Origin: Candidatus Poseidoniaceae archaeon
Lineage (GTDB): Archaea; Thermoplasmatota; Poseidoniia; Poseidoniales; Poseidoniaceae
Direction: 5' to 3'
Length of the DNA: 52,294 bases
NCBI GenBank assembly: GCA_949372645.1
Contig: CASIAP010000003.1
Coordinates: 1-52,294, forward strand
A program made the position numbers and the translations under genes. A model generated the notes under the pieces. The model was not told the DNA's origin and searched no databases. It saw only the letters and a program-made list of their open reading frames with translations. Shown here one piece after another: positions 1 through 52,294 of this stretch (its first letter is position 1; every line of letters begins with the position of its first letter).

Positions 1-101
1 TCGAAACCATCACCATCAGAATCAGCAGCAGATGCAAGCGGTGCTAAGACCATAATGAACATCAGGATTGCCATAAATAAGCCTCTTCGCGCAGAATCCA
101 T
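1..101 (-). CDS. Secreted protein, N-terminal fragment (3' end outside window)
   Basis: Only the first ~33 codons are in the window. The translation has a short basic n-region (DSARRG), a hydrophobic stretch of about 17 residues and an A-x-A site (ASA), then DSDGDG. This is a classic Sec signal peptide followed by the start of a calcium-binding, thrombospondin type 3-like Asp-rich repeat. The protein is therefore probably exported or surface-bound, like the repeat protein at 11.0-12.8 kb. An in-frame ATG at 119 would add six residues; a TATA-like element at 138-142 places the transcript start near 113 and favours the start at 101. No function can be assigned beyond export. Confidence 0.6.
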   Translation of the reverse strand, partial: MDSARRGLFMAILMFIMVLAPLASAADSDGDGF

Positions 102-135
102 GAATACGGGACTGTTCATACCTAAAAGGGGTTAT

Positions 136-144
136 GGTATATCT
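136..144 (-). promoter_or_regulatory. Candidate TATA box for the truncated secreted protein
   Basis: On the minus strand the sequence reads AGATATACC. It lies about 38 nt upstream of the ATG at 101, suitable for a short-leader archaeal transcript. Judged by eye only. Confidence 0.3.
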
Positions 145-275
145 GTGTAAATGCAGTTTTTACGATTTGATATGAAAGAGAGGTATTCTCCCGATATATT
201 TGATTCGAATTCTAAAAGAAGAAGCTTCGTACAGAAGGCCAAAGGATTGAGAAGCAGAAACATGCAGCAGAGGAT

Positions 276-1826
276 ATGAGCGAAGGATTGCCAAAGGTCA
301 GTGTCGCGGTTCAAGACCGTGTATTACTGCATTTGGCAGAACACATCGTTCAAAACGATAGATATGTGGTTGGGCCCGAACTTACCCGGCCGGGAATCGC
401 CGAAGCATGCGCCCAACATCCACCGAACGTAAGTCGGACAATGCGAACACTTCTTCGGGACGAATTTGTATCTGAACATACCCGTACAATTCGAGGGGAA
501 GATCGCCGTCAAAAAACATGGCAGCTTACAGGACGAGGGAAAGAATTGGCTGAACAATTGACCAAATCATTGGGCGCAACCAAAATATTGCTTCGGAATG
601 CTGAAGGCGAATTATTAGAAGTTGAAGCGACAGAAGCCCCTGAACGGCTTGCTGCCGATATTACCTTGTTGCAGGTACTGATGCATGCCCAACATGAAGG
701 AGTACTCACTTTTGGAGACATCCGATTCGGAGCAATTAGCAAGATAAACGATTCGAGTATTCCGGAGCCTGGCCGATTAACGCCGATGACTGGCGCACAT
801 GCTACCTATCACAACAAACCCCCAATTACCCGTCCAGTTCATGGCCGAACCGATGAATTACAAGCGCTTCATGATTGGTTTGATGAACGGAAACCATGCG
901 CAGTCGTTCATGGGATCGCTGGCATTGGGAAATCAACCTTAGTTGCTCATTGGCTCAAACAAAGAATCGAAGAAGATCCCTACTTGTCGATTTGTTGGTA
1001 TCCTTGTCAACCATGGGACCGGTCTCTTGGCCTTGCAACAAGCTTACTCCACAGGTTTGGAATCGATGAATCTCACGACCCTTACAATCTTATCGAAACC
1101 CTACCACTCACACCAGGAGGGAGTGTCGACGTCGATTCATGGCGGCGTAGATTACTGTCTTACCTTACAGATGCACGAACGATTCGGGAGCGTTACAAAA
1201 ATGAAGTTGGGGGGCCTCCACCGTATTGGCTGATTGTTTTAGACGATGTCCATCATATGGAAGAAAACGCAAAGGATTTACTCGGTGCATTGATGCAAAT
1301 TTCACTTAAAGCACCGCTGCGGTTGCTGTTTATCTCGCGCACTACACTCCGAATCTATGACCGGAGAGACGTTCATACTCGGGGTATTGTTCGTGAAATG
1401 CCATTAAGTGGCTTGAGTCTTGAAGATACCAAGAATTGGCTCAACCAACTCGAACATACACCTTCTGTAGGTGTTGATGAGGTTCACGCCGCAACTGGTG
1501 GACACCCGTTAGCGCTTGAATTACTCGAGTTGTATGGTCAGGCAACTCACGAAGATTGGTTGCGGTTCTTGGATGAAGAAATTTTGACGGGTTTACCCCA
1601 ACATGAATATGAATTACTCTCAACACTTGCAGTTTCGGACAAACCCGTACAATGGGAGAAACTTGCAACCGCAGTGAAATGGGAAGGAACCCCTCCAGAG
1701 AACCTGATTAAACACGGTTTGTTACTTGAATTGGATGAGGGTATGTGGTTACATGAAGCACTTCGTGAACGTTTACTGCGTGATGTTGGTCTCCAAAAAG
1801 AAACACGGAAGAAACGTTTGAAGTGA
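276..1826 (+). CDS. Winged-helix STAND-type P-loop ATPase
   Basis: A 516-residue protein. Residues ~12-95 look like a MarR/wHTH DNA-binding domain (predicted helices, then a basic wing with RTIRGEDRRQKTW). A conserved linker ending in GRTDEL precedes a STAND/NB-ARC-like NTPase: Walker A GIAGIGKST at 213-221 and Walker B WLIVLDDVHH around 318-327, followed by an SRTT sensor-like segment near 355 and a helical C-terminal region. STAND proteins are usually ligand-gated switches; with an N-terminal HTH this one is probably a transcription regulator. The start follows an AGAGG-like ribosome site. It converges on the thioredoxin gene with one base between the stops. The inducer and targets are unknown. 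Confidence 0.8.
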   Translation: MSEGLPKVSVAVQDRVLLHLAEHIVQNDRYVVGPELTRPGIAEACAQHPPNVSRTMRTLLRDEFVSEHTRTIRGEDRRQKTWQLTGRGKELAEQLTKSLGATKILLRNAEGELLEVEATEAPERLAADITLLQVLMHAQHEGVLTFGDIRFGAISKINDSSIPEPGRLTPMTGAHATYHNKPPITRPVHGRTDELQALHDWFDERKPCAVVHGIAGIGKSTLVAHWLKQRIEEDPYLSICWYPCQPWDRSLGLATSLLHRFGIDESHDPYNLIETLPLTPGGSVDVDSWRRRLLSYLTDARTIRERYKNEVGGPPPYWLIVLDDVHHMEENAKDLLGALMQISLKAPLRLLFISRTTLRIYDRRDVHTRGIVREMPLSGLSLEDTKNWLNQLEHTPSVGVDEVHAATGGHPLALELLELYGQATHEDWLRFLDEEILTGLPQHEYELLSTLAVSDKPVQWEKLATAVKWEGTPPENLIKHGLLLELDEGMWLHEALRERLLRDVGLQKETRKKRLK

Positions 1827-1827
1827 T

Positions 1828-2157
1828 TCAAAAGTCATCTGCAGTCATGTGTTCATCAATCCATTGTAGCAATTTTGGCTTAGGCATGGCACCACTTTTT
1901 TGACTGATGAGTTTACCTTTATTGAAGAGGAAAAGGGCGGGAATGCCACGGACTCCAAGTCGGCCTGCATTCATTGGATTTGAATCAGTATCAACTTTGG
2001 CGACAAGTAATTCTCGCTCGCCAGCAACTTGTTCGAGGACCGGTCCGATTGCTTTGCATGGGCCGCACCAAGGTGCCCAGAAATCGACCAAGACCCAGCC
2101 GTTTCCGTTTACTGTTGTTTCAAAGTCTCCATCTGTAACTGCTCGTACTTCACCCAT
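1828..2157 (-). CDS. trxA: Thioredoxin
   Basis: The 109 residues are the usual length for thioredoxin. The active site WCGPCK is at 30-35, preceded by the VDFWAPW strand. The cis-proline segment GIPALFLFNKGK and the C-terminal helix are in place. It is a cytosolic disulfide reductase that supplies electrons to reductases. It is transcribed divergently from the ribulose-phosphate epimerase gene across 116 bp that hold no other gene. The assignment is secure at family level; its physiological partner cannot be told from the sequence. Confidence 0.95.
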   Translation of the reverse strand: MGEVRAVTDGDFETTVNGNGWVLVDFWAPWCGPCKAIGPVLEQVAGERELLVAKVDTDSNPMNAGRLGVRGIPALFLFNKGKLISQKSGAMPKPKLLQWIDEHMTADDF

Positions 2158-2273
2158 AGGCGCACCAACATTGCCTCAAGAGTGAACATTATGAGGCTTT
2201 GTACCGAATTGACTGACTATCGAATACGAAATGCTCATGGCGATGCTGTGCGTGGGTTCAACTGGGGAGAGCC

Positions 2274-2948
2274 ATGATTATCGCACCAAGCGTCCTAACC
2301 GCAGACCTCGCAGACCTTGCTCGCTCTTGTCAAAAAGCAGTAGATAGCGGACTTGATTGGCTTCACCTTGATGTCATGGATGGGAACTTTGTCCCGAACC
2401 TTACTTTTGGCCCCCCTGTGATAAAGTCGCTTCGCAAAGCACTTGGCGAAGGACCGGTTTTTGATGCGCATCTCATGATCTCAAATGCTGAAAGTTGCTT
2501 TCAAGATTATATTGAGGCAGGATGTAACCATCTTTCTGTCCATGTTGAGGCTGCAACCCACTTGCACCGGTTAGTCACTGCTATTCGAGCTGCAGGAGCG
2601 GGCGTAGGGGTTGTTCTCAATCCCGGAACACCTGTTGACGCTGCTTTGGAAGTGCTTTCTGAACTCGACTTGGTTCTTGTCATGAGTGTTAATCCTGGCT
2701 TTGGTGGTCAATCATTCATACCTGCAGTAGAACAAAAAATTCGCCGCCTTAAACAAGCAATTGATAACCAAGTGGCCAATGGAGGTCGACCGGTTCAAAT
2801 TCAAATCGATGGTGGAGTAAAAGCTCACAACATCGCTATGCTTCGTGATTGGGGCGTAACGAATTGCGTCGTTGGCTCAGGATTATTCAATGACAAAGCA
2901 AGTGTTCAAGAAAATCTTGAAATTATTCAAGCGGCACTTCAAGAATAA
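2274..2948 (+). CDS. rpe: Ribulose-phosphate 3-epimerase
   Basis: A 224-residue TIM-barrel enzyme interconverting D-ribulose 5-phosphate and D-xylulose 5-phosphate. Family signatures are all present: IAPSVLTAD at the N-terminus, HLDVMDGNFVPNLTFGP (metal-binding His and Asp), the catalytic MSVNPGFGGQ segment, and QIDGGVK near the C-terminus with the second catalytic Asp. The ATG at 2274 follows a GGGGAGA ribosome site and gives the normal N-terminus. The next gene starts within 20 nt, so the two are probably cotranscribed. Rpe normally serves pentose supply. Confidence 0.95.
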   Translation: MIIAPSVLTADLADLARSCQKAVDSGLDWLHLDVMDGNFVPNLTFGPPVIKSLRKALGEGPVFDAHLMISNAESCFQDYIEAGCNHLSVHVEAATHLHRLVTAIRAAGAGVGVVLNPGTPVDAALEVLSELDLVLVMSVNPGFGGQSFIPAVEQKIRRLKQAIDNQVANGGRPVQIQIDGGVKAHNIAMLRDWGVTNCVVGSGLFNDKASVQENLEIIQAALQE

Positions 2949-2962
2949 AGCGAGTGAATAAA

Positions 2963-4048
2963 ATGAGAATCCTCGTGGTTTCTTTGCTCTACCCGTTACC
3001 CGGTAATATGGCACGTGGTACTTTTGTTGCTGACCATGTTCAAGCACTGCTGAGTGACGGTCATGAAGTTCGTGTGGTGAATCCACTTCCTCGAATGATG
3101 CGCTATCAAGAAGCACGCCGTTCGACACTCACTGGAGCTGCACGTGCGCCTCGTGAATTTGAACATGGCGGAGTCGAGGTGTTCACCCCTCGTTACATGG
3201 CACTACCAGAGCATCCTTGGCCGAACTTTACTGCCCATAGTGTTCGAAAACAGGTCAAAAAAGTCGAGCGATGGCTTGGTGAATGGAAACCAGAAGTCAT
3301 TGTCTGCCACACTCTTTGGCCTGTTGCGGTATTAGCAGATGCTTTGGCTGAGCGAATGAAAGTCCCTTGGGCTGGCGTTGTCCATGGGTATGATTTTGAT
3401 GTTGGTTTGAATCATTCAACACTTTCCAAAGTTACCAAACGATTAGCTAGCCTACCTCAGCGGTTAGTGGTTGTATCCCAGCGCTTGTTCGAAATGGCGA
3501 AAATAGCCGATGTCCCCGAGGGAAATATTCGAATGATCCCCTGCCATTGTGCTGTTGAAGACGAATGGCTCAGGCCTCTCAAACCTTGGAAGGGTCGGTG
3601 GAGAAAGGACCGAATTGATGTTTTGTTTCCTTCTGACCCGCGTCGTCCGGAAAAGAATCACTTGCTAGCACTCCAAACTGGTGAGATTCTTGAAAACCGC
3701 GGTTGGGTTGTCGGTATGACGACGCTCAAGCTCCAGCCTCGTTCGATTGTGTGGGATCGAATGTTAGTCGCCGACCTAACCCTCATCACCTCAAAACGTG
3801 AGTCGGGTCCATTGGTCGCTCGAGAATCAATCGCATGCGGAACACCTGTTGTTTCGGTCAATGTTGGCGATGTTGCCACCTATCTACCTGAATCATGTAT
3901 TGCCGATTATGATGCGACTGAACTCGCAGATGCGTGCGAAAACGCATTACAGAATCGCTGGAATGAAGGTTTCACTCTTCCTGAGAACTTTTCACAAGAG
4001 TCTTTTCTGCGACAGTGGAACCAATTGCTTGAAGAGCTTGTGGAATAA
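2963..4048 (+). CDS. Glycosyltransferase family 4-like protein
   Basis: About 361 residues starting MRILVVSLLYP; a GTG nine bases earlier is an alternative start. The N-terminal Rossmann half has the GT4 donor-loop pattern (PLPGNMARGTFVADHV) and WAGVVHGYDF. The C-terminal half has the nucleotide-sugar-binding region with LFPSDPRRPEKNH and, near the end, the E-x7-E motif ESGPLVARESIACGTPVV. It probably transfers a sugar from an NDP-sugar to a lipid-linked or surface glycan at the inner face of the membrane. Its 3' end overlaps the convergent flippase gene by 77 nt. The donor and acceptor are unknown. Confidence 0.85.
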   Translation: MRILVVSLLYPLPGNMARGTFVADHVQALLSDGHEVRVVNPLPRMMRYQEARRSTLTGAARAPREFEHGGVEVFTPRYMALPEHPWPNFTAHSVRKQVKKVERWLGEWKPEVIVCHTLWPVAVLADALAERMKVPWAGVVHGYDFDVGLNHSTLSKVTKRLASLPQRLVVVSQRLFEMAKIADVPEGNIRMIPCHCAVEDEWLRPLKPWKGRWRKDRIDVLFPSDPRRPEKNHLLALQTGEILENRGWVVGMTTLKLQPRSIVWDRMLVADLTLITSKRESGPLVARESIACGTPVVSVNVGDVATYLPESCIADYDATELADACENALQNRWNEGFTLPENFSQESFLRQWNQLLEELVE

Positions 4049-5474
4049 ACAAAAACAACAGAACGCCCGCCCCTGCTAACCAGGTGTTTGAGTAAAGGCC
4101 AATACAAGCGAGTGACATGAAAACGATGGCAAAAAACCATTCTTTTGAACGGTTGAAAAAGAAATTCCAAGAATTTGCAAGATGGATTGAAAGAAATAAC
4201 GCGAAGGCAGCAGATAAGGTTGAGGCGAGGGCAGCCGCATACAAGCCTTGACGATCGCCCAAAGGCGCTTGCCAGCTAATCAGCAGGTAGCCAAACAGTG
4301 CGGCAAATGCAACGACAAGGCCTATGAAAAACGTGAATTTCCAAGGCCTATGTCCTGCTTGTAATGCAGTATAGGTCGGCGTAGCAAGTAAGGTAAAACA
4401 CCACCCTAGAAGCAAAACCATGAATAAATCAACAGCAGATGCACCCAGTGAGCCATCGGTATATTGAGAAGGAAAGGCAAACGGAAGAAATCCCTTCGCA
4501 ATGAAAGCACCAGCAAAAATACCGATTGGTAGAAGACCAAGACAGATATCCAATGATGCATTCATTTCTCGTCCAAAGTCAGAAGGTGAAAAGCGTGCTT
4601 TCCCAAGAACGGGGAGGAGAGCTGCTCGCAAGGCTTGTGGTACAACCAAACCCGCTAACCATGCCAACTGTGCGACATGAAACAAAGCTGCTGAATCAAC
4701 GCCCATTTCGACCCCAATAATGAATTTCTCAATACGAACGACATAGGGGAGAACGCCAAGTGTAATGGCAAAAGGTAGAGCTTGCATCATCAATGTACGG
4801 TTATCTAGCCAAGCCTCTCCTAAATCACCTTGAGTCCCATTTTCTCCCTCGTAAACCTGAACGGTACGCTTCACCCACCACAGAGCGAGGAGGAAACCGG
4901 ATAATGCTCCAAATAAAAAGGCCGAGGCATAACCGACAACACTGGTAATCCCAAGAGCATACAGCGACAAATATGCGGCGGTGGTAATCGCTCGTTCCAA
5001 CACTTTCGTCCATGCTTCCAGGCGTGCCTCACCAGCTGCTCGGAGTCCTGAACGTGGTGCATAAGAGGCAATATGTGTGAACGCAATCAAAGCACAAATC
5101 GACATCACGGGTAAATGCGAAGTCCAATTTGAATCAATCAAAGGTGAAGCGATGATGGCAAGGAGCAAAAACGGAATTGCGGCTTTGAGTTGTAATCTGT
5201 AAATTCTCACAATCGCAGGCCAAATCCGGTGCGGTGCATTGGGCCCATCACGGGCAAGAAGGGTTGGCAAACCTAAGTCAATAACCAAAAATAATGTTGC
5301 AAATACATCCAAAGCGATAATGTAAATCCCATAGGACTCTGTCCACAAGGCGCGAGTAAGAACAACTTGTCCAAACAAGGCAAGGAAAACTGCGACTAAA
5401 TCTGCCCCAGCAAGCCAAGCAGAATCACGCCCCATCTGTGGGAGACGATTCGCTTTGATGGTCGCCTCCTCCAT
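3972..5474 (-). CDS. Wzx/MATE-like oligosaccharide flippase
   Basis: Roughly 500 residues, almost wholly hydrophobic, with 12-14 predicted membrane helices. It begins with the typical polysaccharide-flippase N-terminus: a short cytosolic segment, then AGADLVAVFLALFGQVVLTRAL. Family knowledge (MVF superfamily): these proteins flip lipid-linked oligosaccharides across the cytoplasmic membrane. An open frame reaches upstream to 5546, but the extra residues (MGGGGFEPARS...) look non-coding, so I chose the ATG at 5474. The 3' 77 nt overlap the convergent glycosyltransferase. This locus also encodes an ABC exporter near 15 kb, so two export routes coexist. Confidence 0.8.
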   Translation of the reverse strand: MEEATIKANRLPQMGRDSAWLAGADLVAVFLALFGQVVLTRALWTESYGIYIIALDVFATLFLVIDLGLPTLLARDGPNAPHRIWPAIVRIYRLQLKAAIPFLLLAIIASPLIDSNWTSHLPVMSICALIAFTHIASYAPRSGLRAAGEARLEAWTKVLERAITTAAYLSLYALGITSVVGYASAFLFGALSGFLLALWWVKRTVQVYEGENGTQGDLGEAWLDNRTLMMQALPFAITLGVLPYVVRIEKFIIGVEMGVDSAALFHVAQLAWLAGLVVPQALRAALLPVLGKARFSPSDFGREMNASLDICLGLLPIGIFAGAFIAKGFLPFAFPSQYTDGSLGASAVDLFMVLLLGWCFTLLATPTYTALQAGHRPWKFTFFIGLVVAFAALFGYLLISWQAPLGDRQGLYAAALASTLSAAFALFLSIHLANSWNFFFNRSKEWFFAIVFMSLACIGLYSNTWLAGAGVLLFLFIPQALQAIGSTVAEKTLVKSSQEE

Positions 5475-5565
5475 GGTCATGGGTGTTGTTCTCGCTCTTT
5501 GAAGCATCGGATGAGAACGCGCAGGTTCAAAGCCACCTCCACCCACCGCAACATGAGGCGTGCGT

Positions 5566-5883
5566 ATGGTTGCGAGTGAGTGGGTTCAAACTGAAATTTT
5601 GAAAGCAGTTCCTGATGCAGACGTTGAAGTCATCGATCTTCACCGTTCAGGCGACCATTTTCACGTCAGAATTATTTCTGAATCTTTTGATGGAATGCGC
5701 CCTTTGCAACGACAAAAACTCGTGCTTGCGGTTATGAAACAACACATTCCTCACCCCGTTCACGCTCTCGACCTCAAATGCATGACACCTGCACAGGCTG
5801 AAACCTCAGGCGACACTGCTTTTGACCCGCATGGAGGTGGACAAGGCGTCCACATCCGGCGTATCGAGAAAAAGAAGGAATGA
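5566..5883 (+). CDS. BolA family protein
   Basis: About 105 residues with the BolA fold pattern: an N-terminal helix (ESWVQTEILK-like), the VEVIDLHRSGDHFHVRIIS strands with a conserved His, then the GMRPLQRQKLVLAVM helix that matches the family's F-x-G-x-x-x-x-x-R-H/Q region. BolA proteins bind monothiol glutaredoxins and help handle [2Fe-2S] clusters. The stop overlaps the ATG of a CGFS glutaredoxin, the known BolA partner, strongly supporting a joint role. A GTG at 5560 is an alternative start two codons earlier. Such a pair is common in bacteria and eukaryotes but unusual in archaea. Confidence 0.88.
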   Translation: MVASEWVQTEILKAVPDADVEVIDLHRSGDHFHVRIISESFDGMRPLQRQKLVLAVMKQHIPHPVHALDLKCMTPAQAETSGDTAFDPHGGGQGVHIRRIEKKKE

Positions 5884-6209
5884 TGACTATGAATTGGACA
5901 GATGAAGAATTGCAAGCTATTGTCGATGAACACGCTCTCGTGCTGTTCATGAAAGGAACACCGAACGAACCTCAATGCGGTTTCTCAAACCGTGCTGCTC
6001 AAGCAATGCAGCAATTTGGCGAACCTTTTGCCGCAGTCGACATCCTGAGTGACCGACGTGCCATTCCATCGGTTTGTGCTTGGTCTGATTTCCCAACCAT
6101 GCCTCAAGTTTTTGTTCAAGGAGAACTTATTGGCGGTTCAGATATTGTTCTGGAAATGCTTCAAGACGGTAGCCTGCAAGAGATGTTTGATGCAGGCCGC
6201 AGTGCTTGA
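5880..6209 (+). CDS. Monothiol (CGFS) glutaredoxin, Grx4/GrxD type
   Basis: 109 residues with LFMKGTP, the diagnostic CGFS site (QCGFSNRA), the FPTMPQVFVQGELIGGSDI region (TVP-like cis-Pro loop and glutathione-binding GG) and a C-terminal helix. CGFS glutaredoxins carry [2Fe-2S] clusters with glutathione or a similar thiol rather than acting as reductases. The start codon lies within the last bases of the BolA gene (ATGA overlap), so the two are translationally coupled. Family and partner are well supported; the thiol used in this archaeon is unknown. Confidence 0.93.
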   Translation: MMTMNWTDEELQAIVDEHALVLFMKGTPNEPQCGFSNRAAQAMQQFGEPFAAVDILSDRRAIPSVCAWSDFPTMPQVFVQGELIGGSDIVLEMLQDGSLQEMFDAGRSA

Positions 6210-6247
6210 ACAGGCGTTTTTTATAGATAAATCAAGTCGGTGGTTTG

Positions 6248-7477
6248 ATGGGAGACGATTCACGACCTCTAGTGATTGATGGCGGCAAGTCCATCGTTGA
6301 TTTTGACAACAAGGCCTTCAAGCCTATTCCTCAAGCCGGAATTGACCTTGCAGTCTCAGCAATGAGCTCAGGCGTGATGTACCGTTACCAACCAAAACAA
6401 AAAGAGCAATCCATTACTGCAAAACTCGAACGAAGTTTTTCTCAATATATGGGAGTAAAACACACTGTAGGGACGAATTCATGTGGATCTGCAATGTATA
6501 TTGCTCTCAATGTTGTTGGTGTTCAGCCAGGCGATAAAATCCTCACCAACGCCTTCACCTTTCATGCAGTTCCTTCAGTGATTCATCATGCCCGCGCAGT
6601 TCCTGTTCTTGTTGAAAGCAACCGGGAATGGGCAATGGATGCTGAAGACCTTGATAAGAAAGCAACTGAAACTGGAGCAAAAGTTCTGTTGATGTCTTAC
6701 ATGAGAGGCCACGTCCCTGATATGGATGCAGTCATGGCAGTGGTCAAAAAGCACAACCTGATTTTTATCGAGGATTGTGCACATGCCTACGCAACATTGT
6801 GGAACGGACAATTGCTCGGAACCTTTGGCGAAATAGGCTGTTTCTCGACCCAATCTTCGAAGGGATTGAGTGCTGGAGAAGGGGGACTTTACATCACCGA
6901 TAATGACGAACATGCTGCAAAAGCTGTTCTCTATGCGGGCTCATATGAGCGATTATGGGCCAAGCATTTTGACCTCGATGCTGAAATCATGGACCGCCTT
7001 CAAAATCAAATACCTGGATATTCAATGCGAATGCAAGAAGTGACTGCTGCAATGTTAACACCTCAAATCGAACGGTTGGAACACATCAAGAATACGCATG
7101 TCGAGAACTGGACTCTCCTTCACAGTCTGGTCAAAGGATATACCAACATCGAAGTCCCAATGCCACTGTCACAAGTCGACAGTTTCTGTGATACAATGCA
7201 GTTTCACTTGGTTGGACTTTCACGAGAGAAGGCTGACCAGTTCATCGATCTGATGAAGATGGAAGGCATCCCAATGCAAATATTTGGTGCCAAGCGAAAC
7301 GCTCGAGATTACCGACAATGGGAATACATCGAAGCGCACAAGCAAGAACTCGGTGAAACAATTGCTAACATCGAATTTGCTTGCGACTTATCGCTTCAAC
7401 CACATTTGACGCAAGAAAACATGCGAACTATTGCGCAAGTTATATCCGAAGTATTGGCCTATATTAACGCTCAGTGA
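6248..7477 (+). CDS. DegT/DnrJ/EryC1/StrS sugar aminotransferase
   Basis: About 409 residues of PLP-dependent fold type I. The pattern includes GTNSCGSAMYIAL near 75-88 (phosphate-binding), FIEDCAHAY with the pyridine-binding Asp around 177, and SSKGLSAGEGG with the PLP Schiff-base lysine near 205. The C-terminal domain is complete. Members make amino sugars from keto-NDP-sugars, such as 3- or 4-amino-deoxyhexoses. It lies head-to-head (3' to 3') with a nucleotide-sugar dehydrogenase with no gap between the stops, at the edge of the glycan locus. The start at 6248 follows an in-frame TTG at 6245. The sugar substrate is not deducible. Confidence 0.9.
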   Translation: MGDDSRPLVIDGGKSIVDFDNKAFKPIPQAGIDLAVSAMSSGVMYRYQPKQKEQSITAKLERSFSQYMGVKHTVGTNSCGSAMYIALNVVGVQPGDKILTNAFTFHAVPSVIHHARAVPVLVESNREWAMDAEDLDKKATETGAKVLLMSYMRGHVPDMDAVMAVVKKHNLIFIEDCAHAYATLWNGQLLGTFGEIGCFSTQSSKGLSAGEGGLYITDNDEHAAKAVLYAGSYERLWAKHFDLDAEIMDRLQNQIPGYSMRMQEVTAAMLTPQIERLEHIKNTHVENWTLLHSLVKGYTNIEVPMPLSQVDSFCDTMQFHLVGLSREKADQFIDLMKMEGIPMQIFGAKRNARDYRQWEYIEAHKQELGETIANIEFACDLSLQPHLTQENMRTIAQVISEVLAYINAQ

Positions 7478-8878
7478 TTAGACTGGGCGGCCGACTGCAT
7501 ACGATTTCCAGCCTTTGGAATTCAAATCCTCCAAATTCAAAACTCGACGACCATCATAGATGAGAGGAGTTCGCATTTGCTTAGCCAGTGCAGACCAATC
7601 TAATTCAAGACAAGCTCTGTGAGCAGTTACAAGAACGGCCATGTCATACCCTTCTGCTTTCGAAATGTCTGAAATAACTTCAACGCCTTCAGGATAACTT
7701 CCATCATCCAAATGAGGGTCCCAAGCACCAACAGTGATGCCTTTCGACATCAAGGTCTCGGCCAATGGTTCGGCAGGAGTTTCTCTTGGATCTCCCACTT
7801 CGGCTTTGTAGGACCATCCGAGTAAGAGGACTTTTGCTTCACTCGCTGGAACATTCGCATTCCACATCAAGTCACTTAAAACGCCAGCAACGTGGCTTGG
7901 CATCGAACGATTCACTGCCCGTGCTGCGGTGATGAGCCCTGCTGGTACGCCAACATCAGCGGCTCGCTGAATCATGTAATACGGGTCAACAGGAATACAG
8001 TGGCCGCCTACGCCAACTCCAGGAGTGTAGCGGTGGAAATTCCACTTAGTCGCTGCAGCATCAAGAACATCTTCGACATCGACATCTAACGCTGGGAAAA
8101 TACGAGCCAATTCGTTGACAAGGGCGATGTTAATGTCGCGCTGGACATTTTCGATGACTTTAGCAGCCTCAGCCACTTCGAGTTTACCGACATAGCGGAC
8201 ATCTTCTGAAGTCAGGCGCTGATACAAAGCGACCAGTGCGCCACCGACTTCGGGGTTTGTGCATCCAATAACACGAGCAACTTGGCGAACGCCGTGTGCG
8301 GGGTCTCCGGGATTGAAACGTTCTGGGCAGTATGCTATTTCCAAATCTTCACCGATGATCAGACCTAATTCTTCGATAATGGGCATCCATGTTTGAGCAG
8401 TAACACCCGGATAAACTGTTGATTCAAGAACAACAATTGTGCGAGAGCCTTTTGGAATCGCTTCGAAGACATCTCGACCAGCTCCAGCAACATAGGAAAG
8501 ATCTGGTTTGAGGTCGTGAGTAATTGGGGTTGGGACTGTTACTAAAATAACATCGCAATGGGGTACTGCTTCGGCGGATGAAGTGGTAATGTTCCAGCGT
8601 TCAGTGCCCGGTGCAGGGACAATATCGTCAACATCAGGGTCTCCAGTCGGATTCTTTCCAGCCTTGACCATATCGACGGTGCGTTGAGAAACATCGACAC
8701 CCCAGACGTTGAAGCCTGCATCATGGAAACCGATTGCGGTAGGCAATCCAACGTAGCCAAGACCTATGACTCCAATCGTCAAATGGTCGATTTTAGCTCG
8801 TTCTACAAAATCCGCAGGCTGGGCCATGAACTTACGTGCTAGGTAGAGTTCATCAACTCGTTGGTAGCATTCACACAT
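7478..8878 (-). CDS. Nucleotide-sugar dehydrogenase (UDP-Glc / UDP-ManNAc type)
   Basis: The N-terminal NAD domain has GVIGLGYVGLPTA. The middle dimerisation helix contains the EAAKVIENVQRDINIALVNE region, and the catalytic cysteine lies in GVGVGGHCIPVDPYY. A C-terminal UDP-binding domain includes WSYKAEVGDPRETPA. These enzymes oxidise C6 of UDP-glucose or UDP-N-acetyl(mannos)amine in two steps to the uronic acid. The VGD-RESP-like region is closer to the WecC/WbpA amino-sugar group, which is an inference. ATG 8878 sits 47 nt below a TATATA box; the ATG at 8827 is also possible. It is divergent from the membrane glycosyltransferase gene. Confidence 0.9.
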   Translation of the reverse strand: MCECYQRVDELYLARKFMAQPADFVERAKIDHLTIGVIGLGYVGLPTAIGFHDAGFNVWGVDVSQRTVDMVKAGKNPTGDPDVDDIVPAPGTERWNITTSSAEAVPHCDVILVTVPTPITHDLKPDLSYVAGAGRDVFEAIPKGSRTIVVLESTVYPGVTAQTWMPIIEELGLIIGEDLEIAYCPERFNPGDPAHGVRQVARVIGCTNPEVGGALVALYQRLTSEDVRYVGKLEVAEAAKVIENVQRDINIALVNELARIFPALDVDVEDVLDAAATKWNFHRYTPGVGVGGHCIPVDPYYMIQRAADVGVPAGLITAARAVNRSMPSHVAGVLSDLMWNANVPASEAKVLLLGWSYKAEVGDPRETPAEPLAETLMSKGITVGAWDPHLDDGSYPEGVEVISDISKAEGYDMAVLVTAHRACLELDWSALAKQMRTPLIYDGRRVLNLEDLNSKGWKSYAVGRPV

Positions 8879-8894
8879 CTTTACATATTGATGG

Positions 8895-8916
8895 CAATTA
8901 CAGAAAAATGTAATTG
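8895..8916. promoter_or_regulatory. Inverted repeat in a divergent promoter region (possible operator)
   Basis: Perfect 8-bp arms CAATTACA and TGTAATTG are separated by GAAAAA. The element sits between the dehydrogenase ATG and the TATATA box, where the minus-strand transcript should begin, so a bound repressor could block it. Seen in the sequence; the function is inferred. Confidence 0.4.
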
Positions 8917-8925
8917 GAGAAGGGA

Positions 8926-8931
8926 TATATA
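8926..8931 (-). promoter_or_regulatory. TATATA box, probably for the nucleotide-sugar dehydrogenase
   Basis: Symmetrical TATATA lying 48-53 nt before the chosen dehydrogenase ATG and about 70 nt before the ATG of the divergent membrane protein. The spacing suits the minus-strand gene better. Confidence 0.4.
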
Positions 8932-8997
8932 CGGACAAATTGTCGTCTGTTTGTGGGGGAAAAACCATCATTTGGGGGGCGTTTCACTCTCGAACTT

Positions 8998-10839
8998 ATG
9001 CCTGTATTGATGCTCATAGGGGCGGTGATGTCTTTAGGTTCTGGACTCGGATTACCAGTAATTCTATTATTGATAATTGTGCATATTGGGTTTTTCACGT
9101 GGATATGGAGACTGAAGAAACATTCAGTGAGTGTCTCAGATTTGAGGTTTTTATTCGTTCCTGGGCTAATATGGTTGATTGCTGTAATGTCCGGTGGTTA
9201 TCACGCCTTTCCCTCTTTTTATGATCAAGCAGAACATCTAATGATATCGAACAAAATATTGGAAAGGTGTGCTTCGGCGAAATGCGAATTCTTGTTTCGG
9301 CCCGAATTGATTCCAGGTATTGCTGCTGTTGAATTAGCTTGGACTGGGGACATATACAGAATATACTTTACCCCATTACTACTACTTTATTCTACTGGAT
9401 GGGCCATACAACATTTAGCGGAACAATATTGTTCACCAAAGTATGCCTTTACGGCTCCAATGATTTTTCTCCTTATGCCAATAGTAATTATTCATGGACG
9501 TACTATGCTGTTAGATGTTGGAGTCGCGGGTATGATTATTTCTGCTATGATATTCTATAAAAACCTAGAAGAAAAAGACTATTTCTATACGATTTTATTT
9601 GGAGTGATAATTGCCTGTATTGGGATGACGAAGTATGCTTACCTTTATATGGGCCCATGGATTATAATTCTCTTATATATTAGAAAGAATAACTCCTTAA
9701 TTAAACCATTTACAGTAGGGTGGGGTGGAGTAATTGGTATTTACCTACTAAAGAGCTTCATCCATAAAGACAGCATGTTTTCTCCATTGAATAATCAAAT
9801 ACAAGGGACAATAATCAGTTTGAAGTCAACAAAAGGAGAAATCGGAACCTACGACTTCATGACCTTTCTTTCAGAATATATTGCGCAGTGGTCGATTTCA
9901 TTATTATGCTGCGCCATTCTCGGCACCATCTTGTTGATTCGAACTAAACCCGATTTCATCCGAGATACGTGGTACTTAGTTTTTCCAGCGATAATACTCC
10001 ACGGAATGATTTTGGATTTTGGATGGATCCGATATTCGACTCCCTGGTTAGCATTAGCATGCGTAGGCATCCCCATATTCTTATCTTCTGAATTATTTTC
10101 ATTCCAGGTGAAAAATAGAAATATCAATCCATTATTTATAACTGGATTGATTGTGATCTTATTAAGTGTTCAACAAATAAGTTCTGTTTTAATTGAAGAA
10201 AAAGAAATCGTGAAAACAAGAACGACAGTGTGGTGGAGTATTGCTGATATTTATGTTGATGCGGGTCAAAATGTTGATGAAAATGCAATTTTTACAACAG
10301 GGACGAGTGATTGGAATCTAGAATTATATTCATCGATTACTTCTTATCAGTACAACAACAGTCAAGACCCTGTTTATAACTCTATAATGGATTTTGAAGC
10401 ATCTCACGTTTTTACTCAGTCGAGAGGATGGAGATATGATGTGGATGTCAATTGGAGTTATTTATATGGTTCACCTATTGAACCATTCGAGTATTACTGG
10501 TCTGGTTCTACTGAAGGATATTTATGGGGCGTGAATAATTCACGAATGGTAACTCATGACTGGTGGGTAAATCAAACAGTTATTCTAACTGGTGGCGGTG
10601 AAATGTTCGCTGATTTTATGTATTTGGAGCGAAATACTACATATGAGATCCCCGAAAATACAACCATTTCAAAAATTATTCGAATCGATAATAATTCCAA
10701 TATATCGAGTGCTTATCAATCACTAATTGGAAGTTGGTCTTCAGCAGAAATATTATGCCATTCACCAATCACATGTACTGATTTAGAACGAAATGATTAT
10801 CTTTATGACAGATGGTTGGTTTGGATTGTTAAAAATTAG
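8998..10839 (+). CDS. Multi-pass membrane glycosyltransferase-like protein (GT-C fold)
   Basis: About 613 residues. The first ~400 form about ten hydrophobic helices; the last ~200 are a hydrophilic domain likely exposed outside. After the second or third helix there is FYDQAEHL, an acidic loop in the place where GT-C enzymes (GT39/ArnT-like) hold the metal-binding Asp/Glu. These enzymes use lipid-linked sugars to modify glycans or proteins outside the membrane. An open frame extends to 8914 but only from a TTG, and those residues are not typical, so I chose the ATG at 8998. The gene is visibly AT-rich, starting the island core. Assignment to a family is tentative. Confidence 0.65.
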   Translation: MPVLMLIGAVMSLGSGLGLPVILLLIIVHIGFFTWIWRLKKHSVSVSDLRFLFVPGLIWLIAVMSGGYHAFPSFYDQAEHLMISNKILERCASAKCEFLFRPELIPGIAAVELAWTGDIYRIYFTPLLLLYSTGWAIQHLAEQYCSPKYAFTAPMIFLLMPIVIIHGRTMLLDVGVAGMIISAMIFYKNLEEKDYFYTILFGVIIACIGMTKYAYLYMGPWIIILLYIRKNNSLIKPFTVGWGGVIGIYLLKSFIHKDSMFSPLNNQIQGTIISLKSTKGEIGTYDFMTFLSEYIAQWSISLLCCAILGTILLIRTKPDFIRDTWYLVFPAIILHGMILDFGWIRYSTPWLALACVGIPIFLSSELFSFQVKNRNINPLFITGLIVILLSVQQISSVLIEEKEIVKTRTTVWWSIADIYVDAGQNVDENAIFTTGTSDWNLELYSSITSYQYNNSQDPVYNSIMDFEASHVFTQSRGWRYDVDVNWSYLYGSPIEPFEYYWSGSTEGYLWGVNNSRMVTHDWWVNQTVILTGGGEMFADFMYLERNTTYEIPENTTISKIIRIDNNSNISSAYQSLIGSWSSAEILCHSPITCTDLERNDYLYDRWLVWIVKN

Positions 10840-11002
10840 GCCATAAGATGGCAAAAGGTATTGTAACTTGCAAATTGAACCCTACGGTGAAAAGAATCGC
10901 AACAAAATTTAATCATTTTGAAATCAAAGTGAGAATTTCTAATCGATTCGCCTATTTTACTTCAAACCTCTCAAATAAACAACATTGTTTATTTGCGTTT
11001 AT
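10840..11002. other. Short AT-rich gap between convergent genes
   Basis: No credible reading frame. The only structure I see is the inverted repeat at 10973-10994. Confidence 0.5.
10973..10994. terminator. Palindromic hairpin between convergent genes
   Basis: AAATAAACAA and TTGTTTATTT form a perfect 10-bp inverted repeat with almost no spacer. It lies between the stop of the membrane protein (10839) and the stop of the surface protein (11003), so it could end transcription from both sides. T-rich runs nearby support this. Confidence 0.45.
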
Positions 11003-12821
11003 TTATTCCTCTTGATCACTTAACGTATATTTCAGGTAAGAAGAATAATTATTATCTACGGATTTTAAAAACGCTATTAAAACAAGTAATGCGACAAATG
11101 TTATCAACATTACTTGATAGATGAAAACACCTGCTGGTTTTGCTTTAGCTTGATAAAAATCCTCGTCAATTGGACTATCCCATTTCGTGGCATTAATTGG
11201 AAAGGCATCTGAGAGCATCCAAAACTCCATCGTTATCATCATCAATATCTGCATTGTTGCCAATTCCATCCGAATCGGTGTCTAAGGATTCTGAAGAGTT
11301 CAAGGGAAAGGCATCTGAGACATCCAAAACTCCATCGTTATCATCATCAATATCTGCATTGTTGCCAATTCCATCCGAATCGGTGTCTAAGGATTCTGAA
11401 GAGTTCAAGGGAAAGGCATCTGAGACATCCAAAACTCCATCGTTATCATCATCGATATCTGCATTGTTGCCAATTCCATCCGAATCGGTGTCTAAGGATT
11501 CTGAAGAGTTCAAGGGAAAGGCATCTGAGACATCCAAAACTCCATCGTTATCATCATCAGAATCAGATCGATCACCGATTCCATCTTTATCAGCATCTGC
11601 CCAAACAAAATTATTTTCCTGTTCAAAAAGATTGTCAAAATGGTAAACTTTACCAAAATCGCCTTGACTGCTTTTTCGTTCTAAGAATTGAGATTCTGAA
11701 ACTACAAACTCATTGTCATAAATGCACACGCCTATTGTGGGCGCACCCCTAACAGCAATAGCAACTTGGGAATCGAAAAATAAATTATTGTGAATATGAA
11801 CAAAGTCGCCTGCATAATCTTCACAATTTGTGGAATTCTCCTTTCCATAGCAATGTACGTCCACTAAATGATCGGTTGCACCGAGATGGAGTAAATTATA
11901 AGCAAATTCATACCCTGAAACATAATTTGAGCCTTCACCGTGGAAGTAACCAGTATGAGCAACGTCGTGACGGTTTAGACCAAATTCATTGTATCGCATA
12001 ACAGGATAAGCGTCGTTAATCACAATCCCATAACCGGTTCCTGAAATCCCTGACTGAAATTGCATGTTGTCATGAATAAAATTATGTTCAATACGGACTT
12101 TGGAATTCCAAATATCAGAAGTAAAGGTTTTCTCGATAGATATGCCTGCATGCCCAAAACCATAAAATTCATTGTTAAGAATCTCAATATTTGATTCTAA
12201 AACCGTCGGGCCATGATTTACTTCAATACCATATCGGCCTTCTCTCCAATCAAAATCTCCCGGATCACCTATTGGTGCCGGCCCTTCAAAAATTAGGCTC
12301 GAGATTGTAACATTATTCCCAATAACTGAAAACATGGGTTTTTCAGACAACATAATTCGATGGATTTGAAAAATTTGTGGTGTAAAAAGCTGTACCAATC
12401 TTCCCCGAAACTCCTCGCGATCCTAGTAAAGTGACGTTTTCTTCAATTACAATTCCATATTTATCTGATAAATCAATTCTGATATCATCCGGAAAGTATA
12501 ATTTGGAACCCGATTCTATTCTATTGTCTGTGGTTGAAAGTAAATCTAAAAAATGGGTCTCGTTTTCGATAATAATGAAATCGGAATTGTAAATTTGGGT
12601 CGATGCGATTTCGCTGATAAAATTATCACCACTAAACAAAAGAGAATCTAAATCTATGTCAGACTGATTTGCTAGTTCCAAACAGGCATCCGAGGTTAAT
12701 TCAAAACTCTCGCTTTGAACATTCCTTGGCGAAACTCAGATCAGCATTAGCAATCGATCCTAAAAATACCAATAATATTAGAATAAGAGTAAAAGAATTT
12801 GATAATGATTTTGTGTTCATA
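11003..12821 (-). pseudogene. Beta-helix surface protein with Asp-rich repeats and C-terminal membrane anchor (frame broken)
   Basis: Read across three frames, this is one gene. It starts with a signal peptide (MNTKSLSNSF, then LILILLVFLGSIANA). An N-terminal domain follows, then a right-handed parallel beta-helix (repeated N-x-F/I patterns such as EILNNEFYGFGHAGISI and IRIEHNFIHDN-like segments). After that come Asp-rich calcium repeats of 35 residues and a final membrane helix (VMLITFVALLVLIAFL) with a short cytosolic tail. Frames change near 12715, near 12385 and at 11215. The last is a 1-base insertion, shown by comparison with the other repeat copies. It is probably a surface-anchored protein that binds or cleaves glycans; this role is inferred from the fold only. 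Confidence 0.7.
11221..11560 (-). repeat. 105-bp tandem repeats encoding 35-residue Asp-rich calcium motifs
   Basis: The block AAAACTCCATCGTTATCATC begins at 11221, 11326, 11431 and 11536, giving an exact 105-bp period with three full units and a partial fourth. The units are almost identical in DNA; for example the third differs by ATCGATATCT instead of ATCAATATCT. Each encodes SDAFPLNSSE, TDSDGIGNNAD and DDDNDG, resembling thrombospondin type 3 repeats. Near-identity implies recent expansion or gene conversion. Confidence 0.9.
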
Positions 12822-12841
12822 GCCTTCAACTTTACAGGGGG

Positions 12842-14318
12842 TTAATTAATCATTTTTAACAGATGAGTATGTGAAATCACTTTAGTCGAGGATATAAAAT
12901 CATCAGAGTAATTATCTAATAAAAATTGTTCATGACCATACGATTTCAATACAACAATGTCATCTTCATCCATAGGCCGAATTCCAAAATTTCTCTGGGA
13001 GTTATGTATCGTATTCAGTATCGTTTCTGGCCAATCTAATAAAACAAAATTGTCAGGGTGATACTTGAATGCCCACGGTAAAAGAGAATGTGGTTCAAAA
13101 TCCTTTAAGTTTTGAATAGATTGAGATGTAGTTTTGGTCAAAGTTGAAACAGCAGACTTTGATGTAGACGTTAACATTTTTGCAGGCTGAGAAAATTTAA
13201 ATTTGGGAGATATCACGAAACCTTTGTCTTCAATAATTTTTAGGACTTCTTCGTAATAATCATCGAATGGACGCATTAATACAGCTTTCCTTAGAGCCTT
13301 GTACCCGAAACCCCATTCATCAGTACAGTTTCCGGCAATCAATCTTGCGTTACCAGATTTGGCAACAATATATGCATTCGTGTATTCTGAATGGCAACTT
13401 AAAGGAAGTGCTTCAACTCCAGACATCTTGAGCATTTTAATCCATAAATTCCCTGTTGAATTGTTATACCCATGTCCATCTCGTAGATATTGTGATTCGA
13501 GAATACTTCCTGTCAAACAGAACTCATCGCCTCGTATCATCGAGGGGACATATGGAATCATCCAATGTGCGGAAAGCCGGACACAGAATAGAGGGTTCTG
13601 ACGTTCGTGTGGATTACGTTTCCAGAGAATTTGTCCAGGATTTCTTGGATTCCGACTCTCACATTGCAAGGGCTGCTATTGGCAATGTAGAAAGAGTCAA
13701 CTGAGTGTTCGAGAAGACTGATCGCAGCACCTGAATCAAGCCCTCCACCGTAAGCAAGTGATGGCTTTAGTGCGGTTTTTTCGGTGGAAGGTTCTGCATA
13801 GTATCGTCAGATACAAATTCAAATCGTAAATTTGGCAGCATCCAATCATTCTGAAGTAATTCCAACATTCCGTCTGGACAACTCATATTGGTTCTAACTG
13901 TTGTTATTTCCTTAGAAGGTTCAAACCCCATGTGAATCATTTCTTTAAACGAACCTAAAGCATTCCAAGTAGGATGAAAAATGAATAATGCCGCCAAAAA
14001 CCCTCGCCCGTTTGAGATATCAAATCCATTCGTGAAGAAATTTGCATTATTCTCAATAAGACATTGTTGGTTCAATAATTCAACTACATATCTTCCTTCA
14101 CCGCGATAATGCTTTGCAGGCAAATCCCCATCAATGGTGAAAATTATATCTCCCTTTGAAGAAGTAGACTGCATCAAAGTTATCGCCATGTTTCTACCAC
14201 TCGGTTGAGAGACATGAACTTTACCTCGAGAGGTGACTGAGCCAATATGAATTGAAAATCCCATTGATGTCGCATCAAAGATGACTATCTCTATTGATAA
14301 ACTCCTTGCCGAGTCCAT
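12842..14318 (-). pseudogene. PP-loop (QueC-like) protein, divergent paralog (frame broken)
   Basis: The gene joins three frames. It starts MDSARSLSIEIVIFD at 14318 and has an N-terminal domain of ~175 residues. It then changes frame near 13795 to give the PP-loop SLAYGGGLDSGAA (compare SGGxDS). It changes again near 13575 and continues to the stop at 12842. The later part aligns with the two other PP-loop proteins in this locus: EFCLTGSIL with their ADYACAVHGILL region, and WGFGYKALRKAVL with WKCFRKNSL. Most cysteines of the zinc motif are missing here. It is therefore probably an ATP-pyrophosphatase-fold enzyme with a changed or lost metal site. Substrate unknown. Confidence 0.6.
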
Positions 14319-14367
14319 ACAACTATGCCCGGCGAGACGGTCAACCGCTGAGAGTTGGACAACGTCG

Positions 14368-15185
14368 GTGGGCAGAAGAGACTTGTCATGGAAAGCCCCT
14401 CTAGTCGAACCTATATCCACCATTCTCGAACACCGATTCTTGGTACGAAATCTAGTTCGAAGAGAAATTCGGGGGAGGTATCGAAATGCAATGCTCGGCT
14501 ATACTTGGACTGTTCTAGAACCGCTGTTATTGGCGAGTGTGTATTATTTTCTCTTTGTAATGCTGGCAGGAATCCCGATAAAATGTATCCAGTTTGGGTG
14601 TTCTTAGGCGTGATTATCTGGGGATGTTTTGGACGCTCCTTCTCCGGATCTGTGTCTTCTTTGTCACGAAATGCGCAAACCATTCATCTTGTCTATTTTC
14701 CAAGAATCATATTTCCTATTACCTCCATGATTGGAAACATGGTATTTCGATGATGAGTTGTTTGGTAGTAGTTCCGATCATGATTTTTTATGATTTACCA
14801 GTTACAATACATTTGCTCTTATACCGCTGAGTGTCTTCTTTGCGGGATTCCTTGGCATCGGATTGGGCATGATAGTTGCACCATCTGAATTGCATGCAGA
14901 GGGATGTTGAACACCTTTTCAGATTCATCGTTCGGGCAGGTTTTTTCCTATCACCGGTAATGTGGACCTATGAGATGGCGCTCGAACGTGGATGCTTTCG
15001 GAGAGATGGTTCTGTACAATCCAATGGTCGTGCCCCTCACCATGGCCACGACATGGTATCGCAGGCGAAAGTATCGGCATTCCCTGGCTGGAATTCTTGG
15101 CTCTCTTGGTTTTGGCATCGTAATGTGGATTCTTGGAAGTTATGTTTTCAATCGATATGAAGCAGGAGCAGTGAAACATCTATGA
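14368..15185 (+). pseudogene. ABC-2 type polysaccharide export permease, Wzm-like (multiple frame breaks)
   Basis: The N-terminus has the family signature RFLVRNLVRREIRGRYRN followed by LGYTWTVLEPLLLASVYYFLF. Later pieces are LSRNAQTIHLVYFPRIIFP and LSPVMWTYEMALE, with a final part LYNPMVVPLTMATTWYRR that ends at 15185. All match Wzm/TagG-type permeases, which export polysaccharide with an ATPase partner. Frames change near 14580, 14745, 14810, 14895 and 14985, yet each segment reads normally. An in-frame ATG at 14281 would overlap the divergent PP-loop gene; GTG 14368 fits the family better. The ATPase gene starts directly after the stop. Confidence 0.75.
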
Positions 15186-15905
15186 GTGAGTAATGCTGTT
15201 GAAATCGAAAATGTCACATTACATTTTCCAAAGCAACGCAATGCTTTGAGCATGATTATGAATTTCATTCGGAGAAAAAAGGAACGATTTACAGCCTTGC
15301 GAAATGTCAGTCTTACGTAAAAAAAGGGCGAAGTCTTGGAGATAATAGGGAAAAATGGTTCTGGGAAATCAACTCTACTTCGAATCATCTCGGGAATATA
15401 TCCTGCCGATGAAGGGTATTGTGAAGCTGCAGGGAGTGTCTCACTTCTTGCTGGACTTGGCACAGGTTTTTCAGGCCATCAAACCGGAAGAGAAAATGCA
15501 ATACTCTATGGGAGTATACTCGGTCATAGCGAAGCAGTAATGGTTGATAAACTCCCAGAGATTATTCAGTTCAGCGAACTGGAAGCCTTCATTGATGAAC
15601 CAGTACGCACGTATTCATCAGGAATGAAAGCAAGACTGGGGCTTGCAGTAGCGACTGCGATTCATCCAGATATCCTTCTTATCGATGAAGTATTAGGCGT
15701 GGGAGACCCTCAATTCAAAGAAAAAAGTAAGAAACGAATTTTAGATTTAGTCAAATCAACTGGAACAGTGGTACTGGTGTCGCATTCCTTCGGTTTGATG
15801 AAAGATATTTGTGATCGATTGGTATTTATGCACAAAGGAAAAATTGTCGATGTTGGCGACCCCGAAGAGATTATCAAGCTTTATTATGAAACTACTGGTT
15901 CGTGA
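15186..15905 (+). pseudogene. ABC exporter ATPase, Wzt-like (one frame break)
   Basis: GTG at 15186 directly follows the permease stop. The N-terminus (VEIENVTLHFPK) is in one frame and ends early near 15318 at a run of seven A. The rest continues in the next frame: Walker A IGKNGSGKSTLL, Q-loop region, signature YSSGMKARLG, Walker B ILLIDEVLGVGD and switch VSHSF. The joined length is ~240 residues, which is the Wzt/TagH ATPase domain alone, without the C-terminal glycan-binding domain of O9a-type Wzt. The next gene starts in the ATPase stop and begins with beta-sandwich-like domains. Confidence 0.85.
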
Positions 15906-18357
15906 ATAGAATGACTTCTGCATTAAGATTTAGACTCGATTCGGATACGTTTCGGAAGAATCAAGATGTCGATTTAGATTTCGAAAATGCGATTTGTAAA
16001 TGTACCTTGAACCAAACCACAAGTACTCCGGGTTTGAGATTAAGAAAGTCAATTGAACTTGCAAAAGGGGATTACGAGTTAATCGTAACAGCTAAAGCGT
16101 CGAAATCTGAAACTTTTTTTCTTTGGGTTTATGATTCCGAATCGAATACTCGCATCGGCGGAACATTACACGTCGGGGTTGAAAAGGAAAAACTCGCATT
16201 GGGTTTCTCTCTTCTCCAAAATACTGAACGTTGAAATTGGAGTTCTTGCTCACAATCATGCAATTGGAGATTACTGTGAAATAGAGTTTGTCGAAGTCCA
16301 ACATCAAAAAGTATTTGACCGCTCAGTCAAGCCTTTAACTTTAGAACCAAATCAATCTGCTGTATTATCAAACAACTCCGACTATTGGGAAGTTACAGCA
16401 AACCAAAACCGAAGTACCCCCGGATGCAGGTATACTGTTCCGGTTAAACCAGGTACATTACATGCAATCAATGTAGATTTGGAAGTTGTCAGTGTGACGG
16501 CTGCTGCTTTTTTATGGGCCTATTCACGAAGTGAGGACAGCGAATTACTACCAAGAGTACACGTATTTTCAGGTGGCCCAGATGCGATTCGAACCAAACG
16601 TACAGTCTACATTGAGATCCCCGAGAACGTCACTGAAATATTAATCGGGGTTTTGTTTTCTTCAGCGGGATTAAACGAGTCGGATAGTTTCAATTTGCAT
16701 TCACTAAATATTGAAGAAATTACAACCCTTTCGGATGTTGCAGATGCAGGGTATGTACTGAATCTTGATGATGAAGGAGAGAAGTTTTCTTACTGCCACC
16801 ACGTTCTTACAAGAGAAGGATTCAACCCGCAAAGAATGATTGCAGTTCGCGGAGCAGATGAACCACATAACTCAAATTATAATGAGTATTATAATTCACC
16901 ACATAATTCAGAAGATCTACGCCTTGGTAGAAAAGCGATTCAGAGCGTAGGTGCGTGGGGCTATTTACTTACAATGAAAAAAATTCTCCTCGATGCGGTG
17001 GAAAAGGGACATGAATCTATTGCTGTCTTTGATGATGACATTATATTGACTCATGATTTTACACTTAGATTCTCTCGATTTATTACTAATGTACCTGAAA
17101 ACTGGGAAGTTCTAATGCTCGGAGCCTCACAATGGAATTGGACTGGAGTGAAGTTAGACGATCGACTCGGGTGGTATCAGCCAAATCAGGTCACGAATGG
17201 TAGTTTTGCAATGATTTACCATTCTTCTATTTTTAAGAAATTAATTGATTCCATAGACGAAATGGATTCCCCTTTTGACTCAAAGCCACTGAAATCAATT
17301 ATTTGTAATGAGGTGAATCAAAGCATCTTATGTTGCTTGGCCAAATATTATTGTTGCTGACGTCGAAAAGGAAGGAATCAGGGACAGTCGTTCACAAAGA
17401 GCGTATGCAAGTCGGTTTCGATGGAGAATGCAAGACTTTCCGCATAACTACAAACGTTGGCGATCAAAGACAATTTTACTTCATGAACAAATACCTTCGC
17501 AATGGCCAATAAAAAATAAGCCTAATCTCGTAGTTGGTGTTACGACAATTAATCGATGGGATTATCTGGAACAATTTCTTGAATCTTGGTTAAGAACTCG
17601 AAATAACTCGTTTAATTGGACGATCATTGTTGCAGATGATGGTTCGACCGATGGAACTATTCAAAATTTTATGGATTTTGAAATCCCTAATACAAAAATC
17701 GTTTTATTACAAAATAGTGGTGGCGGAATTGCGATTCAAACTAACAGTATTTTCAACTACGTTATGCAGCAAAAAAACAAACCAGATTTAATATTCTCGG
17801 CGGATGATGATATTTTCTTCAAACAAAGAGGGTGGGATTCCGCTTACTTTGATGCAGTCACAAAAACAGGATACGACCATCTCGTTCATTTCAATCCAAA
17901 TTGGAAACCAGCATTACATGATGAAGACCTCATAAAAAATGATATTGAGTTGTCTTCTATGACTGATGGGATCTCATGCATGGGTTGCTTTTACACGGTG
18001 ACTCCAAAGTTATTAACTGAAATTGGAGGTTTTGATCAAAACGCTTTCCCAATCCGAGGCCATTCTCATATTGATTTTACGATGCGCGCATGTCGTAGCG
18101 GAAAGAATGATTTGAACAGTCTTTATGATATCAAAAAGGCAACTGAATTTCTCGGAATTCATCCAAAGGAAGGGTATGTTTCCACATTCAGAAGGTATTC
18201 CTATACTGAACAGATGATTTTAGCAAATGTTGATGATAAAGCAAGGAGATGGAATCTGGTTAAAGATCAGTCAAGAAAATTCGTTGAATTGCCCATTTAC
18301 AAAATGCTCCAACCGGAATCTTATCATTTTGATAATATAGTAAAGATCACAACTTGA
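15902..18357 (+). pseudogene. Fused GT25-like + GT2 glycosyltransferase with N-terminal beta domains (two frame breaks)
   Basis: Joining frames at ~16235 and ~17320 gives one protein of ~818 residues. The N-terminus holds two similar beta-rich domains (TSTPGLRLRKSIEL...FFLWVYDSE and RSTPGCRYTVPVKP...AFLWAYSRSE). Next is a GT25-like domain (AVFDDDI as metal motif, TNGSFAMIYHSS, then a segment like the family's C-terminal AYVAYPNIIVADVEK). After a short linker comes a GT2 domain: VGVTTINRWDYLEQFLESW, VADDGSTDGT, SADDDIFF as D-x-D. It starts four bases inside the Wzt stop, so it is coupled to the exporter. Stop codons fall only at the frame breaks. Confidence 0.7.
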
Positions 18358-18361
18358 ACTG

Positions 18362-19525
18362 ATGAAAAATCAGCAGAAAGAGGGCTCTCTAAAAGCGGCA
18401 GATACTTTCAAAAAAGCACATGAAATCCCTGAAGGTTCCACATATAACCATCTAGAGAATTGGTCGATGAAAAAGAATGAGTTAAGATTTCGGTATAAGG
18501 ACATGATTGTATGGTGGAAAATGCCGGTGGATTTCTCCTTCGAAGCAACCCATCCGGATTTATTCAAACTTGCTGAATTCGTATTAATCTCGCCCTATGA
18601 AACTGATATTCTGGAAGGATGGGTGCCTTCGAGAAAGCCTGGAATTCGACCCGGATTAGCCTTCTCTGCTGGATGTGATTCTACAGCAGCAATGGAACTT
18701 CTCCCTGAACAAACAGTTTTGATGTATCATAAGCGTGATGGTTTTGACTCGAAACTCAATCACTCAAATGCTCTCCGTTTCATTGATCATCTGGAAAAAG
18801 AATGTCTTCGCCCAGTCTGCATCATTTCTTCTAACCATGAAATTTTGAGAACAATAAATGGCAAACAAGTTGGTTTTGTAACAGATTATGCATGTGCAGT
18901 ACATGGTATTCTCTTGGCGGATTATTTTAATTTGGATAGTATTGCGACAGGAATGCCACTAGAAAATTCATATCTTTGGCATGGACAAAAATTTCGTGAA
19001 TTCTCAGAAACATGGTTTTGGAAAAAACATGCACCGTTGTTTGAAAGTGTTGGGTTGCCGATTTTACAGCCCGTCATGGGATGCTCTGAGGTAATCAACC
19101 AAAAAATTGTTGAAAGTTCCGGTTTTGGAACTTATGCTCAGTCTTGTTTAAGATCCAATGCAGGAAAAACATGTGGGGAATGTTGGAAATGTTTCCGTAA
19201 AAATTCGCTTAAAGGACGGGAAATTACAATTACTAAGGAAATTGATACATTTCTCAAACAACCCAAACTTAAGATGGCAGCAAGCACAATTTATTCAATA
19301 CAAAAGATGAAGGATAAAAGTCGGTTTTTCCAAGAAATTATGGCTTCTTACCCCCACCTTCAATTACTTGTAGAAGAAGATGTACAATTTCTGGAAAACT
19401 ATTATGAGCCAGCGTTACAATTAATTCCTTTGAAATATCGCGAATATGTGAAGGCGCGTTTGAAGAGTTTTGAATTGGAATTTGACAATTCAGGCGTCCT
19501 AGAAAACTTTCAATTGTACGATTGA
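18362..19525 (+). CDS. QueC-like PP-loop protein with zinc-site cysteines
   Basis: An intact 387-residue protein. After ~95 residues containing the motif WWKMPVDFSFEATHPD it has a PP-loop, SAGCDSTAA, at 102-110, like the SGGxDS ATP-pyrophosphatase signature. At 262-277 it has four cysteines spaced C-x8-C-x2-C-x2-C (SCLRSNAGKTCGECWKC), which is the spacing of the zinc site of QueC, the 7-cyano-7-deazaguanine synthase. The ~100-residue C-terminus is helical. It may activate a carboxylate with ATP to make an amide, nitrile or thio product. It begins five bases after the fused glycosyltransferase stop and is the best preserved of three paralogs here. It may belong to an uncharacterised DUF family; its substrate is unknown. 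Confidence 0.65.
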   Translation: MKNQQKEGSLKAADTFKKAHEIPEGSTYNHLENWSMKKNELRFRYKDMIVWWKMPVDFSFEATHPDLFKLAEFVLISPYETDILEGWVPSRKPGIRPGLAFSAGCDSTAAMELLPEQTVLMYHKRDGFDSKLNHSNALRFIDHLEKECLRPVCIISSNHEILRTINGKQVGFVTDYACAVHGILLADYFNLDSIATGMPLENSYLWHGQKFREFSETWFWKKHAPLFESVGLPILQPVMGCSEVINQKIVESSGFGTYAQSCLRSNAGKTCGECWKCFRKNSLKGREITITKEIDTFLKQPKLKMAASTIYSIQKMKDKSRFFQEIMASYPHLQLLVEEDVQFLENYYEPALQLIPLKYREYVKARLKSFELEFDNSGVLENFQLYD

Positions 19526-20697
19526 TCCGATTTTTCGAGCCATTTCAGTACATAATTTGTTGGTTTCAAAACGTTCAAGTCCCCAGATGATACTGCCCCG
19601 AATTGTATTTGAGGTATTGCGTTTAGATATTGAAGGCCTTGAAGAATTTCAAAACTTGAATTTCTTCGAACAACCACAAGGTTTCCTTTCAATTCGAGAT
19701 CTCGTATCATCTCATTGATAATTGGCGAAAGCTGTGCCCCAGTTCTTAATAATAAACAAGGGACGTTTAACACAGCTAAAGAGGGTAAAAGGGGTGACTT
19801 ATCATCAACAACCAAAATTACATTTCCTTCCAATTGCATTCCAACAACTTCTTTCATTCTTACAACTAAGTCAATTCCTTTGGGCAAGGAATATTCTCTT
19901 TGAACTGCCGTAACTAGATGATTTTCTCTAAACTCCATGATGGAATCAAGTAAAAGTGTATTTTTCGGATCTACATCGATAAGGACGATTTGTTCGCTTT
20001 CCGAACGACGAAGAATACGATGTATTGATTGTGACGAATGGGTGATGCTGGAAAACTCAGGTAGAGAGATTAAATTAATTTTTGGTAACTTTTCTGTAGA
20101 CATTGATTTCTGAGTTGTGGAATTGGTCAGGAACCATGTTATCGGGATGGATGCATCTATGGGCCCGAGTGCATCGACGACGCCTCTGTAAAGGTAATCT
20201 CCAAAGAAAATTACATGTTTGGGGTGAGAGATGCTTATTGCTGATGAAAGAGACCTTTCGATCATGATATTCCATTCTTTTCTCGACTTATTTTTTTCTC
20301 GGACAGATGGCAACCTGTACCACTCTATTTGTTCAAGGTTCATTGGGGGTTTCGATGAATTATTAAACAGGGTGACTTCACCTAAATTAGATTCTGAAAT
20401 GATTTCACCTAAAGATTGGGCTTGCAACGAGAAATTGTCACCAATACGGTCGATTCCAATGATAAGAATACCAGACTGAGTATTTTCCTCAAATATGAAT
20501 GGTGCGGTTTTCTTGATAAAAAGTAGACTCACAATACGAAATGGGAGAAACAAAATTAAAAAAGGATTTTTAATACTGCGAATTATTTCCATTCCAAGAT
20601 TAAAGGTAAAAGAACTACGTAGGCGATGAATTTCACGTGCTTCTTTCGTGGCATGAACAATTCGTGATGTGAATTTAGTATCTTCATCTTTAGACAT
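19510..20697 (-). CDS. Glycosyltransferase-like protein with membrane-associating N-terminus
   Basis: An intact 395-residue protein. Residues ~20-60 carry AREIHRLRSSFTFNLG then IKNPFLILFLPFRI, a motif shared with the neighbour at 21214-22515 and probably an amphipathic or re-entrant membrane segment. The rest has alternating strands and helices in two Rossmann-like halves (GILIIGIDRIGDN, VIFFGDYL, ILVVDDKSPLLPSLAVLNVP), suggesting a GT-B fold or a heptosyltransferase-like enzyme. No canonical donor motif is obvious, so the call is cautious. It is last in the minus-strand run from 23.7 kb, starts two bases after the methyltransferase-like gene, and overlaps the convergent PP-loop gene by 16 nt. 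Confidence 0.5.
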   Translation of the reverse strand: MSKDEDTKFTSRIVHATKEAREIHRLRSSFTFNLGMEIIRSIKNPFLILFLPFRIVSLLFIKKTAPFIFEENTQSGILIIGIDRIGDNFSLQAQSLGEIISESNLGEVTLFNNSSKPPMNLEQIEWYRLPSVREKNKSRKEWNIMIERSLSSAISISHPKHVIFFGDYLYRGVVDALGPIDASIPITWFLTNSTTQKSMSTEKLPKINLISLPEFSSITHSSQSIHRILRRSESEQIVLIDVDPKNTLLLDSIMEFRENHLVTAVQREYSLPKGIDLVVRMKEVVGMQLEGNVILVVDDKSPLLPSLAVLNVPCLLLRTGAQLSPIINEMIRDLELKGNLVVVRRNSSFEILQGLQYLNAIPQIQFGAVSSGDLNVLKPTNYVLKWLEKSDQSYN

Positions 20698-20699
20698 TT

Positions 20700-21224
20700 T
20701 TACACCTTCTCCTTTCTTAAGAAAACACCAAAGCTTCTTCTATTTGAGCTCATTTCTTCATCTGATTTAGAGTAATGAGTACACTGTAGATTGCATTTTT
20801 CTGATAAATGTTGAGAGAAGGCATACTCTTTCTCCCTGTGTAAGTCATCAATAATCACTGGAAATTCCCAAGAAAAAGAATCAACATGGTCTAATAATCC
20901 ACTTCGACCAATAGAGCCATTTGGGCCATCAATAATCATAAGGTCAATTTTAGAAGGGAGGTTTTCTTTGATTCTCTCGATGTCATACCAGCCAATTTCG
21001 CCCTGATATTTATCACTCAGTTTAATCGGAGCATAGATGTATGTACTTTTGGAGAATTCAAGCCATTCAGGATTATGTTCAATTGAGTAGAGATCATAAT
21101 TTACTGACAATCGTTTGGATCCCTCTCCGCTACCAAATTCCAATATTGTGGAACCAAACGGAATGTTTCTTTCGATCCATTCAAAAATTGGTAATGGAAG
21201 CATCCACGAGGTTTCAATTTGCAT
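20700..21224 (-). CDS. Small SAM-methyltransferase-fold protein
   Basis: 174 residues. Motif I is clear (TILEFGSGEGSKRLS), followed by an acidic motif-II-like strand (LYSIEHNPEWLEFSK), and KIDLMIIDGPNG acts as the strand-4 motif. The length covers little more than the catalytic core. Family knowledge: such proteins methylate or cap glycan ends, or act on small molecules. The ATG at 21224 overlaps the end of the glycosyltransferase gene by 11 nt, so they are coupled, which hints at a glycan substrate. The substrate is inferred, not shown. Confidence 0.65.
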   Translation of the reverse strand: MQIETSWMLPLPIFEWIERNIPFGSTILEFGSGEGSKRLSVNYDLYSIEHNPEWLEFSKSTYIYAPIKLSDKYQGEIGWYDIERIKENLPSKIDLMIIDGPNGSIGRSGLLDHVDSFSWEFPVIIDDLHREKEYAFSQHLSEKCNLQCTHYSKSDEEMSSNRRSFGVFLRKEKV

Positions 21225-22515
21225 TACCCATCACCTCAAGTAGATTTTCGGACAAAGTATTTGCCCCGTTTAGTGATTCATTTACCTCATTAATACCTAC
21301 CAAACTCGATAACGACTTGCATGCTTGTTTGATAGTTTTGTTATTTCTTATTTCAAGAACGATTCCCCAGCCTTCTTCTTCAGCAACCTTACAACGAGCG
21401 AGTTGATCGTCCATTCCAGTATTCAAATTTGGATAAAACAATGCGGGCAGGCCAAAGGTGCGTGTTTCATGGAACGAGTTGTAGCCACCTGCCTGAACTG
21501 TTGCATCAAATCCACGGAAATACATTGAATTGGGATAGTCACGTAAGATTTGAACACGCGGTAAATCAACGTCGATTCTCTCACCAATAAGTGACTCTCC
21601 CAGAATGACATAAACGGCTGGATTTTCGAGTAAGCATTCGAGCGTAAGACGTATCTCGCTTTCAATGTCATTGATTTCACCAGCACCGAGCTGGACATAG
21701 ACGACAATGGCATCTTGAGGCAAGCCTAATCGTGAACGGGCTTTTTCTTTTGAGAGGAGTTCTTCAGAATCCAGCATTACTATTGGTGGGCAGGTCATTA
21801 CTTCGACGTTATGTTCCACGTTTTCAACGACTGTAGCGACGCTGTCTTCGGGATGGATGACTGCATCAAAATGTTCGATACTGTCAACAGGGATCGATGA
21901 GCCTTTTCGAAAAGTTCCTCGTCGCATCCACATTTTTTGAATGGAATTGCGACCCTGAATTGCTCGAAGCATTCCCCGATATGGAAACGCTCCGTCGAAC
22001 AGAAACATTGAGGGCCGATGGGTTTCAAAACAAACACTCAACTCTTCTTCAAGAAGAGCGTTCCATTCCTCAGAACTCATACCTTTGAAATATTTAGGCC
22101 CCGAAATATGGTGTGCTGGAATCCCATACGGTTTGAGAAGATGTAAGGTTGGCATTGTTGTAAAAAAGATTATTTCTAATTCCGGATCTAACTTCTTCAT
22201 GCGTTTGGCAACTGCAAGCAGACGAGTAAAATGACCGAAACCAACTCCGTTTGTAGGAAACATGACCACGCAATTACCCTTTGAAGACAATCTTCCAGAA
22301 GTATTGGTTGAAAATGCTGCAGGCTGGGATTTCCATCCTAAGAGTTCAAAGCCAATCATCAGCATCATCCAAGGTAAAGTGAGAATCAGAAAAGGCGCTC
22401 TCCATGGCTTACGTATAGCATCTGTAAGATGTGAACCTAGGCGTAGTGATGGAGATATTCGAAGACGATGTACTTCTCGTTGGAGGCGTGTGAGGCGTGT
22501 TTCATCTTCATCCAT
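21214..22515 (-). CDS. MurG/GT28-like glycosyltransferase
   Basis: About 433 residues. The N-terminus shares the REVHRLRISPSLRLG...PFLILTLPW motif with the gene at 19510. A GT-B enzyme follows: TNGVGFGHFTRLLAVAKRM (donor/acceptor loop with the GxGHxxR pattern), FLFDGAFPYRG, a second half with VVYVQLGAGEIND, and near the end the GT28-like FDATVQAGGYNSFHE followed by GLPALFYP. It likely transfers a sugar from an NDP-sugar at the inner membrane face. The ATG at 22515 follows a strong GGAGGTG ribosome site. It sits third in a minus-strand run headed by the PP-loop gene. Confidence 0.8.
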   Translation of the reverse strand: MDEDETRLTRLQREVHRLRISPSLRLGSHLTDAIRKPWRAPFLILTLPWMMLMIGFELLGWKSQPAAFSTNTSGRLSSKGNCVVMFPTNGVGFGHFTRLLAVAKRMKKLDPELEIIFFTTMPTLHLLKPYGIPAHHISGPKYFKGMSSEEWNALLEEELSVCFETHRPSMFLFDGAFPYRGMLRAIQGRNSIQKMWMRRGTFRKGSSIPVDSIEHFDAVIHPEDSVATVVENVEHNVEVMTCPPIVMLDSEELLSKEKARSRLGLPQDAIVVYVQLGAGEINDIESEIRLTLECLLENPAVYVILGESLIGERIDVDLPRVQILRDYPNSMYFRGFDATVQAGGYNSFHETRTFGLPALFYPNLNTGMDDQLARCKVAEEEGWGIVLEIRNNKTIKQACKSLSSLVGINEVNESLNGANTLSENLLEVMGNAN

Positions 22516-22621
22516 ATGTATCACCTCCAATGTCTATGATGGTGTGTCATTGGCTCTACATTATTGTCATGTTGGCGAATGTTTTGAAATACACCCAGTT
22601 TAGAACTCTATCGAAAGGGAA

Positions 22622-23732
22622 TCAATCTTCAAAATAATGAACAGATTCGACTGGGTATGGTTGTTTCATTGGACTGAGGTAGTTGGAGATATTGTTCCAA
22701 ATCTCCTCTTGCCATCGTTCTTGTAAAATGTTCTTTGCAGGAGGATAATAACAGGTCCACCAAGAAAGGTCTTGTTCCAAATATTCAGAAAGTTCTGGAA
22801 CTTTTGATTCAAGTTGAAGATGTTGAAGAGCCCATAAGGCATGAGTGGCAGTAGGAAGTGGGCGGCGTTTGAGAAAAATTTGAATTTCTTTGCCGTTAAT
22901 ATCAAACGGTCGGCCGAGAGGGCCATTTTTGAGAAAACATTTCCAGCAGACTCCACAGCCATTTGTACCGTCACCGCGAAGGCAAGAATTGAGATATGGG
23001 AGTAACTTTTCTTTTTGACATATTTCCATCGCACCGGCTTCAGAAATCCCCGCTATGGGGAGCAGATAGGTCTAAACCTGCTTTCAAAAACCTTTCTTTC
23101 CAGTATTGAAAATAGTGTGTTTCTTGGAATTGCCGGAATTTTCTACCCTTTACTAACCAAGTATTATCTAATGGCATTCCAAACGCTATTGCACCTATAT
23201 CGAAATGATCGGCGAGGAGAATTAAATGGGTTGCACATGCAAAATCTGAAGAAAAACCTATCTGCTTGAAATGATACGTGCGGATGAGTTCATGATTTGA
23301 AGAAATATCGACGATGGTCTTTGCTTTTTCATTCGCCATAAATGCCAGTAGACGGTCAGCATTACGGTGGTCAAGAATACTCTCAAAATTACGGCGATGG
23401 TACCCTAAAATCGTATGTTCTGGCATTACTAATGCTGCGGCAGTTGAATCTGTACCTGCGGAAAAGGCAAGAGAAGGAATGGTTCCCAATTGCCGCGTAC
23501 CTTCGAGAGAACTCCGAGTAGATGTTTCCCAAGGGTAAAGCAAAATTTCAGCGGTGAGCCTCAAAAGGTCTGAGTGGGTTGCTGCAAGCACAAAATCGTC
23601 AGGCATATCCCAATATGTCCAACCGTGTGGATGAACCATCCAAAGGCGATCTCCTTCCTGTAGAAAATTCAGCGTCATGTCATGAGAATTCCAGTCTTGA
23701 CCTCGAATTATTTGGCGTTGGTTGAGACTCAT
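22622..23732 (-). pseudogene. QueC-like PP-loop protein, second paralog (one frame break)
   Basis: Homologous along its length to the protein at 18362-19525. Shared features include WDMPDDFVLAATHSD, PP-loop SLAFSAGTDSTAA, FACATHLILLADHFD and GMPLDNTWLVKGRKFR. The cysteine site SCLRGDGTNGCGVCWKC has the same C-x8-C-x2-C-x2-C spacing. The frame breaks near 23055, where GCTCCCC would read correctly with one C fewer; the two parts then join as SAP-IAGISEAGAMEIC. ATG 23732 gives an N-terminus like its paralog, and the frame is open to 23786. It heads a minus-strand run with two glycosyltransferase-like genes and a methyltransferase-fold protein. Confidence 0.6.
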
Positions 23733-24110
23733 GGAGCTCTCGAATTTTAGGATGATGAGTTTTTTCATTCCCAGGTATTTGCTCATTCAATGAATAAACG
23801 GCCAGTTCAGAGAGTTTTGGAAACGCATTACCCCAAAGTGAATTGAGGCGTATGACTTCATGAAAATTTCTCTTCATTCCAATATGAACGAATCATTACA
23901 CTTCGAGCAAGTTGTTGCTCTTTGGGAGAATCGATGATTTTGGATGCGTTGGAACTCGAGCATTTTCCCAATACCCTTTGTTGTAGGCTCGACGCATCAA
24001 AGTTCGCCGAATCATCGCTTCGAGTATCAGGAGTGCGGATTCTATCAAGATGTGCCAGGATCAGCAGGATTTTGAGCACGATATACCGAAGGATATGTAA
24101 TCGCCATAGC
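23733..24110 (-). pseudogene. Remnant or frame-broken small gene of unknown function
   Basis: No single frame is open, but coding-like pieces occur in successive frames. One is IRRTLMRRAYNKGYWENARV, then SVMIRSYWNEE, then FHEVIRLNSLWGNAFPKL and SELAVYSLNEQIPGN before the PP-loop gene start. Together they could form a protein of ~110 residues. I do not recognise it. It may be a decayed or truncated gene between divergent partners, or an intact gene with consensus indels. Confidence 0.3.
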
Positions 24111-24126
24111 AGTCCAATTGGTGAGT

Positions 24127-25087
24127 ATGGGGAATCTATTGATTACCGGCGGCGCTGGTTTTATCGGCAGTACACTTGCTAAAATTGCCCTTGAACGCGG
24201 TTGGAATGTTCGGATTCTTGACAACCTTTCTACAGGATTAGAAAGTACTGCTCGAGAATTGGAAAATATGGGAGTCAACGTATTCCTTGGCGATATTCGT
24301 GACGATTCCTTACTCGATTCAGCCATGGAAGGGTGCGATGCTGTTGCCCATTTAGCAGCTCAAGTATCCGTTCCACTTTCTGTATCAAACCCTGAAGAAA
24401 CAATGAGTATCAATGTTGATGGTACATCGAAAGTGTATCGCAGCATGTCTCAAACACGGCATTAACCGAATGGTCATGGCTTCAAGTGCTGCTGTCTATG
24501 GTGAAGCGGAAAGTCTTCCTCTCAAAGAAGAAGATGCTGGCCAAGTTCTCTCGCCCTATGCTGAATCAAAATGGACAAATGAATCACAAATTTTGGAGGC
24601 CAGAAAAAACGGCCTTCATGCAACTGCATTACGGTTTTTCAATGTCTATGGGGTAGGACAAAGACCCGATGGAGCATATGCTGCAGTCATCCCCAAATTT
24701 GCAGACATGATGGCGCAGGGGATTGCCCCCCGGCTCAATGGCGATGGATTACATACCCGTGACTTTGTCCATGTGCATGATGTATGTTCAGCCATATGTT
24801 CACTCATTGAAGGAGAATGGAAAGCAGAACAATTCCATGTTTACAACGTCGCAACTCAAACCAAAATTACTCTGCTTGATTTAGTTTCTACAATTAACCA
24901 AGCGCTTGGAAGCGCAATGGAGGGTTTTGAACCAATCACAGCGACCCATGGACCTGAGCGCGTTGGGGATATTCAGCACTCAATGGCAGATATTACTCGA
25001 ATTCAAACAATATTGAATTGGCAACCCATCGTATCATTTGAAGATGGAATTGAAGGGTTAGTACGTGAGCGACTGAGTTTGAGATGA
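24127..25087 (+). pseudogene. NAD-dependent sugar epimerase/dehydratase, GalE-like SDR (one frame break)
   Basis: An extended SDR. The NAD site LLITGGAGFIGS is at the N-terminus, then ILDNLSTG, GDIRD and VAHLAAQVSV. After a frame break near 24440 the catalytic region appears: SSAAVYGE and Y-x3-K as YAESK. LRFFNVYGVGQRP and the C-terminal sugar-binding domain (DFVHVHDV) follow. The break is explained by one extra T in GTGTATC: without it the protein reads KVIAACLKHGINR. It probably makes an NDP-sugar for this locus, such as UDP-Gal or UDP-GalNAc. The stop overlaps the next ATG. ATG 24127 is preferred to the TTG and GTG just upstream. Confidence 0.85.
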
Positions 25088-26211
25088 GGGTTATGCAGAT
25101 TTATTGGTTCACTGGGCGTTCACTCAAGGACCTTTGCTCAACAACCCAAACATCTCTGGCTTCGGGATTAATCAAACGAGGGTATGAACTCACTTTTGTG
25201 AACCCCGATGAAAGTGGGAGTCACGCTGATTGGCCTTGGAAGCATCAATCCATTCAGTTCGAAGCACTCCCAGGTTGCGCTCACGGACACTTGGAATAAA
25301 AATGAGAAAATGGTTCGAACAGCACGACTCAAAAACTGATAGTGTTGCATTGGTTGATTGGAGAATTGCTAACGCTTTAGTACCCCTCTTCCGACTCCGT
25401 AATATCCCTTGGATCTTGATTGACCGCAGCCCACCTGCAGACAAAGGAATTCTTTCACTTCTTCAATGGCCTTCATGGAAGCGTAGTTGGAAACTCGTTC
25501 GTGCCAACTCGTCAGCGCGTGGCTGTGTTGTTTCGCAAAAGCATCAGGAATTTGTACAGAAAAAGACTGGTGTGAAAACATCTTCAATCACTGTGTTACC
25601 TGCAGGAGTAGATCTTGAACTCTTTCAGCCAAGCACAGCGCTTTTCCAAACTTACCATGGTCTATCATGGTCGGCTCGACCAACATAGAGGGGTTCTCGC
25701 ATTGCCCATGCTGTTGCAAAAAGTGAAGAAATCCGGGCTTGATGCTCGATTGATCATGATTGGTGATGGAGATTCAATGCCAGGTTTACAGATTATGGCT
25801 GCAGAAAACGATAGTTTCGATATTCATTCCACTCTTGAACAAGATGCATTGGCTGAAATTATTTCGCGTTGTCATATCGGTTTATTACCAATGCCTGAGA
25901 ACAAGATGTGGGCAATTGCCAGCCCTCTCAAGCGAAGTGAATATGCTGCATCGGGACTTCTTATTTATGGAATTGACCATGCAGGTCATCGCTTTTCAAC
26001 GAGTGATTCGTTGGATTGGATGAAACTTGTCAAACAATATGACTTTCATGACGATGGAGTTCAATGGTTGAATAATCTCGATGAACAACAAATTGAGCAA
26101 CTCGCAATTCAAGCCCGAACGTATGCTGAAGAAAACCTCTCCTGGGAACATACGCTTGATTCGCTTGAACAAACTATTCTGACGCTTCGTAAATTAAGAC
26201 ATCTCGAATAG
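25084..26211 (+). pseudogene. GT4-like glycosyltransferase (two frame breaks)
   Basis: It begins in the epimerase stop (ATGA). Part one (MRVMQIYWFTGRSLKD to EALPG) breaks near 25280. Part two (LGIKMRKWFEQHDSK, VALVDWRIANALVP, VLPAGVDLELFQP) breaks near 25640. Part three contains MVYHGRLDQHRGVLALP, MIGDGD, the E-x7-E region ASPLKRSEYAASGLLI and a helical C-terminus. Joined, it is a ~375-residue GT-B enzyme of family 4, with VYHGRLDQHRG as the phosphate-contact strand. Cotranscription with an SDR epimerase suggests that it uses the sugar the epimerase makes. Confidence 0.75.
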
Positions 26212-27182
26212 AATCTCACCCCACTGCTGAGATATGTTCTCAATTGAATAGCGATTCAGATTGAGAGATAAGAAGAGATGGCTCGACGGGAGTTTCGAGC
26301 ATTTCCATCACCTTGGATACCCAAACTTCTATATTTTCAAATGGTGCACGGACAACCGAACTTGGAGTTTGGTGGATTCGGTCGGAAACTAAGACTTGGA
26401 GACCACAAGTCATAGCCTCTAGCACAACTAAAGGCTGGCCCTCAAAGGCAGACGGGACCAAAAGTAGAGTGGTAGATTGGAGAGAGATTGAGTTTCTCAG
26501 AATCGCTCACCCAGCCTCGAGCTGAAATCCACGGATGTGGGCTTGAAGAAATACCTGTCATCGTTACTTTGAGTTGTGGATGTACCTCTCGTACTTTTTC
26601 ACAAACTTGAATCGCAAAAGCATGACCTTTGACTGGATCATCTCTTCCAAGAAGAAGGAGATGATGACTTTCTCTCTCTTTTTGGCTTGGTTTTATTTCC
26701 TCGGCGACAGGGTTATTGATCACTTTAACCGGCCCAATGTGCGACTCCAAGACCTCTTGCCATCCAATACCAAGAACAACAGTTTGGCTTTGATGCTCTT
26801 TCAAAAAAGACTTCATTGCGTGACTACGTTTGGAATCTGGAATTCCAAGCCATGTATCAAATTGCCCAGAATGGATATGGACAATGTTTGGAACACCGGC
26901 TTTGTGTGCCATTTGAGCAAACCGTCGTTTCCGCCACCATGACCAATCCGCCGCTGTATGAAGATGAACAACATCAGGGCGTTGAGCTGGGTCTTTCAGC
27001 ATCTGGATGAGGATTTGCCGAGCACGCCTGTATGCCCGCCATTTCGCCCAAGGCGAACCTGCGACATGAGACGAGAGAAGATCCGCTTCCCAGCCTTCAG
27101 GTGGATGCTCTGCAAGAATACGCATGACGTTGGCCATACCGCCTGGCGTCTCACACGGACCGATGTGGAGTACCTTTGGCAT
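26194..27182 (-). pseudogene. GT4 glycosyltransferase (two frame breaks)
   Basis: It starts MPKVLHIGPCETPGG at 27182, with the donor-site loop GGMANVMRIL. DVVHLHTAADWSWW and IVHIHSGQFDTWLG follow, then LLLLGRDDPVKGH and the E-x7-E motif PSAFEGQPLVVLEAMTCG. The frame breaks near 26465, between LNLS and LQSTTLLLV. A second break near 26255 restores a typical GT4 end, RYSIENISQQWGEIL, giving a stop at 26194 that overlaps the convergent gene by 18 nt. The open frame extends upstream to 27386, but that part is not GT-like. It is divergent from the GT2 gene across 105 bp. Confidence 0.75.
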
Positions 27183-27287
27183 GTTACACGCTCTGAGCCA
27201 TTGGATGAAGAAGTTCCGCACAGAAAGTGACCTGATGAAGTCGGTTTTGAGGGGAGATATCAAGGGGGGAACGACGGTGAAACGGTC

Positions 27288-28511
27288 ATGGTGTGGATTC
27301 CAGCCTTGGTTGAAGTCGGTTTGGGGCTTGCTGCTTTTGCTCCTTTCCTCGTTCACCGTATCTCTGTAGGGAGATGGAGAAAACAAGGACTCGAATATCC
27401 AACCTCATCTTCGGAATTACCACAGGTCACCGTTCTCTTACCTGTTTGGAATGAAGCGCTCATTATCGAAAAGAAACTCGACAATCTTGCAGCACAAAAC
27501 ATGCGGTTTTCACTTCTTGTTATCGATTCTGCTTCAACTGATTCGACCGTACCACTCTTGAATTCATGGTTGAAGAAGCATCCTGAGGCTTTTGAGGCAA
27601 CAACTGTTCTCAAAATGGAAGAACGCCTTGGCAAGACTGAAGCGGTACGTCAAGCACTTGCTTCACTGGAAGAACAAGAATATCAGGGGTTGATCTGCAT
27701 GACGGATGCTGATGCACTCTTACCCTCAAATGCGATCTCAAGACTCCAAGGGTGGTTTGCTGACCCCACTGTCGGTGCAGTTGGTGCAAGAGCACTGCGC
27801 CATCAAGCCCTCTCTGGAGAGCGTACACATCGCTCAATGTTCGAAATGCTACGTGAAGGTGAATCTGCACGAGACTCGACGCCGTTTCTCGAAGGTTCGT
27901 GCATGATGTGGAGGCGGAAAGCATTCTCTTCACAGCAACTCAATGTTCATTCAAATGCAGATGATGCTCAAATTGCAACGGGTGTTCGGTTGAATGGCCT
28001 GCGCAGTATCCATGACAGTGGTGTTCATTTCGAAGACATTGCACCAACCACTCCAGAAGGGCAACAACGACAGAAAATACGCAGAGGGCAAGGTTTGCAG
28101 CGATTACTTGTGAGCCATCGGAAGTCTTGGTTCGATCGCCGACTCGGTGCCTTTGCCGGAATCCTGCGCCGAGAAGCTCATTTCCATCTCTTTGCCCCTG
28201 TTTTGTTCGCAGCTGCTGGAGTCACTGCTGTTCTCCGATGGAGTATCATTGGAATAGCGGGTATGCCAAATGGAAGTCTTGCCATGATGCATGGAAGTCT
28301 TGCCATGGTCGAATTAGGGTGTTTGACTGCATGGTTACTGAACCGACAGGGTATACGGGTACCATTGCTTACAACACTCGGAACTTTGTTTTCTGGAATG
28401 GAACACTTACTCGCTGCACATTGGTGTTCTTTACGCGGACGTTCCCTCCACATGTGGGAGCAGCACCACGATACGCGGATTGCTCTGGCAGAATCAGAAG
28501 AGTTATTTTGA
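27288..28511 (+). CDS. Membrane-bound GT2 glycosyltransferase
   Basis: 407 residues. One N-terminal membrane helix (LVEVGLGLAAFAPFLV) is followed by a GT2 domain: VTVLLPVWNEALIIEKKLDN, VIDSASTDST, MTDADA (D-x-D), FLEGSCMMWRR and the RQKIRRGQG motif in place of Q-x-x-R-W. Three C-terminal hydrophobic stretches follow. The arrangement resembles processive or lipid-primed GT2 enzymes of the cellulose/hyaluronan synthase class. It is intact. A 21-bp duplication near 28270-28311 repeats ATGGAAGTCTTGCCATG and encodes GSLAMMHGSLAM within a membrane segment. A hairpin follows the stop. Confidence 0.85.
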   Translation: MVWIPALVEVGLGLAAFAPFLVHRISVGRWRKQGLEYPTSSSELPQVTVLLPVWNEALIIEKKLDNLAAQNMRFSLLVIDSASTDSTVPLLNSWLKKHPEAFEATTVLKMEERLGKTEAVRQALASLEEQEYQGLICMTDADALLPSNAISRLQGWFADPTVGAVGARALRHQALSGERTHRSMFEMLREGESARDSTPFLEGSCMMWRRKAFSSQQLNVHSNADDAQIATGVRLNGLRSIHDSGVHFEDIAPTTPEGQQRQKIRRGQGLQRLLVSHRKSWFDRRLGAFAGILRREAHFHLFAPVLFAAAGVTAVLRWSIIGIAGMPNGSLAMMHGSLAMVELGCLTAWLLNRQGIRVPLLTTLGTLFSGMEHLLAAHWCSLRGRSLHMWEQHHDTRIALAESEELF

Positions 28512-28528
28512 GTTTGGAAATAAAAAAA

Positions 28529-28560
28529 GCCCCCCCGCAGACCGAAGTCTACGGAGGGGC
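28529..28560 (+). terminator. GC-rich hairpin after the GT2 gene
   Basis: GCCCCCCCGCAGAC and GTCTACGGAGGGGC pair as a 14-bp stem with two C-A mismatches around a CGAA loop, 18 nt after the GT2 stop. It lies between convergent genes, which fits a terminator or 3'-end structure. A poly-T tail is absent. Confidence 0.5.
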
Positions 28561-28566
28561 GGCTCT

Positions 28567-28585
28567 CGTGTTCAAAGTGAACACG
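28567..28585. terminator. Second hairpin between convergent genes
   Basis: CGTGTTCA-AAG-TGAACACG is a perfect 8-bp stem with a 3-nt loop, seven bases after the previous hairpin. It could serve either strand; T-rich sequence follows on the plus strand. Confidence 0.45.
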
Positions 28586-28626
28586 TGATTGTCTCAATTC
28601 TTATCTATCTAATTAATTCTAAAGAA

Positions 28627-29133
28627 TTAAGAAGCGATAGCGGAAGATGTATCAATAATCTTTCCTTCTCGAGTGTCAGTGATGGTAACTTCAATTGCAC
28701 AGTCAGTTGTAGCATCGCAAAGTGCTTTGCCGTTTTCCATGATTGTGACTCCTTCACCAGCAGACCAGTCTTGGTCATCGGTGTTTGGGCCGAACTGATC
28801 TAGCCAGCAGTCGCCAGAGCCGTTTTCAGCTTTGTCACAAGTCAAAGGTGCACCGTTATCGATTGAGATCTGCACAGAGATTGCAGCCCAATTGATAGCG
28901 CTTCCTTGTGTCATTGTTACACGGATGAGTGCATCATCTGTTTGTTCAGATGGGCTTCCTTGAGCATCTTCAGCAGTCATGCTGATCAATGTTAGGTCTC
29001 CATCTGTGTTGCCTTCTGCGAGGGAACTAGCCCACACATACAAGACACCAGCAAGTACCACAGTAATTGCTACCATAAGAATGGTAGCGATAACTGGGCT
29101 GACAGCTTCTTCGTTTCTATTATCGTTTTTCAT
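28627..29133 (-). CDS. Archaeal type IV pilin (class III signal peptide)
   Basis: 168 residues. The N-terminus MKNDNRNEEAVSPVIATILM has the hallmark of PF07790-type archaeal pilins: a charged leader, then AVSPVIATIL and a long hydrophobic helix (MVAITVVLAGVLYVWASSLA) that forms the fibre core after prepilin peptidase cleavage. The remainder is a secreted beta-rich head with Cys residues near the C-terminal half that may form disulfides (LTCDKAENGSGDCW, LCDATTDC). ATG 29133 follows a GGAGG ribosome site; a TATA box lies ~55 nt upstream. It is a single gene with no pilin assembly genes in view, and likely a surface adhesin or pilus subunit. Confidence 0.92.
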   Translation of the reverse strand: MKNDNRNEEAVSPVIATILMVAITVVLAGVLYVWASSLAEGNTDGDLTLISMTAEDAQGSPSEQTDDALIRVTMTQGSAINWAAISVQISIDNGAPLTCDKAENGSGDCWLDQFGPNTDDQDWSAGEGVTIMENGKALCDATTDCAIEVTITDTREGKIIDTSSAIAS

Positions 29134-29531
29134 ATTTTTGTCCTCCATCCCGAAATCGGGGGTAGATGCTCTACCGTCTCTGTGATATTTAACCCTACTC
29201 CACACATTCTTCGTAAAACCTGCCAGAATGAGTTAAAATGAACGATTATTGAAATGTACTCTTTTTGGAAATGGGGGCCGGGGTGAGTGGAGCATAGAAT
29301 TTGTAAGCGCGAACTGCGCGACAATGTTCGAAAAATCAACATTATGTATTTTGTTATTTTTCAGCCTCAAGGCTGCAGTGAATAAAGGTGAACAGGGTGA
29401 GAGTAATGCGGAGGGGATGGGATGCACTCAACAAGAACTTCAACAGCCCCGTTCATTTTAGTCCACACATTCGCGGTTTATATTGGTTTTCAAGGAAAAA
29501 AGACGGATTAAATGGTTCGTGAATGTTTCAA
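29134..29531. other. Long intergenic region upstream of the pilin gene
   Basis: About 400 bp with no convincing gene; the small plus-strand frame at 29249-29461 has no recognisable features. It holds the pilin promoter and a small CAGCC-TCAA-GGCTG hairpin at 29362-29375. It may contain regulatory sites or a small RNA, which I cannot show. Confidence 0.4.
29185..29192 (-). promoter_or_regulatory. TATA box for the pilin gene
   Basis: Minus-strand TTAAATAT lies 52-59 nt before the pilin ATG, predicting a leader of ~30 nt, enough to hold the GGAGG ribosome site seen upstream of the ATG. Confidence 0.5.
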
Positions 29532-30545
29532 TCATTCAACTGTCAAAATCTCTGCCCCGCCGTCTGTCATGTAAACGGTATGCTCAAATTGGCAAATGTT
29601 CCCGCCATCTATGCATCGAAGGGCGTGATATGTTTCAAGGAAACGGATGCTGATTAATTTCTTGACTAAAGCATTCCATTTACTTTGACGGCTGGCTTCA
29701 TCTGCTTCTGGGAATGGCTTCTCAAGCATTGGGTATGCCCATCGTTCAGCGAAAGGAAGAGTGGAATAGCGTTCCTCAAGGTTTCGAGCCAGTTGGGCGC
29801 CTAAGGGCTTCAATTGCCCTTTAGCCCGTGCTTTACGAGAGGTGGTCAAACCTGTTACTCGGTAAATATTAGAGGAGCTTGGTGATCCTATGTTTTCAAT
29901 GAGGCCTGATTTCCCAGTTGTATTAAACGGTTCAACTGCATAGACGCTGCCTTCTTCGACAACCCCTTTGAAACCACGGTTATCTGAGCCGCATGCGTAG
30001 GAAGGAATCGACACGCCTGCATGTAATTCCCAGGGTTTCAACTGATGGCCGCATAGATTCCGAATGGGTTGGAAACCTGCATCAATCGATGGTTGGGCTG
30101 CTGCTGCACCCACCTTGTACCAAGGCGTACCAGGATGCATTATTTCTATTGCAGCATCTCTGGCTTCTTTTGCCGCCTTGATTTGCTCGGTATGATTATT
30201 GGTGTTTCCAACTTCATAGGTAAGGGCGTTATCACCGATATGGCCTTTGATGTGTACGCCATAATCAATTTTCACGCAATCTCCTTTTTGTAAAACCATA
30301 TCCCCTTCCCAACCCTCAGGGCCTTCGACCAAATGATTGGTTGTGAAATGTGCTGCAAGGTCATTTGAATGAATTGTTGCTGGGAATGCAGGTTTTCCAC
30401 CATGCCGATGGATGAAACGTTCTGCTGATTCAATCACTTCATGATAGGTCTTTCCTGGCTGTAATTCCAGCTTCATTGCCTCCAATGTACGGCGAGCCAC
30501 ATGCCCTGCATCTCGCCAATACTTCAGTGATTCTTCAACATCCAT
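29532..30545 (-). CDS. map: Methionine aminopeptidase, type 2
   Basis: 337 residues. It removes the initiator Met from nascent proteins using two metal ions. All five ligands are visible: D in CVKIDYGVHI, D in HIGDNALTY, H in NLCGHQLKP, E in YAVEPFNTT and E in ICQFEHTVY. The type-2 insertion between the last His and Glu is present, and the length fits archaeal enzymes, which lack the eukaryotic N-terminal extension. It is the last gene of a minus-strand run. Its start lies 22 nt inside the Sua5 gene's 3' end, implying coupled translation. Confidence 0.95.
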   Translation of the reverse strand: MDVEESLKYWRDAGHVARRTLEAMKLELQPGKTYHEVIESAERFIHRHGGKPAFPATIHSNDLAAHFTTNHLVEGPEGWEGDMVLQKGDCVKIDYGVHIKGHIGDNALTYEVGNTNNHTEQIKAAKEARDAAIEIMHPGTPWYKVGAAAAQPSIDAGFQPIRNLCGHQLKPWELHAGVSIPSYACGSDNRGFKGVVEEGSVYAVEPFNTTGKSGLIENIGSPSSSNIYRVTGLTTSRKARAKGQLKPLGAQLARNLEERYSTLPFAERWAYPMLEKPFPEADEASRQSKWNALVKKLISIRFLETYHALRCIDGGNICQFEHTVYMTDGGAEILTVE

Positions 30546-31132
30546 GAGGTCACGTCAGTATAAGGTATGACGCCCTCTCTCATAATGCTTACCGAATAAC
30601 CCGTGGGTGAACCCAGTGATTTTACAACCGAGAGAAGAGTGCTACCTTGGCCACCAGGGCAGTTTCCAGGGAGAATTGCATGCTGATGGAGATTGAGTTC
30701 AACGCCTGCACTTTCGGCCTCAGACAATGGCGGAGTCCCCGTAATATTAGCACTAGTTGCCGTAACCGGCCCGACTGAGCGTGCTAATGCAAGTGCAATG
30801 GGGTGAGCAAATACTCGAACTGCAACCCGTTGGCCTCCCAAGCGTGAGTCCAATGGAGTACGGGCATCAAGAATGAGCGTCAAGCTACCTGGATTAAACC
30901 CTGCCAGTAAACGGTGCGCAAATTCTGGGACCTTCACATAGAGTTCGGCTTGTTGGAGCGAAGCAACGCCCAAACTCACCGGTTGATCTGCTTGTCGTCG
31001 TTTCAAAGCAAACAGGGCGTCCAATCCTTCAGAGGTAGGAAGTGTCGCTAAACCCGGCAAGGTAGAAGTTGGATAAACAACTACGCCGTTTGAATGAAGA
31101 ATAGCCTGCGTTTCATCAGGAATTACTTCCAT
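30524..31132 (-). CDS. Threonylcarbamoyl-AMP synthase (Sua5/YrdC)
   Basis: About 202 residues of the YrdC fold. VVVYPTSTLPGLATLP is the N-terminal motif and ALKRRQADQPVSLGVAS the substrate loop (KxR-x8). GSLTLILDAR, RVAVRVFAHPIA and TATSANITGTPP complete it. It makes threonylcarbamoyl-AMP for t6A37 of tRNA. It lacks the C-terminal Sua5 domain, so it is the short YrdC type. ATG 31132 follows GAGGTGGAG; an upstream ATG at 31162 is less likely because it overlaps the previous gene. It is coupled to MetAP2. Confidence 0.9.
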   Translation of the reverse strand: MEVIPDETQAILHSNGVVVYPTSTLPGLATLPTSEGLDALFALKRRQADQPVSLGVASLQQAELYVKVPEFAHRLLAGFNPGSLTLILDARTPLDSRLGGQRVAVRVFAHPIALALARSVGPVTATSANITGTPPLSEAESAGVELNLHQHAILPGNCPGGQGSTLLSVVKSLGSPTGYSVSIMREGVIPYTDVTSWMLKNH

Positions 31133-31146
31133 GTACTCCACCTCAG

Positions 31147-31419
31147 TTACGCATGGGCCCAAGCCGACACATGTAATTCTGCAACTGCTGCAGCTAATTT
31201 TTTATCTTCTGATTTGACGAGAAGTTTGCCGCTTGGATAAAGAGTCAATTCACAAGGGCCTGAAAAAGTCCAGCAGAGCCGATTCCGGAGGCCAACTTCG
31301 TATCCTGCCTCTTCGATGAGACGGCCAACGTTTTCAAGATTGATAGAAGTAATTCCATCCGGAACAATTTGCCATGCAGCTTTATTGCCGCACAGTTCCA
31401 TTACGAATCCTTCGCTCAT
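31147..31419 (-). CDS. Conserved small protein of unknown function
   Basis: A 90-residue protein I do not recognise. The order is helix, strand, helix, then a beta-hairpin CELTLYPSGKLLVKSED and a C-terminal helix. That hairpin resembles the SGKMVVTGAKS strands of TBP-like folds, but one weak motif cannot prove this. It is flanked by close neighbours on both sides (9 nt upstream, 14 nt downstream) in a run with Sua5 and MetAP2, pointing to an information-processing role; this is inference. Confidence 0.6.
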   Translation of the reverse strand: MSEGFVMELCGNKAAWQIVPDGITSINLENVGRLIEEAGYEVGLRNRLCWTFSGPCELTLYPSGKLLVKSEDKKLAAAVAELHVSAWAHA

Positions 31420-31428
31420 GCTCTCACT

Positions 31429-32577
31429 TCACAAGTCGCCTGGCCGGGATGGTCGCGCTACATCTGAGGGTGGACCGGACGGAGGACCGGCAGGTGGTCC
31501 TGATGGTGGGCCGGAAGGAGGACCGGCAGGTGGTCCTGATGGTGGGCCGGAAGGAGGACCGGCAGGTGGACCTGATGGTGGGCCGGAAGGAGGACCGGCA
31601 GGTGGACCTGATGGTGGGCCGGAAGGAGGACCGGCAGGTGGACCTGATGGTGGGCCGGAAGGAGGACCAGCGGGCGGACCTGATGGAGGGCTAGATGGTG
31701 GGTCTGTGGGGGGACCTGATGATGGGCTGGAAGACGGACTGGCGGGTGGGCCGGACGGAGGGCCGGAGGGTGGAGGATTTGGAGATTCGACAGGTAAAGG
31801 AGGTGGACTTGATGGCAACGGAGGTGGAGCTGCAGCAGTGACTGGCTCAACATGAGTTGGCTCAATGGCCTCAGGGGTGACTGTAGCTTCAGGAGTGGCT
31901 GTAAGTAGTATCTCTGCTGCGGAATTTGCTTTTGCAGCTTGAAGAAGGAGGTCGCCCGAGGGTGCAGGACTTTCAACAGAAGTTGGTTCAGTCGATTTCT
32001 TTTGTTGCCAAGGCGGGACTCGAGGGCCGTCTTTACTCTCCGCAACCTCTGTTGGGGAGGCGCCGAGAGAAATTTTGGTCGAACCACCGGATGCATTTTC
32101 TCCACTGTATGAAGTCAAAACAACAGATGAGGGATCAATAATTTCACGTTCTGAAACCTTTCCAAAGGAGTCGAGGTTGGAGTCAAAAGCTCCACTGAAG
32201 AGACTTGAGCCAATGGCGTTGCCAAAGGCTCGACCTTGTTCTGCTTCGTATGTGAAGTCCGCTTCAAAGGGCCCCAATGAAAGTGATTGTCCTGCACCTG
32301 ATACCGTAAACGACCATGTACCCTTTTCGAGAGGGAACTCAAACGAAAAGTTTCGAGTCAGCCCAGGTCCAAGCGAAGAGATTCCCGAATTCGATTCGAT
32401 TTTCTTTCCGTCACTGGTCACAACGTGAACTTTGAGTCCACCGAGTGGAATTGCGGCCTCGTTGGTCATGTCAATAGAGACCAAAATCACGTCTTCATCA
32501 TCATCATCAATGTCCATCAGAACAGTCGATAATTTGGCTTCAAGAGATGCCGCTCGTACTGTATGGTCGTCACTCAT
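31429..32577 (-). CDS. Protein with beta-sandwich N-terminus and Pro-rich repeat tail
   Basis: About 382 residues. Residues ~20-110 form an Ig-like beta domain (VILVSIDMTNEAAIPLGGL, TWSFTVSGAGQSLSLGPF). A Gly/Ser-rich linker follows, including the EQGRAFGNAIGSSLFSGAFD segment. The final ~130 residues are almost wholly Pro, Gly and Ser in GPPAGPPSGPPS units encoded by 36-bp DNA repeats. It has no signal peptide, so it is probably cytosolic and largely disordered. It lies between an RDD membrane protein and the small unknown gene with gaps of 64 and 9 nt. Function unknown; the tail may bind or phase-separate partners, which is speculation. Confidence 0.75.
   Translation of the reverse strand: MSDDHTVRAASLEAKLSTVLMDIDDDDEDVILVSIDMTNEAAIPLGGLKVHVVTSDGKKIESNSGISSLGPGLTRNFSFEFPLEKGTWSFTVSGAGQSLSLGPFEADFTYEAEQGRAFGNAIGSSLFSGAFDSNLDSFGKVSEREIIDPSSVVLTSYSGENASGGSTKISLGASPTEVAESKDGPRVPPWQQKKSTEPTSVESPAPSGDLLLQAAKANSAAEILLTATPEATVTPEAIEPTHVEPVTAAAPPPLPSSPPPLPVESPNPPPSGPPSGPPASPSSSPSSGPPTDPPSSPPSGPPAGPPSGPPSGPPAGPPSGPPSGPPAGPPSGPPSGPPAGPPSGPPSGPPAGPPSGPPSGPPAGPPSGPPSDVARPSRPGDL
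31481..31696 (-). repeat. 36-bp tandem repeats in the Pro-rich tail
   Basis: GGAGGACCGGCAGG recurs at 31481, 31517, 31553, 31589, 31625 and, with changes, at 31661, an exact 36-bp period. Units differ at a few bases (GGTCCT versus GGACCT) without changing the protein. Degenerate units continue to ~31760. Repeats of this kind are prone to length change by slippage. Confidence 0.9.
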
Positions 32578-32641
32578 GTTGTCCACCGTAGAGGTTTCTC
32601 TACAAAACCCTACTTCACTTCAATGATGCACTCTATCGGGT

Positions 32642-33208
32642 TCAGCGCAGTCGAAGGCGAGTCTCAGAAGGCAACGACCAATCGACGGCCGCAACGGTAT
32701 GGTTCTTGGCATCTAATGATGTTCGGTACTCTGATTCTTTGGAGCGGCCCCGGATGACGTCACGAAGACCAAACCACAAAACTCCAACGATTGGAAGCAG
32801 ATAGAAGAGTTTTCCAAATGCTCTTGGACCCCAGTGGTGGTGTTCAAGTAGAGTGCCGTTATCATGGACAATGGCGATTCTAAATCCCCGTTGAGCAAAC
32901 GAACGGCCAAAGTTTCGTCCTGTATATTTGAAGTAAAGATAATGGGCAATGAAAAATACAATCCAAGAGACGATAAACCCCGCACTGTATTGCAATCCTT
33001 CAGTAAGCAATCCAAAATTGGGCAGAGTAATCAGCAACCTTTGTCCGGTCATGATGTGTAAAACCAAAGTTAACAGAACGACATCAAGCATGTATGCTGC
33101 AACGCGTTTCCATACAGGGGCGATGAGCATCCCTTCAGGTGCAGATGAAAGCACAGCCTGTGCAAGTGTTCCACTTCCCTGGTGGATGCTGACTGCATCG
33201 TCTGCCAT
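32642..33208 (-). CDS. RDD family membrane protein
   Basis: 188 residues. The RDD signature is at VWKRVAAYMLDVVLL (Arg and Asp in the first membrane helix). A second and third hydrophobic helix follow (FIVSWIVFFIAHYLYF and GKLFYLLPIVGVLWF), with the family's GRS-x-G-R-like segment GRSFAQRGFRIAIV between them. The cytosolic tail is basic. The function of RDD proteins is mostly unknown; some are linked to transport or ion exchange. It begins 45 nt after the helicase stop and precedes the Pro-rich protein. Confidence 0.85.
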   Translation of the reverse strand: MADDAVSIHQGSGTLAQAVLSSAPEGMLIAPVWKRVAAYMLDVVLLTLVLHIMTGQRLLITLPNFGLLTEGLQYSAGFIVSWIVFFIAHYLYFKYTGRNFGRSFAQRGFRIAIVHDNGTLLEHHHWGPRAFGKLFYLLPIVGVLWFGLRDVIRGRSKESEYRTSLDAKNHTVAAVDWSLPSETRLRLR

Positions 33209-33253
33209 AGTGCTCGGTGGAGTCTGCCCTTTGTCAAGTGTTGGCTGAACTCT

Positions 33254-35326
33254 TTAGCCGTGAGTAATATGCCAAGCGAAGAGGTTTCGCTCTTCAGCCC
33301 AATCCAACCAAGCACGCCATGTGCCATCATGACGAAGGGTTTTGAGATTACCAAGAACAATCAGTCCACGTTTGGCACGGGTAAGGGCGACGTTAAGGCG
33401 CCGCCTGTCTTTCAAGAATCCGATTTCGCCAGCATCGTTTGCTCGGACTGCTGAGAAAACAATGATTTCTTTTTCACGACCTTGGTAACCATCGACACTC
33501 TTGATTTCAAGACCTGCATAGGGGCCATTTTCTTCGCGCCCGCCTGCTTGGTCGAATAAATCAATCAACAGACGTACTTGGCCACTGTATGGAGTGATTA
33601 CCCCAATGTCTGACGGCGTAAGGTCTCCCGCACTGAGTAAGTCGTTGACAATTGAGAGCACTTTTGCAGCCTCGTCAAGATTGGATTTACTACTGCTTTC
33701 ATCATCGACGATTTCAGAACCATCAACCGGTACAAACGCGACAGGGTGGTCCCAATCTGGCCATAAGAATCCTGCAGCAGGAGGCCGGTCCTCCGAACTG
33801 CAGCCATCTTCCAATCGTCCCTCGTAAAATCGGGCGCTTGGATATTCACGTATCGTGGGGTGCATTCGATATTGCGTGGTTAACATATGTGCATCAATTC
33901 CACATTCGATTAACCGTTCAAACAATGAACGTCCAAGGCCTCCATCTTCGGCAACTTTACTAATCACAGTTGGAGGGAGTTGTTTGTGATCGCCTACCAA
34001 AACCAACTGGCGGCAACCACGGGTAATTGGTACTAACGCACTTGGCTCGCTTGCTTGAGTTGCCTCGTCCATCAAAACAACCGGGAATTGTCGATCTCGC
34101 AGCAGATTGTGCCCGACTCCAATGGTTGTAGCACAGATCACTTCAGCCTCATCCAAGACTGCAGAAATCATATTGCCTTCTATTTGTCGCATTTCTTTGA
34201 AATTTTGATTAACGTCTCGATGTGCCAAACCTTTCTCCTTGCCCTTTAATCCAGAGAGATTACGGCGTAGTTCATCGTTCTGCTCTCGAATGAAGCGCAA
34301 TTCTTCCTGCAGTGGGTGTTTTTCAATTTGTGCATCGAGCGTTGCTTCTCGAAGATGTTCTCGCACTTTGACTGGGCGGCCAATTCGAACTGCTTTGATA
34401 TTCATTTCAAGCAACCCCTCGAGTAAATTATCAACGGCCACATTGGATTCTGCTGTAGCGAGTATTGGGCCACGGCCCATGCGAACAAAGGCAGTAAGGA
34501 GGCGAATAGCCGTATGCGTTTTACCAGTACCTGGTGGGCCTTGAATCAAAGTTAGACGTTGGGTAATAGCTGCCTCAATGGCTACTTGTTGTGATGGATT
34601 CAATTCCATTTTACCAATACCGAGAGGGCCATGGCGTTTCTGTCCCCGGATTTCAGGCGGGCGCTGAGCGGAAGCAGAAATATCATGTAGAGCACCCAAT
34701 AAGACGTCGCGTAACACGGTGCCACTGTCACTTTCAGTCGAATGGAATGTTGACAACGCCTCGTGCATTCGGTCATGTGCGACTCTATTTGCGCCTCGGT
34801 CAAGTCGCCAAGTGCCTTTTTTCAAATCGTTCGGTTTCTCTGCAACAACGATACGAACTCGTGTAGGACCTCTGTCAAGTACAATGCCTTCAATGACTTT
34901 TTCACCCCAAGGGCGCGCACGTGAAATCAAAACAATATCTCCGTGGCCAAATCGGTGAATGGGTAATCGCGACCCTGCTTTATTTTCAAACACGAGAATA
35001 GGCTCCCCGAAAAAGCGGCCTTGAGTTCGGCCTGTCAAGTCAAACAAAGTCAAACCCGCTGCTAACAAGCGTTGCTTACTCCATTTTTTCCAACGTTCTT
35101 CGACCATTGCAGTTTCATCATCGAGTTCTCGACGAATGAGTTTCGTGAAACGGGAAAAGTGGTCTTGGCCTCGTTGCCACTTGAGAGGCATTTCTTCTGC
35201 GAGTTCTCGGTCGATTTTTTTTTCAACACTACTGCTGTTCATTCGACGGACTGTTCCTCGCTCCTCCATAGCCAATGCAAAACGGCGCACATCATCAGCG
35301 TATGCCCTCAACAATGAAGCATTCAC
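33254..35326 (-). CDS. SF1 DNA/RNA helicase, Dna2/Upf1/IGHMBP2 type
   Basis: About 690 residues. Helicase motifs occur in order: I LIQGPPGTGKTHTA, Ia ATAESNVAVDNL, II VVLMDEATQASEP, III VLVGDHKQLPPT, IV LTTQYRMHP, V SVDGYQGREKE and VI LNVALTRAKRGL. An OB/stalk-like N-terminal domain (DIVLISRARPWGEK) matches the SMUBP-2/Upf1 group, which unwinds RNA and DNA 5' to 3'. The start is uncertain: GTG 35326 or ATG 35269; the open frame to 35425 relies on a TTG. It is divergent from the zinc-ribbon protein. Motif II reads DEAT rather than DEAA. Confidence 0.92.
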   Translation of the reverse strand: MNASLLRAYADDVRRFALAMEERGTVRRMNSSSVEKKIDRELAEEMPLKWQRGQDHFSRFTKLIRRELDDETAMVEERWKKWSKQRLLAAGLTLFDLTGRTQGRFFGEPILVFENKAGSRLPIHRFGHGDIVLISRARPWGEKVIEGIVLDRGPTRVRIVVAEKPNDLKKGTWRLDRGANRVAHDRMHEALSTFHSTESDSGTVLRDVLLGALHDISASAQRPPEIRGQKRHGPLGIGKMELNPSQQVAIEAAITQRLTLIQGPPGTGKTHTAIRLLTAFVRMGRGPILATAESNVAVDNLLEGLLEMNIKAVRIGRPVKVREHLREATLDAQIEKHPLQEELRFIREQNDELRRNLSGLKGKEKGLAHRDVNQNFKEMRQIEGNMISAVLDEAEVICATTIGVGHNLLRDRQFPVVLMDEATQASEPSALVPITRGCRQLVLVGDHKQLPPTVISKVAEDGGLGRSLFERLIECGIDAHMLTTQYRMHPTIREYPSARFYEGRLEDGCSSEDRPPAAGFLWPDWDHPVAFVPVDGSEIVDDESSSKSNLDEAAKVLSIVNDLLSAGDLTPSDIGVITPYSGQVRLLIDLFDQAGGREENGPYAGLEIKSVDGYQGREKEIIVFSAVRANDAGEIGFLKDRRRLNVALTRAKRGLIVLGNLKTLRHDGTWRAWLDWAEERNLFAWHITHG

Positions 35327-35384
35327 GAGGCGAGAAACCCCATGTATTAAACCCAAAATATTGGACGACGGAGTGGTGGGCAGT

Positions 35385-36554
35385 ATGTTTCGGCGTCGCA
35401 AAGATGGAAATTCGGAGGAGGGCAATGTGTGTCCTTACTGTGAATTTGTCAACGCTGACGCTGTCGAAAGTTGCGCTCAGTGTTACTATTCGATGAATCT
35501 AGCCCCTCGAGATCAGCCGATGGCAACCCCTTCAACAACTGGTTCGGACTTATTGAACACCTTGATGGCTGATGTCGAACTTGAAGAAGAAGAAATCGCT
35601 GTCGAAGCTGTTCTTTCCATCGAAGATGTTTCTGTCGAAATAGATCAGTATGAAGAAACAAAACAAGAAGAGAAAGATTCTTTCCAATTTATCACAGGCA
35701 GTACTCCAACACTATCGAAAACGGTCGATTTCGAAGCTCCGGCCGAGGTAGAGTTGGATGTGTCCGATGCGCCCTCAAACCCCGTAATGTTCGATATGGG
35801 TGATGAAGATCCTCTTGGAAAACCCATCGAACCGGTGCCCATCGGGCTAGGGAAACTGTATTCCCCTTCGGTTAAAACCGAAAATGATGATGATTTAATG
35901 GGGACTGTCGGCCCTGTAGCGGGACTGAAAAAGGCCACGCCTGAAATTCCGGATTTCGCGAATCTCACTCAACCTAAACAACAGCCACTCCCGAATGGTG
36001 CGCAAGGACTTCCCCAGGTCGCCTTGCCAGAAACAGTAGCCCCCTCTCCAGTCCCTATTACTCCCGAGATTCCTGAGTTAAACCAATCAGATGCTCCACA
36101 TACTCCAGAGATCCCAAGAGTCCTTGAAAGCGCCCCTATCCCTACCCCAGAACTTCCAAGTGTTCAATCCGCGCCAATGGTTAATACTCCAAAGGTGCCT
36201 GAAAGCGTAATTGAGCAACAGGTCGCAGAAACTGTTGTATTATCCACTCCAAACCCAGAATTGAGTCCGAGGATATGGCCATGGCCTGCACAAGAGGCGT
36301 GGGATGCTCATCAAGTCTACCGCGAAGTTGTTGCGCTGCTTGAATTCATCAAAGTAGGTCAATTACCGAAGGCCTCGGAAACATTGGATTCCTTGGGCCC
36401 ACACCTTGAAGATAATCTCGATATGCTACTTCACGTCGGTTCTGCAATGCGTGCCTTGAATCGTGAAGAGCACTTACAATGGACGCTTTCTATGGCTGAG
36501 CATGTCCATCCCAACAATGAACATGTGGTGACTGCTGTAGCTCAATTGTCATAG
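35385..36554 (+). CDS. Zinc-ribbon protein with low-complexity linker
   Basis: 389 residues starting MFRRRKDG. A zinc ribbon (VCPYCEFVNADAVESCAQC) is at ~15-33. An acidic then Pro-rich disordered linker of ~230 residues follows, with repeated TPEIP/TPELP motifs. The C-terminal ~95 residues are helical (EAWDAHQVYREVVALLEF onward) and look TPR-like. No signal or membrane segment is present. It is followed closely by the GNAT gene. It resembles scaffold or regulatory proteins but I cannot name a family; the open frame upstream to 35136 is a shadow of the helicase. Confidence 0.7.
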   Translation: MFRRRKDGNSEEGNVCPYCEFVNADAVESCAQCYYSMNLAPRDQPMATPSTTGSDLLNTLMADVELEEEEIAVEAVLSIEDVSVEIDQYEETKQEEKDSFQFITGSTPTLSKTVDFEAPAEVELDVSDAPSNPVMFDMGDEDPLGKPIEPVPIGLGKLYSPSVKTENDDDLMGTVGPVAGLKKATPEIPDFANLTQPKQQPLPNGAQGLPQVALPETVAPSPVPITPEIPELNQSDAPHTPEIPRVLESAPIPTPELPSVQSAPMVNTPKVPESVIEQQVAETVVLSTPNPELSPRIWPWPAQEAWDAHQVYREVVALLEFIKVGQLPKASETLDSLGPHLEDNLDMLLHVGSAMRALNREEHLQWTLSMAEHVHPNNEHVVTAVAQLS

Positions 36555-36564
36555 AGGATTGATC

Positions 36565-37146
36565 ATGACTCCCGAACTTGATTTCCGCCCTGATATGCGG
36601 CTTATCCCAGTGAGTAAGGCGATTCTTCCGTTGCTTTTAGAAGCGTATAATGAAGACCCTGAAGCGGCGCAAACCGCTTTACCTTGGCTTGATACAACCT
36701 ACAATGTTCAAGGCCAATTGAGCGACATGTTGTTCGATGTCGAAAATCAATCAGAAGTCGACCGCCTGCATTTTTGGTGGATTCGTTCTGAACAAAAGGG
36801 TGCGTTCGTTGGATTAATCGGCTTTGGTGATGAATTACAATTATTGCAATCATCCTACAATTTAGGGTACTGGGTTCGCTCTTCTTACCAACGTCAAGGC
36901 ATTGCCCTTGATGCGACTCGAACGGTACTTCAATGGTTAGAAGAAAAAACGATTACAAGTGAAGATTTCATTCGAATAGAGATTACCGTCCACCCCCATA
37001 ACGAAGCTGGCCTAGCAACTGCAAAACGTATTTGCGAAGAATGGAATGGGGAGATAATAGAACAATTCATTGGAATCGAAATCGGACAACGTACGGTGCC
37101 TCATCGATTGCATATCCTCGATTTACCTCGAGGTGAAGTGGCTTGA
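36565..37146 (+). CDS. GNAT acetyltransferase, RimJ/RimL-like
   Basis: 193 residues. The GNAT core is visible: FVGLIGFGDE (strands 2-3), YNLGYWVRSSYQRQGIALDATRTVL with the acetyl-CoA loop Q-x-x-G-I/A, and RIEITVHPHNEAGLATAKRI. The pattern matches RimJ/RimL-type enzymes that acetylate protein N-termini or small amines. ATG 36565 lies a few bases after AGAGGATT. It starts 10 nt after the zinc-ribbon gene and is coupled to the NodB deacetylase by overlapping start and stop. Confidence 0.85.
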   Translation: MTPELDFRPDMRLIPVSKAILPLLLEAYNEDPEAAQTALPWLDTTYNVQGQLSDMLFDVENQSEVDRLHFWWIRSEQKGAFVGLIGFGDELQLLQSSYNLGYWVRSSYQRQGIALDATRTVLQWLEEKTITSEDFIRIEITVHPHNEAGLATAKRICEEWNGEIIEQFIGIEIGQRTVPHRLHILDLPRGEVA

Positions 37147-37979
37147 ACGCCACGTGGCTAACCGTTGATTTCGACGATTTACGTCACATCCCGAGCTTCT
37201 ATGGCCATCCAACGCGCAGCAAACATACCTACGAATACATCAGAGAATCGAGAATGCAAGACGCACTCTCGGAACAATTTATTCGAGGGATGAGCGGGTT
37301 TACCTCGTGGCTTGAAACCCATACTCATCCTGTAACTTTGTTTGTCATTGGGGACTTGTTTTTGAGTAACAAATTCGAGTTGTGGTTTTTAGAACTTTTA
37401 GAAAAATTCGGGTCGCGAATTACTGTAGGTTGCCACGGCTGGAGTCATAAATCGTGGTCTGCCTGGCCAGAGGATAAAGAGGCGTTCGCAACTGAATTGG
37501 CTAAGGCTACTGAAATGATTACCTCCTCTGCTAAGGACTCATTCAGGCCTTGGTTCCGGGCACCTGGTGGCTATATTGCTCCTTGGATGGCAGAAGTATT
37601 GGCTAAACAAGGCTATGTCTTAGATACCTCGATTAATCCTTCTTGGCTTGTCAAACGGAAAGCTGGGAAAGGAAATTCGTGGCAAGATGTCGCCACAGCA
37701 CTGAGCCAAAGTAGCATTGTTTCTCGCCCTTGGAAGACCCATTGGGGGCTACCTATCAATGGTCCAGCACTCTCTTTATTCCCTCTCTCACTGATTGCTA
37801 AAAGAGGTTGGAGAAATCTACCACTGCCGTTGACTGAAGCCACCTTAGATTCAGCTTTAATCTCTCCAGATACAAACCTTACTACTCTCTATTGGCACCT
37901 CTTAGACCACGCCCGCAACAATGCAAAATGGATGCCACCGATGAAATTTCAAACGGAAAAGATACCATCGAATGTATGA
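37143..37979 (+). CDS. Polysaccharide deacetylase (NodB family)
   Basis: 278 residues. NodB motifs: MT1 TVDFDD near the N-terminus, MT2 GCHGWSHKSW, MT3 WFRAPGGYIAP. The metal-binding Asp and two His (H-x3-H as HGWSH) are in place. Such enzymes remove acetyl groups from N-acetyl sugars. No signal peptide is visible, so it may act inside the cell or on soluble sugars. It begins with TTG inside the GNAT stop codon, the only unusual start here that the overlap forces. The later part is less conserved. Confidence 0.85.
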   Translation: MNATWLTVDFDDLRHIPSFYGHPTRSKHTYEYIRESRMQDALSEQFIRGMSGFTSWLETHTHPVTLFVIGDLFLSNKFELWFLELLEKFGSRITVGCHGWSHKSWSAWPEDKEAFATELAKATEMITSSAKDSFRPWFRAPGGYIAPWMAEVLAKQGYVLDTSINPSWLVKRKAGKGNSWQDVATALSQSSIVSRPWKTHWGLPINGPALSLFPLSLIAKRGWRNLPLPLTEATLDSALISPDTNLTTLYWHLLDHARNNAKWMPPMKFQTEKIPSNV

Positions 37980-38027
37980 TGAGAGTTCAATAAGAAATCT
38001 TTAACCTTTGAATCTCTTCGTAAAATC

Positions 38028-38744
38028 ATGACTGAAGGACCTATGCTAAGTCCTGATGGTGACTTTTTGTGGACTGGGACGAAATGGATTCCTGCCCCCC
38101 CCGCCACTGCAACTATGCCTTTGGCCAATACGATTCATGATTCTGTGATCATGGGAGATGTTACTCAAATTACGAATCAAATGACTCAATCGGATATTGA
38201 GAACTATTTTCTTACCATGCTTGATGCTTTCGAAGAAGCAAGAGACGACCAAGCATTTGAAATTCTCGAAAAAGCAAAGAAAATAGATCACAGAAGAGCG
38301 AGTGAAATGTTTTCAAACAGTTGGCTTACGCGCATTAGTAACTCTCGCTTAAAGGGGATTCGACGTTACTATAACGCTAATCTCAAGGGTATGGCACCAT
38401 CATCGTTCAACATGGATGACATCACTACTGCCCCACTTATATTTCCGCTTGAACTCTTTTTCAGCCGACTTGTCGCCTTACTCGATTATGATCTGAATAA
38501 TAGAGAGGCTTGGATTCTACTCGCTGAAGGAGCACTTGAATTTTATAATTTTAAACTTGCTTACTCCAATGGCCACTCCTATGCTTTGGTGGCGAGTGAT
38601 TATTTCCAATCTATTGGCGATACTGCTGCCGCCTCAAATATATCTCGAGCTGTTACATTAAAGAAAAAAGAGGCAAATAAAAGACTGTATTTATCAGTAG
38701 CTTTCCTTTTTTCAGCTTTATTAATCCTCTTTATAGTCATCTAA
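38028..38744 (+). CDS. Tail-anchored protein with WTGxxWxP / DSVIMG N-terminal tag
   Basis: 238 residues. The N-terminus LSPDGDFLWTGTKWIPAP is followed by IHDSVIMGDVTQI. The same tag opens the TPR protein at 40750-42183, so these two genes share a domain. A helical middle follows, possibly TPR-like, and a single C-terminal membrane helix (LYLSVAFLFSALLILFIVI) with almost no tail. This suggests a tail-anchored cytosolic protein. I know no function for the tag. A vWA gene lies on the opposite strand between the two tagged genes. Confidence 0.7.
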   Translation: MTEGPMLSPDGDFLWTGTKWIPAPPATATMPLANTIHDSVIMGDVTQITNQMTQSDIENYFLTMLDAFEEARDDQAFEILEKAKKIDHRRASEMFSNSWLTRISNSRLKGIRRYYNANLKGMAPSSFNMDDITTAPLIFPLELFFSRLVALLDYDLNNREAWILLAEGALEFYNFKLAYSNGHSYALVASDYFQSIGDTAAASNISRAVTLKKKEANKRLYLSVAFLFSALLILFIVI

Positions 38745-38803
38745 TCTGCCTCATTGCAAAAAAGATTCCATTCACCTTGTTCAACTCTCCACTCAAATCG
38801 TAT

Positions 38804-38820
38804 TGAAATTCGCAATTTCA
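38804..38820. terminator. Inverted repeat between convergent genes
   Basis: TGAAATT-CGC-AATTTCA is a perfect 7-bp inverted repeat in the 156-bp gap between the tail-anchored protein gene (stop 38744) and the vWA gene (stop 38901). It could terminate both transcripts; an operator is less likely since no start codon is near. Confidence 0.35.
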
Positions 38821-38900
38821 GAAACTTTAAAATCGATATTTACGCTGTTACTTACACAATATTTTCTAAAGCCAGTATTGTCAACGAAAGGCGAAGAGAC

Positions 38901-40622
38901 TCACCAATACTCAACACGTGGCTTGTTGATTCTTAGATTCGTACTTTGGTAGTGGAACATATCTGCCAAAAGGGTCTGGAATTCGAGATAACATGGATGC
39001 TTATGCAGTCCGAGGGTCTTTGATTCATTTGAAAGGCGAACGAGCACGAATTTGGGCCGACTACCATGTGACATGAGCCATTCATGTACCACTTGAATAT
39101 AGGCAATTCGAAGCGATTCGCAAAAGGCTTCACCAACCGCTTGAGATTCAAGAGGAAGCAAAGAGGGCCAATCATCAGAAACCCAATTCGAATTGAAATG
39201 ATTCCATGAAGGCTTGAAGACTGCTTCAGCGTAAGACCTTTGGATTGGACGTAATTTACTTTCTAACTCTGCGACAAGGTTCTTTCGGGCAAAAGCTTCA
39301 GAAAGTTTCTCAACATAATCGGGATAAGTTGGTGGGTCAACAACAACTGAAAACCGCGCCTTACTCGTCCCTAGGTGTGGATATATCTCCCATTCCTGGG
39401 TTGGATTATCATTGAAATCATATTCATTCCGCTCCCACTTCTCATCATCTAATTCAGGTGGTGGAGGTGGTGGAAGTTCTTCGGGATAAAGCACGACACG
39501 GGCGCCAGAGTTCGAGAGAGTATCCAATAATGTATCCGAGATCTTGTCGCCTCGAACAATGATACGCCGATTCTCTATTGGGACATCTGATCTACGGATT
39601 TGAGAGAGGAAAGTGAAGAGGTTGTCAATTTTCAGACTGGCAATCTGTGTAACATCTTCCGCAGAAAGTGCCCATGAATCGATTGGAATCCCTGGAGTCT
39701 CTGAAAATAAGGGCGTTGAACGCATTGAAACCCAATTTTCGTAGGCTTGAATGTTTTCAATTTTCTCATCTCCTCGGATACGGAGCAAATCATTTTGCCA
39801 TTGGGAGAGTTGTTCAGGATTGGTGTCTTCAATGGTGATGTCCCCATAGGTATAGCCTGTGTATGACGTTGTAGGTGGAGCCACTTCAGTGGTGACCTCA
39901 AGATCGCCATCTTGCCGAGACTCGAGGTATTCTTGTTGCCTTCTTTGACGGCTGGCCATGCGCGCAATGGGGTTCAACGATTCTTCGAGAGCACCTCCAA
40001 CTTCCTCAACTGCTTGTTCAACATCGTCACCAGCTTCAACAATATTGACAAACGAACCGCCACTTGCACCACTTACTTGGCGGAATACATTGACGGAGTC
40101 ATCGGGCAATCCAAGTCCAATGATATGAAACTCGACATCAATGCCGATTTGTTTGATTGCCTGGATACAGGGCTGGAAGCCATGGATACCATTGAATGGT
40201 GGTGGAGAACTCATGTCCATTCCATCACTGATTAAGAAAAATAACCAATCAACGCTGTCTTTGGCAAGTTCTTGGGCTTCTTCGACTAAAAATCTCCAAA
40301 GGTAGGTACCGCCACCTGGTCTTGGAAACTGAATCCTGTACAAATCCTCTGCACTTCTGAATTCGAGCGGTGCAAGCAGTCGTGATCGGCCTCGGCTGTT
40401 AATGGTTGAAATTTTGGTTTGACGATCTTTGAACGTCGGGATAAGATTCTCCCACATCGCTTTGGCAACCAAGTGTTTCTTTACCCGCCCTTTCATCCCT
40501 ATGCTCCGTGTGATTTTACGGAAAAGAGAAGTGGAATCGCCACTAAAGTCCGCATCCATTTCACCATAAATTCGTTCATTCATGGACCCTGAGGTGTCGA
40601 CATAAATTGCAATTTTGACCAT
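38901..40622 (-). CDS. vWA-domain protein
   Basis: 573 residues starting MVKIAIYVDTSGSMNE. The MIDAS metal site D-x-S-x-S is DTSGSM at 9-14, with a later threonine GGGTYLWRFL and LISDGMD. This is the von Willebrand A fold. The following ~350 residues have a coiled-coil-like region (IARMASRQRRQQEYLESRQ), a Pro run (LPPPPPPELDDE) and a C-terminal helical domain without a known family match. No signal peptide, so it is cytosolic. It is divergent from the tagged TPR gene and convergent with the tail-anchored one. vWA proteins often pair with MoxR ATPases, but none is nearby. Confidence 0.85.
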   Translation of the reverse strand: MVKIAIYVDTSGSMNERIYGEMDADFSGDSTSLFRKITRSIGMKGRVKKHLVAKAMWENLIPTFKDRQTKISTINSRGRSRLLAPLEFRSAEDLYRIQFPRPGGGTYLWRFLVEEAQELAKDSVDWLFFLISDGMDMSSPPPFNGIHGFQPCIQAIKQIGIDVEFHIIGLGLPDDSVNVFRQVSGASGGSFVNIVEAGDDVEQAVEEVGGALEESLNPIARMASRQRRQQEYLESRQDGDLEVTTEVAPPTTSYTGYTYGDITIEDTNPEQLSQWQNDLLRIRGDEKIENIQAYENWVSMRSTPLFSETPGIPIDSWALSAEDVTQIASLKIDNLFTFLSQIRRSDVPIENRRIIVRGDKISDTLLDTLSNSGARVVLYPEELPPPPPPELDDEKWERNEYDFNDNPTQEWEIYPHLGTSKARFSVVVDPPTYPDYVEKLSEAFARKNLVAELESKLRPIQRSYAEAVFKPSWNHFNSNWVSDDWPSLLPLESQAVGEAFCESLRIAYIQVVHEWLMSHGSRPKFVLVRLSNESKTLGLHKHPCYLEFQTLLADMFHYQSTNLRINKPRVEYW

Positions 40623-40749
40623 GTTGAAGACCCCCCGTATGTAGGCTATAGGCCTTGATGTATCATTTAACAGTAATGCAATTCTACCCTTACCTTCAAG
40701 AATCGTACTGAAACAATAGTTAGATAGTTGAACACCTCTTGTATCGACC

Positions 40750-42183
40750 ATGGTGGAACGGATACTTAGCCAAGATGGGGGCTCGGAATGGACTGGTTCT
40801 GAGTGGGTGCCTGTAGGCACCGAAACTCAACATGTATCCGGAGCAAATGTCTACACTCAACAAAAAATTGTGGACAGCGTAATCATGGGTAATTTAACAT
40901 CCCAAACCATTGTTCAAAACAGTCCTGAAGATATGGCGAAGGCCATGGTATTAGCGCTTGAACAAATTGGTTTCGTTGGTAATATCCAGACATCAAACCC
41001 GTCAAATCAACAGATGTCGAATGTTAAAAACCTCTTGAAGGCAGGCGATGAACTCACATCACGGGGCGTGAAAATTCAAGGCTCGACTGATTTGAAACTA
41101 GGTAATGCTGCACGATTGACTGGACGATACCAAGCGGCTATGGACTACTACCTGCGAGCCCTCGATACGTTTCGAGCAGAAGCAAATCGGAGTGGAGAAG
41201 CTGACGCAATGATCAATATCGGGTATGTCGCCCTCAATCAAGGGGACGCCCCAAAAGCATACTCTGTCTTTCGAGATGCTCAGGCAATGAAGCTGGAACT
41301 CGGAGATAAAAACGGAGAAGCGGACGTAATTCTGGCCATGGCCAACCTCGCCTTAATTGGCAATGAGTACGACCAAGCTCAACATCTGTTTTCACAAGCA
41401 TTAGAGATTAAGGAAACGCACAGCGATGAAAACGGTGTGGCAGTTGCCCTCATCGGACTTGGAAATATATTAGAATCAAAGAAAGATTATCAAGCAGCTC
41501 AACTCCATTACCGTCAAGGTTTAATCATCAAGCGAAAGCAAAAAGATTTGGAAGGTGAAGCTATTATTTTGGCGAACCTTTCGACTGTTGCCGAGCATCT
41601 GGGCAATACCAGTGATGCCCAACGCTTAACCAACGAAAGTGTCGCCATCAAGCGGCAAATAGGAGACCGAAGAGGAGAAGCTTTCTCCCACATTCAACTT
41701 GCATCGCAAGCCAAACAAAGAGGGGACTTGGTTGAAGCCGAGCGCTTGTACAAAATGGCATTAAAGATGAAAAAGAAACTTTCTGACTTACGTGGTCAAT
41801 CTGACACACTCAATCTCTTAGGTGTCTTTTTCGAAGAACAAGATCAATTCGTTGAAGCGGAGCGGTACTTCAATGAATCTCTCACCATTATGAAGCAACT
41901 TGGAGACCGGCAAGGTGAAGCTATTGCCCAGTTTAACATTGGAAATACTCTTCTGTATCGGAATCAATTAGAAAAAGCAGGAGAACGATTTGAATTGAGT
42001 TTACGGCTTGCTAAAACGGCGAATGACCATGAGGGCCATACGGATGCACTTATCCAATTAGCCGCTATTGCTGAGCAGCAACAAAATATGCAACGTCGTC
42101 AATCACTCCTGACTGAAGCTGCTGTAGTTTTACGTCAAAACAATCTTCCAGTTACTGGTTGGCTTCAAGAGAACGGTTACTAA
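40750..42183 (+). CDS. TPR-repeat protein with the same N-terminal tag
   Basis: 477 residues. The N-terminus LSQDGGSEWTGSEWVPVG then IVDSVIMGNLTSQTIV matches the tag of the protein at 38028. From ~95 onward there are about nine TPR-like repeats of ~40 residues with G-x-A and A-L/A-L-x-I-K patterns, such as NIGYVALNQGDAPKAYSVF and NIGNTLLYRNQLEKAGERF. It has no signal or membrane segment. TPR arrays usually bind partner proteins. The repeats resemble those in STAND/NB-ARC signalling proteins, but no ATPase domain is present. Divergent from the vWA gene over 127 bp. Confidence 0.85.
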   Translation: MVERILSQDGGSEWTGSEWVPVGTETQHVSGANVYTQQKIVDSVIMGNLTSQTIVQNSPEDMAKAMVLALEQIGFVGNIQTSNPSNQQMSNVKNLLKAGDELTSRGVKIQGSTDLKLGNAARLTGRYQAAMDYYLRALDTFRAEANRSGEADAMINIGYVALNQGDAPKAYSVFRDAQAMKLELGDKNGEADVILAMANLALIGNEYDQAQHLFSQALEIKETHSDENGVAVALIGLGNILESKKDYQAAQLHYRQGLIIKRKQKDLEGEAIILANLSTVAEHLGNTSDAQRLTNESVAIKRQIGDRRGEAFSHIQLASQAKQRGDLVEAERLYKMALKMKKKLSDLRGQSDTLNLLGVFFEEQDQFVEAERYFNESLTIMKQLGDRQGEAIAQFNIGNTLLYRNQLEKAGERFELSLRLAKTANDHEGHTDALIQLAAIAEQQQNMQRRQSLLTEAAVVLRQNNLPVTGWLQENGY

Positions 42184-42265
42184 ATTCTCACCTTCATTAT
42201 TGAACTCAAAGGGTTCATCGAAAGTATCGTAAAATGTAATACAGAGAATAAAGCCACAGCGGTTT

Positions 42266-42586
42266 ATGGAAACAAGTGCGTGGGTTGAATTATTCGGTAC
42301 TGCTGTCATTGAGGGAGTTATACTTGGAGCTCTTCTTGCTCTGGTATGGTCCATGGCAACAAAAGTTCTACAATGGTTCTTAATCGGTCAATTTATTCTC
42401 CTCAAATGGCTTGAATCACGCGATATTGTGACTGTGGATTGGGAGCGATTAACACTGGGGCTCATTGAAAATAGTACTGCACTGACACAAGAGGCGCTTA
42501 CGATTCTGGAATCAACGCTCGAACTTGGCGCCTATGGCTTGAGTATTCCTCTTGGATTTGCCCTTGTAAAGAAAATCAGAGCTTGA
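42266..42586 (+). CDS. FUN14 family small membrane protein
   Basis: 106 residues. Two or three hydrophobic stretches are visible (GVILGALLALVWSMATKVLQ, WFLIGQFILLKWLES and LGAYGLSIPLGFALVKK). The segment IGQFILLKWLESRDIVTVDW closely resembles the FUN14 core (LLQYLxxxGIITVNWxKL). FUN14 proteins of archaea and bacteria have unknown functions; the eukaryotic member FUNDC1 is a mitophagy receptor. It is a single gene between the TPR gene and the pseudouridine synthase. Confidence 0.7.
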   Translation: METSAWVELFGTAVIEGVILGALLALVWSMATKVLQWFLIGQFILLKWLESRDIVTVDWERLTLGLIENSTALTQEALTILESTLELGAYGLSIPLGFALVKKIRA

Positions 42587-42611
42587 TGCTCTCGACACCC
42601 TCGGAAAAAGT

Positions 42612-43373
42612 TCAAGAGAACAAGGCGCTGTTAATTTCTTCTCGCGTGATGGTGCAAAATTGACCTGGTTCAAGACCGTATTCCTTCAACACAATTCCTT
42701 CAGTGGACAGTCTGTGTAAATGATTGACATGGTTTCCAAGAGTTGTGAACATTCTACGAATTTGTCTTTTCTTCCCTTCATCGATGGTCAAAACTGCACA
42801 TATGGCACTTTCCAATTCGATGGTTGCTGGTCGGGTTTGAAACTCTTCTAAGGAACCGTATTCAGTGACTGAGACATCAACGCCTTGGCGTATTGACTCA
42901 AGTTGATCTTCGGTAATTGCTTCTTGGGTCTTCACTCGATACGTTTTCTGAATATTCTTCTGTGGATCGGTAACCGAATGAACCAATTTTCCATCAGTAG
43001 TCACCAATAACAAACCGGTCGTGTCTTCATCGAGTCGTCCAACGGTGACTAAAGATTCGTAGATTGAAGGCTCTACTGCATCTCGAAAGAGTTCATAGAC
43101 AGAGGTTTTGTTCAATTCAAGTTCTTGGGAATTCAGACGAGAGCAAATGCATCCAGACGGTTTGTTAAGAATGAAATAAACATCGTTTGAAGGGAGGAAT
43201 AATTCCTTCCCTCGGTATTTTACTGCACGCTTGGCAGGATTGAATTCATAGGCAATGTGCTTGACTATTGATTCATTCACTGTAACATCGCCACTCCAGA
43301 TGGCTTGCTTGACTTGTTCTTTCGAAGAAAACTCACCGCATTTTGAGAGAAATTGATGGAGTCGGAGTTTCAT
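42612..43373 (-). CDS. RsuA/RluB-type rRNA pseudouridine synthase
   Basis: About 253 residues. An S4 RNA-binding domain is at the N-terminus (LRLHQFLSKCGEFSSKEQVK), followed by the synthase domain with VTVGRLDEDTTGLLL, where the Asp in GRLDxDTxGLLL is catalytic. The KxYRV strand (QKTYRVKTQEAI) and GKKRQIRRMFTTLGNHVNHL complete the family pattern. It converts a uridine in rRNA to pseudouridine. The family is bacterial; in archaea it usually indicates gene transfer. ATG 43373 is preferred to a TTG upstream. The target site cannot be told. Confidence 0.9.
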   Translation of the reverse strand: MKLRLHQFLSKCGEFSSKEQVKQAIWSGDVTVNESIVKHIAYEFNPAKRAVKYRGKELFLPSNDVYFILNKPSGCICSRLNSQELELNKTSVYELFRDAVEPSIYESLVTVGRLDEDTTGLLLVTTDGKLVHSVTDPQKNIQKTYRVKTQEAITEDQLESIRQGVDVSVTEYGSLEEFQTRPATIELESAICAVLTIDEGKKRQIRRMFTTLGNHVNHLHRLSTEGIVLKEYGLEPGQFCTITREEINSALFS

Positions 43374-43481
43374 CTCGATTGCCTCATTTGGCGGTGGAGT
43401 CAATTTGTTCTTAGCAGTTCCTCTTTGAAGAAGATTGGTTAAATCGACATGGAGTTCATACCCACGGGGCCTCCTTATCAG

Positions 43482-43555
43482 TGGGCGATGCAGGATTCGA
43501 ACCCGCGTCGACGGGTTCGAAGCCCGTCAGGATATCCAGGCTACCCTAATCGCCC
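43482..43555 (-). tRNA. tRNA-Arg (anticodon TCG)
   Basis: On the minus strand the acceptor arms GGGCGAT and ATCGCCC pair over 7 bp. The anticodon stem ACGGG/CCCGT holds the loop CTTCGAA with anticodon TCG. The T-arm GCGGG-TTCGAAT-CCTGC is normal. The discriminator is A and the CCA end is not encoded. There is no intron. The D-arm GGGT/ATCC pairs well, leaving two bases (TG) before the anticodon stem where one is usual. Confidence 0.93.
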
Positions 43556-43610
43556 TTAGCCTTCCGAGTCACCCCCCCTTCTTGAAGAAGGCGGAAGGAT
43601 TGGCTCGACT

Positions 43611-44015
43611 ATGGCGCGCTCTTTACCGTGTATTCCGACGGGGTGTTCTGCCTGTTGTCGAGAGACAACTATGCCTCTCACGAAGGCTGAAGCATCGCTT
43701 CTTGCGCGTAGAACTGGAATGGCAGTGGACGATTTTACCTGGCGTAACAATGGAATCCTTACTCTCCTCAATGATGAAAAAACCCGTGCTTGTGTCTTTT
43801 TATTGACAGCATCAGCCGATATCAATGCTGAAGGAATGTGTTCAGTTTACGAAGTTCGCCCCCAGGGCTGTCGCACCTATCCAAATGTATTGAATGATAA
43901 GGATAAAGCCATTCTCGATGAAGGATGTCCTCACAAATCACAATTTCCCGAACCTACGGAAGAAGATGCAATTGTTCTCCTCAATCTTGAGGAGCAATTG
44001 TTGCGTGAAGGATAA
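43611..44015 (+). CDS. YkgJ family cysteine-cluster protein
   Basis: 134 residues. Cysteines are arranged as in the CxxCxxCC (PF03692) family: PCIPTGCSACCRE, then ACVFL, then MCSVYEVRPQGCRTYP and GCPHK. The family is thought to bind zinc or iron and may chelate or store metal; its role is not established. The start overlaps no known gene, and the 3' end overlaps the convergent tRNA methyltransferase by 35 nt. It lies beside tRNA-Arg. Confidence 0.8.
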   Translation: MARSLPCIPTGCSACCRETTMPLTKAEASLLARRTGMAVDDFTWRNNGILTLLNDEKTRACVFLLTASADINAEGMCSVYEVRPQGCRTYPNVLNDKDKAILDEGCPHKSQFPEPTEEDAIVLLNLEEQLLREG

Positions 44016-45120
44016 GTCGGCCTAAACTTGCGTGAACATGTTCGACCCATCGTTGATTGATACGCCAACCTGTGGCAGTAAAAGTGGATTGGATATCATC
44101 CCACTCTCCATGGAGCAATTCGACAGAAGCATTTGACTCGAGTGCTTCATCTGGAAGTTCACCAAAAGGATGAATTGGTAAAATTAACACCAAATCAGCA
44201 GCTGATGCTGCCACTTTCCGAGCACTTTGAAGAACTGATTGAATCAATTCTGAATGGTCAAGTGACCCTTGAGAATTCCTCCCATATGGAGGGTCGAGAA
44301 CAAAACCAGAAATCCGGTTATGTGCACTTGAAGGTATAATCTCAGGCAATCGTGTCGCATCGCCTAAGAGCAGTTGGGCTTTAGAAGCCGGCATTGCCCA
44401 ATCGAGGTTCTGTTGAGCTCCTTCAATCATCAAAGGGTCAAGATCAACACCGTATGTTTCACGTCCTGAAAGCGCCGCTTCAAGGACAAAACCGCCGGTA
44501 CCAGTCATGAGGTCAAGGGTCGCTCCCTTCTCCCGTGGACCTGATGCCACATTAACGGCCAAACGGGCAAGACGTGGGTCGAGACTCACGGGTTTGAAGA
44601 ACGGTCGGTCTGTTGCACGTCGAGAGGTAATACCGTCTGAATCATCCCCGGAACCTACCATCCAACCGCATGCGATAACTCCCGCACTAGCATCAAGTAC
44701 CATTCCAAGGCGATGAGTGGGGGCTTCGAGATCGATTGAATAACCCTGTAAAGAGAGAATTCCGCCAATTTTTCTTGCCAAATCACGGCTGCTCACACCT
44801 GCCATTTTACCTTCATGTTTCATTGGGCGCACAGCGACTGAACCTGAACGTGGATAGGTTTCCAAATAGGTCCTCATCTGTTCAATAAAATTCGAGGTGT
44901 CTTCTTCATTGTTCCAAACAATGGCATCAAAAAGTAATGCTTGACACCCACTTGCACAATCGACCGCTTCCTGCATTTGTGAAAGTGAAAGGTCGCCTTC
45001 AAGTCGTACTAATCTGCGAGATGCCAACCGAATGACTTGAGCATTGGGAAGCAAGGCAGAGACTTCGGCTCGAGCCAATGCTGGATGCCAGCCACGTAAA
45101 CTCGCTACATGACTCGCCAT
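43981..45120 (-). CDS. tRNA (guanine(10)-N2)-methyltransferase, TrmG10/Trm11-like
   Basis: About 379 residues. An N-terminal THUMP-type domain precedes a Rossmann methyltransferase: motif I LDLMTGTGGFVLEAAL, YGVDLDPLMIEGAQQNL and catalytic GFVLDPPYGRNSQG (DPPY). This matches archaeal TrmG10, which dimethylates G10 of tRNA, and eukaryotic Trm11. ATG 45120 starts MASHVASLRGWHPALARAEV, the normal opening; an upstream start at 45171 is less likely. It is divergent from FEN1 and convergent with the YkgJ gene (overlap 35 nt). Confidence 0.88.
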   Translation of the reverse strand: MASHVASLRGWHPALARAEVSALLPNAQVIRLASRRLVRLEGDLSLSQMQEAVDCASGCQALLFDAIVWNNEEDTSNFIEQMRTYLETYPRSGSVAVRPMKHEGKMAGVSSRDLARKIGGILSLQGYSIDLEAPTHRLGMVLDASAGVIACGWMVGSGDDSDGITSRRATDRPFFKPVSLDPRLARLAVNVASGPREKGATLDLMTGTGGFVLEAALSGRETYGVDLDPLMIEGAQQNLDWAMPASKAQLLLGDATRLPEIIPSSAHNRISGFVLDPPYGRNSQGSLDHSELIQSVLQSARKVAASAADLVLILPIHPFGELPDEALESNASVELLHGEWDDIQSTFTATGWRINQRWVEHVHASLGRLILHATIAPQD

Positions 45121-45195
45121 GGTGAGCGCTTGCGCCTCGCCTTCTTGACCGATTCGGATGCGAATATACACATACTGTCACCCCATATCCCTTTC

Positions 45196-46224
45196 ATGGG
45201 CTGTAATCTTCGTGACCTCGTGACGCCTGAGGACATCGATTTAGCCAGTCTTTCTGGGCAGCGTGTGGGCATCGATGCTTTTCTGACCGCTTTCCAGTTT
45301 CTTACCACCATGCGAGACCGTTCACCGCAAGGCGACGGGGGTCCACTTCGCGCTGACAACGGGAAAATTGTCTCTCATCTGATGGGTTTTCTTAATCGAA
45401 CAACAACCTTGTTAAAACTTGGAATCAAGCCAGTTTACATTTTTGATGGTGAATCACCGGAATTGAAAGCCGATGAATTAGCATCTCGGCGAGTTCGTCG
45501 AGAGGAAGCTAAACGTGTCCATGAAGAAGCATTAGCTGCAGGTGACTTTGCATTAGCTCAAAAAATGGCACCTCGCATCATGTATTATTCTCAAGAGATG
45601 GTCGATGAAACCAAGCAAATGCTCGACTTCCTCGGCGTACCTTGGGTTGTTGCCAAAGCTGAAGGTGAAGGGCAAGCAGCAGTTATGGCTGCCAAAGGAC
45701 AACTCGACATCGTCGCTACCCAAGACTGGGATGCGTTGCTGTATGGCACACCTCGCCTCGTTCGTAACCTGATGAGTGATGGTACCAAACAACATGGCCG
45801 AACCGTTCGAGCCCAACTCATCAATCTCGATGCAATGCTTGGCAGTCACGAGTTGAGCCGAGAACAATTGATCGATCTTGCCATTATGATTGGAACCGAT
45901 TTCCATCCTGGCATCAAGGGAATTGGACCAAAGACGGGAATTAAACTCATCAAAGAACACGGTTCCATCGAAACGATTTGTCAAGTAAAGGACAAAGAAG
46001 TCCCACAGCGTCTCGATGAAATCCGAGAAATATTCCATAACCATCCAGCGGTTGAAGTAGCAGATGAAGACCTTCTCCCAGGTCCAATCGATATCAAAGG
46101 CCTTACTCAGTTCTTACAGGTTGAGCGCCAATTTAGCCAGCGCCGGATGGATAACGAGTTGGACAAATTACGAGATGTCGGCCTTATTCGTGAAGGTGGA
46201 CAAACGTCATTGTTCTCTTTTTGA
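45196..46224 (+). CDS. fen: Flap endonuclease 1 (FEN1)
   Basis: 342 residues starting MGCNLRDLV, the conserved Met-Gly start of FEN1. The XPG-N region has GIDAFLTAFQFLTT (first Asp) and KPVYIFDGESPELK. XPG-I has AEGEGQAAVMAAKG, ATQDWDALLYG and the helix-hairpin-helix IGTDFHPGIKGIGPKTGIKL. The end, QTSLFSF, is a PCNA-interacting peptide (Q-x2-L-F-x-F). It removes 5' flaps in Okazaki fragment maturation and repair. Upstream open frame to 45109 lies in the neighbour's start region and is rejected. It overlaps the convergent CoA-transferase by 18 nt. Confidence 0.96.
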   Translation: MGCNLRDLVTPEDIDLASLSGQRVGIDAFLTAFQFLTTMRDRSPQGDGGPLRADNGKIVSHLMGFLNRTTTLLKLGIKPVYIFDGESPELKADELASRRVRREEAKRVHEEALAAGDFALAQKMAPRIMYYSQEMVDETKQMLDFLGVPWVVAKAEGEGQAAVMAAKGQLDIVATQDWDALLYGTPRLVRNLMSDGTKQHGRTVRAQLINLDAMLGSHELSREQLIDLAIMIGTDFHPGIKGIGPKTGIKLIKEHGSIETICQVKDKEVPQRLDEIREIFHNHPAVEVADEDLLPGPIDIKGLTQFLQVERQFSQRRMDNELDKLRDVGLIREGGQTSLFSF

Positions 46225-47253
46225 AGGCTGCATAAAACGCAAAGGGCTTGCAAGCACATCCACGCCCTGGTATTGTGTAACTGCTTGACGTGCTACGCTT
46301 TGAGGATCGTTCAGAGCTTCGAGAACGGTATTGACAGGGGCACATGGAACACCTGTCAGTTTTTCTTCAAGGACACTGCGGTTGAAATTGGAAACTGCGT
46401 TTGAAACCCTTGACTCCACTGCTTCTCGATCATGAATGCGCCCTTCATTGGTCGCCCACTCTTCACGGTTTTCAAGTGCCAGTGCTTCAACCAAAGTGAG
46501 CCACTGATTGTCAGAACCAACTCCAATGACAAACCATCCGTCTTTTGCTTCAAAAGCCCGATACGGTACGAGGTTTGGATGAGCTGAGCCCATAGGAGTT
46601 GGATTTACTCCACTTGCCATTGCGTTGTGTGCTTGATTGACTAATGCTGCAATGGCACTGTCCCAAAGTGAGAGATCGATGCGCATGGCTTCACCTGTTT
46701 TTTCCTTATGGAATAATGCAGCAAGAATTGCATTTCCTGCATTGAGGCCGGTGATGACATCTATCCATGCCACTCCAACTTTGACCGGCGCCGCGCCGGC
46801 TTCTCCAGTAATGCCCATGATACCACTCCTTGCTTGCAAGGCGACATCATAGCCTGGCTCATCGCGACGTGGGCCTGTAGCGCCATAGGCTGAAATTGAA
46901 CAGAGAATGACATCGCTTGGCAAAGGCCCAAGCAGACGCTCAAGCGTTCCTGGGCGGAAGTTCTCAACAACGACATCTGCTGTTTCGATCAGTGCTCGAA
47001 CCTCTTCCGCTTCTCGTTTGAGGTCAAAGGTGACTATTTCTTTGCCCCGATTACACGATAAGAAATACGCTGCGACTTTCTTTCCGTCAAAGCCGGTGGC
47101 GAATGGTGGACCCCAATGACGGGTATCATCACCCCATGGTGCTTCGATTTTGATGACTTCAGCACCGAGGTCAGCCAACATCTGCGTTGCATAAGGTCCA
47201 GCCAAGATACGCGAGACATCAACGATTCGAATACCCTCTAGAATTCCGCTCAT
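46207..47253 (-). CDS. Family III CoA-transferase (CaiB/BaiF type)
   Basis: 348 residues. The N-terminus IRIVDVSRILAGPYATQMLADLG is a signature of the family. VIKIEAPWGDDTRHW and VVVENFRPGTLERLL follow, with the catalytic aspartate in DEPGYDVALQARSG. The middle has MRIDLSLWDSAIAALV, and the C-terminal GVPCAPVNTVLEALNDPQ closes the interlocked fold. It moves CoA between carboxylic acids; the acid cannot be deduced (formyl-, succinyl- or carnitine-type are possible). The open frame extends upstream to 47433, but the ATG at 47253 gives the usual start. Confidence 0.92.
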   Translation of the reverse strand: MSGILEGIRIVDVSRILAGPYATQMLADLGAEVIKIEAPWGDDTRHWGPPFATGFDGKKVAAYFLSCNRGKEIVTFDLKREAEEVRALIETADVVVENFRPGTLERLLGPLPSDVILCSISAYGATGPRRDEPGYDVALQARSGIMGITGEAGAAPVKVGVAWIDVITGLNAGNAILAALFHKEKTGEAMRIDLSLWDSAIAALVNQAHNAMASGVNPTPMGSAHPNLVPYRAFEAKDGWFVIGVGSDNQWLTLVEALALENREEWATNEGRIHDREAVESRVSNAVSNFNRSVLEEKLTGVPCAPVNTVLEALNDPQSVARQAVTQYQGVDVLASPLRFMQPSKREQ

Positions 47254-47305
47254 GTACCCCCGAAGTGTCCGAAAGGGTTGAACCTCACGCCCCGAACCGT
47301 TGGCT

Positions 47306-48775
47306 ATGGAGCGGTTAAATTTCGAAGACGACCGGCTCTGGATACGTTTGTTGATGTTGGGCATCTTGCTCAACCTCATCGTTTGTTTCACCAGCGATTT
47401 AGGACTCGATACACAGGTGAAAATGGCCGTCAATGAAGATGGTGCTCTTCCTTGGGGCGATTTACGTCCTGAAACTGCAGGCGAAAGCGACCCAAATGAT
47501 GGAGGTCAGCGAGTCGTATTACCGCTGTATAATCTGTCAGAAGTCGGCATCAAAGCGATGGCCTTCCTTACTTTTGCTGGCATGATTGCTTGCTTATACC
47601 GGTGGGGCGGCGTTCGTTCTGCTGCTGTTCTTTCACTCTCACCAGCATTCATATTCTCAATTGGCCGGGGGTATGAAGAAGTCTACTTGGCTGTTTTTTG
47701 TGCTGCAGCATTCATGCTGTTCACAGGTGTATTTTCAGAAAAAAACAGAATGCTCCAGTCATTTGGAGGCGCACTCGCGTTCATGATGATGCCTTATGCA
47801 AAGGGTTTCACCGATGGAACTGGAATACTGATTGGAGCGGCCGTGTTGACAGTTGTAGTCACTCTTTGGAACGAAATTGAACAGCGTGGTGGGGAGAAAA
47901 CCAAATGGATGGAAAAACCCAATACCGTTGGAATCGTTGTTTTCGTTTCCGTTTCTCTTTGTATGATCATTCTCGGGATGCTCGAATACAGCAGTACGCT
48001 TTCCATCATGATTGAAAGTCCTGTCCGATACGGTACTGCGTTGGTATTTTCGATATTGGACGTCGTGGTTATTTTTACTTTAATTGGAATGGTTTCATGG
48101 CCGTTTGTAGGGTCAATGTTGGAGGGGTTCAAATCAATCACCGATTCAAAAACTGCTCAAATGACAGGTTTCATTTCAGGAATACTCACTGCACTCGTGT
48201 TCTATGTCGCAGCCCTTTGGACCTATGAAGCGAGTATTTGGAATGCTGATTGGCCCGGCATCATGTGGACAATGGGGAATAATGGACGATATGCGACTAT
48301 GCTGTTCATCCCTTTGGGGTTGTTACTCCAACAACTCAGGCTTCATGTCGAAGTGCCGACCTATGACGCACCCCTCTCAAAAGCAAAGGTCATGGGAATG
48401 ACGCTTCTTTTGCTACTGCCACTTTCGATGCTTGCATCCATTCATGGGCAAACCATGTGGACTGATGAAGCGGCGAGTGAAATGAAACTCGAGAAGGGGG
48501 AGGAGTTTCTGTTTGTGTCAGAAGACACGCTTGGCATGCACTGGCTCTATACGTTCTATGCTCCACTTGATGCGGAGGAAAAGGAAATCACAGGTCATTG
48601 GAGATCAATAGACTCGACCTGGGAGTTGGATTTAGACTCCAGCTTATCGCAAGTGACAACACTCGTTGTTTCACCTGATGTAACATTAGCACCCAAAGGA
48701 TGGATTGTTGAATCAAGTGGAGAAGTAAACCTTCTCAACGGGGGAGGCGAATGGCGCGTGTTAACGCGCTCCTAA
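47306..48775 (+). CDS. Multi-pass membrane protein of unknown function
   Basis: 489 residues. It has about nine hydrophobic helices and a C-terminal ~110-residue soluble domain likely outside the cell. The first helix is followed by an acidic loop (LGLDTQVKMAVNEDGALPWGD), a layout like GT-C glycosyltransferases, though no catalytic motif is certain. ATG 47306 is two codons after a TTG. The gene is intact and lies between the CoA-transferase and the Hc1-like gene, whose stop faces it three bases away. Confidence 0.6.
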   Translation: MERLNFEDDRLWIRLLMLGILLNLIVCFTSDLGLDTQVKMAVNEDGALPWGDLRPETAGESDPNDGGQRVVLPLYNLSEVGIKAMAFLTFAGMIACLYRWGGVRSAAVLSLSPAFIFSIGRGYEEVYLAVFCAAAFMLFTGVFSEKNRMLQSFGGALAFMMMPYAKGFTDGTGILIGAAVLTVVVTLWNEIEQRGGEKTKWMEKPNTVGIVVFVSVSLCMIILGMLEYSSTLSIMIESPVRYGTALVFSILDVVVIFTLIGMVSWPFVGSMLEGFKSITDSKTAQMTGFISGILTALVFYVAALWTYEASIWNADWPGIMWTMGNNGRYATMLFIPLGLLLQQLRLHVEVPTYDAPLSKAKVMGMTLLLLLPLSMLASIHGQTMWTDEAASEMKLEKGEEFLFVSEDTLGMHWLYTFYAPLDAEEKEITGHWRSIDSTWELDLDSSLSQVTTLVVSPDVTLAPKGWIVESSGEVNLLNGGGEWRVLTRS

Positions 48776-48777
48776 CC

Positions 48778-48957
48778 TCAAGCGTTCTTGTCAGCTTGGA
48801 CTTGTGCACGGACAGCTTGTGCAGCAGACTTTGCATCTTGCATAGCCTTGCGCACACGGGTGCCAGCAGCAGCGTTACCCTTGTCATGCTTGACAGCATC
48901 ACCAAGAGCGGCAGTTAAATCATCAATCATCGTTTGAACCATAGCCTCGACGGACAT
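48778..48957 (-). CDS. Small Hc1-like (histone H1-like) basic protein
   Basis: 59 residues. The segment KGNAAAGTRVRKAMQDAKSA closely matches the GNKAAGTRVRK signature of the Hc1 family, DNA-binding proteins first known from Chlamydia and found in other bacteria. It is a helical protein with no signal peptide. Family members condense DNA. ATG 48957 is chosen because the upstream open frame to 49077 is Cys- and Phe-rich and unlike the family. A TATA-like AATAAAAG lies ~28 nt upstream. Divergent from aceE. Confidence 0.7.
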   Translation of the reverse strand: MSVEAMVQTMIDDLTAALGDAVKHDKGNAAAGTRVRKAMQDAKSAAQAVRAQVQADKNA

Positions 48958-48977
48958 AACTTGCCCGCAGAGTAATC

Positions 48978-48989
48978 GGCTTTTATTGG
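48978..48989 (-). promoter_or_regulatory. TATA-like element before the Hc1-like gene
   Basis: Minus-strand CCAATAAAAGCC lies 21-32 nt before the ATG at 48957, the distance expected for a leaderless archaeal transcript. Confidence 0.35.
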
Positions 48990-49151
48990 TTCCTCCGGAA
49001 AAACATGAAAAACGGCAACAAAAATCGATGCATAGAGCGCCGGCTTGCAAAAAATGCTCCGAAAAGGCACATCCCACCGAAACTCCGACCGGATTTCAAG
49101 CGAGAGGTTGAAAGCCCCTAGGTTAGAGGGGGTGTCAAGGAGGAGTAAGAC

Positions 49152-51824
49152 ATGGGCTTTGGTGTTCGAGGAACTTTACCTGACCCTGACCCTGTTGCAA
49201 CACAGGAATGGGTTGATTCGATTCTTGCGGTCCGAGACCAGCTTGGAGACGAAGAAGCCCGTCGCATCTTGCTTTCAACCGTTGACGCAGCTCGACATGC
49301 TGGCGTTGAAATTGACGTTGTCAATACCCCTTACCTCAATACGATTCACCCTGAAAGCCAAGGGACCTATCCGGGCGATTTGGAAATGGAACTGCGCCTC
49401 CATGGCATTAACCGATGGAATGCAATGATGATTGTCACTCGAGGGAACAAATATTTCGAAGGCATTGGCGGTCACATCTCCACCTATGCATCAACATCTC
49501 ACGCATGGGAGATTGGATTCAACCACTTCTTCCGAGGCAAAGATGGGGAAGGGCAAGGCGACCACCTCTATTGGCAAGGACACGCCTCCCCAGGAATCTA
49601 TGCCCGTGCTTGGCTTGAAGGAAGATTAACCCATGAGCAAATGGAAGCATTCCGTCAAGAGACCGGGGGCAAGGGGTTGTCTTCATATCCGCATCCCCGC
49701 CTTATGCCTGATTTCTGGGAATTCCCAACCGTCAGCATGGGCCTTGGAGCAATGACTGCCATCCACCAAGCGCGTTTCAACCGCTACCTCGAAGACCGTG
49801 GATTGGTTTCAACCGCAAACTCCCGTGTATGGTATACAATGGGCGATGGTGAATCTGATGAACCCGAGTCTCTGTCCCAACTTTCTCTTGCAGGTCGTGA
49901 AGGGCTTGACAACATTGTCATGACCATGAACTGTAACCTTCAACGCCTCGATGGTCCCGTCCGTGGCAATTCAAAGATTGTTCAAGAACTCGAAGGTCGC
50001 TTCCGTGGTGCTGGCTGGAACGTCATCAAAGTACTCTGGGGCAGCAGTTGGGATGAATTATTCGCCCAAGACTCTGCAGGCTTAATCGCAACACGGCTCG
50101 ATACATTAGTCGATGGTGATGAACAGCGTATCATGACTGCAGACGGTGCAATCATTCGTAAGGAGTTGTTCAACTCAGAAGGCCTCGCTGCTTTGGTCGC
50201 CCACTTGAGTGATGATGATCTGGTGGACTTATGCGCAGATGTTGGTGGGCACGATTTCATCAAACTCCATGCAGCCTATGCTCAAGCGACTGCTCACAAG
50301 GGTCAGCCAACCGTTGTACTCATGCGCACCATCAAAGGATTCGGACTTGGACCTGCTTTTGCAGGACGAAACACGACCCATCAGAAGAAGAAGGCCGGAA
50401 TGGAAAGCATACAGTACATGCGCGACGATTTGGGACTCAAATTTACTGACGAAGAGTTAGAAGACTACCCCTATGTGATGCCAGAAGATGTTCCCGAAGT
50501 GGTGGCGTATGCTAAGCAACGCAGAGCTGTTATGGACGGTTTTATGCCAACTCGAGTCGTTCCCAAGTTTGACCTTAAGCTCCCCGAAGAAGCAACCTAT
50601 GCTGAATTCGATGATGGCACAAAAGGCAAGATGCAAGTCTCAACAACCATGGCGTTCGTTCGTATTTTGCGTGCTTTGATGAAGGACAAAGAATTCGGAA
50701 AGAGAATTGTTCCAATTATCCCTGACGAGGCCCGAACCTTTGGTATGGATCCCTTATTTGCTGAATTTGGAATCTACCATCCAGAAGGCCAACTCTACAA
50801 ACCAGTCGACCACAAAGTTCTGATGAAGTACAAGGAATCCGCAAAAGGTCAACTCTTGGAAGAAGGCATTAACGAAGCAGGTGCAACTTCGACGTTCATC
50901 GCCGCAGCTACTTCTTTTGCAACCCACCATTATCCAACAATTCCATTCTATACCTTCTATTCGATGTTCGGATTCCAACGTGTGGCTGACCTCATTTGGT
51001 CTGCAGCAGACCAACGCGCTCGTGGTTTCCTCATGGGAGCAACCTCCGGTCGAACCACACTCAACGGTGAAGGTTTGCAACACCAAGACGGGCACTCACT
51101 TTTGATGGCGCATACCAATCCTGCAGTTCGTGCCTGGGACCCTGCATTTGCTTACGAATTGGCCACCATCATCCGACACGGAATTGATGAGATGTATGGA
51201 CAGGACAAAGACGTCATTCACTACATTGCTGTCTACAATGAGAATTATCCTATGCCGCCTAAGCCAGAAGGTGTTGACCAAGGTATCATTCGCGGTATGT
51301 ATTTGCTTCGAGGTGCACCAAAGGGCGACGGTCCAATCGTTCGTCTCATAGGTTCAGGCCCGATCATGGTGCAAGTCTTGGATGCAGTTGAGAAACTCGA
51401 AGCATATGGTGTTCGTTCAGAAATATATTCAGCAACATCCTATGGCGAAATGCGCCGAGAAGGTTTGGAATGCGACCGATGGAACCGATTGCACCCAAGC
51501 AAGACCGCTAAGCAACCGTGGATTGAACAAATGCTTGGAACCGGAGATGTTCCAGTCATTGCCGTCAGCGATAACATGGCAGCAGTCCCAGATATGATTC
51601 GCCAATGGGTTGGTGGCCACTTTACCGTCTTAGGAACCGATGGGTTCGGTCGCTCCGATACCCGTGAAGCACTTCGCCGATTCTTTGAAATTGATGGGAA
51701 AGCAGTTGCACTTGCAGCACTTTCCTCACTTGTAAGAGATGGTTCAATCGATGCCAGCGTTTACGAAAAAGCTGAGAAAGAGTTTGGAATTTCAACCGAG
51801 CGTAAAGACATCACACAACTTTGA
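49152..51824 (+). CDS. aceE: Pyruvate dehydrogenase E1, homodimeric (AceE type)
   Basis: 890 residues, close to the 887 of E. coli AceE. The thiamine diphosphate motif is GDGESDEPESLSQL with a downstream NCNLQRLDG. GGHISTYASTSHAWEIGFN and ETGGKGLSSYPHPRLMPDFW are typical of the homodimeric class, not the alpha/beta E1 of most archaea. It decarboxylates pyruvate and acetylates the lipoyl group of E2. No E2 or E3 gene is in the window. ATG 49152 follows an AAGGAGGAG ribosome site. The bacterial-type enzyme suggests acquisition by transfer. Confidence 0.95.
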   Translation: MGFGVRGTLPDPDPVATQEWVDSILAVRDQLGDEEARRILLSTVDAARHAGVEIDVVNTPYLNTIHPESQGTYPGDLEMELRLHGINRWNAMMIVTRGNKYFEGIGGHISTYASTSHAWEIGFNHFFRGKDGEGQGDHLYWQGHASPGIYARAWLEGRLTHEQMEAFRQETGGKGLSSYPHPRLMPDFWEFPTVSMGLGAMTAIHQARFNRYLEDRGLVSTANSRVWYTMGDGESDEPESLSQLSLAGREGLDNIVMTMNCNLQRLDGPVRGNSKIVQELEGRFRGAGWNVIKVLWGSSWDELFAQDSAGLIATRLDTLVDGDEQRIMTADGAIIRKELFNSEGLAALVAHLSDDDLVDLCADVGGHDFIKLHAAYAQATAHKGQPTVVLMRTIKGFGLGPAFAGRNTTHQKKKAGMESIQYMRDDLGLKFTDEELEDYPYVMPEDVPEVVAYAKQRRAVMDGFMPTRVVPKFDLKLPEEATYAEFDDGTKGKMQVSTTMAFVRILRALMKDKEFGKRIVPIIPDEARTFGMDPLFAEFGIYHPEGQLYKPVDHKVLMKYKESAKGQLLEEGINEAGATSTFIAAATSFATHHYPTIPFYTFYSMFGFQRVADLIWSAADQRARGFLMGATSGRTTLNGEGLQHQDGHSLLMAHTNPAVRAWDPAFAYELATIIRHGIDEMYGQDKDVIHYIAVYNENYPMPPKPEGVDQGIIRGMYLLRGAPKGDGPIVRLIGSGPIMVQVLDAVEKLEAYGVRSEIYSATSYGEMRREGLECDRWNRLHPSKTAKQPWIEQMLGTGDVPVIAVSDNMAAVPDMIRQWVGGHFTVLGTDGFGRSDTREALRRFFEIDGKAVALAALSSLVRDGSIDASVYEKAEKEFGISTERKDITQL

Positions 51825-51849
51825 TGTAAAGGAAGGGAATATACCTTCT

Positions 51850-52200
51850 TCACTCGCTTCCGACGAGCTTGTAATCATCAGAAAGTGGTGTAGCACCGGT
51901 TTCCATGAGGATGATTTGGCCGTCTTTGAACCGCATAAAAGACATGACGGCTTCAGAGTCAGAATCGTTTGCAAAGTGAACAATGGAGTGAGCAACGCCA
52001 ACTTCATCGTTTTCGAACAAGATTCTGTTGTGTTCCGAGGTTGGAGTGCTGCCGCCGCTGACGAATCCGAGAATGTCAGATTTACTCATGGTGTATCCAC
52101 CCACGTGAGGATTGAAGACACAATCATCGTGGATGATTTTTCCGAGTGCTTCGACATTTGCGGTATCCCAGGCTTCATTGTATGCTGCTATAATAGACAT
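51850..52200 (-). CDS. SnoaL/NTF2-like protein
   Basis: 116 residues. The order helix-strand fits NTF2-like folds: an N-terminal helix (IAAYNEAWDTANVEALGKII), then DDCVFNPHVGG, a middle helix, and three strands (NRILFENDEVGVAHSIVHF, AVMSFMRFKDGQIILME). SnoaL-like proteins are small enzymes or ligand-binding modules. No further role can be inferred. ATG 52200 follows AAGGTGAAATC. A TATA box ~26 nt upstream predicts a nearly leaderless transcript, and a 14-bp palindrome adjoins it. Confidence 0.75.
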   Translation of the reverse strand: MSIIAAYNEAWDTANVEALGKIIHDDCVFNPHVGGYTMSKSDILGFVSGGSTPTSEHNRILFENDEVGVAHSIVHFANDSDSEAVMSFMRFKDGQIILMETGATPLSDDYKLVGSE

Positions 52201-52221
52201 GATTTCACCTTAACTCTCCGT

Positions 52222-52229
52222 TTTTTAAA
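52222..52229 (-). promoter_or_regulatory. TATA box of the SnoaL-like gene
   Basis: Minus-strand TTTAAAAA lies 22-29 nt upstream of the ATG at 52200, the position expected for an archaeal TATA box with a leaderless transcript. Confidence 0.5.
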
Positions 52230-52242
52230 CCCGTCGACGGGT
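52229..52242. promoter_or_regulatory. 14-bp perfect palindrome abutting the TATA box
   Basis: ACCCGTCGACGGGT equals its own reverse complement and touches the upstream edge of the TATA box, where the BRE element and TFB bind. A dimeric regulator here could block or recruit the basal machinery. Seen in the sequence; the role is inferred. Confidence 0.45.
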
Positions 52243-52294
52243 GAATCTGCTGTAAGAGGACCAATTTTTCAAGGTGCAAATTGAGGACACACCG

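Follow-up and report, generated by a model that had tools for sequence, protein, structure and literature searches.

DUF6395 PP-loop proteins in surface-glycan loci of marine archaea: a possible role in ATP-dependent sugar tailoring

The window analyzed here, a stretch of 52,294 nucleotides from a Candidatus Poseidoniaceae archaeon, contains three genes with a PP-loop, A, B and C, in what looks like a surface-glycan locus. At its start lie a glycosyltransferase (2954-4048, + strand; PF13439, E 5.1e-13), a polysaccharide flippase-like protein (3972-5546, -; PF01943, 8.7e-9), a DegT/DnrJ-type sugar aminotransferase (6245-7477, +; PF01041, 2.7e-59) and a nucleotide-sugar dehydrogenase, which makes uronic acid (7478-8971, -; PF03721, 1.2e-40; TIGR03026, 2.1e-111). 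Gene A (12842-14423, -) is followed by a frameshifted ABC-2 type exporter permease (14281-15160, +; open frames 14281-14607, 14355-14753 and 14876-15160), whose ortholog in the related locus L037 (17094-17984) matches ABC2_membrane (E 2.5e-10), by an ABC exporter ATPase (15336-15905, +; PF00005, 1.2e-15) and by the gene that holds B. Between B and C, three proteins are encoded on the minus strand: a distant relative of the GT28-like protein (19510-20697) and a locus-conserved 174-residue protein (20700-21224; cluster k12, 10 loci), both without a Pfam match, and a GT28-like glycosyltransferase (21214-22530), to which the distant relative is 29% identical (E 1.9e-9). The latter glycosyltransferase itself matches no Pfam family at E 0.01; it is 38% identical to L082:8786-9886, which matches Glyco_tran_28_C (9.9e-11). 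Beyond gene C (22622-24020, -) follow a frameshifted NAD-dependent sugar epimerase/dehydratase (24118-25087, +; PF01370 in two pieces, 5.5e-20 and 6.4e-28), a frameshifted group 1 glycosyltransferase (25230-26211, +; PF13692, 4.2e-6), a GT4-like glycosyltransferase (26442-27386, -; PF13579, 3.4e-6, below cut-off) and a GT2 glycosyltransferase (27288-28511, +; PF00535, 2.1e-16).

Frameshifts in the window assembly interrupt gene A, gene C and the gene that contains B. In L037, which is 96.2% identical to the window over 19 kb, gene B's gene and gene C are single open frames, and gene A is open up to the point where the contig becomes unrelated sequence. The three genes delimited in the initial annotation are real; their borders shift, A reaching 14423 and C about 24020, and B proves to be a domain of a fusion protein. 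In L037 it forms the C-terminal domain of one 1206-residue open frame with GT2 and GT25-like matches; in the window, frameshifts split this fusion of about 1200 residues, its N-terminal part (15902-18357, +) being found in pieces with matches to PF01755 (4.6e-5, just under cut-off) and PF00535 (2.5e-10).

Pfam places genes B and C in the DUF6395 family (PF19932, function unknown), for which a literature search found no paper naming it. Gene B (18362-19525, +) matches with E 1.6e-24 and 87.3 bits, above the curated cut-off of 25 bits, and falls into type 3 of the family tree. Gene C is of type 2 and consists of the pieces 22622-23029 and 23040-23786 and an upstream part; its C-terminal piece (22622-23029, -) carries the Pfam match (E 5.9e-12, 46.4 bits). 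The PP-loop strings that had been reported for A, B and C are all present: GGGLDSGAA, SAGCDSTAA and SAGTDSTAA, respectively. PP-loops usually start with SGG (S-G-G-x-D-S); the S-A-G of genes B and C could weaken ATP binding. Both genes have a complete C-x8-C-x2-C-x2-C motif (CLRSNAGKTCGECWKC in B, CLRGDGTNGCGVCWKC in C), as had been noted. Both are under purifying selection, with a dN/dS of 0.119 for the fusion that contains B (of the 387 codons of the B domain, 32 differ synonymously and 11 nonsynonymously) and of 0.238 for C. AlphaFold2 models gene B confidently (pLDDT 92, pTM 0.89), with an N- and a C-terminal extension; the model's top Foldseek matches are TilS, LarE, GMP synthase, MnmA and NcsA, all of them PP-loop enzymes, and TtuA is also among the matches. 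The TM-scores are low (0.1-0.4) and the list also holds unrelated pyruvate kinases; this notwithstanding, the model points to the PP-loop ATP-pyrophosphatase (HUP) fold that the initial annotation had predicted. A sequence search of the PDB gave only weak, chance-level matches.

Gene A, in three frames (12842-13669, about 13564-13797 and 13767-14423), has no Pfam match, and its structure model is poor (pLDDT 46). Its ortholog L113:562-1593, however, can be aligned to 196 columns of the DUF6395 profile (hhalign probability 97.5, E 5.5e-12). The PP-loop, here starting G-G-G, retains its Asp and Ser, and one cysteine is kept where other DUF6395 proteins have four, in agreement with the metal-site loss claimed for it. 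Compared with L037, the 339 codons of gene A hold 21 synonymous changes and 6 nonsynonymous ones (dN/dS 0.074), and the idea of a pseudogene is rejected on this ground; the three indels that separate the two look like assembly errors similar to those in neighboring genes. By its sequence, gene A is best described as a diverged, metal-less DUF6395 paralog under purifying selection. It is rare: among 243 genomes of the class and 170 of the family, strong matches occur only in the window's genome and in G184, and the weaker ones (E 1e-4 to 1e-3, in 7 and 6 further genomes) come from ordinary DUF6395 proteins.

DUF6395 proteins are present in 51 of the 243 class genomes searched; phage records gave no match. 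Across 72 aligned sequences the loop reads SGGxDS in 53 and S[AG]GxDS in 70, and the four-cysteine (C4) motif is found in all, with a spacing of exactly x8 in 54 and of x7-9 in 72. The SxGxDS core, E160, R163, E243 and the C4-K-F-x-K motif are invariant or nearly so; outside the C4 site there is no invariant cysteine. Of the type-3 proteins, the relatives of B, 12 were scanned (from 16 in the tree), and 10 of these also carry a GT2 domain on the same polypeptide. Type-1 and type-3 copies never occur together on one contig (70 contigs). Among 20 loci fetched, 8 of the 9 long ones with a type-2 copy also have a type-1 or type-3 copy; type 2 is not established as an obligate partner, since 17 of 29 type-2 sequences are the only typed copy on their contig, many of these contigs being short.

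The initial annotation had called the three proteins QueC-like. DUF6395 does share with QueC (PF06508) the SGGxDS loop and the C-x8-C-x2-C-x2-C spacing, which in QueC forms the zinc site (PMC13329287); it differs in having N- and C-terminal extensions and in sitting in glycan loci. The similarity covers only 58 columns in hhalign (92.5%), and the QueC Pfam profile finds 26 of the 72 sequences at 0.1 (best E 9.6e-4) and has no match in gene B. The catalytic motifs YxQxHxxE, VPxRN and YPDC are each absent from all 72, whereas they occur in 9, 8 and 9, respectively, of 9 aligned Poseidoniales QueC proteins (from 18 full-length loci, 10 of which were recovered). Membership in the QueC family is therefore rejected. 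The window's genome has its own QueC on another contig, in line with the absence of a tie to tRNA modification that had been noted.

The most constant companion of DUF6395 is the GT28-like protein. Among the 243 class genomes both occur together in 43, one without the other in 8 and 10, and neither in 182, although these genomes are related to one another and Fisher values overstate their independence; at 60 of 79 DUF6395 places the GT28 gene is within 5 kb. The nucleotide-sugar dehydrogenase is a weaker candidate for a specific partner: both occur in 36 genomes, DUF6395 only in 15, the dehydrogenase only in 46 and neither in 125, after 21 genomes of a third family were dropped (with them, 36/15/66/126), and it lies within 15 kb of 26 of the 79 places, many contigs being short. 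It is generally common in glycan loci. The neighborhoods of homologs, which had been proposed as a check, are glycan loci in related archaea and in several bacteria: DUF6395, GT28 and the dehydrogenase occur together in Halobacillus, Oceanirhabdus, Alkalithermobacter and a Priestia megaterium plasmid, four of the five named bacterial records outside archaea, the fifth being a 6.5-kb contig. In an actinomycete clade, however, DUF6395 belongs to another conserved locus; in all 8 loci fetched, a motif search shows neither GT28 nor the dehydrogenase. This counts against a link to glycans and goes part of the way towards the unrelated neighborhoods that the initial annotation had named as a refutation. 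The GT2 fusions, the GT28 co-occurrence and the bacterial loci make a good case for this link.

The chemistry for which we would tentatively argue, at a little under even chances, is the use of ATP to attach a nitrogen group to the carboxylate of a sugar on a surface glycan. DUF6395 would adenylate a sugar oxygen at the cost of ATP, which is split into AMP and PPi; the AMP would then be displaced by a nitrogen nucleophile, in the simplest case ammonia. The likeliest target would be the carboxylate at C6 of a hexuronic acid supplied by the neighboring dehydrogenase and transferred by GT28, the product being an amide; an N-acetyl group is less likely as the target. The glycosyltransferase-fused B and C may act on different residues or in different steps, C being distinct from that fusion, and A, its metal site gone, may be an enzyme that has diverged or else a partner subunit. 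The same chemistry is known from AsnB-type WbpS, which according to an excerpt of PMC7468200 makes uronamides in surface glycans; WbpS has AsnB architecture with a glutaminase domain, whereas DUF6395 has no glutaminase and is sometimes found beside an AsnB-like gene. This AsnB-like amidotransferase, seen by motif in 4 of 74 marine archaeal loci, could be the uronamide maker there instead of DUF6395. A literature search joining uronamide with PP-loop found nothing.

A second precedent is NASAT (WbpG, WbuX; TIGR03573), a PP-loop enzyme with a zinc tetracysteine that, as excerpted from PMC10607449, ligates ammonia to the N-acetyl group of a surface-glycan sugar. The initial claim that the proposed role lacks precedent therefore falls, and DUF6395 would be a new family and variant. 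It is unlikely that DUF6395 makes the same acetamidino group: the SGGxDS loop, the tetracysteine, the glycan setting and the sugar aminotransferase gene at 6245-7477 would all suit such a role, but the kinship is limited to the PP-loop region (hhalign probability 27%), TIGR03573 has no match anywhere in the window's own genome, and the NASAT-style CxxC before the PP-loop is found in 0 of the 72 sequences. The cysteine pattern and order differ as well, and DUF6395 is not assigned to NASAT. Of 12 NASAT loci examined, 5 were recovered.

It is likewise improbable that the three proteins have lost catalysis and serve the glycosyltransferases as regulatory or scaffolding modules that bind ATP or sugar. 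The S-A-G and G-G-G loops, the metal-site loss in A and a type-3-like copy without the PP-loop motif (L050:3288-5213) would fit this; the strong purifying selection, the SGGxDS loop kept by most relatives, the C4 motif kept by all and the Asp and Ser retained even in A speak against it.

Quite unlikely is a role in which DUF6395 joins a nucleobase or an amino acid onto proteins or glycans, after the manner of the anti-phage QueC relatives QatC/Cap9, which attach 7-deazaguanine to a protein N-terminus. In QatC a QueC core is extended at both termini (PMC13279940), DUF6395 too has both extensions, and the weak QueC matches fit; the zinc motif of QatC, however, is C(x)19CGxCxxRR (PMC13329287), the QueC catalytic motifs are missing from DUF6395, no QatB-like partner protein was noticed, and PADLOC has no match for gene B or for five of six other proteins scanned (L082, L068, A and the C ortholog included), so that membership in QatC/Cap9 is rejected. 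Least probable of all is the insertion of sulfur or another heteroatom to give a thio-sugar or thiocarboxylate: Foldseek does list LarE, NcsA, TtuA and MnmA, but the C4 spacing is that of the QueC zinc site, no sulfur-delivery gene was seen in the scanned portion of the window's open reading frames, and the lack of other invariant cysteines suits amide better than thio chemistry.

The putative catalytic pair with an adaptor that the initial annotation had hinted at would fit both the selection on A and the type-2-plus-one arrangement of the long loci, but the type-2 sequences that are alone on their contigs weigh the other way. In the fullest and rather doubtful reading, DUF6395 would be a separate branch of PP-loop ligases, working as sets of a type-2 protein and a free type-1 or glycosyltransferase-fused type-3 protein, in a few genomes with a metal-less adaptor, and installing with GT28 an undescribed nitrogen-containing group on an exported uronic-acid glycan that archaea of the ocean would share with spore-forming bacteria.

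Marine Group II archaea are abundant. An excerpt of PMC6864105 describes them as uncultured as of 2019, and a literature search combining them with exopolysaccharide, cell surface and glycosyltransferase found nothing. An ATP-dependent tailoring family fused to glycosyltransferases would give a handle on the composition of their surface, and because DUF6395 is also paired with GT28 in Bacillota that can be cultivated (Halobacillus, Alkalithermobacter, Priestia), the family is open to direct testing.

The three PP-loops reported by the initial annotation are confirmed, in gene A (12842..14423, minus strand), gene B (18362..19525, plus strand, the C-terminal domain of a glycosyltransferase fusion) and gene C (22622..24020, minus strand). 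Genes B and C match the Pfam family DUF6395 (PF19932); gene A, in which three of the four zinc-type cysteines are gone, has no family match of its own, and for its orthologue L113:562-1593 the alignment to the DUF6395 profile spans 196 columns with a probability of 97.5%. The window's assembly comprises 17 contigs (1.8 Mb), its relatives being Poseidoniales (Marine Group II). Frameshifts interrupt gene A, gene C and the gene holding B; in L037, which matches the window over 19 kb at 96.2% identity, the gene holding B is a single frame of 1206 residues, with GT2 and GT25-like matches preceding the DUF6395 domain, and gene C a single frame of 463 residues. Gene A occurs only in the window's genome and in G184, the genome of L037, between which it is under strong purifying selection; it is thus in use. 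Another diverged copy, in L116 (about 20% identity to gene A), has GGGIDS and a shortened cysteine motif. In the single assembly of G184 the conserved flank with its glycan locus occurs twice, as L036 and L037, one version being 96% identical to the window; G184 is nevertheless classed in another genus and is possibly a mixed bin. Past gene A, the end of L037 has GC-rich repeats and looks foreign.

Across DUF6395, residues G104, D106, S107, A109, G171, G197, G231, C262, C271, C274, K276, C277 and F278 are invariant, and H64, E160, R163, D175, E243, R264 and K280, among others, nearly so. Compared with the PDB by Foldseek, an AlphaFold2 model of gene B (alignment of 72 sequences; pTM 0.89, pLDDT 92) has TilS, LarE, GMP synthase, NcsA and MnmA as or close to its first matches, at low TM-scores (0.2-0.4) and E-values of about 1e-3 to 2e-2; the same list has many low-probability (0.1-0.2) matches to pyruvate kinase, and its 50 rows include neither QueC nor NASAT. 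We read the predicted structure as a PP-loop core plus extensions of its own.

The PP-loop and the cysteine spacing are common to DUF6395 and QueC, and the proteins had initially been annotated as QueC-like, an assignment that is not upheld. With a threshold of E 0.1, the QueC profile (PF06508) matches 26 of the 72 DUF6395 sequences, the strongest match having E 9.6e-4; the hhalign alignment of the families (92.5%) is confined to 58 columns around the PP-loop; the QueC catalytic motifs reported in PMC13329287 are missing from 72 of 72 sequences; and the window's genome has its own QueC, on contig C4. With so short and weak a match, no catalytic motifs and a separate QueC, DUF6395 is rejected as QueC and is, judged by sequence, a remote relative of it. 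Nine true Poseidoniales QueC proteins (L153, G000:C4:111338-112018, and eight others) keep SGGMDS, YGQKH, VPNRN (VPxRN in 8 of the nine) and YPDC; none of the nine has the four zinc cysteines, in whose place stands a FANTNTSYNPD-like stretch.

Recurrent neighbours of DUF6395 are a GT28-like glycosyltransferase (21214..22530, minus strand, in the window), an epimerase, a nucleotide-sugar dehydrogenase (7478..8971, minus strand) and an ABC exporter. By motif, the 22 loci that span 18 kb or more contain GT28 in 20 cases, the ABC ATPase in 18, the dehydrogenase in 16 (the motif misses at least two dehydrogenases detected by Pfam, in L080 and L081) and the epimerase in 12. Among 243 genomes of the class, 53 encode the GT28-like protein, 51 DUF6395 and 43 both (Fisher p 7e-30, a guide only, as the genomes are related and partly incomplete). 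DUF6395 and the dehydrogenase occur together in 36 genomes, DUF6395 only in 15, the dehydrogenase only in 46 and neither in 125, leaving out 21 genomes of a third family, with which the counts are 36, 15, 66 and 126 (p 3.5e-6). Within the window, a 641-residue protein with no Pfam match (8914-10839, plus strand) adjoins the dehydrogenase; a likely secreted product (11193-12398, minus strand) combines a beta-helix-like region with thrombospondin type 3 repeats (PF02412, 7.7e-14); and an archaeal type IV pilin N-terminus (28627-29205, minus strand; PF07790, 1.8e-10) lies at the edge of the glycan locus.

PP-loop enzymes convert ATP to AMP and PPi, activating an oxygen that is then attacked by a nitrogen or sulfur nucleophile. 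The simplest product of DUF6395 would be an amide on a hexuronic acid, since its neighbours include an enzyme that produces a uronic acid and a dedicated glycosyltransferase, and no cysteine in the alignment is invariant beyond the C4 site. The main rival is amidine formation of the NASAT type: the NASAT of Legionella combines a PP-loop with a zinc tetracysteine (PMC10607449). For the amide, PMC7468200 describes a uronamide in Porphyromonas, made by WbpS. These two precedents weaken the initial claim of a role without known parallel. By motif, 4 of 74 DUF6395 loci additionally carry an AsnB-like gene.

A tree of 83 domains (quick method, SH-aLRT support only) separates three types. Type 1 (37 rows, nearly all SGG at the start of the PP-loop) includes every locus of named bacteria; type 2 (29 rows; SAG 17, SGG 12) includes gene C, placed via its orthologue L113:10084-11472; and type 3 (16 rows) includes gene B, GT2 being found in the same chain in 10 of the 12 type-3 proteins scanned. 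Types 1 and 3 share none of 70 contigs; type 2 is present in 9 of 20 long loci, 8 of which also have one type 1 or type 3. At L050:3288-5213 (minus strand), a type-3-like protein has the cysteine motif and no recognisable PP-loop, and an intact type-3 copy adjoins it.

The 74 loci found by the search include four named bacterial isolates, Halobacillus litoralis, Oceanirhabdus seepicola, Alkalithermobacter paradoxus and Glycomyces albidus; a Priestia megaterium plasmid came from a separate search. Four contigs with other bacterial labels (Opitutia, L077; Deltaproteobacteria, L081; Gammaproteobacteria, L114 and L126) are not counted as bacterial, since in the tree they branch with archaeal sequences and could result from misbinning. 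In the Glycomyces class, 9 of 216 genomes have DUF6395; it is scarce in the other groups surveyed, being over the cut-off in 1 of 216 genomes of the Alkalithermobacter class and found in 1 of 44 of the Halobacillus family and none of 14 control genomes. It occurs together with GT28 and the dehydrogenase in Halobacillus, Oceanirhabdus, Alkalithermobacter and the Priestia plasmid, the GT28 of the window being 38% identical to that of Alkalithermobacter and 37% to that of Priestia. Beside DUF6395, the Priestia plasmid encodes two more PP-loop proteins with C-x8-C-x2-C-x2-C (L034:7485-8687 and 8890-10095; 71% mutual identity, no Pfam match over the cut-off); it also bears spore coat genes.

The GT28 and dehydrogenase motifs are absent from the Glycomyces contig (6.5 kb), from that of a hot-spring Actinomycetota bin (L093, 11 kb) and from all eight further actinomycete loci compared (L189-L196, Glycomyces itself not among them). 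The DUF6395 proteins of these eight form, with Nonomuraea, a separate clade, and their loci contain enoyl-CoA hydratase-type and Ser/Thr-kinase-type genes (8/8 each), an M55 D-aminopeptidase (7/8 by motif), and amine oxidase and tRNA-edit-domain genes. This clade is evidence against a purely glycan-related family. The initial observation of PP-loop proteins in a surface-glycan locus is real, and, on gene neighbourhoods, DUF6395 is consistently linked to glycan synthesis, except in this one actinomycete clade.
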